Below are positions 1-64,000 of a stretch of DNA of 64,000 nt, piece by piece. Where the stretch lies: NCBI RefSeq assembly GCF_041381155.1, contig NC_091137.1, positions 25,713,351 to 25,777,350 on the forward strand, read 5' to 3'. Made by a program: the position numbers and the translations under genes. The stretch's first letter is position 1, and each line of letters starts with the position of its first letter. This DNA is from Argopecten irradians (lineage: Eukaryota; Mollusca; Bivalvia; Pectinida; Pectinidae). The notes under the pieces were generated by a model. It searched no databases. It was given only the letters and a program-made list of their open reading frames with translations, and was not told the origin of the DNA.

Positions 1-1135
1 TGAGCAACAGGAAAGAAGTTAAAAAAGGCTGTCTATTAAACAAGGACAATAAATGTGTGTGACTTTTCGATAACGCCATCGATATCATATTATCAGGCCT
101 ACCCGTAAACTACTATACATGACCGACAAATAGCTATACAATGTATATAGTATGACCGGGTAGGTATAGGCAGTTTTAGGGTAATCTGTCAAATAATGTT
201 AACGACAACTTGTAAAATGTCAGTTTTTGAGAACTATTTACGTATCTATTCAATAGAATGTGTTTGTGTAGCTAATCTCGATCCTGCATGGTATACGCAC
301 ATCAGTACACGTACACAATGCAAAATCAAGTCTTCCTCGATGATTATTATGTAATATTTACAATTGACATTATTTGTTTTCCTCTCTAAGATAAAGAGAG
401 GTCAAGAAATTGCAATAATAACTAGGCGGGGGATTTAAAAAGTTCCGCCCGTCTGTTCGTCCGTTGATTGATAAACGAACATTTTTTAAATATAAATAAA
501 AATTAAACGCTGTAAAGAGTTTTCTGAAAGTAAAATATTATATTTAAAATCTAATTATCATTTAAATGGTCAAAATTATTTATGTTCAGAAAGAAAATAT
601 TAAATGAAACTTTGTTTTGTTTGAAAAGAAAAAGAAAAAACTTTACAAAAATATGATATAACATATTTTATAACATATTTAGAAAGTATGCAGGGGAAGT
701 AATTCAGTTGAGGTGGAACGGGAGAACAATGTTATACATGCTACCATCTGACAATAGGTTTGTACGGTAATGCAGATAAGCACATAATGTCCTCTTAGAG
801 AGGTCAGGAGAGTAGCTATATAGGTGAAACGTCGCAGAGAATATAATTAACGTTTATCACTACATATTTGCTGTCAGTTTGTTTCGTAAAGCGAGCTTAA
901 AAATTGAAATCTTTACAAAAAATATAGGTTTTATTTGTAAAAAATATGAATAAATGATTGTACTAGATGTAAACACTATGTGGTGATATAACACACTCGG
1001 ACAATATATATTTAATTGCAAGTGTGGACCCATGCTGTATCCAGACCAGATAATGGTACATGTGTCCATAGATTGTTACAATGGAGAGCTTTGAAGCATC
1101 CCAGGTTCAGCCCTGTATTTCACTAGGTTCGAGTA
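1..1135. other. AT-rich non-coding stretch at window edge
   Basis: No exon-like segment or domain is visible. The first 24 bases (from TGAGCAACAGG) match 1369-1392 at the right side of the MITE at 1136-1406, so the window may open inside or beside a diverged relative of that element. Short open frames here show no family resemblance. Confidence 0.5.
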
Positions 1136-1406
1136 CCCAAAATGGTACACCTCTTAAATTTCATTTGATTATAATATAATTTAATGTCTTGACATAATGA
1201 AAGATGTTTGAATTCATTGAAGGGAACTTCAAACATTTTAAAGTTTATTTAGTGACAAATATCTGTCAAAAATATCACAATCAGTAATAGTTTTCCTTGT
1301 TTTAAAATACATGCTGTTTCCCTGAGCCTTTTCACAATTTCATTTTGTTCATGTTTAAACAGGGATAATGAGCAACAGGAAAGAAGTTAAAAGTGTACCA
1401 TTTTGG
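1136..1406. mobile_element. MITE with CCAAAATGGTACAC inverted ends
   Basis: The left end reads CCCAAAATGGTACACCTCTT and the right end is its near reverse complement, ending GTGTACCATTTTGG. The inverted ends run about 25 bp. A TA dinucleotide lies immediately outside each end (1134-1135 and 1407-1408), which fits a TA target-site duplication as made by mariner/Tc1-type transposases. About 270 bp long with no coding capacity, so a non-autonomous element. The superfamily is inferred from the TA alone. Confidence 0.65.
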
Positions 1407-1717
1407 TAACGTGACGCTACATTTGACACGCGTGGATTGTTTGTTACATTCTAGCATATTAAATCATTCAAATGACACAGGTGTCCATGCATTGATTCAC
1501 CCTGACTTTATCATTTGATAGCACATGTGTCCATTTAAACTGTTACACTTTGAATAGCCATGGGCATACTCTATAGAAAATGGGAGTGTGTGTCAACTGT
1601 CGAAATCGAACTCGCCAACTGCTTCTGGTATTTGGCCACCTTCTTTCTGGGACTGGTCTAACCAGTAACCATAATAACACCTTTTTATTTTTTTCATTTC
1701 TTAATTTTACATTTTAA

Positions 1718-2105
1718 AGGCCCACTACCTTTCCGAAACGGCTTTTAATATTCAAAATGAGAATATTAAACAAGATTGATAATTTTGCAGAGTCGCAAAA
1801 GTTATTAACTTACCGTTAATACTACACCCATCATTATCTTCGAAAAATAATAATAATAAAATGTTAATTTTCATAACGCGAGTTGTCGTATGTTTCCCGC
1901 CTTCTAAATACCGCGCGGTTGTTGACTATTACTGCGCCAACCGGCAAAACGGCGAAATGAATTTCGACAATTATCAAATTGTACGCAGGGAATCTTGCAT
2001 TTGCTTTGTGTTGCTACCTGATCTTCGGCCATCGATATGTATTTTCTTATATTATTAATATTTTTAAGAAACCTTTAAATTTTGCTCCGGAGAGGTAGTG
2101 GGCCT
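1718..2105 (+). mobile_element. TTAA-type MITE, family A, copy 1
   Basis: A 388-bp element with inverted ends AGGCCCACTACCTTTCCG and GGAGAGGTAGTGGGCCT. The left flank is TTAA (1714-1717); the right flank reads TTCA, a probable decayed TTAA. The same element occurs in reverse orientation at 25271-25670. TTAA target sites are typical of piggyBac-like transposition, so this is probably a non-autonomous relative. A 65-codon open frame inside (1861-2058) is incidental. Confidence 0.75.
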
Positions 2106-2667
2106 TTCATAATTCAATCTCGCTACCAACTCATAACCTAGATATGGCGACGCCGTTTGTGACGTCGAATTTGATTGGTTGATATAACGGTATTGCGATA
2201 TCATAAAGAAAAGAGCTTATCATGGGTTATTATATATGATATGAGATAACGTCTGCCATCAGATGATATATACTAAACACTCGACTTCTGTAAACTTGTG
2301 ATAAAACGTTCATGTCAACTATTTTGTCTAGACAAATCCATGATCAAAGTTAAATACATTGTATGTTTAATATTATGGTTTATGCATATCAGCTTCATTA
2401 TCTATCATATACAGAGAAATAATTAAAGAAATACAAAACATTGCATTAATGAAAATTTATATTGAAAATATAACATCTTATTTTATAATAATTCAAAGAC
2501 ATTTGACTTTGCGTTCAAGTCGTATGGTACAATGCATGTGTATCTGTAGACAGATATATATTACCCTGTAAGTTAGGATATTACTATAAGAGTCATAAAT
2601 CTTATTGTTTAAAAATGTACGAAAGTTAATGTCTTCTTTATATAAGCAGCTAGACACCGTCCGTGCA
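2106..2667. other. Non-coding spacer
   Basis: AT-rich sequence between the family A MITE and the 47-bp array. I see no exon, RNA gene or repeat in it. Confidence 0.5.
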
Positions 2668-3374
2668 TGTATATGTAATATTGGCATAGTAATACAAATA
2701 ATAAGATACATCCCAGTATATGTAATATTGGCATAGTCATACAAATAATAAGATACATCCCAGTATATGTAATATTGGCATAGTAATACAAATAATAAGA
2801 TACATCCCAGTATATGTAATATTGGCATAGTCATACAAATAATAAGATACATCCCAGTATATGTAATATTGGCATAGTCATACAAATAATAAGATACATC
2901 CCAGTATATGTAATATTGGCATAGTAATACAAATAATAAGATACATCCCAGTATATGTAATATTGGCATAGTAATACAAATAATAAGATACATCCCAGTA
3001 TATGTAATATTGGCATAGTCATACAAATAATAAGATACATCCCAGTATATGTAATATTGGCATAGTAATACAAATAATAAGATACACCCCAGTATATGTA
3101 ATATTGGCATATTAATACAAATAATAAGATACATCCCAGTATATGTAATTTTGGCATAGTAATACAAATAATAAGATACATCCCAGTATATGTAATATTG
3201 GCATAGTAATACAAATAATAAGATACATCCCAGTATATGTAATATTGGCATAGTAATACAAATAATAAGATACATCCCAGTATATGTAATATTGGCATAG
3301 TAATACAAATAATAAGAAACATCCCAGTATATGTAATATTGGCATAGTAATACAAATAATAAGATACATCCCAG
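2668..3374. repeat. 47-bp minisatellite, about 15 copies
   Basis: Direct tandem copies of a 47-bp unit containing ATGTAATATTGGCATAGT, then AATAATAAGATACATCCCAG. Most differences are single bases: TAGTAATAC against TAGTCATAC, one ACACCCC for ACATCCC, and one AATTTTGG for AATATTGG. 47 is not a multiple of three, yet all three minus-strand frames lack stops across the unit, which creates an artefactual 307-codon minus-strand frame with a 47-residue period. I do not regard it as protein coding. Confidence 0.93.
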
Positions 3375-4023
3375 AGGGTTCCTGACACCTACCATACAAT
3401 GAGCTATATCAGTCAATAAAAAGAATGGTCTTTCTCTTTTTCCACATTAGTTACATGTACTTCTCTCTTCCTTTGGGGTGTCTTTTTAATGCTTTACATA
3501 ACGTATGAAACAGCAACATTTTCAGGTGTCATATTCAATATGGCCACCGCCGTCAAACTTAAATTGTTTTCACAAATAAACTGGATAAACTTTAGAAAAA
3601 CATAGACTTCTATAATTTCAAGACTAGTTGACAACCTGAAGTAATGTTACAATAAAACCTGTTATCATAAAGAATGTGCAAAATTGAGTCTGGTGTAGAG
3701 GATATATCATCCTGTACTAGAAATCTATCATTAAATATCATTACGATAAATGCTATTTTTGGATTTGTTGCAAAATGGATATGCGTCTAAGGTCAATATC
3801 TTACTACTGTCTTTAGCTAAGATTTTAAATTTAGCAACGCTTAGAGCCGATTGGTATAATGCCAGACATTTCAACCATTACGCCATCACGGCGGCCTAGT
3901 TACATGTATTAAGGAATAATTTAACCATTAATGTATGTTAACAGTTGTACTTGTAAAAATTCTATATTAGAATAGTTCTATATTATAGTTTAGAATTACA
4001 TAAAATGTTACAGTAAATTCATC
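3375..4023. other. Non-coding spacer with a decayed tRNA-like segment
   Basis: Lies between two minisatellites. Around 3838-3900 the minus strand reads GTGATGGCGTAATGGTTGAA, resembling a tRNA A box as found at the head of tRNA-derived SINEs. No good B box follows at the expected distance, so I treat it as a SINE-head remnant, not a tRNA gene. Confidence 0.35.
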
Positions 4024-4815
4024 ACAGGTTCACAATTATACAAAATATTTTCATCAATACAGGTTAAAAGTTATACAAAATATTTTCATCAATATAGGTA
4101 ACAGTTATACAAAATATTTTCAGTAATATAGGTTAACAGTTATACAAAATATTTTCATCAATATAGGTCAACAGTTATACAAAATATTTTCATCAATATA
4201 GGTCAACAGTTATACAAAATATTTTCATCAATATAGGTCAACAGTTATACAAAATATTTTCATCAATATAGGTTAACAGTTATACAAAATATTTTCATCA
4301 ATATAGGTTAACAGTTATACAAAATATTTTCATCAATATAGGTTAACAGTTATACAAAATATTTTCATCAATATAGGTTAACAGTTATACAAAATATTTT
4401 CATCAATATAGGTTAACAGTTATACAAAATATTTTCATCAATATAGGTCAACAGTTATACAAAATATTTTCATCAATATAGGTCAACAGTTATACAAAAT
4501 ATTTTCATCAATATAGGTTAACAGTTATACAAAATATTTTCATCAATATAGGTTAACAGTTATACAAAATATTTTCATCAATATAGGTTAACAGTTATAC
4601 AAAATATTTTCATCAATATAGGTCAACAGTTATACAAAATATTTTCATCAATATAGGTCAACAGTTATACAAAATATTTTCATCAATATAGGTCAACAGT
4701 TATACAAAATATTTTCATCAATATAGGTCAACAGTTATACAAAATATTTTAATCAATATAGGTTAACAGTTATACAAAATATTTTCATCAATATAGGTTA
4801 ACAGTTATATAAGAT
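4024..4815. repeat. 35-bp minisatellite, about 22 copies
   Basis: Tandem copies of a 35-bp unit containing GGTTAACAGTTATACAAAAT and ATTTTCATCAATAT. Units fall into two types that differ at one base (GGTTAACAG or GGTCAACAG), and the types occur in runs, not alternately. The outermost units are the most diverged, as is usual when an array grows and homogenises from its centre. No coding frame. Confidence 0.93.
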
Positions 4816-5231
4816 GTTCTGCATTACCTGAGATCACGACTTTAGTAGCTGATCGTTGTGTAAACATTCATTATCCTATCTGTAGGGCCTGGTACACACG
4901 GTTTTATCAAGTCTTTTATCTACATTCCAGTTTGATAATCTACGGACAACATCGTCCATTGTTTTGGATGTGATCAGGTACATTACAAGTCGTCTTCAGG
5001 TGATTTGATGGCACGATTCTAGACACTTTTGAGACATGTATTTATCTTACAGAGTTAATTGATTGGTGGGGCTTAACGTCCTTGTTCCGGTTATCATACG
5101 ATATGGTTATAACCGGACCTAGGATACATAAAGTTTATATCAGACCGGCCCCTTTACATTATCCTATAATTTTTTTTAAACTAAAATTCAACACGGAATC
5201 CTTTATTGTGAAAAATATGATATTTCCTTTA

Positions 5232-5501
5232 TTAGGATTTACGACATAAAAATATGGGACAGATGGTGTCGCCCTGGTGGATACCTTTTGGAATACGTGT
5301 ATTTAAGAATTTAGGCTTCACGATCTGGATCAGTCTGTAGCCAGAGCACAGGCACATGTATTTTTGTTTTGCTGTCAGATTATTGTTTAGTTTGCCCGTG
5401 GTCATAGTTTCCTTTCCTTTACTACCCTTGTGGATACTTTCAATGCTTTCAGCAATACCAACAATATTAATTTTCCAAACATTCATTAAGTTGCTATACA
5501 C
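5232..5501 (-). pseudogene. LINE reverse-transcriptase remnant
   Basis: The minus-strand frame ends in IPKGIHQGDTICPIF, which resembles the conserved RT segment (K/R)GIxQGDxxSPxLF of non-LTR retrotransposons. The preceding residues are compatible with the region just upstream in RT domains. The frame stops directly after the motif, so the YxDD catalytic segment is absent and the copy is dead. The subfamily cannot be told. Confidence 0.5.
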
Positions 5502-6499
5502 TGCTGATGAACGGTAATTTGCTCAATCAGGGACTATGTCCATAGCGCATGCACCAAAAGCAACATTAATTACTTTGTATCATTTTTTCTTGTGTTAATT
5601 TAACATATGTACATTTGCATGAGTAAGCATCATATTAGGGTTTTAACATCACTTTAAAGCATCAGTCAATTATCAGATTCAGTATCCAAACAATTTATGT
5701 AACTATCAAAAAGTAATAATAACAATATGTTCTCTGAAAACGTAATGATTGGAACTTAATTTTGTTTAATCGGTGCCACAGTGGTGCCATATTTGCTTAT
5801 CATTAAGAGGGTCGGGGTTTTATTTCCTAGTAACTTGATATTTTTGGCCAGTCATTTCCCACTCTCGACGGATGGAAATCCACTCTCGCACTTTCATCGA
5901 AATCGACAATACCGATAACTGCGAATTTATATATTAACTTTAAATTGTTCTAAATTTCACCTCCCAGAAGCGGATTTACATTCGATAAATATCGTATATC
6001 AGACACTACGTAACCCGAGAAATTAATGACAATTCCTTAATCTCGAGTTAGATTTTGTCCTCTTTGTAGGCCTCCTTGGATATAGATTCTTAATGACATA
6101 TCAGACAACCTGACATCAACATTACTCTAAACTAATTTTCTTTCGTGGCCACTTAATTTCATGATTTCCATTTCACAATATGCATGCATGTGAAGATTTT
6201 CCCCCTCTTTTTTTGGCCGATTTTTTTGGATGAAATGAGATTACCTTTCAATGTAAGCGAGACTGATGCTAATTCGCAGATATTTACTTTCGTGAAATTA
6301 CTTGGATAGCGAAATTCACGAAAATAAATCGAAAGAATGTTTACAGTATATTGTAGTTAGTGACGGATTCCATGTGTTTTCGTCGTTTGTCCAATAAATA
6401 TTTACATATTGGCAATTCATAACTACCGTAACCTATATGCACGTGTATGTAGACCTTTATGAGAAAACTGTATGGAAAATCAAATAAACACAAACTTAC
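5502..6499. other. Non-coding stretch downstream of the orphan signal-peptide exon
   Basis: On the minus strand this would be the first intron of the gene starting at 6566. I looked for an AG acceptor followed by a phase-1 coding segment and did not find a convincing one. Confidence 0.4.
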
Positions 6500-6566
6500 C
6501 CCATTGTAATTGTAGAGAAAACAGAAATGCTATCACCACAGTCTTTAACAGAACATTAGTTGTCAT
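6500..6566 (-). CDS. First coding exon of an unidentified secreted or membrane protein (orphan signal peptide)
   Basis: The minus strand has ATG at 6566-6564, then 22 codons and one base, followed by a strong donor G|GTAAGT (phase 1). The peptide MTTNVLLKTVVIAFLFSLQL has a short polar head with one lysine and a hydrophobic core, a classic signal peptide. An upstream ATG frame starting MSDGDLVVKDGC on the same strand (about 6669-6593) ends in a stop before this start and could be a short upstream ORF. I could not find the second exon before the window edge. The PHB-depolymerase gene at 7650-21318 has a different first exon, so this is not simply a repeat of it. The protein family is unknown. 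Confidence 0.5.
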
Positions 6567-7585
6567 TTTGATTATCAGATATTGATTTGTCTTCCACAGA
6601 AATCAGATCGCTTTTCTCTCAATCACAATGCCGCAGCCATCCTTCACGACCAGATCTCCATCTGACATGGGGGCGTTATACTACCCGACATAAAAATCAG
6701 GGGCTGGATAAGGGACTGCGATTTATTTCAAAGATAACCCCGTAAGTGCCTCTTACATTGAAATATTGACTTAAATATTTGAGTTTAAAGTATAGATTCA
6801 CGTACATACACATCTCTATCTGACTGATTGTGAAGATGCGCTGGTTAGGTATGTGTCGAGCGTGTACGGCGATAGCGAGATAAGATAGCGGGGTATCATC
6901 TACAACAACTCACATCTTATTGATATTTATATGTACCCGTGATCTGTTCAGTCAAGAACGACCCAATATCTGAATATGTAATCTAGTAATGACCGCACAT
7001 GTTTTAGTTTTCATATTACTTTGATTACAAAATCCGCAGATCACTATTGCGTTTAAGTAAGAGGTAACAGAAAACGTTCATTTTATCACAGTGAAATGAC
7101 TCGAGAGTTTAACATTGTTGTGACGTACATGCGTTTACATAAGTTTAATTTCCATTTATCTACGTATTAGGCAGTCAATAAATTATTTTTATTTTACAAC
7201 AGGTTGATATTTTCTGCTCTCTCTTTCAAGGGATGACGCCTCGAAATTAAACGGCAGGTCAGACATATCTTTCTTTTTATTGTAAGTTCACATATCACAA
7301 CACGCTGGGTTGTCATCATTTGTATTCTAGTGTACATTCACACTATACAACCCGATCCAAGAGAATACATGTATTTCCTTCAAACATTGAATGCTGTATA
7401 CCAAGGAGACGCTATTTGTCCATTTATTTTAAACATTCGATACAGGTATACTTTTTAAAGTTGTATGTTCTGTGACTTGCTGTATTTTTGGAACACGTTG
7501 TTGGTTTTTGACAGTTTGTGATGGTGAAAATTACAAGAAATACAAATTTAAAAATAGAAACATCAAATAGAAACTTATAACGCGT
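6567..7585. other. Intergenic region between the orphan exon and the 3' end of the esterase gene
   Basis: No exon is recognised. It should contain the promoter of the signal-peptide exon, but I see no clear TATA box at a convincing distance. Confidence 0.35.
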
Positions 7586-7591
7586 TTTAAT
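7586..7591 (-). terminator. Possible poly(A) signal ATTAAA of the PHB-depolymerase-like gene
   Basis: ATTAAA, the common variant of AATAAA, lies on the minus strand about 60 bases after the TGA stop at 7652-7650. No canonical AATAAA is nearer. This is positional inference only. Confidence 0.35.
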
Positions 7592-7649
7592 TATTGCGTT
7601 TTTAAATAAATCTCACATAGACACAGTTGATTATCTAATTAAGGCTGTA

Positions 7650-7714
7650 TCAGTAGTGACTGGCCCTTTCTAACATCCTCCTCAGGGCTGTTATCTGGAA
7701 TCCGTGTTTAGTCG
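7650..7714 (-). CDS. PHB-depolymerase-like gene, exon 9 (C-terminus and stop)
   Basis: The acceptor is CCTATTGTTTCAG|CG. The exon encodes [19 protein letters not shown], then HY and TGA; the first codon (Ala307) is split with exon 8. ATKxGxQ after WWGYTG is the usual C-terminal continuation in this family, which is what identifies this isolated 65-bp exon across an 8-kb intron. It is far too short for an ORF scan and would be lost by most gene predictors. Confidence 0.88.
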
Positions 7715-10700
7715 CTGAAACAATAGGATAAGGGAACAATATTACTTATATTTCTGAGGGAAAATGAACAAATCGAATTTCATTTTTATAAAATAAAGTT
7801 ATGATGTTGATGCCTTGGTGTTGGAACAACACCGCTGGTATTTCGTTTTTTTAGTTTTCCTTGTATGCGCCTCAAAAGTATGGATATATTGAGCAACACG
7901 TAAGTAATGCGCGGGGATTGCGAAATAGGTATGGTCGCTCGAGACATTAACAATTTCAACACTCTTTATAATTACAGAAGTATGTTCCCGTTTCCCCCAC
8001 CAATCCCAGCATCCTTTATAATTACCAAAGCATACCCCTGTGTACCCCCACCAATCCTAGTATCCTTTACAATTACCAAAGTATGCCCCTGTGTACCCCC
8101 ACCAATCCCAGTATCCTTTATAATTACCAAAGTATGCCCCTGTGTACCCCCACCAATCCCAGTATCCTTTATAATTACCAAAGTATGCCCCTGTGTACCC
8201 CCACCAATCCCAGTATCCTTTATAATTACCAAAGTATGCCCCTGTGTACCCCCACCAATCCCAGCATCCTTTATAATTACCAAATATGCCCCTGTGTACC
8301 CCCACCAATCCCAGCATCCTTTATAATTACCAAAGTATGTACCCCACCCCAGATCCTTTATAATTACCAAAGTATGCCCTGTGTACCCCCACCAATCTCA
8401 GTATCCTTTATAATTACCAAAGTATGCCCCTGTGTACCCCCACCAATCCCAGCATCCTTTATAATTACCAAAGTATTCCCCTGTGTACCCCCACCAATCC
8501 CAGCATCCTTTATAATTACCAAAGTATGCCCCTGTGTACCCCCACCAATCCCAGTATCCTTTATAATTACCAAAGTATGCCCCTGTGTACCCCCACCAAT
8601 CCCAGCATCCTTTATAATTACCAAAGTATGCCCCTGTGTACCCCCACCAATCCCAGTATCCTTTATAATTACCAAAGTATGCCCCTGTGTACCCCCACCA
8701 ATCCCAGTATCCTTTATAATAACCAAAGTATACCCCTGTGTACCCCCACCAATCCCAGCACAGCATCCTTTATTATTACCAAAAGTATGCCCCTGTGTAC
8801 CCCCACCAATCCCAGCATCCTTTTTGATTACCAAAGTATGCCCCTGTGTACCCCCACCAATCCCAGCATCCTTTATAATTACCAAAGTATGCCCCTGTGT
8901 ACCCCCACCAATCCCAGTATCCTTTATAATTACCAAAGTATGCCCCTGTGTACCCCCACCAATCCCAGTATCCTTTATAATTACCAAAGTATCCCCTGTG
9001 TACCCCCACCAATCCAGTATCCTTTATAATTACCAAAGTATGCCCCTGTGTACCCCCACCAATCCCAGTATCCTTTATAATTACCAAAGTATGCCCCTGT
9101 GTACCCCCACCAATCCCAGTATCCTTTATAATTACCAAAGTATGCCCCTGTGTACCCCCACCAATCCCAGTATCCTTTATAATTACCAAAGTATGCCCCT
9201 GTGTACCCCCACCAATCCTAGTATCCTTTATAATTACCAAAGTATGCCCCTGTGTACCCCCACCAATCCCAGTATCCTTTATAATTACCAAAGTATGCCC
9301 CTGTGTACCCCCACCAATCCCAGTATCCTTTATAATTACCAAAGTATGCCCCTGTGTACCCCCACCAATCCCAGCATCCTTTATAATTACCAAAGTATGC
9401 CCCTGTGTACCCCCACCAATCCCAGTATCCTTTATAATTACCAAAGTATGCCCCTGTGTACCCCCACCAATCCCAGTATCCTTTATAATTACCAAAGTAT
9501 GCCCCTGTGTACCCTCACCAATCCCAGCATCCTTTATAATTACCAAAGTATGCCCCTGTGTACCCCTACCAATCTCAGTATCCTTTATAATTACCAAAGT
9601 ATGCCCCTGTGTACCCCACCAATCCTAGCATCCTTTATAATTACCAAAGTATTCCCCTGTGTACCCCCACCAATCCCAGCATCCTTTATAATTACCAAAG
9701 TATGCCCCTGTGTACCCCCACCAATCCCAGCATCCTTTATAATTACCAAAGTATGCCCCTGTGTACCCCCACCAATCCCAGCATCCTTTATAATTACCAA
9801 AGTATGCCCCTGTGTACCCCCACCAATCCCAGCATCCTTTATAATTACCAAAGTATGCCCCTGTGTACCCCCACCAATCCCAGCATCCTTTATAATTACC
9901 AAAGTATGCCCCTGTGTACCCCTACCAATCCCAGTATCCTTTATAATTACCAAAGTATGCCCCTGTGTACCCCCTACCAATCCCAGCATCCTTTATAATT
10001 ACCAAAGTATGCCCCTGTGTACCCCCACCAATCCCAGCATCCTTTATAATTACCAAAGTACCCCTGTGTACCCCCACCAATCCCAATATCCTTTATAATT
10101 ACCAAAGTATGCCCCTGTGCACCCCCACCAATCCCAGTATCCTTTATAATTACCAAAGTTTGCCTCTGTGTACCCCCACCAATCCCAGTATCCTTTATAA
10201 TTACCAAAGTATGCCCCTGTGTACCCCCACCAATCCTAGTATCCTTTATAATTACCAAAGTATGCCCCTGTGTACCCCCACCAATCCCAGCATCCTTTAT
10301 TATTACCAAAGTATGCCCCTGTGTACCCCCACCAATCCCAGCATCCTTTATAATTACCAAAGTATGCCCCTGTGTACCCCCACCAATCCCAGTATCCTTT
10401 ATAATTACCAAAGTATGCCCCTGTGTACCCCCACCAATCCCAGTATCCTTTATAATTACCAAAATATGCCCCTGTGTACCCCCACCAATCCCAGCATCCT
10501 TTATAATTACCAAAGTATGCCCCTGTGTACCCCCACCAATCCCAGCATCCTTTATAATTACCAAAGTATGCCCCTGTGTACCCCCACCAATCCCAGCATC
10601 CTTTATAATTACCAAAGTATGCCCCTGTGTACCCCCACCAATCCCAGCATCCTTTATAATTACCAAAGTATGCCCCTGTGTACCCCCACCAATCCTAGTA

Positions 10701-13700
10701 TCCTTTATAATTACCAAAGTATGCCCCTGTGTACCCCCACCAATCCCAGCATCCTTTATAATTACCAAAGTATGCCCCTGTGTACCCCCACCAATCCCAG
10801 CATCCTTTATAATTACCAAAGTATGCCCCTGTGTACCCCCACCAATCCCAGCATCCTTTATAATTACCAAAGTATGCCCCTGTGTACCCCCACCAATCCC
10901 AGTATCCTTTATAATTACCAAAGTATGCCCCTGTGTACCCCCACCAATCCCAGCATCCTTTATAATTACCAAAGTATGCCCCTGTGTACCCCCACCAATC
11001 CAGCATCCTTTATAATTACCAAAGTATGCCCCTGTGTACCCCCACCAATCCAGTATCCTTTATAATTACCAAAGTATGCCCCTGTGTACCCCCACCAATC
11101 CCAGTATCCTTTATAATTACCAAAGTATGCCCCTGTGTACCCCCACCAATCCCAGTATCCTTTATAATTACCAAAGTATGCCCCTGTGTACCCCCACCAA
11201 TCCTAGTATCCTTTATAATTACCAAAGTATGCCCCTGTGTACCCCCACCAATCCCAGTATCCTTTATAATTACCAAAGTATACCCCTGTGTACCCCCACC
11301 AATCCCAGCATCCTTTATAATTACCAAAGTATGCCCCTGTGTACCCCCACCAATCCCAGTATCCTTTATAATTACCAAAGTATTGCCCCTGTGTACCCCC
11401 ACCAATCCTAGCATCCTTTATAATTACCAAAGTATGCCCCTGTGTACCCCCACCAATCCCAGCATCCTTTATAATTACCAAAGTATGCCCCTGTGTACCC
11501 TCACCAATCCCAGCATCCTTTATAATTACCAAAGTATGCCCCTGTGTACCCCACCAATCCAGTTATCCTTTATAATTACCAAAGTATGCCCCTGTGTACC
11601 CCCACCAATCCCAGCATCCTTTATAGTTACCAAAGTATGCCCCTGTGTACCCCCACCAATCCCAGTATCCTTTATAATTACCAAAGTATGCCCCTGTGTA
11701 CCCCCACCAATCCCAGCATCCTTTATAATTACCAAAGTATGCCCCTGTGTACCCCCACCAATCCCAGCATCCTTTATAATTACCAAAGTATGCCCCTGTG
11801 TACCCCACCAATCCCAGTCATCCTTTATAATTACCAAAGTATACCCCTGTGTACCCCCACCACTACCCAGCATCCTTTATAATTACCAAAGTATGACCCT
11901 GTGTACCCCAACCAATCCCAGCATACCATTTATAATTACCAAAGTATGCCCCTGTGTACCCCCACCAATCCCAGCATCCTTTATTAATTACCAAAGTATG
12001 CCCCTGTGTACCCCCCACCAATCCCAGCATCCTTTATAATTACCAAAGTATGCCCCTGTGTACCCCCAAAGTACCTTGTAATCCATGCCAGCTATCCTTT
12101 ATAATTACCAAAGTATGCCCCTGTGTACCCCCACCAATCCCAGCATCCTTTATAATTACCAAAGTATACCCCTGTGTACCCCCACCAATCCCCAGCATCC
12201 TTTATAATTACCAAAGTATGCCCCTGTGTACCCCCCACCAATCCCAGCATCCTTTATAATTACCAAAGTATGCCCCTGTGTACCCCCACCAATCCCAGTA
12301 TCCTTTATAATTACCAAGTATGCCCCTGTGTACCCCCCACCAATCCCAGTATCCTTTATAATTACCAATGTATGCCCTGTGTACTCCCCACCAATCCCAG
12401 CATCCTTTATAATTACCAAAGTATACCCCTGTGTACCCCCACCAATCCCAGTATCCTTTATAATTACCAAAGTATGCCCCTGTGTACCCCCACCAATCCC
12501 AGCCATCCTTTATAATTACCAAAGTATGCCCCTGTGTACCCCCACCAATCCTAGCATCCTTTATAATTACCAAAGTATGCCCCTGTGTACCCCCACCAAT
12601 CCTAGTAATCCTTTATAATTACCAAAGTACACCCCTGTGTACCCCCACCAATCCTAGTTATCCTTTATAATTACAGAAGTATGCCCCTGTGTACCCCCCA
12701 CCCAATCCCAGCATCCTTTATAATTACCAAAGTATGCCCCTGTGTACCCCACCAATCCAGCATCCCAAAGTATCCCCTGTGTACCCCCAACCAATCCCAG
12801 CATCCTTTTTATAATTACCAAAGTATACCCCTGTGTACCCCCAGACAATCCCTAGCATCCTTTATAATTACCAAAGTATGCCCCTGTGTACCCCCACCAA
12901 TCCTAGTATCCTTTATAATTACCAAAGTATGCCCCTGTGTACCCCCACCAATCCCAGTATCCTTTATAATTACCAAAGTATGCCCCTGTGTACCCCCACC
13001 AATCCTAGTATCCTTTATAATTACCAAAGTATGCCCCTGTGTACCCCCACCAATCCTAGTATCCTTTATAATTACCAAAGTATGCCCCTGTGTACCCCCA
13101 CCAATCCCAGTATCCTTTATAATTACCAAAAGTATGCCCCTGTGTACCCCCACCAATCCCAGCATCCTTTATAATTACCAAAGTATGCCCCTGTGTACCC
13201 CACAATCCCAGCATCCTTTATAATTACCAAAGTATGCCCTGTGTACCCCCACCAATCCCAGCATCCTTTATAATTACCAAAGTATGCCCCTGTGTACCCC
13301 ACCAATCCCAGCATCCTTTATTATTACCAAAAGTATGCCCCTGTGTACCCCCCCACCAATCCCAGCATCCTTTATAATTACCAAAGTATAACCCCCTGTG
13401 TACCCCCACCAATCCCAGCATCCTTTATAATTACCAAAGTATGCCCCTGTGTACCCCCCACCAATCCCAGCATCCTTTATAATTACCAAAGTATGCCCCT
13501 GTGTACCCCCACCAATCCCAGCATCCTTTATAATTACCAAAGTATGCCCCTGTGTACCCCACCAATCCCAGCATCCTTTATAATTACCAAAATATGCCCC
13601 TGTGTACCCCCACCAATCCAAGCATCCTTTATAATTACCAAAGTACCCCTGTGTACCCCCACCAATCCCAGCATCCTTTATAATTACCAAAGTATGCCCC

Positions 13701-16700
13701 TGTGTACCCCCACCAATCCCAGCATCCTTTATAATTACCAAAGTATGCCCCTGTGTACCCCCACCAATCCCAGTATCCTTTATAATTACCAAAGTATGCC
13801 CCTGTGTACCCCCACCAATCCCAGCATCCTTTATAATTACCAAAGTATGCCCCTGTGTACCCCCACCAATCCCAGCATCCTTTATTATTACCAAAGTATG
13901 CCCCTGTGTACCCCCACCAATCCCAGTATCCTTTATAATTACCAAAGTATGCCCCTGTGTACCCCCACCAATCCCAGTATCCTTTATAATTACCAAAGTA
14001 TGCCCTGTGTACCCCCACCAATCCCAGTATCCTTTATAATTACCAAAATATGCCCCCTGTGTACCCCCACCAATCCCAGCATCCTTTATAATTACCAAAA
14101 ATATGCCCCTGTGTACCCCCACCAATCCCAGCATCCTTTATAATTACCAAAGTATGCCCCTGTGTACCCCCACCAATCCCAGTATCCTTTATAATTACCA
14201 AAGTATGCCCCTGTGTACCCCCACCAATCCCAGCATCCTTTATAATTACCAAAGTATGCCCCTGTGTACCCCCACCAATCCCAGCATCCTTTATAATTAC
14301 CAAAATATGCCCCTGTGTACCCCCACCAATCCCAGCATCCTTTATAATTACCAAAGTATGCCCCTGTGTACCCCCACCAATCCCAGTATCCTTTATAATT
14401 ACCAAAGTATGCCCCTGTGTACCCCCACCAATCCCAGCATCCTTTATAATTACCAAAGTATGCCCCTGTGTACCCCCACCAATCCCAGTATCCTTTATAA
14501 TTACCAAAGTATGCCCCTGTGTACCCCCACCAATCCCAGCATCCTTTATAATTACCAAAGTATGCCCCTGTGTACCCCCACCAATCCTAGTATCCTTTAT
14601 AATTACCAAAGTATGCCCCTGTGTACCCCACCCAACCAATCCCAGCATCCTTTTATAATTACCAAAGTATGCCCCTGTGTACCCCACCAATCCCAGCATC
14701 CTTTATAATTACCAAAGTATGCCCCTGTGTACCCCCACCAATCCCAGCATCCTTTATAATTACCAAAGTATGCCCCTGTGTACCCCAACCAATCCCAGCA
14801 TCCTTTATAATTACCAAAGTATGCCCCTGTGTACCCCACCAATCCCAGCATCCTTTATAATTACCAAAGTATGCCCCTGTGTACCCCCACCAATCCCAGC
14901 ATCCTTTATAATTACCAAAGTATGCCCCTGTGTACCCCCACCAATCCCAGCATCCTTTATAATTACCAAAGTATGCCCCTGTGTACCCCCACCAATCCTA
15001 GTATCCTTTATAATTACCAAAGTATGCCCCTGTGTACCCCCACCAATCCCAGCATCCTTTATAATTACCAAAGTATGCCCCTGTGTACCCCCACCAATCC
15101 CAGCATCCTTTATAATTACCAAAGTATGCCCCTGTGTACCCCCACCAATCCCAGTATCCTTTATAATTACCAAAGTATGCCCCTGTGTACCCCCACCAAT
15201 CCCAGCATCCTTTATAATTACCAAAGTATGCCCCTGTGTACCCCCACCAATCCCAGTATCCTTTATAATTACCAAAGTATGCCCCTGTGTACCCCCACCA
15301 ATCCCAGCATCCTTTATAATTACCAAAGTATGCCCCTGTGTACCCCCACCAATCCCAGTATCCTTTATAATTACCAAAGTATGCCCCTGTGTACCCCACC
15401 AATCCCAGCATCCTTTATAATTACCAAAGTATGCCCCTGTGTACCCCCACCAATCCCAGTATCCTTTATAATTACCAAAGTATGCCCCTGTGTACCCCCA
15501 CCAATCCCAGCATCCTTTATAATTACCAAAGTATGCCCCTGTGTACCCCCACCAATCCCAGCATCCTTTATAATTACCAAAGTATGCCCCTGTGTACCCC
15601 CACCAATCCTAGTATCCTTTATAATAACCAAAGTATGCCCCTGTGTACCCCCACCAATCCCAGCATCCTTTATAATTACCAAAGTATGCCCCTGTGTACC
15701 CCCACCAATCTGAGCATCCTTTATAGTTACCAAAGTATGTCCCTGTGTACCCCCACCAATCCCAGCATCCTTTATAATTACCAAAGTATGCCCCTGTGTA
15801 CCCCCACCAATCCCAGCATCCTTTAGGGTTAGTTATGGTAGGGATAACTTGTGGGTACAGAATGATGATGTTGTTGAGTTCTGCCACATCGTTATAGCCG
15901 CCATGACGAACGTACACTTCACCAATAGTTTCCCTAGAACGAGGAACTGTAAAACTTATTGAAATATTTACATAAAAAACCAACTGTTTCGATGACATAT
16001 GAAAAACATTTCTCGCCATCATTCAATACCTAATTTATTGTGGATAGTGTATTTTGTAAATAAAATAACACTCAAAATGGTGCAGTCTCATCACATTAAA
16101 GATAACAGTTTTATCGACCACAATATTTCCATACTGTACAAAGTGACCCCTATTTTGACCGCTTTCTAATCAGATGTAAATACATATGCATTACAATTTC
16201 CTAAGTGAAATGCTTCCTAACACCTAGGGGCTTCGGTGGCTAGGGTTAAGATGTTCCGACATGGTACAACAAGCCCTCCTCCACCCGAGTTCGACCTAAG
16301 TCAAGTTGCCAGGTACTGATCGATGGCGCTGGGTTTTCACAAGGTTCTCCGGTTTTCCTCCATCTCCAACCTGGTAGTAATTAAATAGCCCCGTCTTTCT
16401 ATTGGAGTTAAACCAATTAATCAAATTGAACATAGAAACAATATAAACTACTTGTATATCATACATACCTTCCCATACCGCAGCCGTGCAGCGCAATATG
16501 AAATTTACATTCTGAAAATATATATACATTTTATAGCTTCTTAAAGTACAGTGCGGTGAACCCTATGTCATAATAATATCAAAATTATCTTGAAAACAAG
16601 AGATCTATGAGAGTTTTAAAAGATAGTTGCTAGTTGATATATAATTTGTTAAATATATAATGCAGTAAATCCCTAGTTGTGTTAGTTGAATTTGATGCCA

Positions 16701-19700
16701 CAGGGTTTACAAGCATTCTCAATCTCAAGCCGATACCTTTTGTGTTACATACGTAGATGGCAAGTGGTATGTGAATGCAGAGTAAACAATGCAATTGTAT
16801 AATAAGGTGAGTATTGCCATGGTGAGCAAATTATCATTCCTTCTGTGAACGATTTTCGTATCCATAGATGACAAACTTAACTATGTGGTATATAAAACAT
16901 TTTCTCTCGTACCTAAAAGTGCAAAACTGACTGGTCTAGGGCAATACACTCATGTCGCCTAAGACTGTATTGTATGGCTACCTATGCAATGAAGCCTCTA
17001 GCTCCAATATCGTAGCTCAAAAGACTTTTTGACAGAAAATTGTGTCGTCTTTAGAGCTACAATTGGTGCCTATTACTGCTAATGGAGCAAAGTAATGATT
17101 ATGCAAACCATTATAAAACGTTTGTTTGCATTTTTATTGTACTTGTATGATATCGCTTACCTTCTAGGCAATAAAACTGAACCACATAAAATATAAAATT
17201 CTCATCGAGGCATAATTTTTTTACATAATACATATGAAGGTCTTTGAGAAGGGAATTTATACGGCAAGTCCACAAATTGTGAATTTGACGTCTTGTGAGC
17301 GTTACGGTAGATATTAAGAATGGTAGTTATGTTTGTTTTGGACAAAAATCATATGTAAATGCATGTATACGCATAAAATAATTGGAAACCTACAAAAAAG
17401 TAAAGAAAACGATGCCCGAGTGATTTTCGGAGGCAGTGCTCCACTACGACACATCGGGACTAATTCGTACCCGGCCGAAAGGTATAGTTGGCCGGGTACG
17501 TATATTCGTTCTATGAAGCCTCGTGACGTCACAGCGTCATCAAAATCGCTATTTTATAGGTACAATTTTAACTCTTTTTTTCAGAAACGAGTCTGGATTA
17601 ACTTTAAAAGATACTAACAACGTGATTAGCATTGAAAATATCATCCAATTTTCATGTATGGAGAATTGACTTGAAGTCGCGATTTTTTCGAATTGATTTC
17701 AAAATTGCGTAAAATCATAGTAATAAAATTGCAATAAAACGTCGGGGTATGAGAGAAAAACCTCGGTAAGCCTCGGGTTTTACAACATTTTGTGACCCTC
17801 GTGTAGAATATCCCTATACTTCATATCCACATATGAAAGAGTCTTATATTATCTTCTGTATGGTGTTTAGTAACAACAATTTGACCAAACGAACGTGGTT
17901 TACCCGTATAATGTTGATGTCTCTGGGAACAGACTTCCGGTACATAGACATATCCGGTTACATCCATACTGTATGTAGAGGGAGGCGCCAGATGGAAAAA
18001 CTCTTTCTGATCAAACTTCCGCAACTGAAAATATAAACTCAAAATAAAACGCGTAAAATAAAACAAACGAGTGAAATGCTCAGTTGGGCCTGGTAAAAAC
18101 GTAAATCACAATTACAAAAATGCCAGGAAAATTTCATAACAAAAGAAATGTGTCTGGTATATTGGTATCACTATAGTTAACAAAACTGCCCGGCATATTT
18201 TTGGGGAAAAAACTGCCTGGCAAAAATGTATTGTTACAACGTAAAAGTGCCTGATATATATTAAAAGTGCAAAAACCCGAATCTTATACATATCTATCGT
18301 GAAATGTTACATCAAACATGTCATACTTACTGCATGGGACATGCGTCTGTATAAAAGGCCAATGAAGCGAAGCGCCGTGAAAATCGTCCCTCGTGTGAGT
18401 GTCATTAGTTATCAATCTCTGTCGTTTGTTTATTGTTTCAAAAGGTCAACATTGTTTCTGGTAACCTTAATAACATGTCAATAATTTATACTACTGATTG
18501 AAAAAAAAATCAGTGACAGTTTTCGTCCAATAAAAATGCCAGGCACTTTCACATTGTCCTTATGAATTGCTAGGCAGTTTTTTTTTTTGTCGAAAAAAAT
18601 GCCGGATACATTTTCATGGCCGCAATACATTTTTGCCAGGCAGTCTTTTTGTCCAAAAATATGCCGGACAGTTTTGTAAACTAGTAATATGTGGGACACA
18701 GTTTTTTGGTTATGATATTTGTCTGATATTTATGTAATTATGATACTCGTTTTTGCCAGGCCCATATCGGCCATCGTACGAAAGAGTTATAATATAAAAA
18801 CACACACTTTCAAAATGTCATTAAATATCCACAATCTTTTGTTTCTGATGTAAGAGTTAATTTCTTTTTCAAATGATAACTTTTGCACATTTTTATACCG
18901 CCCAGCAAACATCATCGCTAATCCTAGTTCTCATTTACTTCTATGACAGTCGTCACTCACTTAAACATAAGCATTCTTCTCTATGAAAATCTTACTCACA
19001 TTTCCTTCGATAGCGGAAGCATTCATTGGTTTCTGGAAAAGTGAAAGTATCAAAAACAATAGAAGGGAAAATAATGTTTATAGACAATAAAATGCATTCC
19101 CAGAGATTTAACTATGTATTACTCTGAAAAGCTATGATGTTAGACATACATGAGTAATATAAATACATTGTACATGTATATTGGAACTGAAACTTTAACA
19201 TAAATGAATAGCATCATAAGTTTACTTTTCTTTACTCCCAATACCGTATTGTCAGTATCTATTCAACTGAACAATACTGAAGTTGTGTATTTAACTGTAA
19301 TAGTCAATTTATGACTCAAACTGGTTTTGGATTTCTTGGCCAACAGAGCATGTCGTTATATGTCGTATTGTATCTGCTTTAGAAATGACCAATAGATGCT
19401 GGACCACTGACCTTGAGATGACCGCCATAGATGTGATTGAGAAGGTCGTAAGCGGCGTTATAGTTACAGTTATTAAGGTAACCAGTGGACGACGACAGGG
19501 TGCCGCACTGTCCTCCATAGTTTTCAGTCGGCTGTAAAGTGCAACTTATCAAATTATATATAAAAAATACTAACACTTAAGGATTAACTTGAATAGATTT
19601 TTTATGTTATGGAGATATAACACAAAAATCTTAGTGTACTCTAAATAAACCGCGAAGCGGTTTATGATGAGAGTACACTCAGATTTTTGTGTTATATCTC

Positions 19701-21318
19701 CATAACATAAAAAATCTATTCAAATTAATCCTTATAATTCAATTTACTAAAGATAATCTCTTCAACATTTAAAATTTATTTTGGGACTCTTTTGTCTATG
19801 AAATTATTACGCCGTCATCTCAGCCAATCAGAAGCGACGTTACAAACGGCGACGCCATTTTTTCCTTTATGGGCTGATAAAGTAAATTTTTAAGCCAATG
19901 AAAATGCTCGTAACAAGCAAAATTGAATTATACAGTTATAATGATGACTGATTATGTTTAAGTTCAGCATAGATTTCATTTTGATTCAAAATATTTAACT
20001 AAAGACCCATAAATGTTAAGAACGATAACCCTTTTTGCTCTGAATTTCTGAATCCTTCATACAATCTCATATATTTGACCACTTCAGATAATAACTCCAT
20101 GACCATATTTCAAGTTTTAGAAGTGTCCTTTATTTTTGAAAATGTAATGGTGAACTTACCATGCAGTGTTCCGCAGCCATATTGAAAACAGTCTTTATAT
20201 TTGATCGATTTGAAATGTAATGCCGATAAAAACGTTCAATGTTTTGACCATTTCCTGAAATAAAGATTCTAAAACATGAAAATCTGCACAATATTACAAG
20301 AGAATAAATGTACAATCTGAATTAGAAATTAGACATTTACTCTTTGTGAAATTCTTTAATAGTATAGGCCTATAATATATGATAATTTCTTATTTTTGAT
20401 ATTGTAGTTATACTTATTGAGACCAGAAGATATTTATCGTTCTGTTACAACTGACCAGGCTTGACCACACTGTCCGAAGTACCACTGAAGATGTAGACCT
20501 TGTCATCACGAAGGTTTGATGTCGTGTCTACGTTACCAAGGAAGCTGCCTGACGTCACCAAAAGCTCCAGTGACGACACAGAGGTCAGCGATGGTGTCAG
20601 CATACATGTCGACGCACCAGCTATGCTTCCTCCAGAGCAGGCAAATGGTACTGTTCAAGTGAATCAAAGATTAAAATACAAAAGCTGTATACCAATTTCA
20701 CTATTGGTATTAATACGGATATCAGAGCGATGTACTAGTCAGTGATTATACTAAGACGATCTACGTCGACTGTAACTAATAGCTCTTTGGTAATGCTGTG
20801 TCACAACAGAACTTGTAAATAAGTTCAATAATTTCGGTCTTAATTACAAATAAGACCAAATTAAAGTTGTTTCTTTTTCTACCACTTTAAAGTAAGAAAT
20901 AGTTATATGCATTGTTCACATTTCTTTAAGCTTACTGTAATTTCATACTTTCATTCAAAAAAAAAAAAAAAATTTTGGAAGTGTACATGAGAAAGAAAAG
21001 ATGATGGTTTTAAAAAGTCAATCTGATTAAAATACAGATCCTTATTGCCAGTCCGTTCAAAAGAGGCTCATATTATTTATAAGGCTTAACGTCCTTGTTC
21101 TAGGAGAAAAATGTTTAGTTTGTAGTAAGGTGACGTAACTCTACCATGTTACATGTACCTCCGGCTATGATCCCTGCTCCCATTATTCGTTCCGAATTGA
21201 TCACGTGCATCTGTGTGGCCATGGCAGCTCCAGAGGAAATTCCAGAGACAGATATTGCGTTAGCGTCGACATTGTAGGTTTCTAATAAATAAACAGCAAT
21301 GAACAAAATATAAATCAT
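7650..21318 (-). CDS. Secreted poly(3-hydroxybutyrate) depolymerase-like esterase, complete gene, 9 exons
   Basis: Joined exons (minus strand): 21318-21159, 20650-20456, 20254-20160, 19531-19412, 19032-19000, 18024-17904, 16511-16469, 15933-15782, 7714-7650. They total 984 bases for 327 residues, with all GT/AG junctions and phases consistent. The protein starts with a hydrophobic signal peptide (about residues 1-19). It then carries the lipase box GISSG (26-30, nucleophile Ser28), SGTSD (Asp113) and AEHCMP (His148). This matches the order and spacing of the Ser-Asp-His triad of fungal-type extracellular PHB depolymerases. ALHGC (248-252) supplies the cysteine placed at the oxyanion hole in that family, and [11 protein letters not shown] is the aromatic substrate-binding segment. 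The expected role is hydrolysis of polyhydroxyalkanoate or a related ester outside the cell. The substrate is inferred from the family, not shown. The oddity is the last intron: it holds a 154-copy array made from exon 8's own end. Confidence 0.92.
7715..15781 (-). other. Intron 8 of the esterase gene, 8067 bp, almost entirely tandem array
   Basis: Donor GTAATT at 15781-15776 and acceptor TTTCAG ending at 7715. Only 249 bases (7715-7963) lie outside the array, so the intron before expansion was probably about 0.3 kb. All other introns of this gene, about 0.2-1.4 kb, lack such an array. Confidence 0.85.
7964..15825 (-). repeat. 51-bp minisatellite derived from the exon 8/intron 8 junction, about 154 copies
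   Basis: The plus strand repeats TATGCCCCTGTGTACCCCCA, CCAATCCCAG, then CATCCTTTATAATTACCAAA and G. On the gene's strand each unit reads AAAGGATGCTGGGATTGG, TGGGGGTACACAGGGGCATA, then CTTTGGTAATTAT. That is the code for [14 protein letters not shown] followed by the splice donor G|GTAATT. The rightmost unit (15782-15825) is exon 8 itself. Common variants are GGATGC/GGATAC (Cys to Tyr codon) and TGG/TAG (Trp codon to stop). Frame-shifting indels and odd-length units cluster at about 11.8-13.45 kb. Four of six frames are free of stops in the consensus, so long open frames appear on both strands (up to 671 codons on the plus strand); these are by-products. Unit length equals 17 codons. Confidence 0.97.
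15782..15933 (-). CDS. PHB-depolymerase-like gene, exon 8 (CWDWWGY segment; seed of the array)
   Basis: The acceptor CTCGTTCTAG|G is chosen over the nearby TTTTACAG, because only it completes the split Arg codon from exon 7 without an immediate stop. The exon encodes [20 protein letters not shown], then NIIILYPQ and [16 protein letters not shown], and ends in phase 1 at G|GTAATT. Its last 44 bases form the first unit of the 51-bp array. If the donor is skipped, the frame stays open through three more units and stops at TAG in 15611-15609. Confidence 0.92.
15934..16468 (-). other. Intron 7 of the esterase gene, carrying a SINE
   Basis: Donor AG|GTATGT and acceptor TTCTAG|G. The SINE at 16225-16428 fills much of it and ends about 40 bases from exon 7. 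Confidence 0.75.
16225..16428 (+). mobile_element. tRNA-derived SINE, copy in intron 7
   Basis: The head GGGCTTCGGTGGCTAGGGTT resembles a tRNA A box (GTGGCTAGGG) and GAGTTCGACC a B box, at tRNA-like spacing. The body GTTGCCAGGTACTGATCG and GGTTTTCCTCCATCTCC matches the SINE at 24905-25110. The tail is decayed (CTATTGGAGTTAAACC). It is antisense to the host gene. Confidence 0.65.
16469..16511 (-). CDS. PHB-depolymerase-like gene, exon 7 (HGC motif)
   Basis: The acceptor is TATATTTTCAG|AA and the donor is GGAAG|GTATGT. The exon encodes [14 protein letters not shown], with split codons at both ends (Glu242, Arg256). LHGC is a signature of this esterase family; its cysteine forms part of the oxyanion hole in the crystallised fungal enzyme. 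At 43 bp this is one of the gene's micro-exons. Confidence 0.88.
16895..16990 (+). repeat. Dispersed relative of the 65-bp satellite unit, in intron 6
   Basis: Contains TCTCGTACC, then ACTGGTCTAGGGCAATACAC and TCATGTCGCC, close to one unit of the array at 48350-49140. Its right flank (GTATGGCTACCTATGCAATG) matches the flank of the third copy at 58270-58372 on the other strand, so these two are copies of a longer dispersed element. Confidence 0.7.
17467..17499. other. 10-bp-stem GC-rich hairpin
   Basis: GTACCCGGCC and GGCCGGGTAC are perfect inverted arms around 13 bases. GC-rich against an AT-rich background, within intron 6 of the esterase gene. Possibly the centre of a decayed mobile element; no flanking inverted ends were identified. 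Confidence 0.5.
17904..18024 (-). CDS. PHB-depolymerase-like gene, exon 6
   Basis: The acceptor is TTATATTTTCAG|TTG and the donor is ACGG|GTAAAC (phase 1). The exon encodes [10 protein letters not shown] and [16 protein letters not shown]. FDQxEF and the GYVYVPxxC strand are typical of this family and directly precede the HGC exon. 121 bp. Confidence 0.92.
18086..18763. mobile_element. Foldback element with arms of about 180 bp, in intron 5
   Basis: The left arm starts GGGCCTGGTAAAAACG; the right arm ends CGTTTTTGCCAGGCCC. The arms match over roughly 180 bases with gaps, for example ACAAAACTGCCCGGCATATT against the reverse complement of AATATGCCGGACAGTTTTGT. Within each arm, short CCAGGCA/GCCGGACA-like motifs recur every 30-50 bases. 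No clear target-site duplication and no ORF. The long internally repetitive arms resemble foldback transposons. Confidence 0.6.
19000..19032 (-). CDS. PHB-depolymerase-like gene, exon 5 (33-bp micro-exon)
   Basis: The acceptor is CTTTTCCAG|AAA and the donor is GGAAAT|GTGAGT, phase 0 on both sides. Encodes [11 protein letters not shown]. It joins HLK of exon 4 to LRKFDQ of exon 6, where the family has a short variable loop. Consistent phase and strong splice sites support it; the sequence is too short for homology on its own. Confidence 0.75.
19412..19531 (-). CDS. PHB-depolymerase-like gene, exon 4
   Basis: The acceptor is CACTTTACAG|CCG and the donor is CTCAAG|GTCAGT, phase 0 on both sides. 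Encodes [28 protein letters not shown] and GHLK. P-T after the catalytic-His exon and CNYxAAYxLLxHIY are family hallmarks, with cysteines likely to form disulphides in a secreted enzyme. Reading past the donor meets a stop at 19378. Confidence 0.92.
19579..19733. mobile_element. 155-nt palindromic hairpin element in intron 3
   Basis: Arms of 64 bp starting AAGGATTAACTTGAATAGAT pair with two mismatches. The loop contains a nested palindrome, TAAACCGC-GAA-GCGGTTTA. It begins only 47 bases from the exon 4 acceptor. It is probably part of a MITE: shortly downstream there is an AGCCAATCAGAA box and an inverted TATAATTCAATTT pair, 19733-19747 and about 19921-19936. Confidence 0.75.
20160..20254 (-). 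CDS. PHB-depolymerase-like gene, exon 3 (catalytic His)
   Basis: The acceptor is TTTATTTCAG|GA and the donor is TGCATG|GTAAGT. Encodes [13 protein letters not shown], then [10 protein letters not shown]. His148 of AEHCM aligns with the histidine of the triad in fungal-type PHB depolymerases. The first codon (Gly119) is split with exon 2; the last is complete. Confidence 0.93.
20456..20650 (-). CDS. PHB-depolymerase-like gene, exon 2 (catalytic Asp)
   Basis: The acceptor is CTTGAACAG|TA and the donor is CCTG|GTCAGT. Encodes [17 protein letters not shown] through [18 protein letters not shown]. Asp113 in SGTSD matches the triad aspartate. The cysteine pair after AGVPFAC is typical of the family. 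Both end codons are split in phase 1. Confidence 0.93.
21159..21318 (-). CDS. PHB-depolymerase-like gene, exon 1 (signal peptide and Ser nucleophile)
   Basis: ATG at 21318-21316 opens [20 protein letters not shown], a hydrophobic signal sequence, followed by [18 protein letters not shown] and GAGIIAG. It ends at GGAG|GTACAT (phase 1). An upstream in-frame TTG is not a start. A TTTATTTATTAG acceptor-like tract lies inside the signal region, so an alternative model would have an earlier first exon and this one starting at ETYNVDAN. I prefer the ATG because the signal peptide and a TATA-like box fit it. Confidence 0.85.
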
Positions 21319-21335
21319 GGGCGATAATCCGCACA

Positions 21336-21366
21336 ACTGAATGTTCCCATTATAACGATTTATACA
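21336..21366 (-). promoter_or_regulatory. Possible core promoter of the esterase gene
   Basis: On the minus strand GTGTATAAATCG (TATAAAT at 21363-21357) is followed about 26 bases later by TCAGTT, an initiator-like sequence, and then by the ATG at 21318. The spacing is a little short for a TATA/Inr pair, and the 5' UTR would be only about 20 bases. Suggestive, not proven. Confidence 0.3.
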
Positions 21367-21889
21367 CCCTGGTTACGGTTAGGTGTGTAAGAATGCAAAC
21401 TTGACACATCCAATGTTTGTTTGCATGAGTTTATAAATATTGTGAGTAGTCTTAAATCATAGTTAAATGCTACTAGTATAAGTCAATTTTGATCAAATTA
21501 ATGTATCATGTTTTGCATGTATCTAGGGATGTATTGCATTGGAATATGGCCGAACAAAGTTAAAGCACTATACTTAATTAAGTTGTCTCTGTAACCATTT
21601 CCGTATGGATATCTGTGAAGACGCGCGATATAAACTTAACTGTAAGATATGTTACCTACCAAGTCGCGGATCTGTTGCCTGCAGAATTCTAAAAAAGAGA
21701 GAAATTAGAATTAACACTTCCATATTGCCCACGGTTATCGGTAGACTCATTCTTATCTTCATAGTCACTAGAATTCTGTCACATAAGTGCTTATCTGTGT
21801 CAGTGTAGCTATATTATTAAAGAGCTCACTCCTACATGTGAATTGTATGTTATATAATGTATCTATGTAGAATAATGTATAGTTTAGTT

Positions 21890-22520
21890 TAGACATATTT
21901 TATTTGAACAAAGTCAAAAGGAATTAGGCACAAGTTATACAACTTAGAATTGCCCTCTCCCATACAAATGTATATGATGTATCATAATCAAACATACAAT
22001 AGCAGCATTAATGATTGTATATCAAATTGTATGTAAAAGAAAGAAAGGAAAAAGAAACAAACAAACATTAATAATTATTGGTAGTCATATTTGATTTGTT
22101 TAGCCATACCAGCACCCACGTTTTATAGCTACATGTAAAATTGTTTCAACATTTGACATTCATGACGTGACTTATTCCATACAATTGAACATTAATTTGT
22201 AATGTAATTAATTTTGTGAATAATGTATGTATGTATTGTGTATTATACTTATATATGTAAAGTTGTATGTAATGTGTATAATGCATGTATGTTATGTGAT
22301 GTACGTACGAAAATATATTACATATTAATATAATATTACACATTAATATAAGGATTTTGTATGTATATGTGTAACGTATATATCATTGCTAAATTTGTAA
22401 AACATCATTATGTAATGATGTATTTCTGTTCTGCCATCTCTATGTATTTGTTTGATTGACCACCTATTACACACAGATCGTTTGTCTTCAGTGAATAAAA
22501 TGAATTGAATTGAATATTGA
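21890..22520 (+). mobile_element. Possible LINE 3'-tail remnant
   Basis: Non-coding AT-rich stretch ending in GTGAATAAAATGAATTGAAT and TGAATATTGA. A short iterated tail of this kind after an AATAAA motif resembles the 3' end of non-LTR retrotransposons. No RT or endonuclease motif is found upstream. Confidence 0.3.
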
Positions 22521-24010
22521 AAACACATATTCAAAACTAATATCCCCCCACACACACCCGAAAGTTATTATTCATGCAATTCTTGACCAATCTTTTAAGA
22601 GGAGATCTGATAATGCCAGTTGTAAGAGTTACACTATCTTTATCGCAGTATATACTTGACTTTGCATATATACAGTATGTACATGAAGCGCGACACAGAC
22701 ACATTCTATTGATTAGATACATAAAAAGTTCTCAAAAACTGACATTTTACATTATAAAGTTATCGAAAAGTCTATATCTAGAGTATGATTTTTGCTGTTT
22801 TTTATCTAGACCTCTTTTACGTCTAAAATGGTCTTAGGGCACTCTGGTGGTCCGTGATATATAAAATTATATAAACTGTAACTAATTCTCAGATCCCTGT
22901 GATATGTACAATTTATGTTACAATGCGAAACATACCTTGTACTTACTGTTTTGCATAAACTATAAAAAAAATTTCCAGTTGAAATCTTATTATGTGATTA
23001 ACTTTCCTTTTAATTTATAAAAGAGGCCAAAATTGGTCCATGTATATTTTAGATTTTAATAATGAAATTAAAACATACCAAAAAAATTTTTGTAACTCAA
23101 ACACAACAAAACGAGTATTCCACGTGATTTAACAGCATTGACCATTGAACATGTGATGTAAAACATTTAACACATTTTATTTTGCATTTTGCATCAGTTG
23201 CACCAAGGATTTATAAGTCTCATATACGTCCTTGGTTGCACGCATAGACAAAGTTAGCATTGTGGTCATGGCTTGTTTAGTCTCCCAAATACTATACATA
23301 TAAAGGGAAGTAAGTACGAAATTCAATAGTATTTAGCAGCGTACTCTAGTACGAGTTAACTCCCCTATATTTTTGAAACTTTGCTCCAATTTATTAAGTT
23401 ATTTGTCTCGTAATCTATTTTATATACAATACACAATTATAATAATTTAAATTTTAATTAATTACTTTTTAAAATTGTAAATTAAACTATTTTACTATAC
23501 GTTAATTTATTATATTTGTCTTATTTAAACAATAAAATAAGGATTGTTTATTTAACAAATTGTTAAGCATAACAACTCTCCCTTCATTTCTGCTTTTTTT
23601 GTACTTTTAAATGAATTTTCTGGCGGACTCTTTACTGACAGAAACATCTCATACTCTACGTGTATTGATGTTTCTGGTAAAAGAGTCTAATCTAAACATT
23701 TCTATAGTTAGTGTTTTGTCGATGAAACGCAACAGAAAGTTGGCAATGTTCAAAACTGTGAAAAACTTATAGAATTTGCTCCAAAATTGAAATTTTAAAT
23801 TTTATTAGTGATACGATTTAAATGTGAGACATGATTAAAAAGCCGACATTTCTGAAAGATTAAATGACAGTAGACTAACCGATTAATAATCAAAAATCGT
23901 TCGGATGGCGGTCATACTAACCAATTATATCGAACATCGATGTTGAATCTTTTTTTTTTATAATTATTTTATTTTTTTCCAAAGCATTTTTACAAATACA
24001 AAACAAAAGA
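22521..24010. other. Very AT-rich gene-free stretch
   Basis: No exon, repeat array or element ends recognised. Contains scattered poly(A)/poly(T) tracts. Confidence 0.45.
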
Positions 24011-24099
24011 TTATCATCACTCATCATCTGCCACATCAGTTTCATTCACCATCATCATCATAATCTGCTGCATCAGCTTCATTCATCATCATCGTCATC

Positions 24100-24190
<91 letters not shown>

Positions 24191-24193
24191 CCA

Positions 24194-24251
<58 letters not shown>

Positions 24252-24630
24252 CCATTCATCATCATCATCATCACCATCACCATTCATCGTCATCATCATC
24301 ATCACCATCACCATCACCATTTATCATCATCATCACCATTCATCATCATCATCACCATTCATCACCATCATCATCACCATCATCATCATCATCACCATTC
24401 ATCATCACCATTCATCATCTTCACCAGCACCATCACCATTCATCATCATCATCATCTTCAGCAGCAACATTCATACTAGTCATTGTCGTTACCGTTCTTT
24501 TTCATAATCATCATCACCATCATCATCATTTACAGTCACAGTTTCATACACCATCATCATTGTCTGATGCATCAGCTTCATTCATCTACATCATTATTGT
24601 TCATCATCATCATCATCTGCAGTAGCAGCT
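24011..24630. repeat. (CAT)n/(ATC)n microsatellite cluster
   Basis: Long runs of CATCATCAT with regular CACCATTCATCAT interruptions, densest at 24090-24470 and scattered to about 24630. The interrupted blocks give it a compound microsatellite/minisatellite structure. No protein is proposed from its open frames. Confidence 0.95.
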
Positions 24631-24904
24631 TCTATGCGATGTTGAATCTTAACCGGGTAAGGATAACTTCCATTTCATCTACAAGTGTTTTAATTAACCC
24701 CATTTGAGAGTAGATATTGTAAAATTCTAAGCATTACATGACATTTTTAAAGTTATATGTGCTGTAGTTCTCATAGTCACGAACAAAAAAAAAAGCGTTG
24801 ACTATGTTATTCACCACCAAAAATTATATATTATATAAACCAACATGTTTACATTTTAATCAGATTATTTTATTTCTTTACAAGCGTTTATTCGAGTATA
24901 ATTG

Positions 24905-25110
24905 GCACAGCGGTGGTCGAGTGGCTTTAAAAGATGTCTCGATATATTACCACAGGCTCTCTACCTCTAGATCTGGGTCGCGAGTTCTAATCCCATGTGG
25001 GACAGTTGACAGGTACTCACCATAGATCGGCGGTTTTTCTCAGGGTAGTCGGACTTCCATCCACCAACAAACATGGCTGTTAATAGGACGTTGAATTAAA
25101 AAAAAATAGA
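24905..25110 (+). mobile_element. tRNA-derived SINE, near full length with A-tail
   Basis: Starts with CAGCGGTGGTCGAGTGGCTT (A box GGTCGAGTGG), and GGTCGCGAGTTCTAATCCC carries the B box. The body is GTTGACAGGTACTCACCATA and TCGGCGGTTTTTCTCAGGGT, then GCTGTTAATAGGACGTTGAA and an A-rich tail. This is the clearest SINE copy here and a template for the one at 16225-16428. Confidence 0.8.
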
Positions 25111-25270
25111 CCTTTACAATAGCAATTAACTGTATCGACTTTTTTTTCTGGTGAAACCCATGAGTTGTCTAAACAAATTGTGCAGGGGAAAAAAAGTAAA
25201 ATATTTTACAACACTTTCGACTGGTGTAATAAATATAAGATAGATAAAAATCGAGTAGTACAGCTCTTAA

Positions 25271-25670
25271 AGGCCCATTACCCTTCCGGAGCAAAATATA
25301 AAGGTTTCTTAAAAAACATTAATAACATCAGAAAATGCATACCGATGACCTAAAATAAGGTTACGACACCAAACATATGCAAGATTTCCTGCGTAATATA
25401 TGAAAACATTTGAGAGTCAATTCGCTGTTTTGCCGTCTGGCGCAATGATAATCAACTACAGCACGGTACTTAGGACGACGGCGGGAAACATAATACGACC
25501 CGCTTTATGAAAATAAACATTTTATTTATTTTAATCAAATCGTTCAGAAGGTGATGATAAATGTAGTATTAACGGTAAGCTAATAACTTTTGCAACTCTA
25601 CAAAATTATCGATCTTGTTTTACATTCCCATTTTAAAAATTAAAAGCCGTTTCGGAAAGGTAGTGGGCCT
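25271..25670 (-). mobile_element. TTAA-type MITE, family A, copy 2 (reverse of copy 1)
   Basis: A 400-bp element with ends AGGCCCATTACCCTTCCGGA and CGGAAAGGTAGTGGGCCT, flanked by perfect TTAA at 25267-25270 and 25671-25674. Internally it matches copy 1 at 1718-2105 on the other strand, for example CTTTTGCAACTCTACAAAAT. Its right TTAA is also the left TTAA of the family B element that follows. Confidence 0.85.
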
Positions 25671-25674
25671 TTAA

Positions 25675-26678
25675 GGATGTACACCTCTGAGAAGTCAAAA
25701 TTTTCTTGTATTAAACTTTTTTTCTCATATAGATTTTTTGAAAAAGGAGTTCATACCATGAAAGAAAATGGAATAAAAAACATATGTCCGTGTGCTCGTT
25801 TTTGAGCTTTTGTCACTCAAAGATACCTAGTTGACAAAATATTGGATTTTTATGGGAATTTTGCCGTTTTGACCATATAAGATAGAGATTAAAGCCATAA
25901 TTTCCTTATGAGGTGTTTGATATGCATGAATGTTTGTAGAATTCATTTTCTGGTAGTCTTTTTTAAAAATATACCAGATTTTATCAATTAGACTAATATT
26001 TTTTCTCAGAATAACAACATATGCTACCCCTACCCCTTATTTTTGAGCTACAAAATGCACCATTTTCAGCCATTTTTGCCAAATTTAACCCTTTATAGAA
26101 AAAGTTCTGGTATTAAACTTTTGTTATTATTTTGCATATCAATAGGAAAACGGCTGTTCTTTCTAAATCAGGAAGAAAAATTGGGGGTCCGTGTGCTTAC
26201 TTTATTGCTCCATTTGAATTTTTGTTATTTTTCAGTACTTTAGAGTAAAAAATAAAAGTGCCCAAATTACCATTAAATGTAAAAATAAAGTCACAAAAGT
26301 GTATCACTACACATATTAATGCTCAATATATTAATTACTACGAACCTAGTAACAATTTGCAGCAAAAATTAGCTCAATACATCTAAAAATGCTGGCGCAG
26401 TGATGATTTAGGTAAAAGCAATTTCAGTAGAAAATGGTAAAACTGTGGCTCTACTTGAAGCGAAAAAAGACACAATTTCAAAATGGCCGCCAAATGGGCC
26501 ATTTCTTAAAATCCCCGTATAAAAAATTCTCCTAAAATAGAAATGTAATTTTTTGACAAAATTTGCATCTGGTAACTTGCTACAGATACTGATAAATTGT
26601 ATTTGAAAATCTCAAAACTTCTTTGATCTATGTTGAAACGAGACTTCAACGGGACTTAAACCTCAGAAGAATACATCC
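25675..26678 (+). mobile_element. TTAA-type MITE, family B, full copy
   Basis: A 1004-bp element with inverted ends GGATGTACACCTCTGAG and CTCAGAAGAATACATCC, flanked by TTAA at 25671-25674 and 26679-26682. A second, internally deleted copy lies at 62374-62956. No transposase coding sequence. The TTAA flanks suggest mobilisation by a piggyBac-like transposase. Confidence 0.82.
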
Positions 26679-26682
26679 TTAA

Positions 26683-28220
26683 TTGTTCTTACAATATATT
26701 ACCTGATTCAAATCGAAAGTTGCTGTTCGCCAACAGATCATGACAGAGTTACTTCCCCTAATTATAAAACTCGTATTTAATCATCAAACCAATTTTCTCC
26801 ATAATTTGCCATAAACTGCAAATATATTTTATTATAATATTTTTGTCTAATCATTTAACGTTCTAAACATAATTTACATAATATTATATACTTTAAATAT
26901 GACATCCAAAATAAATTTAAATTAAATGACCTGATATTGACTTTTTTACAACTTATATAATCCTTAAAACCTTCACATCAAACAATAACAGTTTAGAACG
27001 AAAATTAACAGAATTTTTAACAGATTTGACCTTTGTCGGTTGAATCTAGAGAGGAACTGATTTAGTATACATACTTCCCACGATTGATATCAAGGTTTAA
27101 AAGTATCAGTATTTTGTCAGTTTACAAAGTTTTACTTCATATGAATTTCACCATTGCGAAATGTTTTAATTTCTTACTTTACTTTAAGTAAAAATATGAA
27201 GACTTATTTGCATCCTAAATGCTTCATCCACTAAAAGCAAAACAAGCAATTTTATCATTTCTTGTGTTAATTAGACATACAAATAAAAATATAATAAATT
27301 TACATGTACGTATCGTTTATGCTGTATCGGCAGTTGAGTATCTTTAAGGTTTTATACCCTATTTAAACTATAGTAATTATTCACATGCCAATGTATAATT
27401 TCTTAAGTGTACTTGAACATAGTTAAGTTGATAAAAAAAATATTTATGCATCAGACCTAACATTTGGTATTACTGCTGAGTCTTAGATTGATGAGTTGCT
27501 TGTTAATTTTGCCAAATTATGCAAAAAATTGTACATTTCGGTTAAGTAATTCGACTTTACAAAAACATATACTTCGAGTCCTATTTAACCATGTTATGTA
27601 AATGACGGTTTTAAATGATATCATGGAACGCTGGCATATAGGAAGGCATTTCAATGATCACAAATACCCATATCATATAATTTTATGAACACTGAACATG
27701 AAACGAAGACGTAGTTTTGAGAAAAATATTGAACCGCAGTATTTGGGACAAAACATGCAGATTTGTGTAAATGCACACTCCAACATTTTTCTTGAAAAAC
27801 AGTTTTCCAACTATGTTCAGATGATACACTGGTACCATATATGGAACGCCTCCATATATATGCCATATTGTCATGATACAATATATGATATCATATTTGC
27901 ATGACAATGTCAAGAAGTAGTCGATGTGTATGCTTTTGTAAAATCGAATTCGGAAAAACAAGCGCTCCTAGTACATGCTAAAGACACGCGTAAGCAAATG
28001 ACATGGCTATCAGGTGACAAAAATATGTAGCGAACCCTGTGGACTTACTAAACTGAAATGTACATTTTTTCGCATATTTTGTCAAAATTAGCAAGCAACA
28101 TAAAATCTTTTATATACAGTACGAGTTAACAATATAATTGATTAGGAATAGGATCGATGCATACACACTTTTTATCAGCTAAGTGTTCAACTACACCTAA
28201 GAAGTGATATACAGGCTACT
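26683..28220. other. Gene-free AT-rich stretch
   Basis: No coding segment or repeat unit identified. The short open frames at 27650-27960 overlap on both strands and have no recognisable content. Confidence 0.4.
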
Positions 28221-28227
28221 CCAACAA

Positions 28228-28287
28228 TGTTAGAGGTATAGCACGACGAAACACTTTTGATCATTACGTCGTGTCTAACCTCTAACA
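28228..28287. other. Inverted repeat (TGTTAGAGGT...ACCTCTAACA)
   Basis: Arms TGTTAGAGGTATAGCACGAC and GTCGTGTCTAACCTCTAACA pair over about 21 positions with two mismatches around an 18-base loop. Could be the core of a short foldback element. Confidence 0.5.
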
Positions 28288-28920
28288 ATCGAGGCAGGAT
28301 TCACACGGCGCAGAAATGGGCTCTATATAAATTCAAAATTTCAAGTTATGTTTACACTAACCTTTTATATCCTGAAAGAATTATCCCAAATCATGTTAAA
28401 TCCAAAATTCAAAACGTCACTATTGCACTGTTATACCGAATTTAGACATTTCTATACCCCCACCACTATTTGTAAGTCTACCCGGTCGCCATTTTTACTC
28501 GGTTGTTACAAATTACGGAATGGTGACGGAAAGTAAAAGTATCATTATCTATGAAATATTTTGCAGTATTTCGACAAAAATGCATTAATTTATTTAAATA
28601 TTTCCAGAATCAATCAGAACTAATAAAAAATACTTGTTTCCGTGCATATAAACAACCTTGGTTACCACTATTAATTTTATCTTTCCATTTGATACACCGT
28701 ACTATAATTTGATAAACCGGAAGTGACGAAAATTTGAATAGGAATTAACCTAGATTATACAGCGATGCTATGGGTCAGCTCTTAAATGTGTGATTATTCC
28801 GTGGATTAATGTTATGTCATACCTCTTCTTATACCAGGATGTGTTCATGGATAACTAATGATTCACGCTATACATGTTTTTTGACGTTCTGGTAAGTTTT
28901 TCACTTGGTAATTAAGCGTC

Positions 28921-29026
28921 AAAGTTCCGCTCTAATTCGAGGGCGGAACTTGCGAAGACTCGTATAGGGTTCGGGCATTAGATCTCGATATTGCACATCA
29001 GAAGTTTCTCAATATCGAGATCTAAT
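28921..29026. other. Two adjacent short hairpins
   Basis: AAGTTCCGC and GCGGAACTT pair at 28922-28951. TTAGATCTCGATATTG pairs with CAATATCGAGATCTAA at about 28978-29024. Function unknown; possibly internal parts of one decayed element. Confidence 0.5.
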
Positions 29027-29029
29027 ATT

Positions 29030-30156
29030 ATTGGATTATATACAGGCATACCAAAATATCACTAGTTAAAACAGGGTCAAAAACCTTAATTGTGTATACA
29101 TTGGTGCAAACGGGTTAACCATGCCGAGGTGAAGATATTTGGTCGAAAATAACCTTCAATTAAATATCATCACTGTCAACAATTCGTAGTTCTTGATAAT
29201 TGAAATAAATTACCTGTGAATTTACTTGAACTAAATACAACGTAACAATAATAACAAACAAACAAACAAACAGTTGTTTACTGTACGTGATTTTTCTTTG
29301 TCGATAAAAAGAAAACAGTGCACAATGGTTTTGGTGGATTTTTTTAAAAATTACTCCATTGCTCAAATGCACCCTTCAATAACACGGAAAATAGGTGTGG
29401 GGGTCTTATTTTTAGGCATCCCCTACTTCTGGAAATGATATGTCAAAATAGGTGGGAAGTGGGGGGCGGCTTATTTGCGGTGATTTGTTTGCTTGTTCCA
29501 GTTTTACGACCATCGACAACTAAGGTCAAATACGGTACATTTTAGGACTAGTGAATGCAAATATGAAATTAGTAATTGGTAAAAATTATCAGGTTAATAA
29601 TATCTTGTATTTCAAAATGGCCGACATACAATTGTTTAAATTCTAAATCCATTAAAGCTTCTTTTTGTGTCTATACCTATAATATTAGTATGATAAAGAT
29701 GTACATGTTAAGAAGAATCGTCTATATAGGTATCGACCACGAACTCCCAAAAGAAACCAAATCCTTGCCCGAACGATACACTTTATGTTGTATGGAAATG
29801 GAAATGTACCAGAATTAAATACATGTATAATGAACACTAATACAGGAGCAGGCTTCTTGTGCTCTTTTGTGATAGATTCCAAACTTTCTAATATTAGTAA
29901 TATAAACAGTCATATATTCTTATGGTTGATGAGAGGAAAGAAGAGTGAGTGTTGTTGATGTCCTGACAGTTATAACGTAGAGTATCTTTTTTCTGAATTT
30001 AAAGTAGAAGGGCAGATAAGTAGTACCAGACCATTGTGTAGTTAATAAAATACGTTAAATTTTGCCTAGATACGGTCATACAGAGTATAAAGTTTGGCTA
30101 TTTATGTATGAAGGAAGTTGTGTTACTATCCTAACAACCTCTAACGTTTTTTATTG

Positions 30157-30187
<31 letters not shown>

Positions 30188-31160
30188 GTTAGCATCTGAA
30201 GCACTACACCCATCCGTTTTCTTCTGCTAAAAGCACAGCTTCCATTATTGTATTACCCATATTTCTAATATTGAGATCTTCCTTTTGATACATATTCGGT
30301 GTGGAAGTTCCATTTACAGTTGGAATCAATAAGTACACTTAAAGTTGTATGGTCTATAACTTTCGCTCTTTTGGTCATAGTGAAAACTGTTTATACATAT
30401 TTTTCTCCGTCTGTCTGAGGTTTAAACTTTCTAATTTTACCACTTTTTATAAAGTTGCAGCACTGGGAGTATCTTTAATTATAAAAGTAAAAAATCTTTT
30501 TAACGTGTACACGTGAAACTCGAAAGATGCCGAATCATTCCGAACTCTTCCGAACATCGTCGCAACAATCTCGAAGTGAAACGAGATTTGTGAAACCAAG
30601 AGAAAATATCAACAATTTTTCATAAACAAAACATGTGGTCGACCTCATCAGACTCTATCTACAAAGAAAATAATGCTCGCACATTACAATATTTGATACA
30701 CACAACATTTTACGGTAATGTGTAAATTGAATGTTTCAAATACTCAATCTGTGAACATATACCAGCATGATTTGCTCATATAGGCCAGAAGGAAAACGTA
30801 AACAAACACATGTGTGCTTACGCTAGTTACCTGGCTCACCACGTGAAGGTCGTGTCGAACGTCAGTCACGTGATACGATTAGGAATCTGGCGGTGATTGA
30901 AGGCGCTTTATTCAAAACCAGGAATATATGATTCCTAGATTTCGGATCTCTTATAGGCCGACATATGCTTTTGGGGAGCTAAATCATCAAGTTACATGTC
31001 AATGTTTAAATATCAAATGTTTAAGTTACATATCGTTACAGTGAAATTAGCAGCAATACAACTTTAAATATTTATGATGGTCAACAAATTCTACATTTAC
31101 TGTTATTCATTAAACGTTATGTCAGTATTGTGGTATCAAAAGCATAATCGGCAATCAAAC
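29030..31160. other. Gene-free stretch with a poly(T) tract
   Basis: Contains an uninterrupted T run of about 30 bases near 30150-30182, which could be the tail of a minus-strand retroposed sequence. No exon found. Confidence 0.4.
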
Positions 31161-31168
31161 ATAATAAT

Positions 31169-31351
31169 ATGAATAATAAGGGTCCGGGTACCAAACCTTG
31201 GGGTACACATGCCTTTGTTTTCTTACAAATCTGCTGTTACCAAAGAAAATGTTGTCGTCCAACCTTAGATATAGCACACACACAAAAATCGACAAAGATG
31301 ATTGTAGTGCATGATGAAAAGATGTTCAGCAAACGTTGCACTAAGAATTAA
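31169..31351 (+). pseudogene. Possible LINE-derived fragment (GPGTKPWGT motif)
   Basis: The frame begins MNNKGPGTKPWGTH, which resembles a short segment often left in degenerate LINE ORF2 copies. The rest has no recognisable domain, so this is a weak call. Confidence 0.25.
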
Positions 31352-31991
31352 CCAAAATTCGGGTCTCAAATTTACTCAGCATTTTTTTTACTTTGACATG
31401 ATAATTAACTTTGGAAAAAAAGTGTTTTCATTATATAATTGACAAATACACATTTTACAATTGACACGCCAATAAATTCAAACATACATGTAAGAATTGT
31501 AAACATTTGTAAGAAATTGCCAAAGTGTACAATCACGAAGAATTCACTTTTGAATGAAGCAATGTGGCGATACCTACGTATAAAGTGATGTTAACTCACA
31601 CGTGATCAGTGTGCCTTAATTATGACATTATATGGTTGATATTCAAACACTGACCTCCTACTAACATCATTTGTCAATTTTTGGAAAGGCTATTTTTTCA
31701 TCTACTCTCGGTACGTCCAATAAAGAATAAAGGATCTAATGTACAATGTATGTACAACTGTACATGCGTAACGCATGTTTATACAGAAATAATTGAAAAA
31801 AGACACGACATTTAAAATTGTACAGCTAGCTAATAAATGTGTTATACAGAGACATGTGTTTTATTGTAGTTACACAGTACGGAGTGCTGCCTATAGTAGC
31901 TTTGATAACGTACAATGGACAGAAGATTGTTGTTGTAATCAGATAGAGGCGAAGATGGGGTATGATTATTTGTTATGAGTATGTCAGATAA

Positions 31992-33581
31992 AGGAGATTT
32001 CAGAAAAGATGGCGTGACGTCACAGAAAGTTTACATCCGGGTCCTCAAAGGTACAAACACGGTATGGCGACTAATAAAAACAATAACAGATACGTACATC
32101 CCTGATACACAATCGATACGTTGACAAAAGTATACACTTTCATACTTGCAAATTCTGATTTCAAAATAGTTTCTTATTGTTTCAGAGGTTGCAGACATTT
32201 ATATTTACAATTGTTTATTGCTAAATATATTTGTTTAGATTTAGTGTTGAAGCCAGCTTGCGAAGCGGTGCCGGGCCGTCACACGTACCCGCTTTTTGTT
32301 CACACGTAGAAATCCATGTTGTGAAAAAGTTATGAATAGATAATTGATTTCAATGTATAATATTTCTGTTATACACGAAAAATCTGTTCATAACACTATT
32401 TAATATAAATATAACGAAATGTGAACCACACGGCCAGGCCACGGCCGCTCGTGCATGGCTTCGCTGGTAGATCACCTCGGGCAACAGCCGATAGTTGGGA
32501 AATTAATAATATTTATACGTAATTACCAACACATATCTCAATAAGTACTTGTAAAATATATATATATATTTCGTTATTTCCCATGTATATATTATTTTAA
32601 ATGAATGGTATAAACCACCGTTACACATAAATGAAGATATACATGTACATGTATGTGTACGTAGACGTACAGTATGGCTGCCGATATCTCGAAAAATAAA
32701 ATCGTTCAATTTCATGAGTTTATTTTTTATTTTTTAATCACTTTTATTCCATGTGCCGTTATGTGAAGTCCCAAATTGAGGTGATATTACTTTAAAATAA
32801 TTTGAATACATGTTAGATAGACTACATTTAGATTTATGAATATAGCTACAATGTAGATCGTAATTACTATAAATGCCGACCAGGACACATTGCGCACGGC
32901 TTTGAGAATTCTAAAATACTCGAAGTTTTGTTTAAAAATATGATAAAAAGTAACTATAAAATGACTCATTTGAATGTTATAAACTAAATTCCAAAATTTC
33001 TAACGAAAAAGTTAACCAGAATACATAATTTTGTGACTATGAAAAATGACGAAATTCGGGATCTCGGCAGTACTGTACGTAATGGCTGTAGTGCGCTTGG
33101 GGTATCTACGAAGGCAAATTTTAATTTGGTCATAATCACACATCGTAAGGTATTTTACCAAGTAAGACTTAGAAAACAGTAATTGCTTATTAAAATATCA
33201 GTATAATATTTGGGGAAACTTGGAATTTAATTTGTAGTTTCTGTCAATTTTGTAACTTCTGTCAATGTTTATACGTAGGTCTAATGGCGACCGTGTTTTT
33301 TTCTCGTGGCGGTAGAAAATGGAGTATAAACGGAGTAAAATATATAAATACCAGATGTTTATATCTAAATATTATTGTTAAATATTTTTATTTACCCTTT
33401 TTATAATTAAAATAACGCAATAGTTCTCGGATTGTCGTACTATTTATTACAATAAAATGTAAACAAACATCGCAAGCGACTGTTTTCCCTCTATGTTTAT
33501 GTGGTGATATAAGGAGTTGTACCTTTGAGCGCCCGGATGTACCTTTGTGTGACGTCATCGCCATCTTTTCTGAAATCTCCT
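31992..33581. mobile_element. 1.6-kb non-autonomous element with about 65-bp terminal inverted repeats
   Basis: The left end AGGAGATTTCAGAAAAGATG followed by GCGTGACGTCACAGAAAG, TTACATCCGGG and CTCAAAGGTACAA is mirrored at the right end (TTGTACCTTTGAGCGCCCGG ... CATCTTTTCTGAAATCTCCT). Both ends contain a perfect TGACGTCA (CRE-like) site. No transposase ORF lies inside and no unambiguous target-site duplication is seen. Confidence 0.72.
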
Positions 33582-33652
33582 ATAGCGATAGTATATCGAA
33601 CTACATGTACGTATGGAAACATTACTATTACTGTATGAAGTGATTGACATGC

Positions 33653-34115
33653 TTGTTTGTTTGTTTGATTAAATTAACGTCATATTAACAGTCAGGGTCA
33701 TGTAAGGACGCCCTCCCATGAATTCAGTGTATTTCGTGTATCAAGTTCGGGTGTATGGTTTGGGAGACTGCATTATATTCGTGTTGTGTCTTTCCCTTTT
33801 TACAGTATTTTATCACTGAAGCATGCCGCCGAAGACAATGCATCACACCCCACCCGGTCACATTTTACTGACAATGGGCAAACCAGTCGTCCTGGTATGC
33901 TGAGCAGAAACTACCACGTTTATAGACTTTGGTGTGTCTCGGCCAGGGGACAGAAGCTAGATCCTTCCTCACATGTGCGAGCGCTCAATCAAAGGCCAAG
34001 TGTGAGGTGTTGTTAAGGGAGACGTTGGGAAGAAGAAAGTAACGTAAGGAGAAAGAAAGGATAAGATTCTAAATATAGTCGCCTTTTACGATCATGTAAT
34101 AGTGGCAGCAAGGAA
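33653..34115 (+). repeat. Dispersed repeat family R1, near full copy
   Basis: Begins near AACGTCATATTAACAGTCAG and contains GGGTCATGTAAGGACGCCCT, TTCGTGTTGTGTCTTT, ATGCCGCCGAAGACA, CAGAAACTACCACG and TTGGTGTGTCTCGGCCAGGG. Related copies lie at 50500-50715, 52588-52715 continuing at 54429-54500, and 63430-63890. Probably a SINE-like retroposon; no clear Pol III boxes were identified in it. Confidence 0.65.
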
Positions 34116-34208
34116 AATCCTTATGTACACATCCATTGAAAACGACATTTCGTCCCAGTATACAATGACTATTAAGCTCAATCGCGACATCTCGGAGTAA
34201 TTTGCGTC

Positions 34209-34240
34209 AATCTTCGGAAATTTATATTTCCGAAGATTAC
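34209..34240. other. Perfect 13-bp hairpin (AATCTTCGGAAAT)
   Basis: AATCTTCGGAAAT, four-base loop TTAT, then ATTTCCGAAGATT. CTCGGAG/CTCCGAG pairs lie just outside, so the whole 34190-34258 segment is imperfectly palindromic. Confidence 0.6.
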
Positions 34241-34671
34241 CGGAAATTTCTCCGAGGGGATCCGATTGCATTTAGCATTGTTGTGCTCTTTGGACGAGAT
34301 GACTCCGAACGCAAAAATCATTCTGACAGCTTTTTTAAGACTAGTTTGCCCCCTGAAATTTTCCGCTGCGCGGCGCGTTTCCTAAAACGTTCAAGCACGT
34401 AATGTAATGAAAACTCAATACACGCGAACTAGACTAAAAATATCCATCAAGGGATTATGCTATTTCAAAAAACGCTTCTTAAAAGATTAATTTGTTTATG
34501 TGTCTTAGCAAGACAATCAATTCATTATCATGTTGAGTTACACAACAATGTGTCGATGGTGTGAATCCGGTATGTTCAGATCGAGCTGGGTTGCATAATG
34601 GTATGACGACACTCACAATTATCATTTCTAAATGCAGGTAACTTTAAATCGAAAAATTACCGTGTTAGAAC

Positions 34672-35030
34672 GCTTTAAAATCATCAAAATGCATCGTAAA
34701 ACTCATCTCAGCCATTCTAAATCGTAGATTTTTTCCCGGGGGAGAACCCAGGAACCCCCCCAAGCACTAAAATCTCGCGCCTTCGGCGCCCGAAAAATTA
34801 TCAAAATACATCGTAAAACTCCTCTCTGGCATTCTAGATCGTACAATGTTTTTCTGTGGGAGACCCACGGCCCCACCAAACACCAAAATCTCGCGCCTTC
34901 GGCGATCGCATATTCAACAAAAAAAAAAACAGTAAAAACTAATCTGTGGCATTCTAAATCGTACAAGTTTTTCCCGGGGGAGACCCCCGAACCCCCCAAA
35001 CACCAAAATCATCAAAATACATCGTTAAAC
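34672..35030. repeat. Three-copy GC-rich tandem repeat
   Basis: Three units of about 110-130 bp share CATTCTAAATCGTA, TTTTTCCCGGGGGAGA and CACCAAAATC. Two carry the motif TCTCGCGCCTTCGGCG with the small palindrome GCGCCTTCGGCGC. The minus-strand frame across it repeats a YDLEC-type phrase, but I see no protein family. Confidence 0.7.
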
Positions 35031-37600
35031 TCATCTATCTATCTAGTATCTCCTTTGGGTGCGATGTGCGCGAGGGGGGTGTTAGAAAATATTGAGGACC
35101 TTTGCCCCTCCCACCATTACGTTTCATCTTCCTAAGCCACTGCAACTTGATTCTTTCTGGGATGTAGTCAGATCCTCTTATTAAACGTAATGATAATAAG
35201 GATATGTATTTTAAAAAGTCTTTACAAATCCTAGTGACTATTGAAAGTAACAAAATGGCATTTTATTTGTTGAATTTTTGTTATCATCTATTTAGTTCAG
35301 AACAAAATTGGCTTAAAATCGTTGAATCAAGTCCAGACAGCTCGTTTGAGGTACTGGTAGTGCATATATTAACAGATTAACAGCCCCGCTAATGTATTCC
35401 TGGGGGAGTACGGATGGGTACTCTATGTATGTATAGATGTGATGAGAATACGGTCATATCACGTAAGTAACTATAATGTATATACGCCTGATGCACGTGT
35501 AAGCTATTCAACGTGTGCATGACTAATTTTCCGTATGATTAAACATATTGATTATAAATCAACGGAGCCAGACCTGACGTTACATTCATATCGATGAGAT
35601 AATGAATATTCAAGATGAAAATTTTAGATATGGAATACATACACATACGAGTACACAAATTAGTTCTTATCTTCGAAAATGTGTGTCATTTCATTTTATA
35701 TTTTCCAATCTGTACAAGTAATTAGTGAATGAACTTTCTTTATTGACCATGTCTGTTAGTGAGACATAAACAAACCTCATTCCATCTGATATTTGGCTCA
35801 GTCGTTTTTCTGTACGTCATACCTACTGTCGATCGACGGATTTTTTTAGGATTTCCGGTTTTTGTGAATCGCAAATGAACAAATAAATCAAGATCAATTC
35901 AAAATACCGGTCAATTTACAAAAAAAAAAAAAATATATATATATATCCTACAGCGAGATTTTGTGTCAACTGTTCACAAATGTTTGACTAATGCGCATTG
36001 GATCTGGATTACGTAACGTATAACAAGTTGATTTCGCCCGTCAAACTTTCGCCTATTTTTATTTTTAGAATTACAAATTGTTATAAGTTAATTACGTGGT
36101 ATTAAGATAATAAAATTATTTACATAAAACTAATGTTTTATTATTCCTTAGATATAATTGTCACAACCTTAGCTAACTTCAAAAATAACAACACCACAGA
36201 AAGCCAAACAAGTCTTAAGACAGAGTCAGGAATTGTCCAATTTGGTTTGACAGTAAGATACAGGACAACCGTGTCATTATGTATACAACATGTTTACATA
36301 GCGTTTGTGTATGAAAATCAAAGCTATAAAGAAGTTTGTTGGAGCCATAACGTTTGTAGCCTAGGGAACACCAACCCGCCTTCACACGCGATATTCCTTG
36401 GGGTAAAATTACGCGCTAAATAGTCATGTTACTAAACTAAAGAATTAAAAAAAATCAATCTAACATTATTTTCAATCATTTAAATTCATCAAAGAAGGGA
36501 AATCATAATTTAATTCGTGGTGGTAGGTTTACATAATATATATATTCACATAATGATATTTCCAAATGATGGCCGTGATAAGAAAAGGACATTTACACTA
36601 ATATAAACTGAAATAGTCAATGAAGACACGAACAACTTCTTAATATATACAAACAGATCATTTCTAGTTTAAGGTTTCTTGAATCAAGTAATTTCCAATA
36701 TTACATTGCATACTGATATGGGATCATCCTACTCATCCACGTAACCGGAAGTACATAATAATGTAGAATAAATGTCAGTACCCCAATTACCAATCTGCTA
36801 TAACAATAGATAATTTTATATATAGGTGTACTCCGTTAATGTTACTGATTATCTTTTCCCGGAATGATACTGACACTTCCTGTATACGTCGGTAACATTA
36901 CATAACCCATCTACACAATGGAAAGTTATGGCGGTGTATGTCAGTCAAAATCGAAACAATTGTTGATGTTTACTTATTAATACACATGCTATTGTGAATG
37001 TTTGCTGTATTTCACATGAACCGTTTGTATATTGTTCTAAAATGTGTGATAAACAAGCATCGCAGTTGTTTTTGGGTGTAATATTAATCGTTCAGACTAT
37101 TTCTAACAAAGGGGCGTGGCCCGGTGGGTGTGGCAGTATACGATAGCACACAATGACGTTAACACCCCAACGTTGTGTAATGGGACCGCTCGGACCGTCC
37201 CGACCGCACTCGGCTATCTCTGACATCTATAGTGTCCTTGACGAATCATATAATGTTTATGGCGGCTCGGTCACAATGCTGGGGACCATTGGGTCGTATT
37301 TGTTGTATCAGACAGGGGTCCAACGAGGGGGAAACTCCACGTTTATTATAAAAAAATACAAATTGAATATCTGTACGCAGCAAAAACTGTAATCGAGTTC
37401 TGAAATATATTTATTACAATGTTATCTCACTGGTAATTAGCATGGGTATTATAATTAACTCTACGTTAATTATAAAGGGTATACTTTCGATAACGGAATT
37501 AGCACATTACCGTTATCTGCAAAACTTTCTGATCTCAAATTACCCATTGTGAACCCCTTATTTTCCATCACGAGTTATTAAATTGACGAGGGTATAGTTT
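35031..37600. other. Gene-free stretch
   Basis: Only short simple-sequence tracts (A-run followed by (AT)n near 35920-35946). No exon or element termini recognised. Confidence 0.4.
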
Positions 37601-37639
37601 TTCACGTCTTCCTTTATAAATTAGATACTTTGAGTTGAG

Positions 37640-37953
37640 ATAATTAAATGTCGCCTCCCCCCTCTTTCGTGGACACAGTTTACATGAGAGCGAAACACAG
37701 AATATGCTGGGGCACGTTCGGTAATTACTTATACCGGTATTTATGTGTCCGCATATCCGTCCGGAGTTGGTCTGTAGTTTATAAGGTGGGGTGTGGGATA
37801 GGAGGCACTGTGCTCGTGGACGTTTTCACGTGCCGGGGGAGTTCTGGGACCGCGTCACGCAGGAAAGTTCTTGGACCACGGAAAAGACTGTGTCCAAAAT
37901 CGAGATGGAAACACGCAAAATCCAAGGTTTGGTTTGACTTATGCCCAAGAAAA
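37640..37953 (+). other. CpG-richer island, possible 5' exon of an unseen gene
   Basis: Locally richer in G+C and CpG than its surroundings, with an E-box CACGTG at about 37828. It ends in ATGCCCAAGAAAAA|GTAAGT, a start codon followed closely by a strong donor (M-P-K-K). This could be a transcription start with a very short first coding segment. No downstream exon was found to confirm it. A 114-codon frame spans it but has no recognisable content. Confidence 0.25.
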
Positions 37954-37999
37954 AGTAAGTTTTACGTTTACAGATATTTAATACGTTTTTAAAGGAAAT

Positions 38000-39632
38000 T
38001 TGCAAATAATTAAAACACGAAATTGATTTAAAAGAGGCGTTTTTTTGGTATAACAGGTTTTCAACGATAACACCCGTAAAATGGGTTTAGGAATTGGAAA
38101 AACTTCGATAAGAATACAGAATGCGCATAGTTTCTGCATTACGCTAGCAATACAGGACTTATTCACGAGATGTTGTTTTTGCTGTAATTAGCAGCTTTCG
38201 AATTAAAAGAAAATATCCATATACGATCAAATGTTCATTGCAATTTTCCTTTTTGTCATTCATTAAAACTCGCGTTTTGTGGAATTTCACTCAGTTCCTA
38301 CATGTACAATCATTCATAGTAAAATAGTTGTATATGATGTAGATACAGGTTCTTAGAGCCAGTAAATCAAGGTAGAAGACGGCTGATATGGTTGTAACCT
38401 TAGTCAATATTTTCCTTACACACAAGGGTAAATAAAGGGCCTATAAAACTTTATAGATCTCACAGAATCTCAGGTTTACAACATCGTAAATAACTTTCCT
38501 TATTGACATATCTCATTCTATCGTGTATCATTTTGTAACGTACGTTTATGGCCAAAGCGTAGTAAAATTTCCATTCAACTTTTAGTGTTTACGGTATCTG
38601 ACGAAATCGAAGTATACTACCCTAAAACTGGATACAATCATTTAAAGAAAAGAATGAAGGATAGTTCCGAATTTTCCTAAGAACCACACTGTCAACTTAA
38701 CAATTGCTTATGAATTGATGTATATTTCTTTTTCGGCTGCATCGTTTGATCTTGTAAATTTGATTAATAATACAATCTTTTTTAGACGAAAAGTTGTTTG
38801 ATTAAATTATCACAAAGGACATACTGGTAATGTGATAAAATTCATACCAACAATTTGAATCTAAAATCTAGACTACCAATAGACTTTACATTTTCGTATT
38901 AATGCTATTCTACTGTCCTTTTGTAACATTTTAACTTTCATATATATGACATAATATAAATATGGATTTCAGAATAAATTACATTCGTTTGACAGGTTAA
39001 AATTGAACTCTGACCACTAGTCCATAGAATGTTATCGATATAAGTTTCCTTTAACATGCTGATCGATTCAATATATAGTTAAGAATTCATTTTAGCTTTT
39101 CTGTAGGTTCATCTTATCTTTTTATACAGAATATATATAATGCATTGTAACGCTATGTCACTAAATTATGTATAAAAGAATGAACAGTTGAGTAACTTAA
39201 TTAGAAATCTATATATCCAATTTACGAATGTCGATATGAGCTGAATCAAGTTTATTTTTTAAGAAAAAATCAGCTTTTCTGTCTAACCCCAGTTTAGAGA
39301 GTGTGTGATATTCTGTCTGCCATATTGGCTACAGCATGCCAGCGAATGGTGTTTCATACGACCCTTATCAACGTAATTAAGATACACAATTCGTTATGAA
39401 AATAACCAGCTGTCTTAAGGTCAAAGGTTAACCGTAGTCTGTGTGATTGTCGCAGCCTAATCTACAGAAGAGCGTTTTTATCCGACTATATCCGTGTGTA
39501 GAAGTAGGAGGAACAGTGTATTTCCATTTGTGTCTTGAAACCTTTTTTCAAAAATATTACCATCGATTAAACATTGAATTGGGATACTCTGGTGTAATAG
39601 AGCACTTTATATATTAGTGCCGTAACGCTTAA
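38000..39632. other. Gene-free stretch
   Basis: AT-rich, without recognisable exon, RNA gene or tandem array. Confidence 0.4.
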
Positions 39633-40147
39633 AGTTAAATGTGCCGTAACTGGCCGAAAATTTGGACATGTTATTTTTTCTTCAATTATCTATTTAAAAC
39701 CATAAGTTTTAATGAATAAAGCTGTGAAAATCATTCAAATGGACAGACAAACATATATAATGCCTTATAAACGTTAGTTGGAACACATAGGCTATGCACT
39801 GTGAAATTCTTGGTTTTTATGCCTTATATACATTTAGATGGAAACATACCTTCAAAAATCACTTTACAATTATTAATAATACTGTAAAAATGTGCAATGA
39901 AATTGTGGACAATAATATGGCTTCATGGTCTGACCGTATGAACTCATTTCACTACACTAAAGATGTTAATATAATGATTTTTGGCAGTACTGCCAAAAAT
40001 CATTTTCAGCTCTCTTTTGTACTTGTAAAATTAAAACCTATACATTGAAAGTATTGTAATTTTCAAAATGTTGGTAACTTTTGGAGTTAAATAACATATT
40101 AAAAGCTCTTCTTGATTCATGACTATGAAAAATACGGCACATATAAC
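39633..40147. mobile_element. TTAA-flanked MITE, family C, copy 1
   Basis: The ends AGTTAAATGTGCCGTAACT and TACGGCACATATAAC are inverted and flanked by TTAA (39629-39632, 40148-40151). Internal blocks such as AAATCATTCAAATGGACAG and ATGCCTTATAAACGTTA recur in copy 2 at 44975-45175, which lacks about 300 bp of the interior. Confidence 0.65.
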
Positions 40148-40239
40148 TTAAATGGTTTGAATAGACTGTTTGCACATCATAGTTCTAAGTATTTAAGAGA
40201 CATTATTAAACCACTAGGGCCAGGTTTATCTAACATTGT

Positions 40240-41210
40240 TTAATTATATACCAAATCGTGTTATACATGTTTATTCTAATGTGTGTGTATTACACATAAT
40301 CCACGTGTCATACATTGTACATTACTTTAAATAATCCGTATTTACAGTTATGTTATAGAAAACCCTGAGTGCTATACATTGTTTGACCAATCCTTGGATC
40401 TTACATATTATTTATCTACATGTAATCCACGAGGTTTATACATTGTTTTATTAATTCCTGGGTTTTATACATTCTTTGACTAATCCTTTGGTGTTTAACA
40501 TTGTTTTACTAATCTCCGTTTTGTTATAAAGGTTTGATTATATTATACATTGTTTGACTAGCTCCTGGGTTTCATACATTGTTTAACTAATCCTTGAGTG
40601 TTTGATTATATTAAACATTGTTTTACTTATTCCTGGGTTTTATACATTGTTTAACTAATCCTTGAGTGTTAAATCTTGTTTTATTAATCTCCGTTTTTTA
40701 TAAAGGTTTGATTATATTAAACATTGTTTTACTTATTCCTGGGTTTTAACTAGTCCATGAGTTTTATACATTGTTTGACTAATTCTTAGGTCTTATACAT
40801 TGTTTGACTATTCCTTAGTAGGTCTTATACATTGTTTGACTATTCCTTAGGTCTTATACATTGTTTGACTATTCCTTAGGTCTTATACATTGTTTGACTA
40901 ATCCTTAGGTCTTATACATTGTTTTACTAATCCTTGGGTATTAACGTTGTTTTACTAATCCCCTTTTTGTTATAAACGTTTAATTATATTAAACATTGTT
41001 TTACTAATCCTTGGGTATTAACGTTGTTTTACTAATCCCCGTTTTGTTATAAACGTTTAATTATATTAAACATTGTTTGACTAATCCTTAGGTGATATAC
41101 ATTGTTTGATTTTTCCCTGGGTTTTACATAATGTTTGATTGATCCATTAGTGTTATCATTACATTGTTTGACTAATTCCTGGATCTTATACACTGTTTCT
41201 AAAATCCAGT
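40240..41210. repeat. Degenerate minisatellite of about 29-31 bp
   Basis: Repeats TTATACATTGTTTGACTAAT, CCTTAGGTC with much drift. A higher-order block of 77 bp (CTAATCCTTGGGTATTAACG ... TATTAAACATTGTTT) is duplicated nearly exactly at 40928-41081. Two to four clean adjacent 29-bp copies lie at 40805-40925. Confidence 0.85.
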
Positions 41211-44200
41211 GATGGGATAAATTATTCTACTAGTTATGCAATGCCATATTGTATACTAACTTGTGTAAAAGAAATACCCCATCACTACATTTCGATAACA
41301 GGCAGACACAGAGGAAAAACTATATTTAGAATTAAAACAAACGGCATTGTTAATGTGATCCATGTTAATCTAACATAAACAGAGTGTCAAGCTTGTTGAT
41401 TAAAATGTACGCCATGACATTTTACTGGCCGCCAAAACTTCGCATTTCCTGCCTGCTTCAGCAAATTTCTACAGTATCTAGCCAGCGATAGTTCGGCTAA
41501 GCACGTAGTAGAGACTGTATAACAGTTTAGTACTGGTAATCGATCCAAAGTTAATGAATAATTGTTTTAACACTCAACATTTCTCATGAATATTTATTAT
41601 GTTAGAGCGTTTGAAAATTGATAACAGGAGGGACATGATCGTACATGAATTACATACCACAAATACAGGTAGGGAAATGGCGGTTCTCCTTTCGATTTAA
41701 ACACGCCCTTTGACCTCCCTTTTCCTAACCCCCCCCCTCCCTCGATATTTCTTCAGTGACATTCCGCTCATTTTAAGAGACATCGTCATCATAACCAATG
41801 GGAATATTATAAGTTCTAAAGTCATTGGTGAGTTGGAGAGAGTGATATTAAGATGTTGATAGGAGAGGGAGACAGTTTTATAACAGTAAGAGAGCAAACA
41901 GGCGAAGGAAAGAGATTTTTTTGAAGAAGAGATAGGACAGGTTTAATCAACTACAATATATTGCCAAATTGTTCACAATTTCCCTTTAATTCAAAAGTTG
42001 GAAGTAGGCAGATGTTACTAAATATGGTTTTCTTATCCCATTTTGAACAAAATAAAACGCATTATCTGGTTATTTCTGAAAATGTGTAATTATGATGCAA
42101 TGATCTTGTTTGCCATGTCTTCTTAACTGTAGCAGTTCTACTTTTTCGGAATAATTATGTTAAAATATGTAACACATTGCGTTTCAAAATAATATTTTCT
42201 ATACCAACTTTCGATTGGCGATATTTCTGCTTTTTTATTTTCAGCAATAGGGATATAACATGTTGGAATTGTACGTATTGATGTCATGAAAACCTCCCAT
42301 GAAAACGCTGACGATTGGAGCGTTCAACTACAATGGAAAGCATGACCTCACTTTGATGAGGGGAGCATTCGATGACGGTCGGAAGTGTATGTACTGTCAT
42401 GGAGTTGCTCTTTTCTTCAAGTAGGTTTTTATTCTACAATTTTCCCTCCACGAGGGAGAGAACATTCACGGCAGACCGATATTTATTCTTCAATTACACA
42501 TTAAAACAAATAAGACAAGATACGACAGATGTTTCGTGTAAAGATTGATATTTAGGAAGACATACACGATTTAAGCTAAGTATTGAAAAGATGTACATTT
42601 CTGTACCAACGTTAAATCAACAACACTTCTGACTTTGTTATATCTAAAGGAAGATTGTGTTTTAGACAAAATGGATCAAGATTTAAAACTTTGGGAGGAC
42701 AGGGAATTCGGAACTACTTTAATGTAGAAGTGAGAGCTATGGAAATGGATCGGTAATTTGGACCTACTATGATGAAGGGAGCACCCGTCGACAGTTGGAT
42801 ATATTTACTGTCATGGAGTTGCTTCCTTTACCACAAGGGTCATTTGTCAACACTATGTCACCGAACATCTACATGTACAGCTTATGGAGGCCAGATGACC
42901 AGGAGTATAAATGAGGCAGCTATGTGGTATGAATGATTTGTAATATCAAGTATAACTGAATGATTTTCTTGAGATTTAGAGACTTTAATTGGATTAATTA
43001 AAACTGTAAAGAAAACCCTTACTCTTTCGGAAAGCATGGTTCCAAGCTTCACTTCATGCACACTTTTCTGCAAGTTAAGAGTTTATGTTTTATTTGTTTA
43101 TGCTTAGTCAAGGAAGTTTGTGTTCATATTTTACATTTAGTATAAAATCGATGTTCGAGAAAAATCTTTTGATGATGTCAGTATATAGTATAAAAGATCA
43201 ACTGAGATTTTAGATTTTGCGTGGAGCCTAAAATAAATCTGTCCTTTAAATATGATTCCATTTGTTCATTTGATCACTTTATCTTTCATTCTATTAAAGA
43301 TGCTCCACCGTCGACAGAGCATACATGATATTCATCATTTGAACAATACTTGGTTTTTAATCGTGTACATATGTCTAATTAACACAAAAATAGTATAAAA
43401 TAATTTCTCTTGACTTTGGTACATGCGCAATCAGTACTTGAATTTATATAGGATATAGTGTCACGGAATTTTTTCGGGATGCAATTAATTCTATTTCATA
43501 TTTTTAACTTGAATTAAAATTAGAAGCTCAAAATTTTACAATGGTGGTAATAGTGTAAATTAAGTAACATTTGTAACAAAAGAAAAACACTAAATCTTCT
43601 GCTTCTGTTTTTGATAGTGAAAAAATACCATTTGTCAGCGGTGGTGCATCTTTAAATATTAATTTATAGGTCCACAACTATATGATTAGATATTTAATAC
43701 TAATAATGATTTCCATAAGTTGTAATACCAGTGTATTGTGACATACTCGATATTTATAGTTTTATTTAATCCTACATTAGTTATGATATATACCGAAAAA
43801 CGCTTACGCTGTCCAGTTTAGACCGCTGAAGTCATGGGAAAGCCCTGTGTAAATTCGCATAACTCTTTGAAAGGGAGACTGCATGGAAATGTCAACACTT
43901 CTATCCAATTATAGCCAGCTGGAAGGACGATTTAGGATTCCTATAATATTTTCTATTTGATAAGAAATTGTACTGGCTATATTAATACCATTTTTACCGC
44001 CTTCCTGTGTCCGGCTATTCACTTTTGGTTTGATTAACATCGTATCAACGTGTACAACTTGTTGGGATGTGTGAATGTACTCGCCTATTTGTAGTTGTGG
44101 CACAATACGTCTATTTGTATTTTAATTAGGTTTGAAAAGTTTACATTATATGGAATTTTGCTGATGTAATAACCCCAATGGAATGTGTAGAAACCTAATA

Positions 44201-44970
44201 GGTGTTTGCGGTGAACCAATAAATTGCTTAATCTTGAAAGTAAATACTGGAATAATTGGGTCCATGATAATACAGTTGAACAGTTTGATTACAAGATCTT
44301 TAATCATATTCATGTTTTATTTCATAATAAGTTTTTATTTTTGTGAAATTCAGAAATGATGCATTATCACAGCTAATTACTTTGCAGAACTATTGTATAA
44401 ATAAAACAAAGAAGAATGTTCATAATTAAGAAAACAATGAGACATATATATTTTTATACATTAATTATCTCCAATACTACATAGGGGTTTTCTGTTTATA
44501 AATATTTGTTTTCATAATACAGAGTCGGTAGGGTGTAGTGTAATCAGAAGCTGTGTTTAGTAAATATCATCCTGTCTACATAATGTAATACAGACCAATA
44601 CTTGGTTTTGTAATCACATAAAGAGTAGGGGTTGGGTTGTTAAAAGTTATGAAATCTCCGTCATCACGTTTTCGACACAAGGAAGTTTAACGGTATTGAA
44701 TTGTTTCAAAACACATACTCGCGGAAATGAGGGGTGTCAATTTGCATGGGTCCTCAGATGGCCATGACCAATATATTTTTTTGCTTACCAATACATGGGC
44801 TGATGTCATAATACAATATAAAATAAGTTTAAGTCAAAGTCTCTGTTGATTAATAAGGGATTATCAGAGTGGTCATTTTCTATTTTGTCCGATTTAATGA
44901 AACTAAACAGTGAGTTACATAATGTATTTGCTCCTAATTATTATGCATTGATATGTGCAACATAAAAACT
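41211..44970. other. Gene-free stretch with one diverged duplication
   Basis: 42335-42425 and 42760-42850 share GGGAGCA, CGACxGT and ACTGTCATGGAGTTGCT, a diverged direct duplication about 420 bp apart. No open frame of interest runs through either copy. Nothing else recognised. Confidence 0.4.
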
Positions 44971-44974
44971 TTAA

Positions 44975-45175
44975 CGTTATATGTGCCGTAACTGAGAGAA
45001 CCTTTTGATATGTTATTTTGTCTTCAGTAATCTATTAAAATCTATCTAGTTTGATGAATAAAGCTGTACAAATCATTCAAATGGACAGCTAAACATATGA
45101 TGCCTTATAAACGTTATAAAATATATTGAAAGCTTCTCTTGACTCGTGAGTATGAAAAGTACGGCACCCAAATCT
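44975..45175. mobile_element. TTAA-flanked MITE, family C, short copy
   Basis: Flanked by TTAA at 44971-44974 and 45176-45179. The left end CGTTATATGTGCCGTAACT matches copy 1, and the right end reads TACGGCACCCAAATCT. About 200 bp, with an internal deletion relative to 39633-40147. Confidence 0.6.
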
Positions 45176-45609
45176 TTAAGATTTAATTATGTATTTTCTC
45201 CCTTTGACAGACACTTATTAGAAAACAAAACAAATAAAAATCAAAGGTATCTCATTGCTAATTTGTAAAATGACAATTAAAGAAAACAGAAAGTATGTTT
45301 GGTGACTAAAATACTAAACTTATAAATGTCAATACGAATAACGTAGTACATGTATACATTATGCTATGTCGTATTAAGCATTGCTTTTGAACATTATGAA
45401 CATAGGAAAAGAATGTAATGAATTGGATGGAACATGGATGTGGGATGTAGGGGGAGGGGGATGGAGTTTCAACTTTTGACATTAAAAAGAAGAGCAGTAA
45501 GTGTTTGGTTACATATATGGTAGATATTGAAATGTTGATTATATTGTGTTATACTACACATATAAAATGTAATGTTAAAAAATTATGCTTATCATTTAGA
45601 ATACAACTG

Positions 45610-45700
45610 CTGCGTAAAGGTTCTGTATGCTTATATATAATGTACCAATGACATCACCTTGCGGTATCCCTTCGGATAGTTGAAAAATATTTTGCCTTTA
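45610..45700 (-). pseudogene. LINE reverse-transcriptase remnant (EGIPQGD)
   Basis: One minus-strand frame reads LSEGIPQGDVIGTLYI, close to the RT motif xGIPQGDxxSPxLF. A stop lies about ten codons upstream and the matching upstream sequence sits in another frame, so the copy is broken. It differs from the remnant at 5232-5501 and is probably from another insertion. Confidence 0.45.
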
Positions 45701-48349
45701 ATCTGTCGACCAATTTCAAGATGACCTGTTTTAATTACCTGCCAGATAATGAATCTAACGTTATACGCGGTTGATGTGTGATACGTGTTTTAACAAACTA
45801 AGTTTCACGTAATTAACTAAACTATACCAAACTGGGATTTCATTAACAAAAAAATAGATAAATACAGCACTCGTTTGACCATTGAACAGGATGTCGAGGA
45901 ATTAGTGACCTAAGAGCAGGATACTAAAATATTCTCTCAGTACAACAATTAAATGTGTTTTTACCATTTTACCATTCATTAAAATCATTCTCTGGATATT
46001 TTCCATTTTGTATTTCAAAATCGAAATACAGAAAACAGTTTGGTGATTTCAACATATCAAGTTTAAATTTGAAAGGAAATTAGCGTATATTGAGAATTTA
46101 GGATACTAGTACGATAAAGATTCTACGTTTTGGAATGCACTATTTTTGAAATTCAGATGTCAGATAAAAATGGATATTGGTTAAAGCTCATCTTTGTTTT
46201 ATGAAGGTACACATTGCCGATTGTTAATATAAAACCACTTACATGTAACTATGATAAATATTTAAAAAGAAATATCCTAACATCCGAGCCTTTGAAAAGT
46301 GTTTTACCATCTTTAAAGTCTTCTGAGAAAATAATATGTGAAAAGATTATATCTTACCGCATGCTTGAAAATGGATCAACATGCCAAATACTTAAAGCAA
46401 ACCAAAAATATTTTGTACTATTACATGTACTGTCGTAATAACCACACCTGGACATTCACAACTGAAGACGAGTGAGTGCGACAGCAGATGTTAATATACC
46501 TTTACTTATTTAACGATATATAAAAGATAAATTGAGTAGCTCCCAACTTTTTTCCAAAACCCTCACTCAGCTGTGAGTTAGTCTTTCGAACTAACACACT
46601 CCTGGAATCTAGCACACACCCGGACTCGGCTATTTCTGTTAAACCAATCAGATTTGAGATGGACGGGACTTGTTTCTGATCACGCAGTCAGTTGCCAGGC
46701 GACGTAACAATTGGGCGGAACTAGTTTCCGATCACACCATCTCCGTTGACGTAATCAAATGACGTTAGTACTGAAACTGTTACCGAGCACGTCGTCATGT
46801 TTATCTTGTAAATGAGAGGTTTTTGATATATGTAATGAGTTCAGAGGGCAATACCTTTTATATGTACATGTACGTACATTTGTTGTGTACATTTTAGGCT
46901 ACCTTAAAGTCGTTAACAACAACACATGTAGAATCGAATAACGGTACAAAGTAAACTTTATGACATCGGTCTCTGTAAACCATCCGGAGACGAGTGAAAG
47001 TTTTCACTACACAATTTGCCTTGCCCATGGGAGGGAACTCGAGTTATGGTACTGATCACTCGATACTGACGCCGATATATCAATCTCATGTTGTCTGTTT
47101 TTCGTTAATGCAACCATCAACCCTAGACGGTACTCATCAGTTGTAATCTGTTGTATGATAATGTTAGCGCGGTTTGATAAAATAACTGGGTCCATTTTGT
47201 GTATGCAAATGTTTATTTTTTTTGTATATATATTTCTTTTCACTTTGATTTAATTTTTTAGCATAAAAGATATTTACAAATAAATAAAAAAAGACAAAAC
47301 ATAACTATTAAATGTATTATGACCACATAAACAACAATAAACACATTGTATAGCATGCTGATCCGGTATAGAAAAATAAAAGCAAAAGACTGATACATTC
47401 CAATGATTGAATTATTTGAAAACCTTTAATATTTTTTTCTTTGAGTTATGTATATAGTATGAACTTTTGACATTTTAATGTGTTCTGAAAAAATAGAACT
47501 TGTAAGGGGAGGTATCTCTAATTGCTTTTTATCAGCAGCTATACATGTATAGAAAAAATCTGTTACATATAACATATACACTACACAAACAAAAAGAGTT
47601 TTATTAATAGAAACCTATAACCAGTATCAACATATGAAGCACAAATGTATATGCAAAAGGTATTTCTTATGAAGAATCAGAAAATTATGAGGAAAGTGAG
47701 TTTAACGACAATAATTCTTTTTCCCAAAAATAGAATTGCCACTAGATCTAGTTCTATAATTTCATCAATTGTTGACAGTGAGTTTTAATCTCACTGCAAT
47801 CATGACATTTATGATAATTTTTGTTTCTACATACATATTTTTGTTTCTATCTTACATAAATTATATGTATGACATTTTTTTATTCTATCTTACATAAATT
47901 GTATGCATGATAATTTTAGTTTCTATCATACATAAATTGTATTTGTTGTAATTCCTTACTTCATGTTTTGTAAGTTATTATTTAGGGGGACATTATAAGA
48001 CGTTCTTTGGTTTTATTTTTTGGTTTTCAAGCTTTAAATGGTATTTTAATTAATGCCAGGAAAAATAAATTATAATGATCTAAATCAATGAATAAAGGGG
48101 ATATAAAACTGGCTTTTTAAATTTACGGTGTATATCTATAAACTTAATTTTATCCATGGCATCAAAGGTGTTTGGCTCGATTTGAATCGTGATGTGATAA
48201 CCGACTGTTGGTGGACTACAATTACATGTACATTGTTCTTATGGAAATTTCCAGTACTCACATACCAAATGATATCTAAAAGTGAATCAATTTTTCCGGC
48301 GACTTCACTTCGCGTTTTCAGGTTTAATGACTTTCTCTCATACCTACAC
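45701..48349. other. Gene-free stretch
   Basis: A 74-codon frame at 46214-46438 has no recognisable content. 46640-46760 contains a short diverged duplication (GTTTCTGATCACGCAGTC and GTTTCCGATCACACCATC). No exon called. Confidence 0.35.
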
Positions 48350-49140
48350 ATGTATTACTGGCTGGTTTAGGGCAACATAATTCTGTCACCTGAGGCTACT
48401 TTTCATACCTACACGTGTGATACTGGCTGGTCTAGGGCAATGCAATCATGTCGCCTGAAGCTACCTCTCAAACTTACACGTGTAATACTGGCTGGTCTAG
48501 GGCAATTCACTCGTGTCGCCTGAAGCTACCCTCATACCTACACGTGTAATACTGGCTGGTCTGGGGCAATACACTCATGTCGCCTGAAGCTATCTCTCAT
48601 GCCTACGAAATACAGCCATGTTGCCTGAAGCTACCTCTCATACATACACGTGTAATACTGACTGGTCTAGGGCAATACACTTATGCTGCCTGAAGCTACC
48701 TCTCATACCTACACGTGTAATTCTAGCTGGTCTAGGGCAATACACTCATGTCGCCTGAAGCTACCTCTCATACATACACGTGTAATACTGGAATACTGGT
48801 CTAGGGCAATACACTCATGTCGTTTGAAGCTACCTCTCATACCTCAACGTGTAAATCGGGCTGGTCTGGGGCAATACACTCATGTCGTCTGAAGCTATCT
48901 CTCATACCTACACGTGTAATTCTGGCTGGTCTGGGGCAATACACTCTTGTCGCCTGAAGCTACCTTTCATACATACACGTGTAATACTGAATGGTCTAGG
49001 GCAATACACTCATGTCGCCTGAAGCTACCTCTCATACCTAAACGTGTAATACTGGCTGGTCTAGGGGAATTCATTCGTGTCGCCTGAAGCTACCCTCATA
49101 CCTACACGTAAAATACTGGCTGGTCTAGGGCAATATACTC
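48350..49140 (+). repeat. 65-bp satellite, about 12 copies, 3' of the decarboxylase gene
   Basis: Unit: CTGGCTGGTCTAGGGCAATA, CACTCATGTCGCCTGAAGCT, then ACCTCTCATACCTACACGTG and TAATA. Copies are moderately diverged and some carry deletions (for example the short unit at 48600-48620). It ends about 250 bases beyond the decarboxylase stop codon, so part may fall in the 3' UTR. Dispersed single relatives occur at 16895-16990 and 58270-58372. Confidence 0.92.
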
Positions 49141-49386
49141 TTTTGTGATCTTCGAGTAGGAATACCACTATCCTTCATATTAAAACATGAAACAGTCTTA
49201 TATTATTTTATGGCCATTAATGTCGCGATTTGTAAAACGTTTTCGCGGTTTCGTATCTCCCATGCAAATTAATTTACAGTACATTAGTATTGTAATTAAG
49301 GCATTGATAATATACAACTAATGTAAATGGTTAGTATTGCTATAAATTGTCCATAAAGATGTTAGCATCTAAGGTAAATCTAAACA

Positions 49387-49560
49387 TTACATATTCTGTC
49401 CAATCCTGTCTATGATATTGATTACGGTCGTCATGTCCTCCCGCGTGATGTCCAGATTGGACAACACCAACCGGAAGAAGTTGACATGATCCCCCAAAGG
49501 CTGGTAGTTCACCATCATTGTACCCTCTCTTACCATCTGTTGTTTCATTGCAGGAACAAC
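49387..49560 (-). CDS. Decarboxylase, last exon
   Basis: The acceptor is ATTTTTTCTAG|GTT. Encodes VVPAMKQQMVREGTMMVNYQ, PLGDHVNFFRLVLSN and ends IIDRIGQNM-TAA. This is the small C-terminal domain of group II decarboxylases; the family normally ends in a similar E/D-x-L/I-G-Q-D/N-L/M. Confidence 0.93.
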   Translation of the reverse strand, partial: VVPAMKQQMVREGTMMVNYQPLGDHVNFFRLVLSNLDITREDMTTVINIIDRIGQNM

Positions 49561-52500
49561 CTAGAAAAAATAATAGATGGTTGAAATTCTTAATTTGAAC
49601 TTAAACTCCATGAAATACTATATCGCAAAAGAGAAACTAAATTAATTTATTATTTTCACATAGCACGTAAAGAATCTAGGCATTTGACTTATACATAAAT
49701 ATGTACTGACACCACTCAAACCATTCCAACGCCCCCTTCGTTAAAGCCACACTATACGTAACTATCAACAAAAAAACAAGTTAGATTCGACACCGATATT
49801 GTAAGTATTTGTAGATGTACAATCTAGTAGAAATTAAGTTATATCAAAGAATATTTATAATGATTTCTTAATAACTGGTATAGCAGTTGTTGAAAGTCGA
49901 TACTTGTTAACATGAATTCATCTTAAACTGGTCACCATAGAAGTTACGATTATTGCCGAATGGAAGTCGGAAAGTTCATGACCCGTGCTCGGAGAGTTCG
50001 AACAGACGTTACTTAGTTAAGATAGTCACATGACGTTCTCGGCAACGACGTTACAATGTCGGTTAACTTCGGTTTGTTTGACTAAGTGGGATCCACCTAG
50101 CGATGTTCAATATTTATTTGATTTTTATCAAAAGTTTCCGAATCATTATCGCTCATCTTGTCTTCGATTTAGTCCTGTCCCTGCATGCTTTACAACAGGA
50201 TTTTTTTTCAACACTCTTCTAAATCATGGAAAAATAAGACAGATACGGATATTGGGACTTTTATCTAACAGGATATCTAACGGTTTTAACTGGACCAAGA
50301 TGATCACTGTTGATGCACTCAGACCAATTACCTTTGATAAACGTAGTCTCCAATCATCGTTTTCCTCTTCATTGCGCATACTTTGCGGAATGTACCAGAA
50401 GCAAATATTGGTAAACTCAGGCTACAATATAATGGATGATAAAGTATTACATAAATTATTAATCTTAGTCGATAGTATCTAAGAATTGATAGTATATATG
50501 ATTTTTTACTTCTCTCTACTAGGTTGGTTGGTTGCTTTGGCCTCACTTTCTATTGACCATTAGGTCGACATCCGCTGTATACAATGCCACCAAAGACACC
50601 GTACAGCACATCCCACATTTTAATGATGCTGTGTCGAGAGAGATATTTGAAAGAAGAACGTCAGTAGGGAAAAAGAGGAAAGATAATATCCTAAATTACT
50701 CGCCTTTTAGCTGTAGGTTTAAATTCTCATTAGAGGGATGGGGTTGTTTACATAATTCACTGATAAAAGTTGATCAGGTGTCGATTTCATTTCATGAACA
50801 ATGGTCCTCGTTTTATTTCTGAATACACTTAGGGTTTGTATAAAACTGGGTACTACAGTTGTGTTAACGGGCAATCTAAGTAAATCAGATCAGCAAATGG
50901 AAGTGTGATAGATATATAAACCTGGTGCTATGTCAATTATATCAAGGTAATGAAATCATGTCGGCGGAGTAATTGTTGTAGATTCTAATCTATTATTTGC
51001 TGCAGTCAATTGAATCCTTTTAGATTTGATAACAGAATTGTTTCGATTGTTTTACCAAGTTTTCAAAACAATAAAAATGCATTACCTGAGTAAGAAGGCG
51101 AAAACCTTCCTTGTCTTTTATTGTATTTGCAAAGAATCTGTAATCAAAATGCAATAACAGTTGTAAACATGTAGTTTCACAAAAATGAGGTCTTGTCTTC
51201 AGATAAATATAAATAAATAAATCTTGACGTATTGCATAGTATTAAATATTAATTTTACTTCATACCCCGATCATTCTGATCACAATAAACTAACGGCATT
51301 TATGATCATTTTCAATTTTAAAAAGTGTTCTCGTTATTTTTCGTAACTTTTATAATAATTTATGATTTGCTATTGTACAAAAATGTTCAACTTAATTATG
51401 GGTATTGATATCTTGTCTTAACTAGATGCTTCAATTAACACAACATAGTCATGTGTATTAGTTAAGAAAGGACTAGTATACCTGGCACAATCCAGGGCAT
51501 TGTCTACATCCTGTTCCAGCCGATTATCTCCCTTTGACTTCCACATGACCCAGAGTTTGAGAACGTCTACCTTGCGTCCACACTGGATAGATTTGTCACC
51601 TAGGTCATACGTGGAGTCATAAAATTTGTCTGGTTGGAATAGATACTCCGCTCTCGCAGAATGGCTCCTCTCCAACAGATCCTGTCGTCAGATAAACAAC
51701 GTTTGATTAATTCTGGATACTGATAACCAACTCTCTTTTGCATGCGATTTATTTCCGCGAATTTTGCGATTCCAGAAAAATTATCGCCGCGAGTCAATAT
51801 CCACTACAATTCATTCATTATTAAATAAATAGAGGTTACACAACGAGTGGCTGTTGGATATGGAATTTATTCCACACGAGTGAGTTATTTTTTAAAATTT
51901 ACAAAAGACACGAGCTTTAGCGAGTAGTGTCTTTTGTAACTTTTAAAAAATAACTTACGAGTGTGGAATAAATTCCATATCCAACAACCACGAGTCGTGT
52001 GACATGTTTCTACCACATATTATATCAGCTTTTAGCCGATAGAAATACGACGAGGATAAGTACGCTATTCAACAGCAGTTTTGGCGTCAAGCGGCGATCA
52101 CAGCATAGCATGATGTCACTCGATTATTGATGACGTTGACAAATGATGACACGACACTCAGAAAGACGTTGTTCGGTCAAAGTTACCGTGTCAGCCAATC
52201 AGAATGCGTACAGAGTTTATACCACGTGTGGTATAAACAAATTGTTAATCAACAGCTGCATCGTTTATTTGATACCCTGAGAGTTAAATAACACTGACTA
52301 TTGTGGTAGAAAAGGTATTTCTATTCAATTTTAAATCAACGAAACAAAATCACTGAAATTTACTAGCTGCGAATGACAATTGGTTAACATTATGGGGGTT
52401 AAGAGAGTATTATTGTATTAAACAGGTTTACAGAAATTGAATAACTGAAGTAAGAGTTATCTACCTTATGCCTTGTAAGAAACACAGAACATTGATTGAG

Positions 52501-55500
52501 AGCACCCATCATTTTATGAGGGTTCCACGTCAAGGAGTCTGCTCTGAAAAAATAATATAGACATAATGAAGGCCATTCCAAAGTGTATGCTTGATTTAAC
52601 TAACGTCCTATCAACAGCCATGGTCATGTAAGGACTACCTCCCATGTTTGCGGTGTGTTGAGTGTATGAAGTATGAGGTGCGTGTTTAGTGATATATTCG
52701 TTTGGTGTCTTCTTGGAACTCTTGCGAAGTCTCAAGTGGCCTTTTCTAATCGCCGTTTGTCCGTTGTCGTGCGTCGTGTGTTCGTTAACAACTTACACTT
52801 TCGACTTCTTCTCCAAAACTGCTGACACAATTTCAATGTTTTGCACAAACCTTCTAAGGCATTATCAAAATTGTGAACAGGGGACTGTGGGAGCGGCCTA
52901 AAGAGTCAAATTGGTTAAAATTAAAAATAAAATCATATAGATTGTAAGGTCTCAATGCCCTCTACCACAAGTATGAATTTCATGGTTCTGGGGTTACAGA
53001 TTTTCCCCTGGGGAGGGGGTCAAATTTACTATATTTTACATAGGATAACTTATTTATGAGTAAAATATTTCCTCAATTTACATAAGAAATGATTCCAACT
53101 TGGTTAGAGTTATTCGTCTATATTTACATTCTGAGTGATTCGTCACTATATGAATCAACCAACTGACGAAAACAAACATTTGCCTATGAAAACACTATGA
53201 ATACACTATGAATAAAACGATTCTCGTAAAACAATCAGCTGATTTCATCACGCCAGTTTCATATCAATAAACAAATAGTCAACCACAGTATTTTGATGTA
53301 TAATCTCTAATGTGTTGTTTCTTGATATAGAATCAACAAAGGTTTACAATAATAAGTCAACCAAATCTTATTTTGACTATATTTCTTGTTTATCGTTTTT
53401 CATTTGAAAAAAAAGGTCGACTGGAAGGCGGAAGATTGAAAAAGCGACGCTGTGGAACGACTTTGTCATCCAGCTTTCCATTAATCTCGTTTCTTGTTGT
53501 TTATGGGTGTCATCACATTTAATATAATTTAATAACCTTTCATTAATTTTTATTTTCATAATAATCTTTCAATAATTTTTATTTTCATAAATTATTCTAA
53601 TGTAAATATATGGATTGAATATATTTTTCTAAATTCCATAGCGGCTATGCATAGCAGAAACTATCTACATATCTTCCGAAATTAGAAAAATACATTCAAT
53701 GCCTATGGGATAGCATTTTATCTTCATATTCATATAGTTTCTGGCTGATGGGACAAAGAGGCGGGGCCAAAAGGGGTAAAATTGCATATGGCTAAAATTA
53801 AAAAAAAACTCTTAACCACGCGCAGATAAGCTAGTACCAGATACTCGTACTCTTCAAAGATTGAAGGGTATCGAAGCCCTCTACAAAAACTGTAAATTTC
53901 ATTGCCTAGGTATCAGATTTTCCCCTTTGGAGGTGGTCAAATACTATACTTTATATAGGGAAAACACATTTATGAATATCATTTGCTCAATTCTCATAGG
54001 AAATGAGTCAAACATGGTTAGCATTATTGATCGGAGACAGCATTTTAACATCACATCAATATAGGTGCTGGCTGACACCCACGGGCCAGAGGGGCGGGGC
54101 CAAAAAAAGGCTGAAACTTCAAAAATCTTATTTTAAATTCGAAAGGTCTTAAGGCCCTCTCCAAAATTGTGAATTTCGGGGGTCTCAGATTTTCACCTGA
54201 GAATGCGGTAAAATGTTCTATAGTTTATACAAGGAAAACACATTTATGAGCATTATTTGCTCAAAATTCATTTTAGAACTTTAAGAGGTGTAATGGAATC
54301 AAATACTCTCCACACAAAATGTAGATTGAAAGGTTAAATTGATGTAATCACTTACTGACTTTAAGAGCCTAATGGTCCCAATATTGAATCCAAACTCAGG
54401 TGATTATTAATGTCCATGGGCCTCTTGTTATAGTGCTATATTACTGAAGCAACACACCCTATCCGGTGACATTATACTGACGAATCAGTCGTCCCACTCA
54501 TTTAAATGAATGTTTATTACTTCTACAAATATACTTCAAAAGGGACTGGCTTCACCCAGCATAACAGCAACACTGACATGAATTAGTCATTTCTGATAAT
54601 AACAAAGAGAGTGTAACTTTACTATGGAGCTGTAAAGAAATAAAAATATTACCCTGCCTATATAACTAATCGAAGGTATTTTGAATTTATTCAAAACTTT
54701 AATATTGTACCTTTCAACACCAGACATAAGTGTTTTATGTTTCTTTGACAACAGAACTGCACCACCCCAAGCTGCATCAACGTGCATCCAAAGTTTGTAT
54801 TTTTCACAAATATCAGCTACTTCGTTTAGGGGATCAAACGCTCCTATGACAGTGGTTCCAGAGGTGGCAACAACGCATAATGGTTCCTCGCCCTTGAAAA
54901 AGTTAGAATTTGCATTGAGATGATGACATTTTATTTTTCGAGCAGTTAAATCATACAAATCATACGTAAGTGTCCATTCAATACCTTAGATTTTAGTGTT
55001 TGGATTTTCTGCTCTAGGTCTGTTGTAGACATCCTGCCTTTAGAGTCACATTTCACGAGGACGACATTTTTCATTCCGAAGCCAAGAAACGCTGCTCCTT
55101 TCTTAACACTAAAGTGTGCCTGTAATGAAATGTAATGATGAGTGGCAATACGTATATACATATCCACGAGTTCACATTAGTAATGGTAAAGCCATTAAGA
55201 CGGAACATCATCTTGAGTACACAAATGTAATGATTCTTAAAACTTTACACTTTGCAAAGGATAATATATTTTTTGTTGTGTGTGTATGTGATGCATGGTG
55301 GTAATTGTGTGTGTGAGTGTGTGTGAACTAACATGTAGTTAGTTTTCGGAGGCTGTGGTATGGCGGCGTGTGGATGGCGTGTGGTATGTATTGGGAGGCT
55401 GCGGTATGGCTGTGTGTGAATGTTATGTGGTATGTTTTCGGAGGCTGCAATATGACGATGTGTGGATGTCATGTGGTAAGGTTTGGGAGGCTGTGGTATG

Positions 55501-55713
55501 TTGTTGTGTTTCTCTTAAAAAGTGACTGTAGTTTGGGACACGGCAATATATTTATTATGTGACAAGTATGTTTTATGAACACCATGATAAAACAAACCTG
55601 TTCTGATGCAAGAATACGCAGGGGCGGAACTGACGACATTCCGTCCATTTTGACTTCTGGAAACCGCATACACCTTGCCAGATTCAACCCATACATATTT
55701 GAAACTGACCCAC
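49387..55713 (-). CDS. PLP-dependent acidic amino-acid decarboxylase (GAD/CSAD/GADL1 group), 3' eight exons, N-terminus missing
   Basis: Joined exons (minus strand): 55713-55598, 55119-54985, 54892-54711, 52543-52465, 51681-51482, 51137-51086, 50421-50332, 49560-49387. They make 1028 coding bases, 342 residues including a split first Gly. Phases agree at every junction. The fragment begins GGSVSNMYG and contains SGTTVIGAFDP, HVDAAWGG (Asp for the pyridine nitrogen) and the Schiff-base lysine in SLTWNPHKMMG. Then come YLFQPDKFYD, GDKSIQCGR, CFWYIP, YQPLGD and NFFR. This is a group II decarboxylase, expected to make GABA, hypotaurine/taurine precursors or beta-alanine. QCSVFL and YQPLGDHVNFFR lean toward GAD; DKFYD and KSIQCGR lean toward CSAD/GADL1. 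Substrate is therefore left open. About 150 N-terminal residues are not found. Confidence 0.93.
50332..50421 (-). CDS. Decarboxylase exon encoding CFWYIP
   Basis: The acceptor is TTATATTGTAG|CCT and the donor is TCAAAG|GTAATT, phase 0 on both sides, 30 codons. Encodes PEFTNICFWYIPQSMRNEEE and DDWRLRLSK. N-x-CFWYIPxS is one of the most conserved C-terminal motifs of the family. Confidence 0.92.
50500..50715 (+). repeat. Dispersed repeat R1, partial copy in a decarboxylase intron
   Basis: Shares ATGCCACCAAAGACAC, a CACATCCCACATTT-type segment and the 3' block AAAGATAATATCCTAAATTA, CTCGCCTTTTA with the copies at 33653-34115 and 63430-63890. Lies between the exons ending at 51086 and starting at 50421. 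Confidence 0.55.
51086..51137 (-). CDS. Decarboxylase 52-bp exon
   Basis: The acceptor is TTGATTACAG|A and the donor is ACTCAG|GTAATG. Encodes (R)FFANTIKDKEGFRLLTQ; the Arg codon is split with the previous exon. It corresponds to the REGF-type helix before CFWYIP. Confidence 0.9.
51482..51681 (-). CDS. Decarboxylase exon encoding YLFQPDKFYD
   Basis: The acceptor is GACGACAG|GAT and the donor is GCCAG|GTATAC (phase 2), 200 bp. Encodes DLLERSHSARAEYLFQPDKF, YDSTYDLGDKSIQCGRKVDV, LKLWVMWKSKGD and DNALDCA. The GDKxxQCGRxxDxxKxWxMWK block is diagnostic of the GAD/CSAD family. Confidence 0.95.
51838..52000. mobile_element. Long hairpin element in a decarboxylase intron
   Basis: Arms of about 74 bp (GTTGGATATGGAATTTATTC and its complement GAATAAATTCCATATCCAAC near the centre) flank a 15-base loop GAGCTTTAGCGAGTA. 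Immediately downstream, TTTCTACCACA (52007) and TGTGGTAGAAA (52302) form an outer inverted pair. Between them lie AGCCAATCAGAA and the near-palindrome GTTTATACCAC-GT-GTGGTATAAAC (52215-52238). The whole 51838-52312 block looks like one composite palindromic MITE. Confidence 0.7.
52465..52543 (-). CDS. Decarboxylase exon with the PLP-binding lysine
   Basis: The acceptor is TTTTTTCAG|A and the donor is CATAAG|GTAGAT. Encodes (R)ADSLTWNPHKMMGALNQ, CSVFLTRHK. The Lys in NPHK forms the Schiff base with PLP, so the visible catalytic core is intact. Confidence 0.95.
52588..52715 (+). repeat. Dispersed repeat R1, left half, interrupted by an insertion
   Basis: TTTAACTAACGTCCTATCAA, CAGCCATGGTCATGTAAGGA to GGTGTCTTCTTG. 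The sequence resumes at 54429 with TATAGTGCTATATTACTGAA. In the uninterrupted copy at 63430-63890 these parts are contiguous (GTGTCTTCTTGTATATGTGA). Confidence 0.7.
52716..54428 (-). mobile_element. Internally repetitive dispersed element H1 (possible Helitron relative), inserted in repeat R1
   Basis: On the minus strand it begins CAAGAGGCCCATGGACATTA and ends near GGCGATTAGAAAAGGCCACT, TGAGACTTCGC. The interior repeats a module of about 300 bp (ATTTCCTATGAGAATTGAGC-like, a CCCTCCCC block, AAGGCCTTAAGACC-like). Two plus-strand relatives lie at 56928-57986 and 59676-60633. In the relatives the 3' end has an AGGTCAC/GTGACCT inverted pair followed by CTAA, which resembles the hairpin plus CTRR end of Helitrons. 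No Rep/helicase is present. Confidence 0.6.
54429..54500 (+). repeat. Dispersed repeat R1, right half after the insertion
   Basis: Continues the R1 copy broken at 52715: TATTACTGAAGCAACACACC, CTATCCGGTGACATTATACT and AATCAGTCGTCCCACTC match the interior of the 63430-63890 copy. Confidence 0.65.
54711..54892 (-). CDS. Decarboxylase exon with HVDAAWGG
   Basis: The acceptor is TTTTTCAAG|GGC and the donor is GAAAG|GTACAA (phase 2), 182 bp. Encodes GEEPLCVVATSGTTVIGAFD, PLNEVADICEKYKLWMHVDA and AWGGAVLLSKKHKTLMSGVE. Asp in HVDAAW contacts the PLP ring nitrogen. Confidence 0.95.
54985..55119 (-). CDS. Decarboxylase exon (AHFSVKKGAAFLG)
   Basis: The acceptor is TTTCATTACAG|GCA and the donor is TCTAAG|GTATTG, phase 0 on both sides, 45 codons. 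Encodes AHFSVKKGAAFLGFGMKNVV and GRMSTTDLEQKIQTLKSK. (S/A)HxSxxKxAxxLG is the conserved PLP-ring stacking segment. Confidence 0.94.
55348..55510 (+). repeat. 46-bp minisatellite, about 3.5 copies, in a decarboxylase intron
   Basis: Units begin GGAGGCTGCGGTATGGC and end GTGTGGTATGTTTTC with moderate divergence. A TG-rich tract (GTGTGTGAGTGTGTGTGAAC) precedes it at 55275-55330. Confidence 0.85.
55598..55713 (-). CDS. Decarboxylase, most 5' exon recognised (GGSVSNMYG)
   Basis: The acceptor is TATTGATTGTAG|GT and the donor is GAACAG|GTTTGT. Encodes (G)GSVSNMYGLNLARC, MRFPEVKMDG and LRILASEQ. The first Gly codon is split, so at least one coding exon lies upstream. I could not find an HPRFFNQL-type exon between here and 64000. 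Confidence 0.93.
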
Positions 55714-56472
55714 CTACAATCAATATACCAGTGTATTTTGTCAGTATATATTATTTTATTGACAATCACTCATTTCATTTAATCATTAATGAATAATATT
55801 GGTTAAGACGGAAAGCAAATATTTATTGCCCCAGAACATTAAGAAAATCATTCGTCGACGGTTGCCACGGTTAGGGACTTGGGTGTCAGCCTTCAGCAAT
55901 ATAAACAGTATCCCCACACAGGAGGGTTCTCACTCATTACAACACTGACACAATATTTACTAATTCCATAACGATAATCACAGGACAGTAACGCTGCCTA
56001 CACCCATTCATAAATAAATATATATATATATTTTTAAGATAAAATATATATTAAAAGCTTATTATTATCTTTACATGCGCTCTTAATAAATATCCAGTCA
56101 TGCATATATACACTTTTATACGACAAGTTACCTATGTCCCATACATAAGAACACGCTTACTTCCACATATATACACTGACCATACATATGTACTAGTTAC
56201 TTATGGAAATAAGTGTATTATGAGTAAATACAAGAAAATTATACGATAATCAATAATGTGTATAATCTATAAAGAATCCTCAAACAACTATACTTTTTTT
56301 ATTATAAGATGGCTTGTATATAAAAGCTCTAAAAGTGAGAAAACTAGTGGTTTAATATGTATATCAAAGATAGTTTAGATAAATATCTACATCTGTATTA
56401 CTCAATCTAATTAGAATTAGATTTGCAATTCCGTTCCACTTCGATGCTTTATGAGGAGTATTATTTAAACAA
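55714..56472. other. Upstream intron or flank of the decarboxylase gene
   Basis: AT-rich, no exon recognised. The missing N-terminal exons may be short and overlooked, or outside the window. Confidence 0.35.
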
Positions 56473-56812
56473 GGGTACTAGGGGACCCTTCATATGAAAT
56501 CTGAGACAAATCCCTTTGTCATTTTATGAAAATAGAGGTAACAATTTCAAACTATCAAAATTCAAAATTACTTCATGAGCAATAGGTCTACCTGCAGTAC
56601 GTTCTAAGAAATAGCGACAACAAACTTTAAGTATCAAAATCCAAGATGGCTCCCTGGCGGCCATCTTGAAGTATGTCCCAAAATACAATATGCAGAACTA
56701 GAGCCTTACGGGAACCTACCTATGAAATTTGAGATGGATTCCTTCAGTACTTTATGAGAAATAGCGGTAACAAACTTCAACTATCAAAATTCAATATGGC
56801 TGCCTGTCGGGG
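56473..56812 (+). repeat. Dispersed repeat with two internal modules
   Basis: The phrase TATGAAATCTGAGACAAATC (then CCTATGAAATTTGAGATGGA), AGAAATAGCGGTAACAAACT and CTATCAAAATTCAA-ATGGCT recurs within the block about every 100-230 bases. No coding content. Confidence 0.6.
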
Positions 56813-56927
56813 CCCTAATTATATAACTATATAGCTTCGATAGAAAAATCATACATGCATTGATGATAGGTCACATGTGTATACCATGGGTATAGAGATC
56901 ACACAAAATATAAACATACATACTGAT

Positions 56928-57986
56928 AAACAAGAGGCCCATGGCCTTAACGGTCACCTGAGTTTGAATATATAATGAAACAAATAAAAGACATATAAAC
57001 ACTATATACTGGGCCTTGAAGTTGGTCAATGATTTTATAAATTTGACTTTTTAGTCTATGAAGAGTATTTGCTTCCATCAAACCTGTGAACTTAGAAGAA
57101 GAATTTTTTGAAATTTTAGTCATTTTGACCCTGTTTGGTCCCGCCCTTCTGGTCCCAGAGGGTCATCGAGGACCGATATGAATGTTAAAATGCTATATCT
57201 CAGGCTAATAATTTTAATCAAGTTTGACTCATTTCCTATGAAAATAGAGCAAATAATGTTCATAAATGTGTTTTTCCTAAATAAACTAAAGTAAACTTGA
57301 TCACCTCCCCAAGGGAAAACGTGAGACCCCAGTCTCATACATTGTATAATTCACAAATTTTGTAAAAGACTTTAAGACCTTTCTTTCTATGAAAAGTATT
57401 TGATTCTACCATTTCAAAAATGTCAAAAGAATTATTTTGAAGTTTTAGACTATTTGGCCCCTTTTGACCCACCTTAAGGGCCCTGAGGGTCAGTCATAGA
57501 AAATTTGTTAATAGTATTTAATGGCCATCTCATACTGATAATTCTGACAACATTTAAATCTTATGCTCAAAAATATGTTTTCCCTATATAAACTATAATC
57601 AACTTAACCCCCTCCCCAGAGGGAAACGAGAGACCCCAAGGTCATATAATTTATAATTGTTGTAAAGGACCTTACGACCTTTCTATTTATGAAGAGTAAT
57701 ACATTCTACCACATCTGTGAGTAGAGAAGAAGATTTTAAAAATTTTAGTCAATTTTACCCCTTTTAGACCTCCCACAGCCCCCTGGGGGATGGGGACCAT
57801 ATAATTAACAATTTTGATTGGCCTAATGCCTTAGAAGGTTTGTGCAAAATTTCATTGAAATTGCTTCCGCAGTTTTGGAGAAGAAGTCGAAAATGTAAAT
57901 TGTTTACGGAAATACTACGCACGACGGACGACGTACGACGGACGACGACGGACAAAGGCGATTAGAATAGGTCACTTGTGACCTAA
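56928..57986 (+). mobile_element. Dispersed element H1, plus-strand copy 2
   Basis: Starts CAAGAGGCCCATGGCCTTAA, CGGTCACCTGAG. It contains several modules of about 300 bp with TTTCCTATGAAAATAGAGCA and CTCCCCAAGGGAAAACG, a tail of ACGACGGACGACG repeats, and ends AATAGGTCACTTGTGACCTA, A. The AGGTCAC-TT-GTGACCT hairpin directly precedes CTAA. See the copies at 52716-54428 and 59676-60633. Confidence 0.7.
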
Positions 57987-58269
57987 AAAGGAACAAAAGC
58001 AAGTTTGTTAAAGATATGTTAATGGAAACAGTTTTATATATGTATCTGTACCAAAAATAAGATCTCTCTGATTCCGAGGGTAGAATATCTATATTCACAT
58101 ATGAAAAGGTAATTTTGTTTCATACCTTGACGTTTTCATATCAATATAATATCACCCCGCCATTTGAAGTTCGAAGAAAACCGGGAATGAAAGTCAATTT
58201 ATATACATGAAAATTGCGAGATATTTTAAAGCAAATCATGTTGTTTGCATCGTTTATATTAGCATATAA

Positions 58270-58372
58270 TTTCATGAGGTTGTATTGCATGGGTAGCCAT
58301 GTAATACGGCTTCAGACGGCACAAGTGTATTAAATGGAATGGGTCGGTATGACACCGGTATGAGAGAAAAGG
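58270..58372 (-). repeat. Dispersed relative of the 65-bp satellite unit, reverse orientation
   Basis: On the minus strand it reads CTCTCATACCGGTGTCATAC, CGACCCATTCC, AATACACTTGTGCCGTCTGA and AGCCGTATTACATGGCTACC. It aligns with 16895-16990 beyond the 65-bp core, which defines a dispersed element of about 110 bp. Confidence 0.6.
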
Positions 58373-58399
58373 ATAATATCAGCTAGTTTTCTTGCCACA

Positions 58400-59675
58400 T
58401 AATCTTCATTTATAGCAGATGGTACTTAAATTATACGCTACCCTGTTTTATATAGGGGGAGGGGGATCGACAGTAGAATGTCATACATCTTGGCCGTTAC
58501 AACATCTCGGTCTCATAATAAGTCACTAATTAATAATAATTATTGTTGTGGGTAGGAAATCACATGGATATATGGATCACAACTGTTTTAATTTCAAAGT
58601 ATCGATACGCAATAGCTAAAAACCAAGGTTTTAGATTAGGCATAAGTATAAAGAAATAATATAATTGTCACCGTCGTAAGAAAAATACTCAAACAATGTC
58701 TCACCATATGCATATTTAATGTTGATTACCGTCACCTATACATGCATACACAAATATACGTTGTATCTCTACCACCGACAAAACGTGATAATTAGCTAGT
58801 TATACATACATGTGTTCCTGATTTATTTACATTGATTGACTGTTCACAACAATCTATATCTAACAACATGGCGACCACTAACTCAGTATTACCCAATCAT
58901 CACAAACTGGCATTATTAGTCGATTAAAGCCAATCGACACTGTCAATTTTCTCTTTGCTTTTATCAACGTGTTAACATCACAGAGAGAAGACCTTTTGTC
59001 TCTCTGGTAACTTAATGCTTTAAACGACGAGATAAAAACTTATATGAAGAATTTTTAAATTTGAACTCAGAAAATATTCAAGGTTATTCATTGTTTAGTT
59101 TTCAATGACTCGTGGCATTAGCTGACGTAAATCCGTCCCTTAGATCTAACCTGACGATAAGATAGATATTAGAAGTAATTTAAAGTCTTTCAAATGAAAT
59201 GTGGCGATCTAGGAGACAAGGCTGTTCATTATCTATACACATTTCACTGTCAATCAAGATAAAGTTTACACTTATGGAAAATTAGTACTAATACTATAAA
59301 AGCGTGCAGGCGTGATGGTTGCTTTTGACAAAATAAGATCGTTTTCCTTGACTTTCCTGGGAAACACACAATCTAGGAATTTCAGAGTTTTTGCAAATCA
59401 ATTGAAAATCGCTATTCAGTAGTTTTAGGAATAGGGTTTGAAGTACGTTCATTCTAACTGAAGTCAACTATACAGCCAGAAGTCCTCAGTAACTTATACA
59501 TGTACGAATGTAAAATCGTGCTTAGATCGTTACGGTAAAATATATAGATACATTAGATATGATTACAGCTAAAAATCATTTTCATTTTCAGCTCTTATAT
59601 GTGCTTTTAAATAAAAATATTTGTATTGTATGTCTTGTAATAATGATAGTAAGTTGTTGTGGCCAATGAAATATT
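58400..59675. other. Gene-free stretch
   Basis: No exon, array or element termini recognised. Confidence 0.4.
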
Positions 59676-60633
59676 ACCAAGAAACCCCTATGCCTTAGTG
59701 ATCCCCTGAGTTCGGATTCAGAATGAAACAAAGACATATGGACAATATATATTGACCTATCAGGCCCTTGAAATCAGTCAGTGATTTTATAAATTTGACT
59801 TTTCAATCTATGAAGAGTATTTGGTTCATCAAATTTGTGAATTCAAAAGAAGACTTTTTTTTTAATTCTTAGTCATTTTGACCACGTTTAGCTTCATCCA
59901 ACGGGTCCCTACGGGTCAATGAGGACGTATATGGATATGTTAAAATGCTATATATCAGGGTAATATTTCTAACAAAGTTTGAATCATTTACTATAGAAAT
60001 TGAGCAAATAATGCTCATCAATGTTTTTTTTCCTATATAAACTATAGTAAACTTGACTTCCTCCCAAGGTGGAAACTTAAGACCCCATTGTCGTATAATT
60101 CACAATTTTTTAAAGGACCTTAAGACCTTTCCATCTATTAAGAGGATTTTCAGAATATTTTTTGAAGTTTTAGCCTATTTGCCCCTGTTGGCCTCGCCCC
60201 TCTGCCCCCAGGGGGTCGGCCAGGACCAATATTGATATTATATTAAAATGCTATCTCAGACTAATAATTCTAACCAACTTTGACTCATTTCCTATGAAAA
60301 TTGAGCAAAAATGCTCATAGATGTGTTTTCCCTACATAAACTTTAGTCAACTTGATCGCCCTTAAGGCCCCTGGGGGTCAGTTATGGACAATTTGTTAAT
60401 ATAATTCAATGGCCATCTCAAACTGATAATTCTACCAATATTTGAGTCATTTCTTATTACAAATGACCAAATAGTGTTCAAAACTGTGTTTTCCCTATAT
60501 AAACTTTAGTAAATTTGATCCCCTCCCCAGGGGAAACATGAGACCCCAGGGTCATATAATTCACATTTTATGTCAAGGACATTAAGAGATTTCTTTCTAT
60601 GAAGAGTATTTGACTTCGTCTCAGGTGACCTAA
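59676..60633 (+). mobile_element. Dispersed element H1, plus-strand copy 3
   Basis: A diverged start (CAAGAAACCCCTATGCCTTA) and the same internal modules, for example TTTCCTATGAAAATTGAGCA and CCTCCCCAGGGGAAAC. It ends GACTTCGTCTCAGGTGACCT, AA. The terminal CAGGTGACCTAA matches the expected 3' end of copy 2. Confidence 0.65.
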
Positions 60634-60639
60634 CAACTT

Positions 60640-62369
60640 TTCTGTCCTGTGAGCATAAAAAATACAACACTGGTAGTGCACTACACCTGGATAGGTGATC
60701 GACACCAAAACTCCATTACAGGCAATGAACAGTACCCAAGGCTACATGTTATTTTCACTTTTGGGTGTCTGGTAATCTGAATCTAGATTATATTTGGACT
60801 TATAAAAGATCTACTTTTGCTCAGAACAAAACCAGAAAGAATGTCGAGAATTAATTTAAATAATTAAGCTACCTTATATTTATATGTACTTATATTGAAA
60901 AAAATCTATTATTTTGATAAAGTTAACAAAAAACAAATAAACAAATAAATAAAAAAAGTCATACTTTAAAACTTTTTTTTTCTTCACAAAAAGTATTATC
61001 AATCTGATTTCATTAATTTAGCTATAATTGATATATATATTGTATATAGCAAATGTTTGATACAACATCCTTCATTTAATAAAGTCTTAACAATGTTGAC
61101 TTTGTTTACATATTTGATAACCATCTTCAAACTTTGTTTGATACTTTCTATTTTAAACTTGAACAATAAGTTCTAACATTTCGATAACATATTGATAACT
61201 ACAACATTATATGGTTTATAGTGTACACCTTTCGTTCATTCAGGTATACACACATCAATTTCAATTCTCTATACTATATCTGGTGACTAGTATGTTAGTT
61301 ACAGGTAATACACTTCATTATAAGATGGCAGAATTAGTGTCAGTGTGGCAAAATACACACCAGAACAATACGTATAGATTTGGGGTTGTGTTGGGGATAA
61401 GTGAGCTCGGGGTGTATATTGTAGACGCATGTTTGGAATACACATAACGTGCAATATACAGGGTATTAATAGAAATGTAATAAATGTAAATGTGTATATT
61501 TGATCTTCATTTTCCGAAGAAAAAAATATTAATATTGCATAATGTATAACAACCGTTTTCATTTGAAGAATAGGCACATTTTGATAAAGATTTTTTTCTC
61601 AGAGATTAAGAGGACTGGTAGATTTTACTGTACTTATCAGTACCGTACATCAAACACATCAGCTACATGTGCATAGATCTAAATACATGTAGTAATGGAA
61701 CGAAGTGTATAATCTAAATTGTCTGGGTGAAAATAAAAATAATTAATCTGTATTTGATTGAAATATTATATATTATGTATGTTAAACATTTCAAAGATAT
61801 CTGTTGACAACATAATTTATATGACACTCGACATTATTTAAATGCAATTACATGTCATCACTTTAAGTTTATATTCTAATACATGTACAGGACATTTGAT
61901 TGATTTCAATAAAGAACTCATGTTAATATATCATCCGAAATGACAATAAAAAGAATAAATCAACATTAAATATATGACAACAGAGCTTTAGATATTATAC
62001 TAACTAAATCTCTGATATAAAATGCAAATTACACTCATCAACATTTATTCTGAAAGCTTTTAGAATTATAAGATTGTATTATGATAAATGTTAATATCAT
62101 TAAATCATTAAACTTTAAGAAATTAATTAACAACAGAGAATTCAATTACACTATTGAAATATCTAGTAATACCTGAACTTCGTAACACTAACACTGTTAC
62201 CATAAATGAGACAATGATAATAATTAGTTAAAAAAATACAGGTACACGGGTACAGGTGTCCAATGGCGCGGTCCATTACCTGTATAGCGATTTTAGTGGT
62301 TTGTTTGAGTTTACGGCCATTCGACAACTAAGGTAATTTTAATATCCGGATTTAACCAATGATTACATG
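60640..62369. other. Gene-free AT-rich stretch
   Basis: No exon recognised. The open frames at 61211-61577 overlap on both strands and show no family. Confidence 0.4.
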
Positions 62370-62373
62370 TTAA

Positions 62374-62956
62374 GGATGTACACCTCTGAGAAGTCAAAAT
62401 TTTCTTGTATTAAACTTTTTTTCCTCATATAGCTTTTTGGAAATAGGAGTTCATACCATAGAAGAACTTTTTTGCCCCATTTTAATATCTGTTATTTTTC
62501 AATAATTTAGAGTAAAAATAAAAGTGTTAAAATTACTATTAAATGTTAAAATAAAATGACAAAAGCGTATCATTTCACACATTTATGCTTACTACTTTAA
62601 TGGTAATTTTAACGAAGCTAGTAAAGAATTACAGCAAAACATAACTCGATGCAGCTAAATATACTGGTGCAGTGATGATTTAAGTAAAACACTTTAAGCA
62701 AAAAATGCCAAAACTTTGGCTCTAATCAAAGCGAAAAAAAGCACACTTTCAAAATGGCCGCCAAATAGGTCATTTCTTAAAATCCCCGTATAAAAAATCT
62801 AATAAGAATAGAAATGTAATTTTTTGACAAAATTTGCAACTGGCAACTTGCTACAAATAGTACAGATATTGATAAATTTTATTTGAAAATCTCATAACTT
62901 CTTTGATATATATCGAAAGAGACTCCAACGGGACTGAAACCTCAGAAGAATACATA
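62374..62956 (+). mobile_element. TTAA-type MITE, family B, internally deleted copy
   Basis: The left end GGATGTACACCTCTGAGAAG follows TTAA (62370-62373). Compared with 25675-26678, about 430 bp of interior is missing between CATACCAT and the block GTTATTTTTCAATAATTTAG. The right end keeps CTCAGAAGAATACAT but has lost the final CC and TTAA. Confidence 0.8.
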
Positions 62957-63429
62957 ATAAAAAGGCAAGTCAGAAGTAAAACACAGATTGTAAATGTTGA
63001 TGAAACGATGAAATGTCGAGTTGATACGATGATAAGATGAGAAAACGTTCATATTTTGTTTAATTTTCTTTGAGATAATTGAAAGTACGAATAGGTATGT
63101 CTCACAACATGGAACAAAGTGTACATGTCGGAGACATCGTGATACTTATAATTATCTCGTATGTTTTAAAAATCGATTCAGTGCAGTTCGGAGCCTGTAA
63201 TTTAGTAGTGCACTATTCCATTCATTTTTTTATTTCCGTCAGTTTACTACTTATTGGAATAACATAACATAACTGTTATATGTATACAATACCATAAAAA
63301 CTACACCGAAATTATTGGGAGACGGAGTAGAATTTCCATGGCCTAAAATATCAATTTTGCTAATTTACGTATATCAATTATATTTTCGCTGTATAACAAT
63401 TACATTAACTTGTTCATATATATGGTTTA

Positions 63430-63890
63430 AAGGGTTAGCTTACACTCAACTGTATGGACATCCGCGCGACGTCAGATTGTCACTTTAAATGTATGAGGTG
63501 TGAAGCGTGTATGTAGTGTGTTGTTTTGGGGACTGCGGTATTTTCGTGTTGTGTCTTCTTGTATATGTGAACTTATATTATCACTGAAATATGCTGCCAA
63601 AGACACATAGCAACACACCCCATCCCGTCACATTATATTCACAAATAGTCGTCCCACTCCCTGTATGCTGAGTGCTAAGCAGGAGCAGAAACTACAACTG
63701 TTATACTTTGTTGTGTCACGGCTAGTGGGCATAACTATATCACAGGGTCGAGCGCTGAACAGAAGCGGTGTCAAGTGAGACGTTAAGAAGATGAAGGTCA
63801 GTTAGAAAAAAAAGAAATATAATATCCTAGATTAAGTCGCCTTTTTACCAATAATCAATAGGGGCAGCAGGTAATACGCCCTACCTGCAG
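63430..63890 (+). repeat. Dispersed repeat R1, uninterrupted copy
   Basis: Contains TTCGTGTTGTGTCTTCTTGT, ATGCTGCCAAAGACACA, GTCGTCCCACTCCCTGTATG, GCAGAAACTACAACTG, the segment AGCGCTGAAC and the 3' block AATATCCTAGATTAAGTCGC. It serves as the reference showing that 52715 and 54429 were once adjacent. Confidence 0.65.
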
Positions 63891-64000
63891 GGTCATCTAT
63901 TGAAAAACAAAGTTGTGTAGTCTTAAACTGAAATTAACGGCGTTTACACTATAAAGTTACCACTGACTGCAAATTATACTTAAATGTTAGTATCACTAAA

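Follow-up and report, generated by a model that had tools for sequence, protein, structure and literature searches.

A 154-unit minisatellite across an exon-intron junction of a predicted PHA depolymerase gene in Argopecten irradians

A 51-bp minisatellite of 154 units lies across an exon-intron junction of a gene for a predicted polyester-digesting enzyme in the bay scallop Argopecten irradians. Judged from the sequence, it is probably a giant minisatellite of the "mirage" type, born from a single founding duplication bounded by TAAAG, with the first donor of the array being spliced to exon 10. Positions refer to the window, that is, the whole stretch of 64,000 nucleotides that was analysed.

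The host gene and its coding exons

The host gene is located on the minus strand and was modelled with 10 coding exons and a product of 349 aa.

21762-21660, minus strand: exon 1 (joined gene model)
21281-21159, minus strand: exon 2 (joined gene model)
20650-20456, minus strand: exon 3 (joined gene model)
20254-20160, minus strand: exon 4 (joined gene model)
19531-19412, minus strand: exon 5 (joined gene model)
19032-19000, minus strand: exon 6 (joined gene model)
18024-17904, minus strand: exon 7 (joined gene model; exons 1-7 span 17904..21762)
16469..16511, minus strand: exon 8, 43 nt, 14 residues (gene model)
15782..15933, minus strand: exon 9, 152 nt, acceptor TTCTAG, donor TTG|GTAATT (exon end ...TTTG|GTAATTA)
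7715..15781, minus strand: intron 9, 8067 nt when measured from the first donor, of which the array makes up 97%
7650..7714, minus strand: exon 10, last coding exon, 65 nt with the stop included (gene model and whole-assembly protein match)

Once joined, the 10 exons give a coding sequence of 1050 nt with no internal stop. Exon 10 is preceded by a good acceptor (CCTATTGTTTCAG), and its junction with exon 9 is in phase. The impression of the earlier note that the gene looks intact over the array, with a 65-bp exon at 7714-7650 joined in the right phase, was borne out at the level of the gene model. With 323.9 bits, the protein exceeds the cut-off of 280 set for NCBIfam NF050059.1 (extracellular type 2 scl-PHA depolymerase), and no Pfam family matched it at E≤0.01; the product is predicted to be a PHA depolymerase type 2, an enzyme that would digest polyesters. 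In an alignment to 2d80, the residues of the catalytic triad fall in exons 2-4, and the idea of a catalytic His in exon 8 was dropped. Intron 4 of the gene, as placed by the exon table, holds a 65-bp inverted repeat.

Three scallop orthologues were compared with the model. Conserved residues amounted to 178–184 of 226 in exons 2-7, 51–52 of 65 in exons 8-9 and 17–18 of 21 in exon 10; by these alignments, the exons on both sides of the array are conserved to the same degree as exons 2-7. All three orthologues read ...YTG[VTA]Y[YF]ATKHG... across the junction, without inserts. The only A. irradians protein recovered was the annotated isoform X2 (P0004), to which the first 264 aa of the model are identical; it omits exons 8-10 and stops short of the array, its terminal exon being an alternative exon placed at 16398 in intron 8. 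Isoform X1 was absent from the best 120 proteins listed in the range of about 174–554 aa, using a query that lacked exon 8 and contained a few intron-derived residues, and from the best 120 listed in the range of about 489–1556 aa, where 7997 candidates were scored. A whole-assembly protein search returned eight matches, all of them among the host gene's own 10 exons (the short exons 6 and 8 gave none), so that no paralogue was found to serve as an ancestral control.

Structure of the array

7964..15825, minus strand: minisatellite of 154 copies of a 51-bp unit, closed by an additional TAAAG (cyclic alignment, Tandem Repeats Finder)
15821..15825, minus strand: TAAAG in exon 9, left edge of the putative founding duplication (cyclic alignment, edge comparison)
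7964..7968, minus strand: TAAAG in intron 9, right edge of the putative founding duplication (cyclic alignment, edge comparison)

By cyclic alignment, the array runs head-to-tail on the gene strand from 15825 down to 7964, over 7.9 kb, and is followed by 249 nt of unique intron sequence. The count of about 154 copies given earlier was reproduced, and Tandem Repeats Finder is concordant (period 51, 7.4 + 146.3 copies). The unit does consist of the gene's own junction, as had been claimed: it is made of the 44-nt exon end (TAAAGGATGC...CATACTTTG) and 7 nt of intron (GTAATTA), and reads TAAAGGATGCTGGGATTGGTGGGGGTACACAGGGGCATACTTTG|GTAATTA, the boundary being set by the gene model and the orthologous proteins. 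It comprises exactly 17 open codons (51 = 17 × 3), and the exonic part of unit 1 is at the same time the last 44 nt of exon 9. The location of the array needed amendment in two respects. It does begin within an exon, although this is exon 9 of 10 and not exon 8, since the 43-nt exon at 16511-16469 exists; and of the proposed span 7964..15933 only the 7964 end was retained, because 15933 is the first base of exon 9.

The units are highly alike: excluding indels, their aligned columns show a mean pairwise identity of 97.3%. The consensus is matched in full by 41 of the 154, and 65 distinct unit types are present. The donor was said to occur in every unit, which is nearly but not strictly true, GT being intact in 153/154 and TTTGGTAAT in 145/154. 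Unit 1 shows no difference from the consensus and the last unit shows seven, and the middle of the array is richest in indels: 26 of the 42 units 43-84 carry one, against 20 of 112 elsewhere. Arrays usually decay at their ends instead, and assembly errors may be present in that block. At distances of one to six units, identical units exceeded shuffled arrays clearly only at 3 and 4 (reached by 5/500 and 3/500 shuffles). No higher-order blocks were detected, as the longest repeated run, of five units, was equalled in 39 of 200 shuffles.

The array is confined to one place in the 846-Mb assembly. All 132 near matches to the unit (at most 3 mismatches over 40 bp) and all 59 matches from a second genome search fall inside it, a reversed control gave no near match genome-wide, which speaks against chance, and the flank of the array occurs once. 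A mobile or dispersed satellite was ruled out on the basis of these matches; in contrast, another minisatellite of the window, of 65 bp, is dispersed.

Origin and donor choice

The edges of the unit share TAAAG, which agrees with an array that arose in one duplication event bounded by short direct repeats. The contexts are AACCC-TAAAG-GATGC in the exon, AATTA-TAAAG-GATGC at the joint between units and AATTA-TAAAG-AGTG at the exit into the intron; elsewhere in the gene, an identity of at least 5 nt at a spacing of 51 nt occurs at 70 of 6195 position pairs (1.1%). As the shared 5-mer suggests, slippage or microhomology repair would have duplicated 51 bp in tandem, in one event that linked TAAAG near the end of exon 9 to TAAAG just within intron 9. 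Because the duplicated piece held the exon end and the donor GTAATT, exon 9 would still end correctly at the first copy, and all further copies would become intron. Growth to 154 units presumably proceeded through unequal exchange and slippage. If the array was born after the split from sister scallops, their intron 9 would be expected to measure about 260 nt and to start with GTAATTATAAAG.

The intact open reading frame suggests that the first donor is most likely the one spliced to exon 10. The features relevant to the use of later donors are as follows.

15629..15781, minus strand: from the end of unit 1 through unit 4; alternative donors leave the frame open to exon 10 in this stretch only
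15571..15621, minus strand: unit 5, with TGG changed to TAG at 15611-15609, the first in-frame stop of the array

Computed from the joined model, the products are open for each of donors 1-4, with lengths of 349, 366, 383 and 400 aa, so that occasional use of donors 2-4 (after 15731, 15680 and 15629) would add 17, 34 or 51 in-frame residues; from donor 5 onward, each product would run into a premature stop. Counting against the first donor, its pairing with U1, by a simple duplex estimate, is weak at -5.1 kcal/mol and ranks second from the bottom among nine donors; stronger values were obtained for the two other GTs that the unit contains (TTG|GTGGGG, -7.8; GGG|GTACAC, -5.3).

Maintenance of the copies and rival explanations

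The copies are not being preserved. Frame-breaking lengths were counted in 41 of 154 units and TAG in 16; 7 of 33 distinct variants are synonymous, against 6.9 expected, and stop-type variants number 6 against 3.5. Preservation is no better in the nine donor columns than in the others (permutation P 0.76), and although the GT columns are free of substitutions, two random columns equal that 24% of the time. In view of these frame breaks, stops, neutral variants and unconstrained donor columns, the array is read as an intronic minisatellite that is most likely harmless within its intron, tolerated because copy 1 retains the exon end and the donor. The earlier description of an amplified functional motif is overstated in view of these counts, as the copies do not form a maintained motif.

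The stops, frameshifts and neutral variant spectrum also rule out a coding repeat (coding VNTR) for the array as a whole. In a narrower form, exon 9 would end at any of donors 1-4, or be read through, yielding depolymerases with no to three extra 17-residue modules near the C-terminus and the unit-5 stop as a ceiling. The open 17-codon unit, the four open products and the freedom of units 1-4 from indels and W-to-stop changes agree with this ladder, whose steps array turnover would alter from individual to individual. It is nevertheless highly improbable, given the decay of the copies, the lack of an insert in all three orthologues, and one array ORF that matched no protein at E≤0.001 among 7998 top word-sharing candidates of similar length. 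An unlikely, if somewhat better, candidate is a crippled 3' end, in which transcripts would stop before the array, only truncated X2 would be made and the repeat would lie in dead DNA. The annotated X2, which finishes at 16398 and skips exons 8-10, is what such a gene would produce; yet these exons show an open frame, usable splice sites and the same degree of conservation as exons 2-7 (a recent loss would leave no sequence trace yet), and the name "X2" implies a further isoform.

It is also quite unlikely that the array regulates splicing, with G-runs and decoy donors binding U1 or hnRNP-type proteins to tune how far exon 9 or the early terminal exon is used. GT is retained in all units except one and G-runs are found all along the array (152 two-tier G4-like motifs against only 4 strict ones; G4Hunter mean 1.0). 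On the other hand, the donor columns show no constraint, the predicted structure of an RNA comprising exon 9 and four units is ordinary (z -0.86, equalled by 19 of 100 shuffles), and the recursive-splice AG|GT is absent from the consensus unit, AGGT occurring once in the whole array. An assembly artefact, with a far smaller copy number or a misplaced array, was given only a very slight chance. The array is long, the indel-rich block at units 43-84 stands out and the G5 run is affected in 19 of 46 indel units, as homopolymer errors would predict; the 65 unit types, the unique flank and the single locus speak for a real array, whose exact count may still err.

Relation to known systems

The preferred reading, a junction-derived intronic minisatellite, belongs to a known but rarely described class, of which it would be a very large example. 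In the excerpts of two reports on amphioxus (PMC3087553, PMC3902484), minisatellites named "mirages" are described across exon-intron boundaries in Adh3, the globins BflGb6 and BflGb9, and TnC, with similar repeats in PGBD5; normal splicing is reportedly undisturbed. As in the scallop array, which likewise spans the boundary and carries a splice signal in its units, the mirage units combine an exon end with adjoining intron, many hold a splice signal, and the gene stays intact. The scallop array differs in its mollusc host, its unit of exactly 17 open codons and its 154 units, compared with 6 and 3 in two BflGb6 haplotypes. Mirages are further characterised by copy numbers that differ among haplotypes or tissues, whereas the one scallop assembly covered here has the flank a single time, and by concerted evolution from which the cluster ends are excluded; in the scallop the last unit is divergent, yet unit 1 is unchanged and the centre holds the most indels. 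The statement that no case exactly alike had been described thus fails for the class; among the matches listed, in the portions available, no boundary-spanning repeat reaches this copy number and none is from a mollusc. What is unusual in the scallop is the scale, the mollusc host and the in-frame unit.

According to the part of the source consulted, genes in human segmental duplications also have minisatellite-size repeats at exon-intron borders that alter gene structure, with 30-bp units repeated four times on average and tied to novel introns (PMC2812944); the scallop model has no new intron. The potato RdRp gene, as excerpted, shares a founding tandem duplication over an exon-intron boundary (PMC4974935); the scallop model again has no new intron, and its unit lacks AGGT. 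Intron gain of the Rogers type was rejected, since it calls for AGGT in the duplicated segment, from which a new 5' and a new 3' splice site would arise, and the unit has none. Within molluscs, intron 3 of an abalone TSSK1-like gene contains a length-variable minisatellite with a 27-bp unit (PMC6905558), which the available description does not derive from the gene's junction, unlike the scallop array.

Boundary-spanning minisatellites are now placed in a mollusc. A gene could survive the insertion of 8 kb of repeats at one of its splice junctions if the duplicated piece bears the donor, which makes any expansion automatically intronic, and at this locus the choice that the spliceosome makes of one donor among about 150 near-identical ones before a single acceptor could be studied in a natural setting.

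Host gene

The joining of ten coding exons on the minus strand gives an open coding sequence of 1050 nt, encoding a predicted protein of 349 aa.

Exons of the joined gene model (position, strand, feature)
21762-21660, minus, exon 1
21281-21159, minus, exon 2
20650-20456, minus, exon 3
20254-20160, minus, exon 4
19531-19412, minus, exon 5
19032-19000, minus, exon 6
18024-17904, minus, exon 7
16511-16469, minus, exon 8
15933-15782, minus, exon 9
7714-7650, minus, exon 10

The product scored 323.9 bits (cut-off 280) against the NCBIfam model for type 2 extracellular short-chain-length PHA depolymerases, and over residues 34-339 it matched the solved PHB depolymerase 2d80 (E 2.6e-42). A Pfam search returned no family at E<=0.01. 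The first 264 residues are identical to isoform X2, the annotated A. irradians poly(3-hydroxybutyrate) depolymerase-like protein; isoform X1 was not found among the protein matches listed. What we take to be the catalytic triad of 2d80 (Ser, Asp and His) aligns in GISSG, SGTSDS and AAEHCMP, and a Trp of CWDW presumably lines the substrate crevice. In the assembly (845,758,899 bases searched) no second gene copy was found, the eight protein matches being eight of the ten exons of the gene itself, including exon 10 (E 6.5e-4).

Structure and origin of the array

The 51-bp array was delimited by unit alignment:
15825 to 7964, minus, 154 units and a trailing TAAAG

Each unit consists of 44 nt from the 3' end of exon 9 followed by 7 nt of intron. 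The array accounts for 97% of intron 9 (8067 nt), with 249 nt of unique sequence on its 3' side; this intron tail, together with exon 10, occurs once in the assembly. Across aligned columns the mean pairwise identity of the units is 97.3%, and 41 of the 154 match the consensus fully; 65 unit types are distinguished in all. In a search of the whole assembly the unit was not found outside the array, which contains all 59 exact and all 132 near matches.

Both edges carry TAAAG. The exon reads AACCC-TAAAG-GATGC, the first unit joint AATTA-TAAAG-GATGC and the intron exit AATTA-TAAAG-AGTG, so that both edges would follow from one duplication event between a pair of TAAAG copies spaced 51 nt apart. 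The match is suggestive of a founding duplication but not proof of it, since elsewhere in the gene comparable identity at this spacing occurs for 70 of 6195 position pairs.

No sign of selection keeping the units was seen. The units carry 33 distinct substitutions; synonymous changes account for 7 of them (6.9 expected) and new stops for 6 (3.5 expected). The nine donor columns, which hold 6 of 29 variant types when two hot columns are set aside, are not better kept (P 0.76). Unit length is not divisible by 3 in 41/154 units, TAG replaces TGG in 16/154, and 94/154 are free of both indels and a change of the W codon to a stop. Opposite to the usual decaying ends, it is the middle of the array (units 43-84, about 13680-11523) that is rich in indels, present in 26 of these 42 units versus 20 of the 112 elsewhere; this may be an old core or the result of assembly errors. 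Because of this clustering, and because a G5 run is involved in 19 of the 46 indel units, part of the indels could have arisen as errors in sequencing or assembly.

Donor choice

The array poses the question of how the spliceosome chooses among roughly 150 donors. In the joined model donor 1, that of the first unit (after 15782), yields the normal protein. As the unit comprises 17 open codons, the reading frame into exon 10 is likewise preserved from donors 2-4, with products of 366, 383 and 400 aa. From donor 5 onwards the products run into a TAG in unit 5, and only donors 1-4 of the 153 joined to exon 10 give an open product. By a simple U1 duplex calculation the exon 9 donor is weak (-5.1 kcal/mol; -4.7 to -8.8 for the gene's nine intron donors), and the unit's two other GTs pair better with U1 (-7.8 and -5.3 kcal/mol); in unit 1, the use of either would break the frame.

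We infer that splicing most likely uses donor 1, given the intact reading frame, the conservation of exons 8-10 against three scallops, equal to that of exons 2-7, and the normal splicing reported for amphioxus junction repeats (PMC3087553, PMC3902484). Against this use stands isoform X2, which lacks exons 8-10 and has its terminal exon, placed by translation, in intron 8:
16398 downwards, minus, terminal exon of isoform X2

Known systems

The array is genuine and clean, and it represents an extreme case of a known type of repeat that has received little study, the amphioxus "mirages", minisatellites that span exon-intron boundaries. Related phenomena are the internal tandem repeats reported at exon-intron borders in human genes (PMC2812944) and intron gain via tandem duplication (PMC4974935); passages of PMC6905558, PMC3039753 and PMC7090048 held no further case. 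Among the matches listed, as far as their available text goes, there was neither a mollusc repeat derived from a gene's own junction nor a junction-derived repeat near 150 copies, which is weak evidence of absence because the search covered only open-licence papers.

Other repeats in the window

A further minisatellite provides a contrast:
48335-49140, 65-bp minisatellite

A search with two of its units, in which only 40 of 1351 candidates were scored, gave 90 matches spread over many contigs; the 51-bp unit was counted by exact and near matches. Whereas the 51-bp array is confined to a single locus, the 65-bp repeat resembles the core of a mobile element that is dispersed in the genome. An exact 18-bp piece of the 65-bp unit also lies in intron 7 of the gene (16931-16948).

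Intron 4 contains a MITE-like fold-back (19578-19734), an inverted repeat whose arms, each 65 nt long and 97% complementary, are separated by 27 nt, and intron 6 holds nested, more diverged inverted repeats (18085-18764; arms 76-89% complementary). Just downstream of the gene are two minisatellites with 97% matches each, 47 bp x 15.0 at 2669-3374 and 35 bp x 22.4 at 4026-4809. A likely pyridoxal-dependent decarboxylase exon (PF00282, E 6.6e-25) lies at 54587-54982 on the minus strand.
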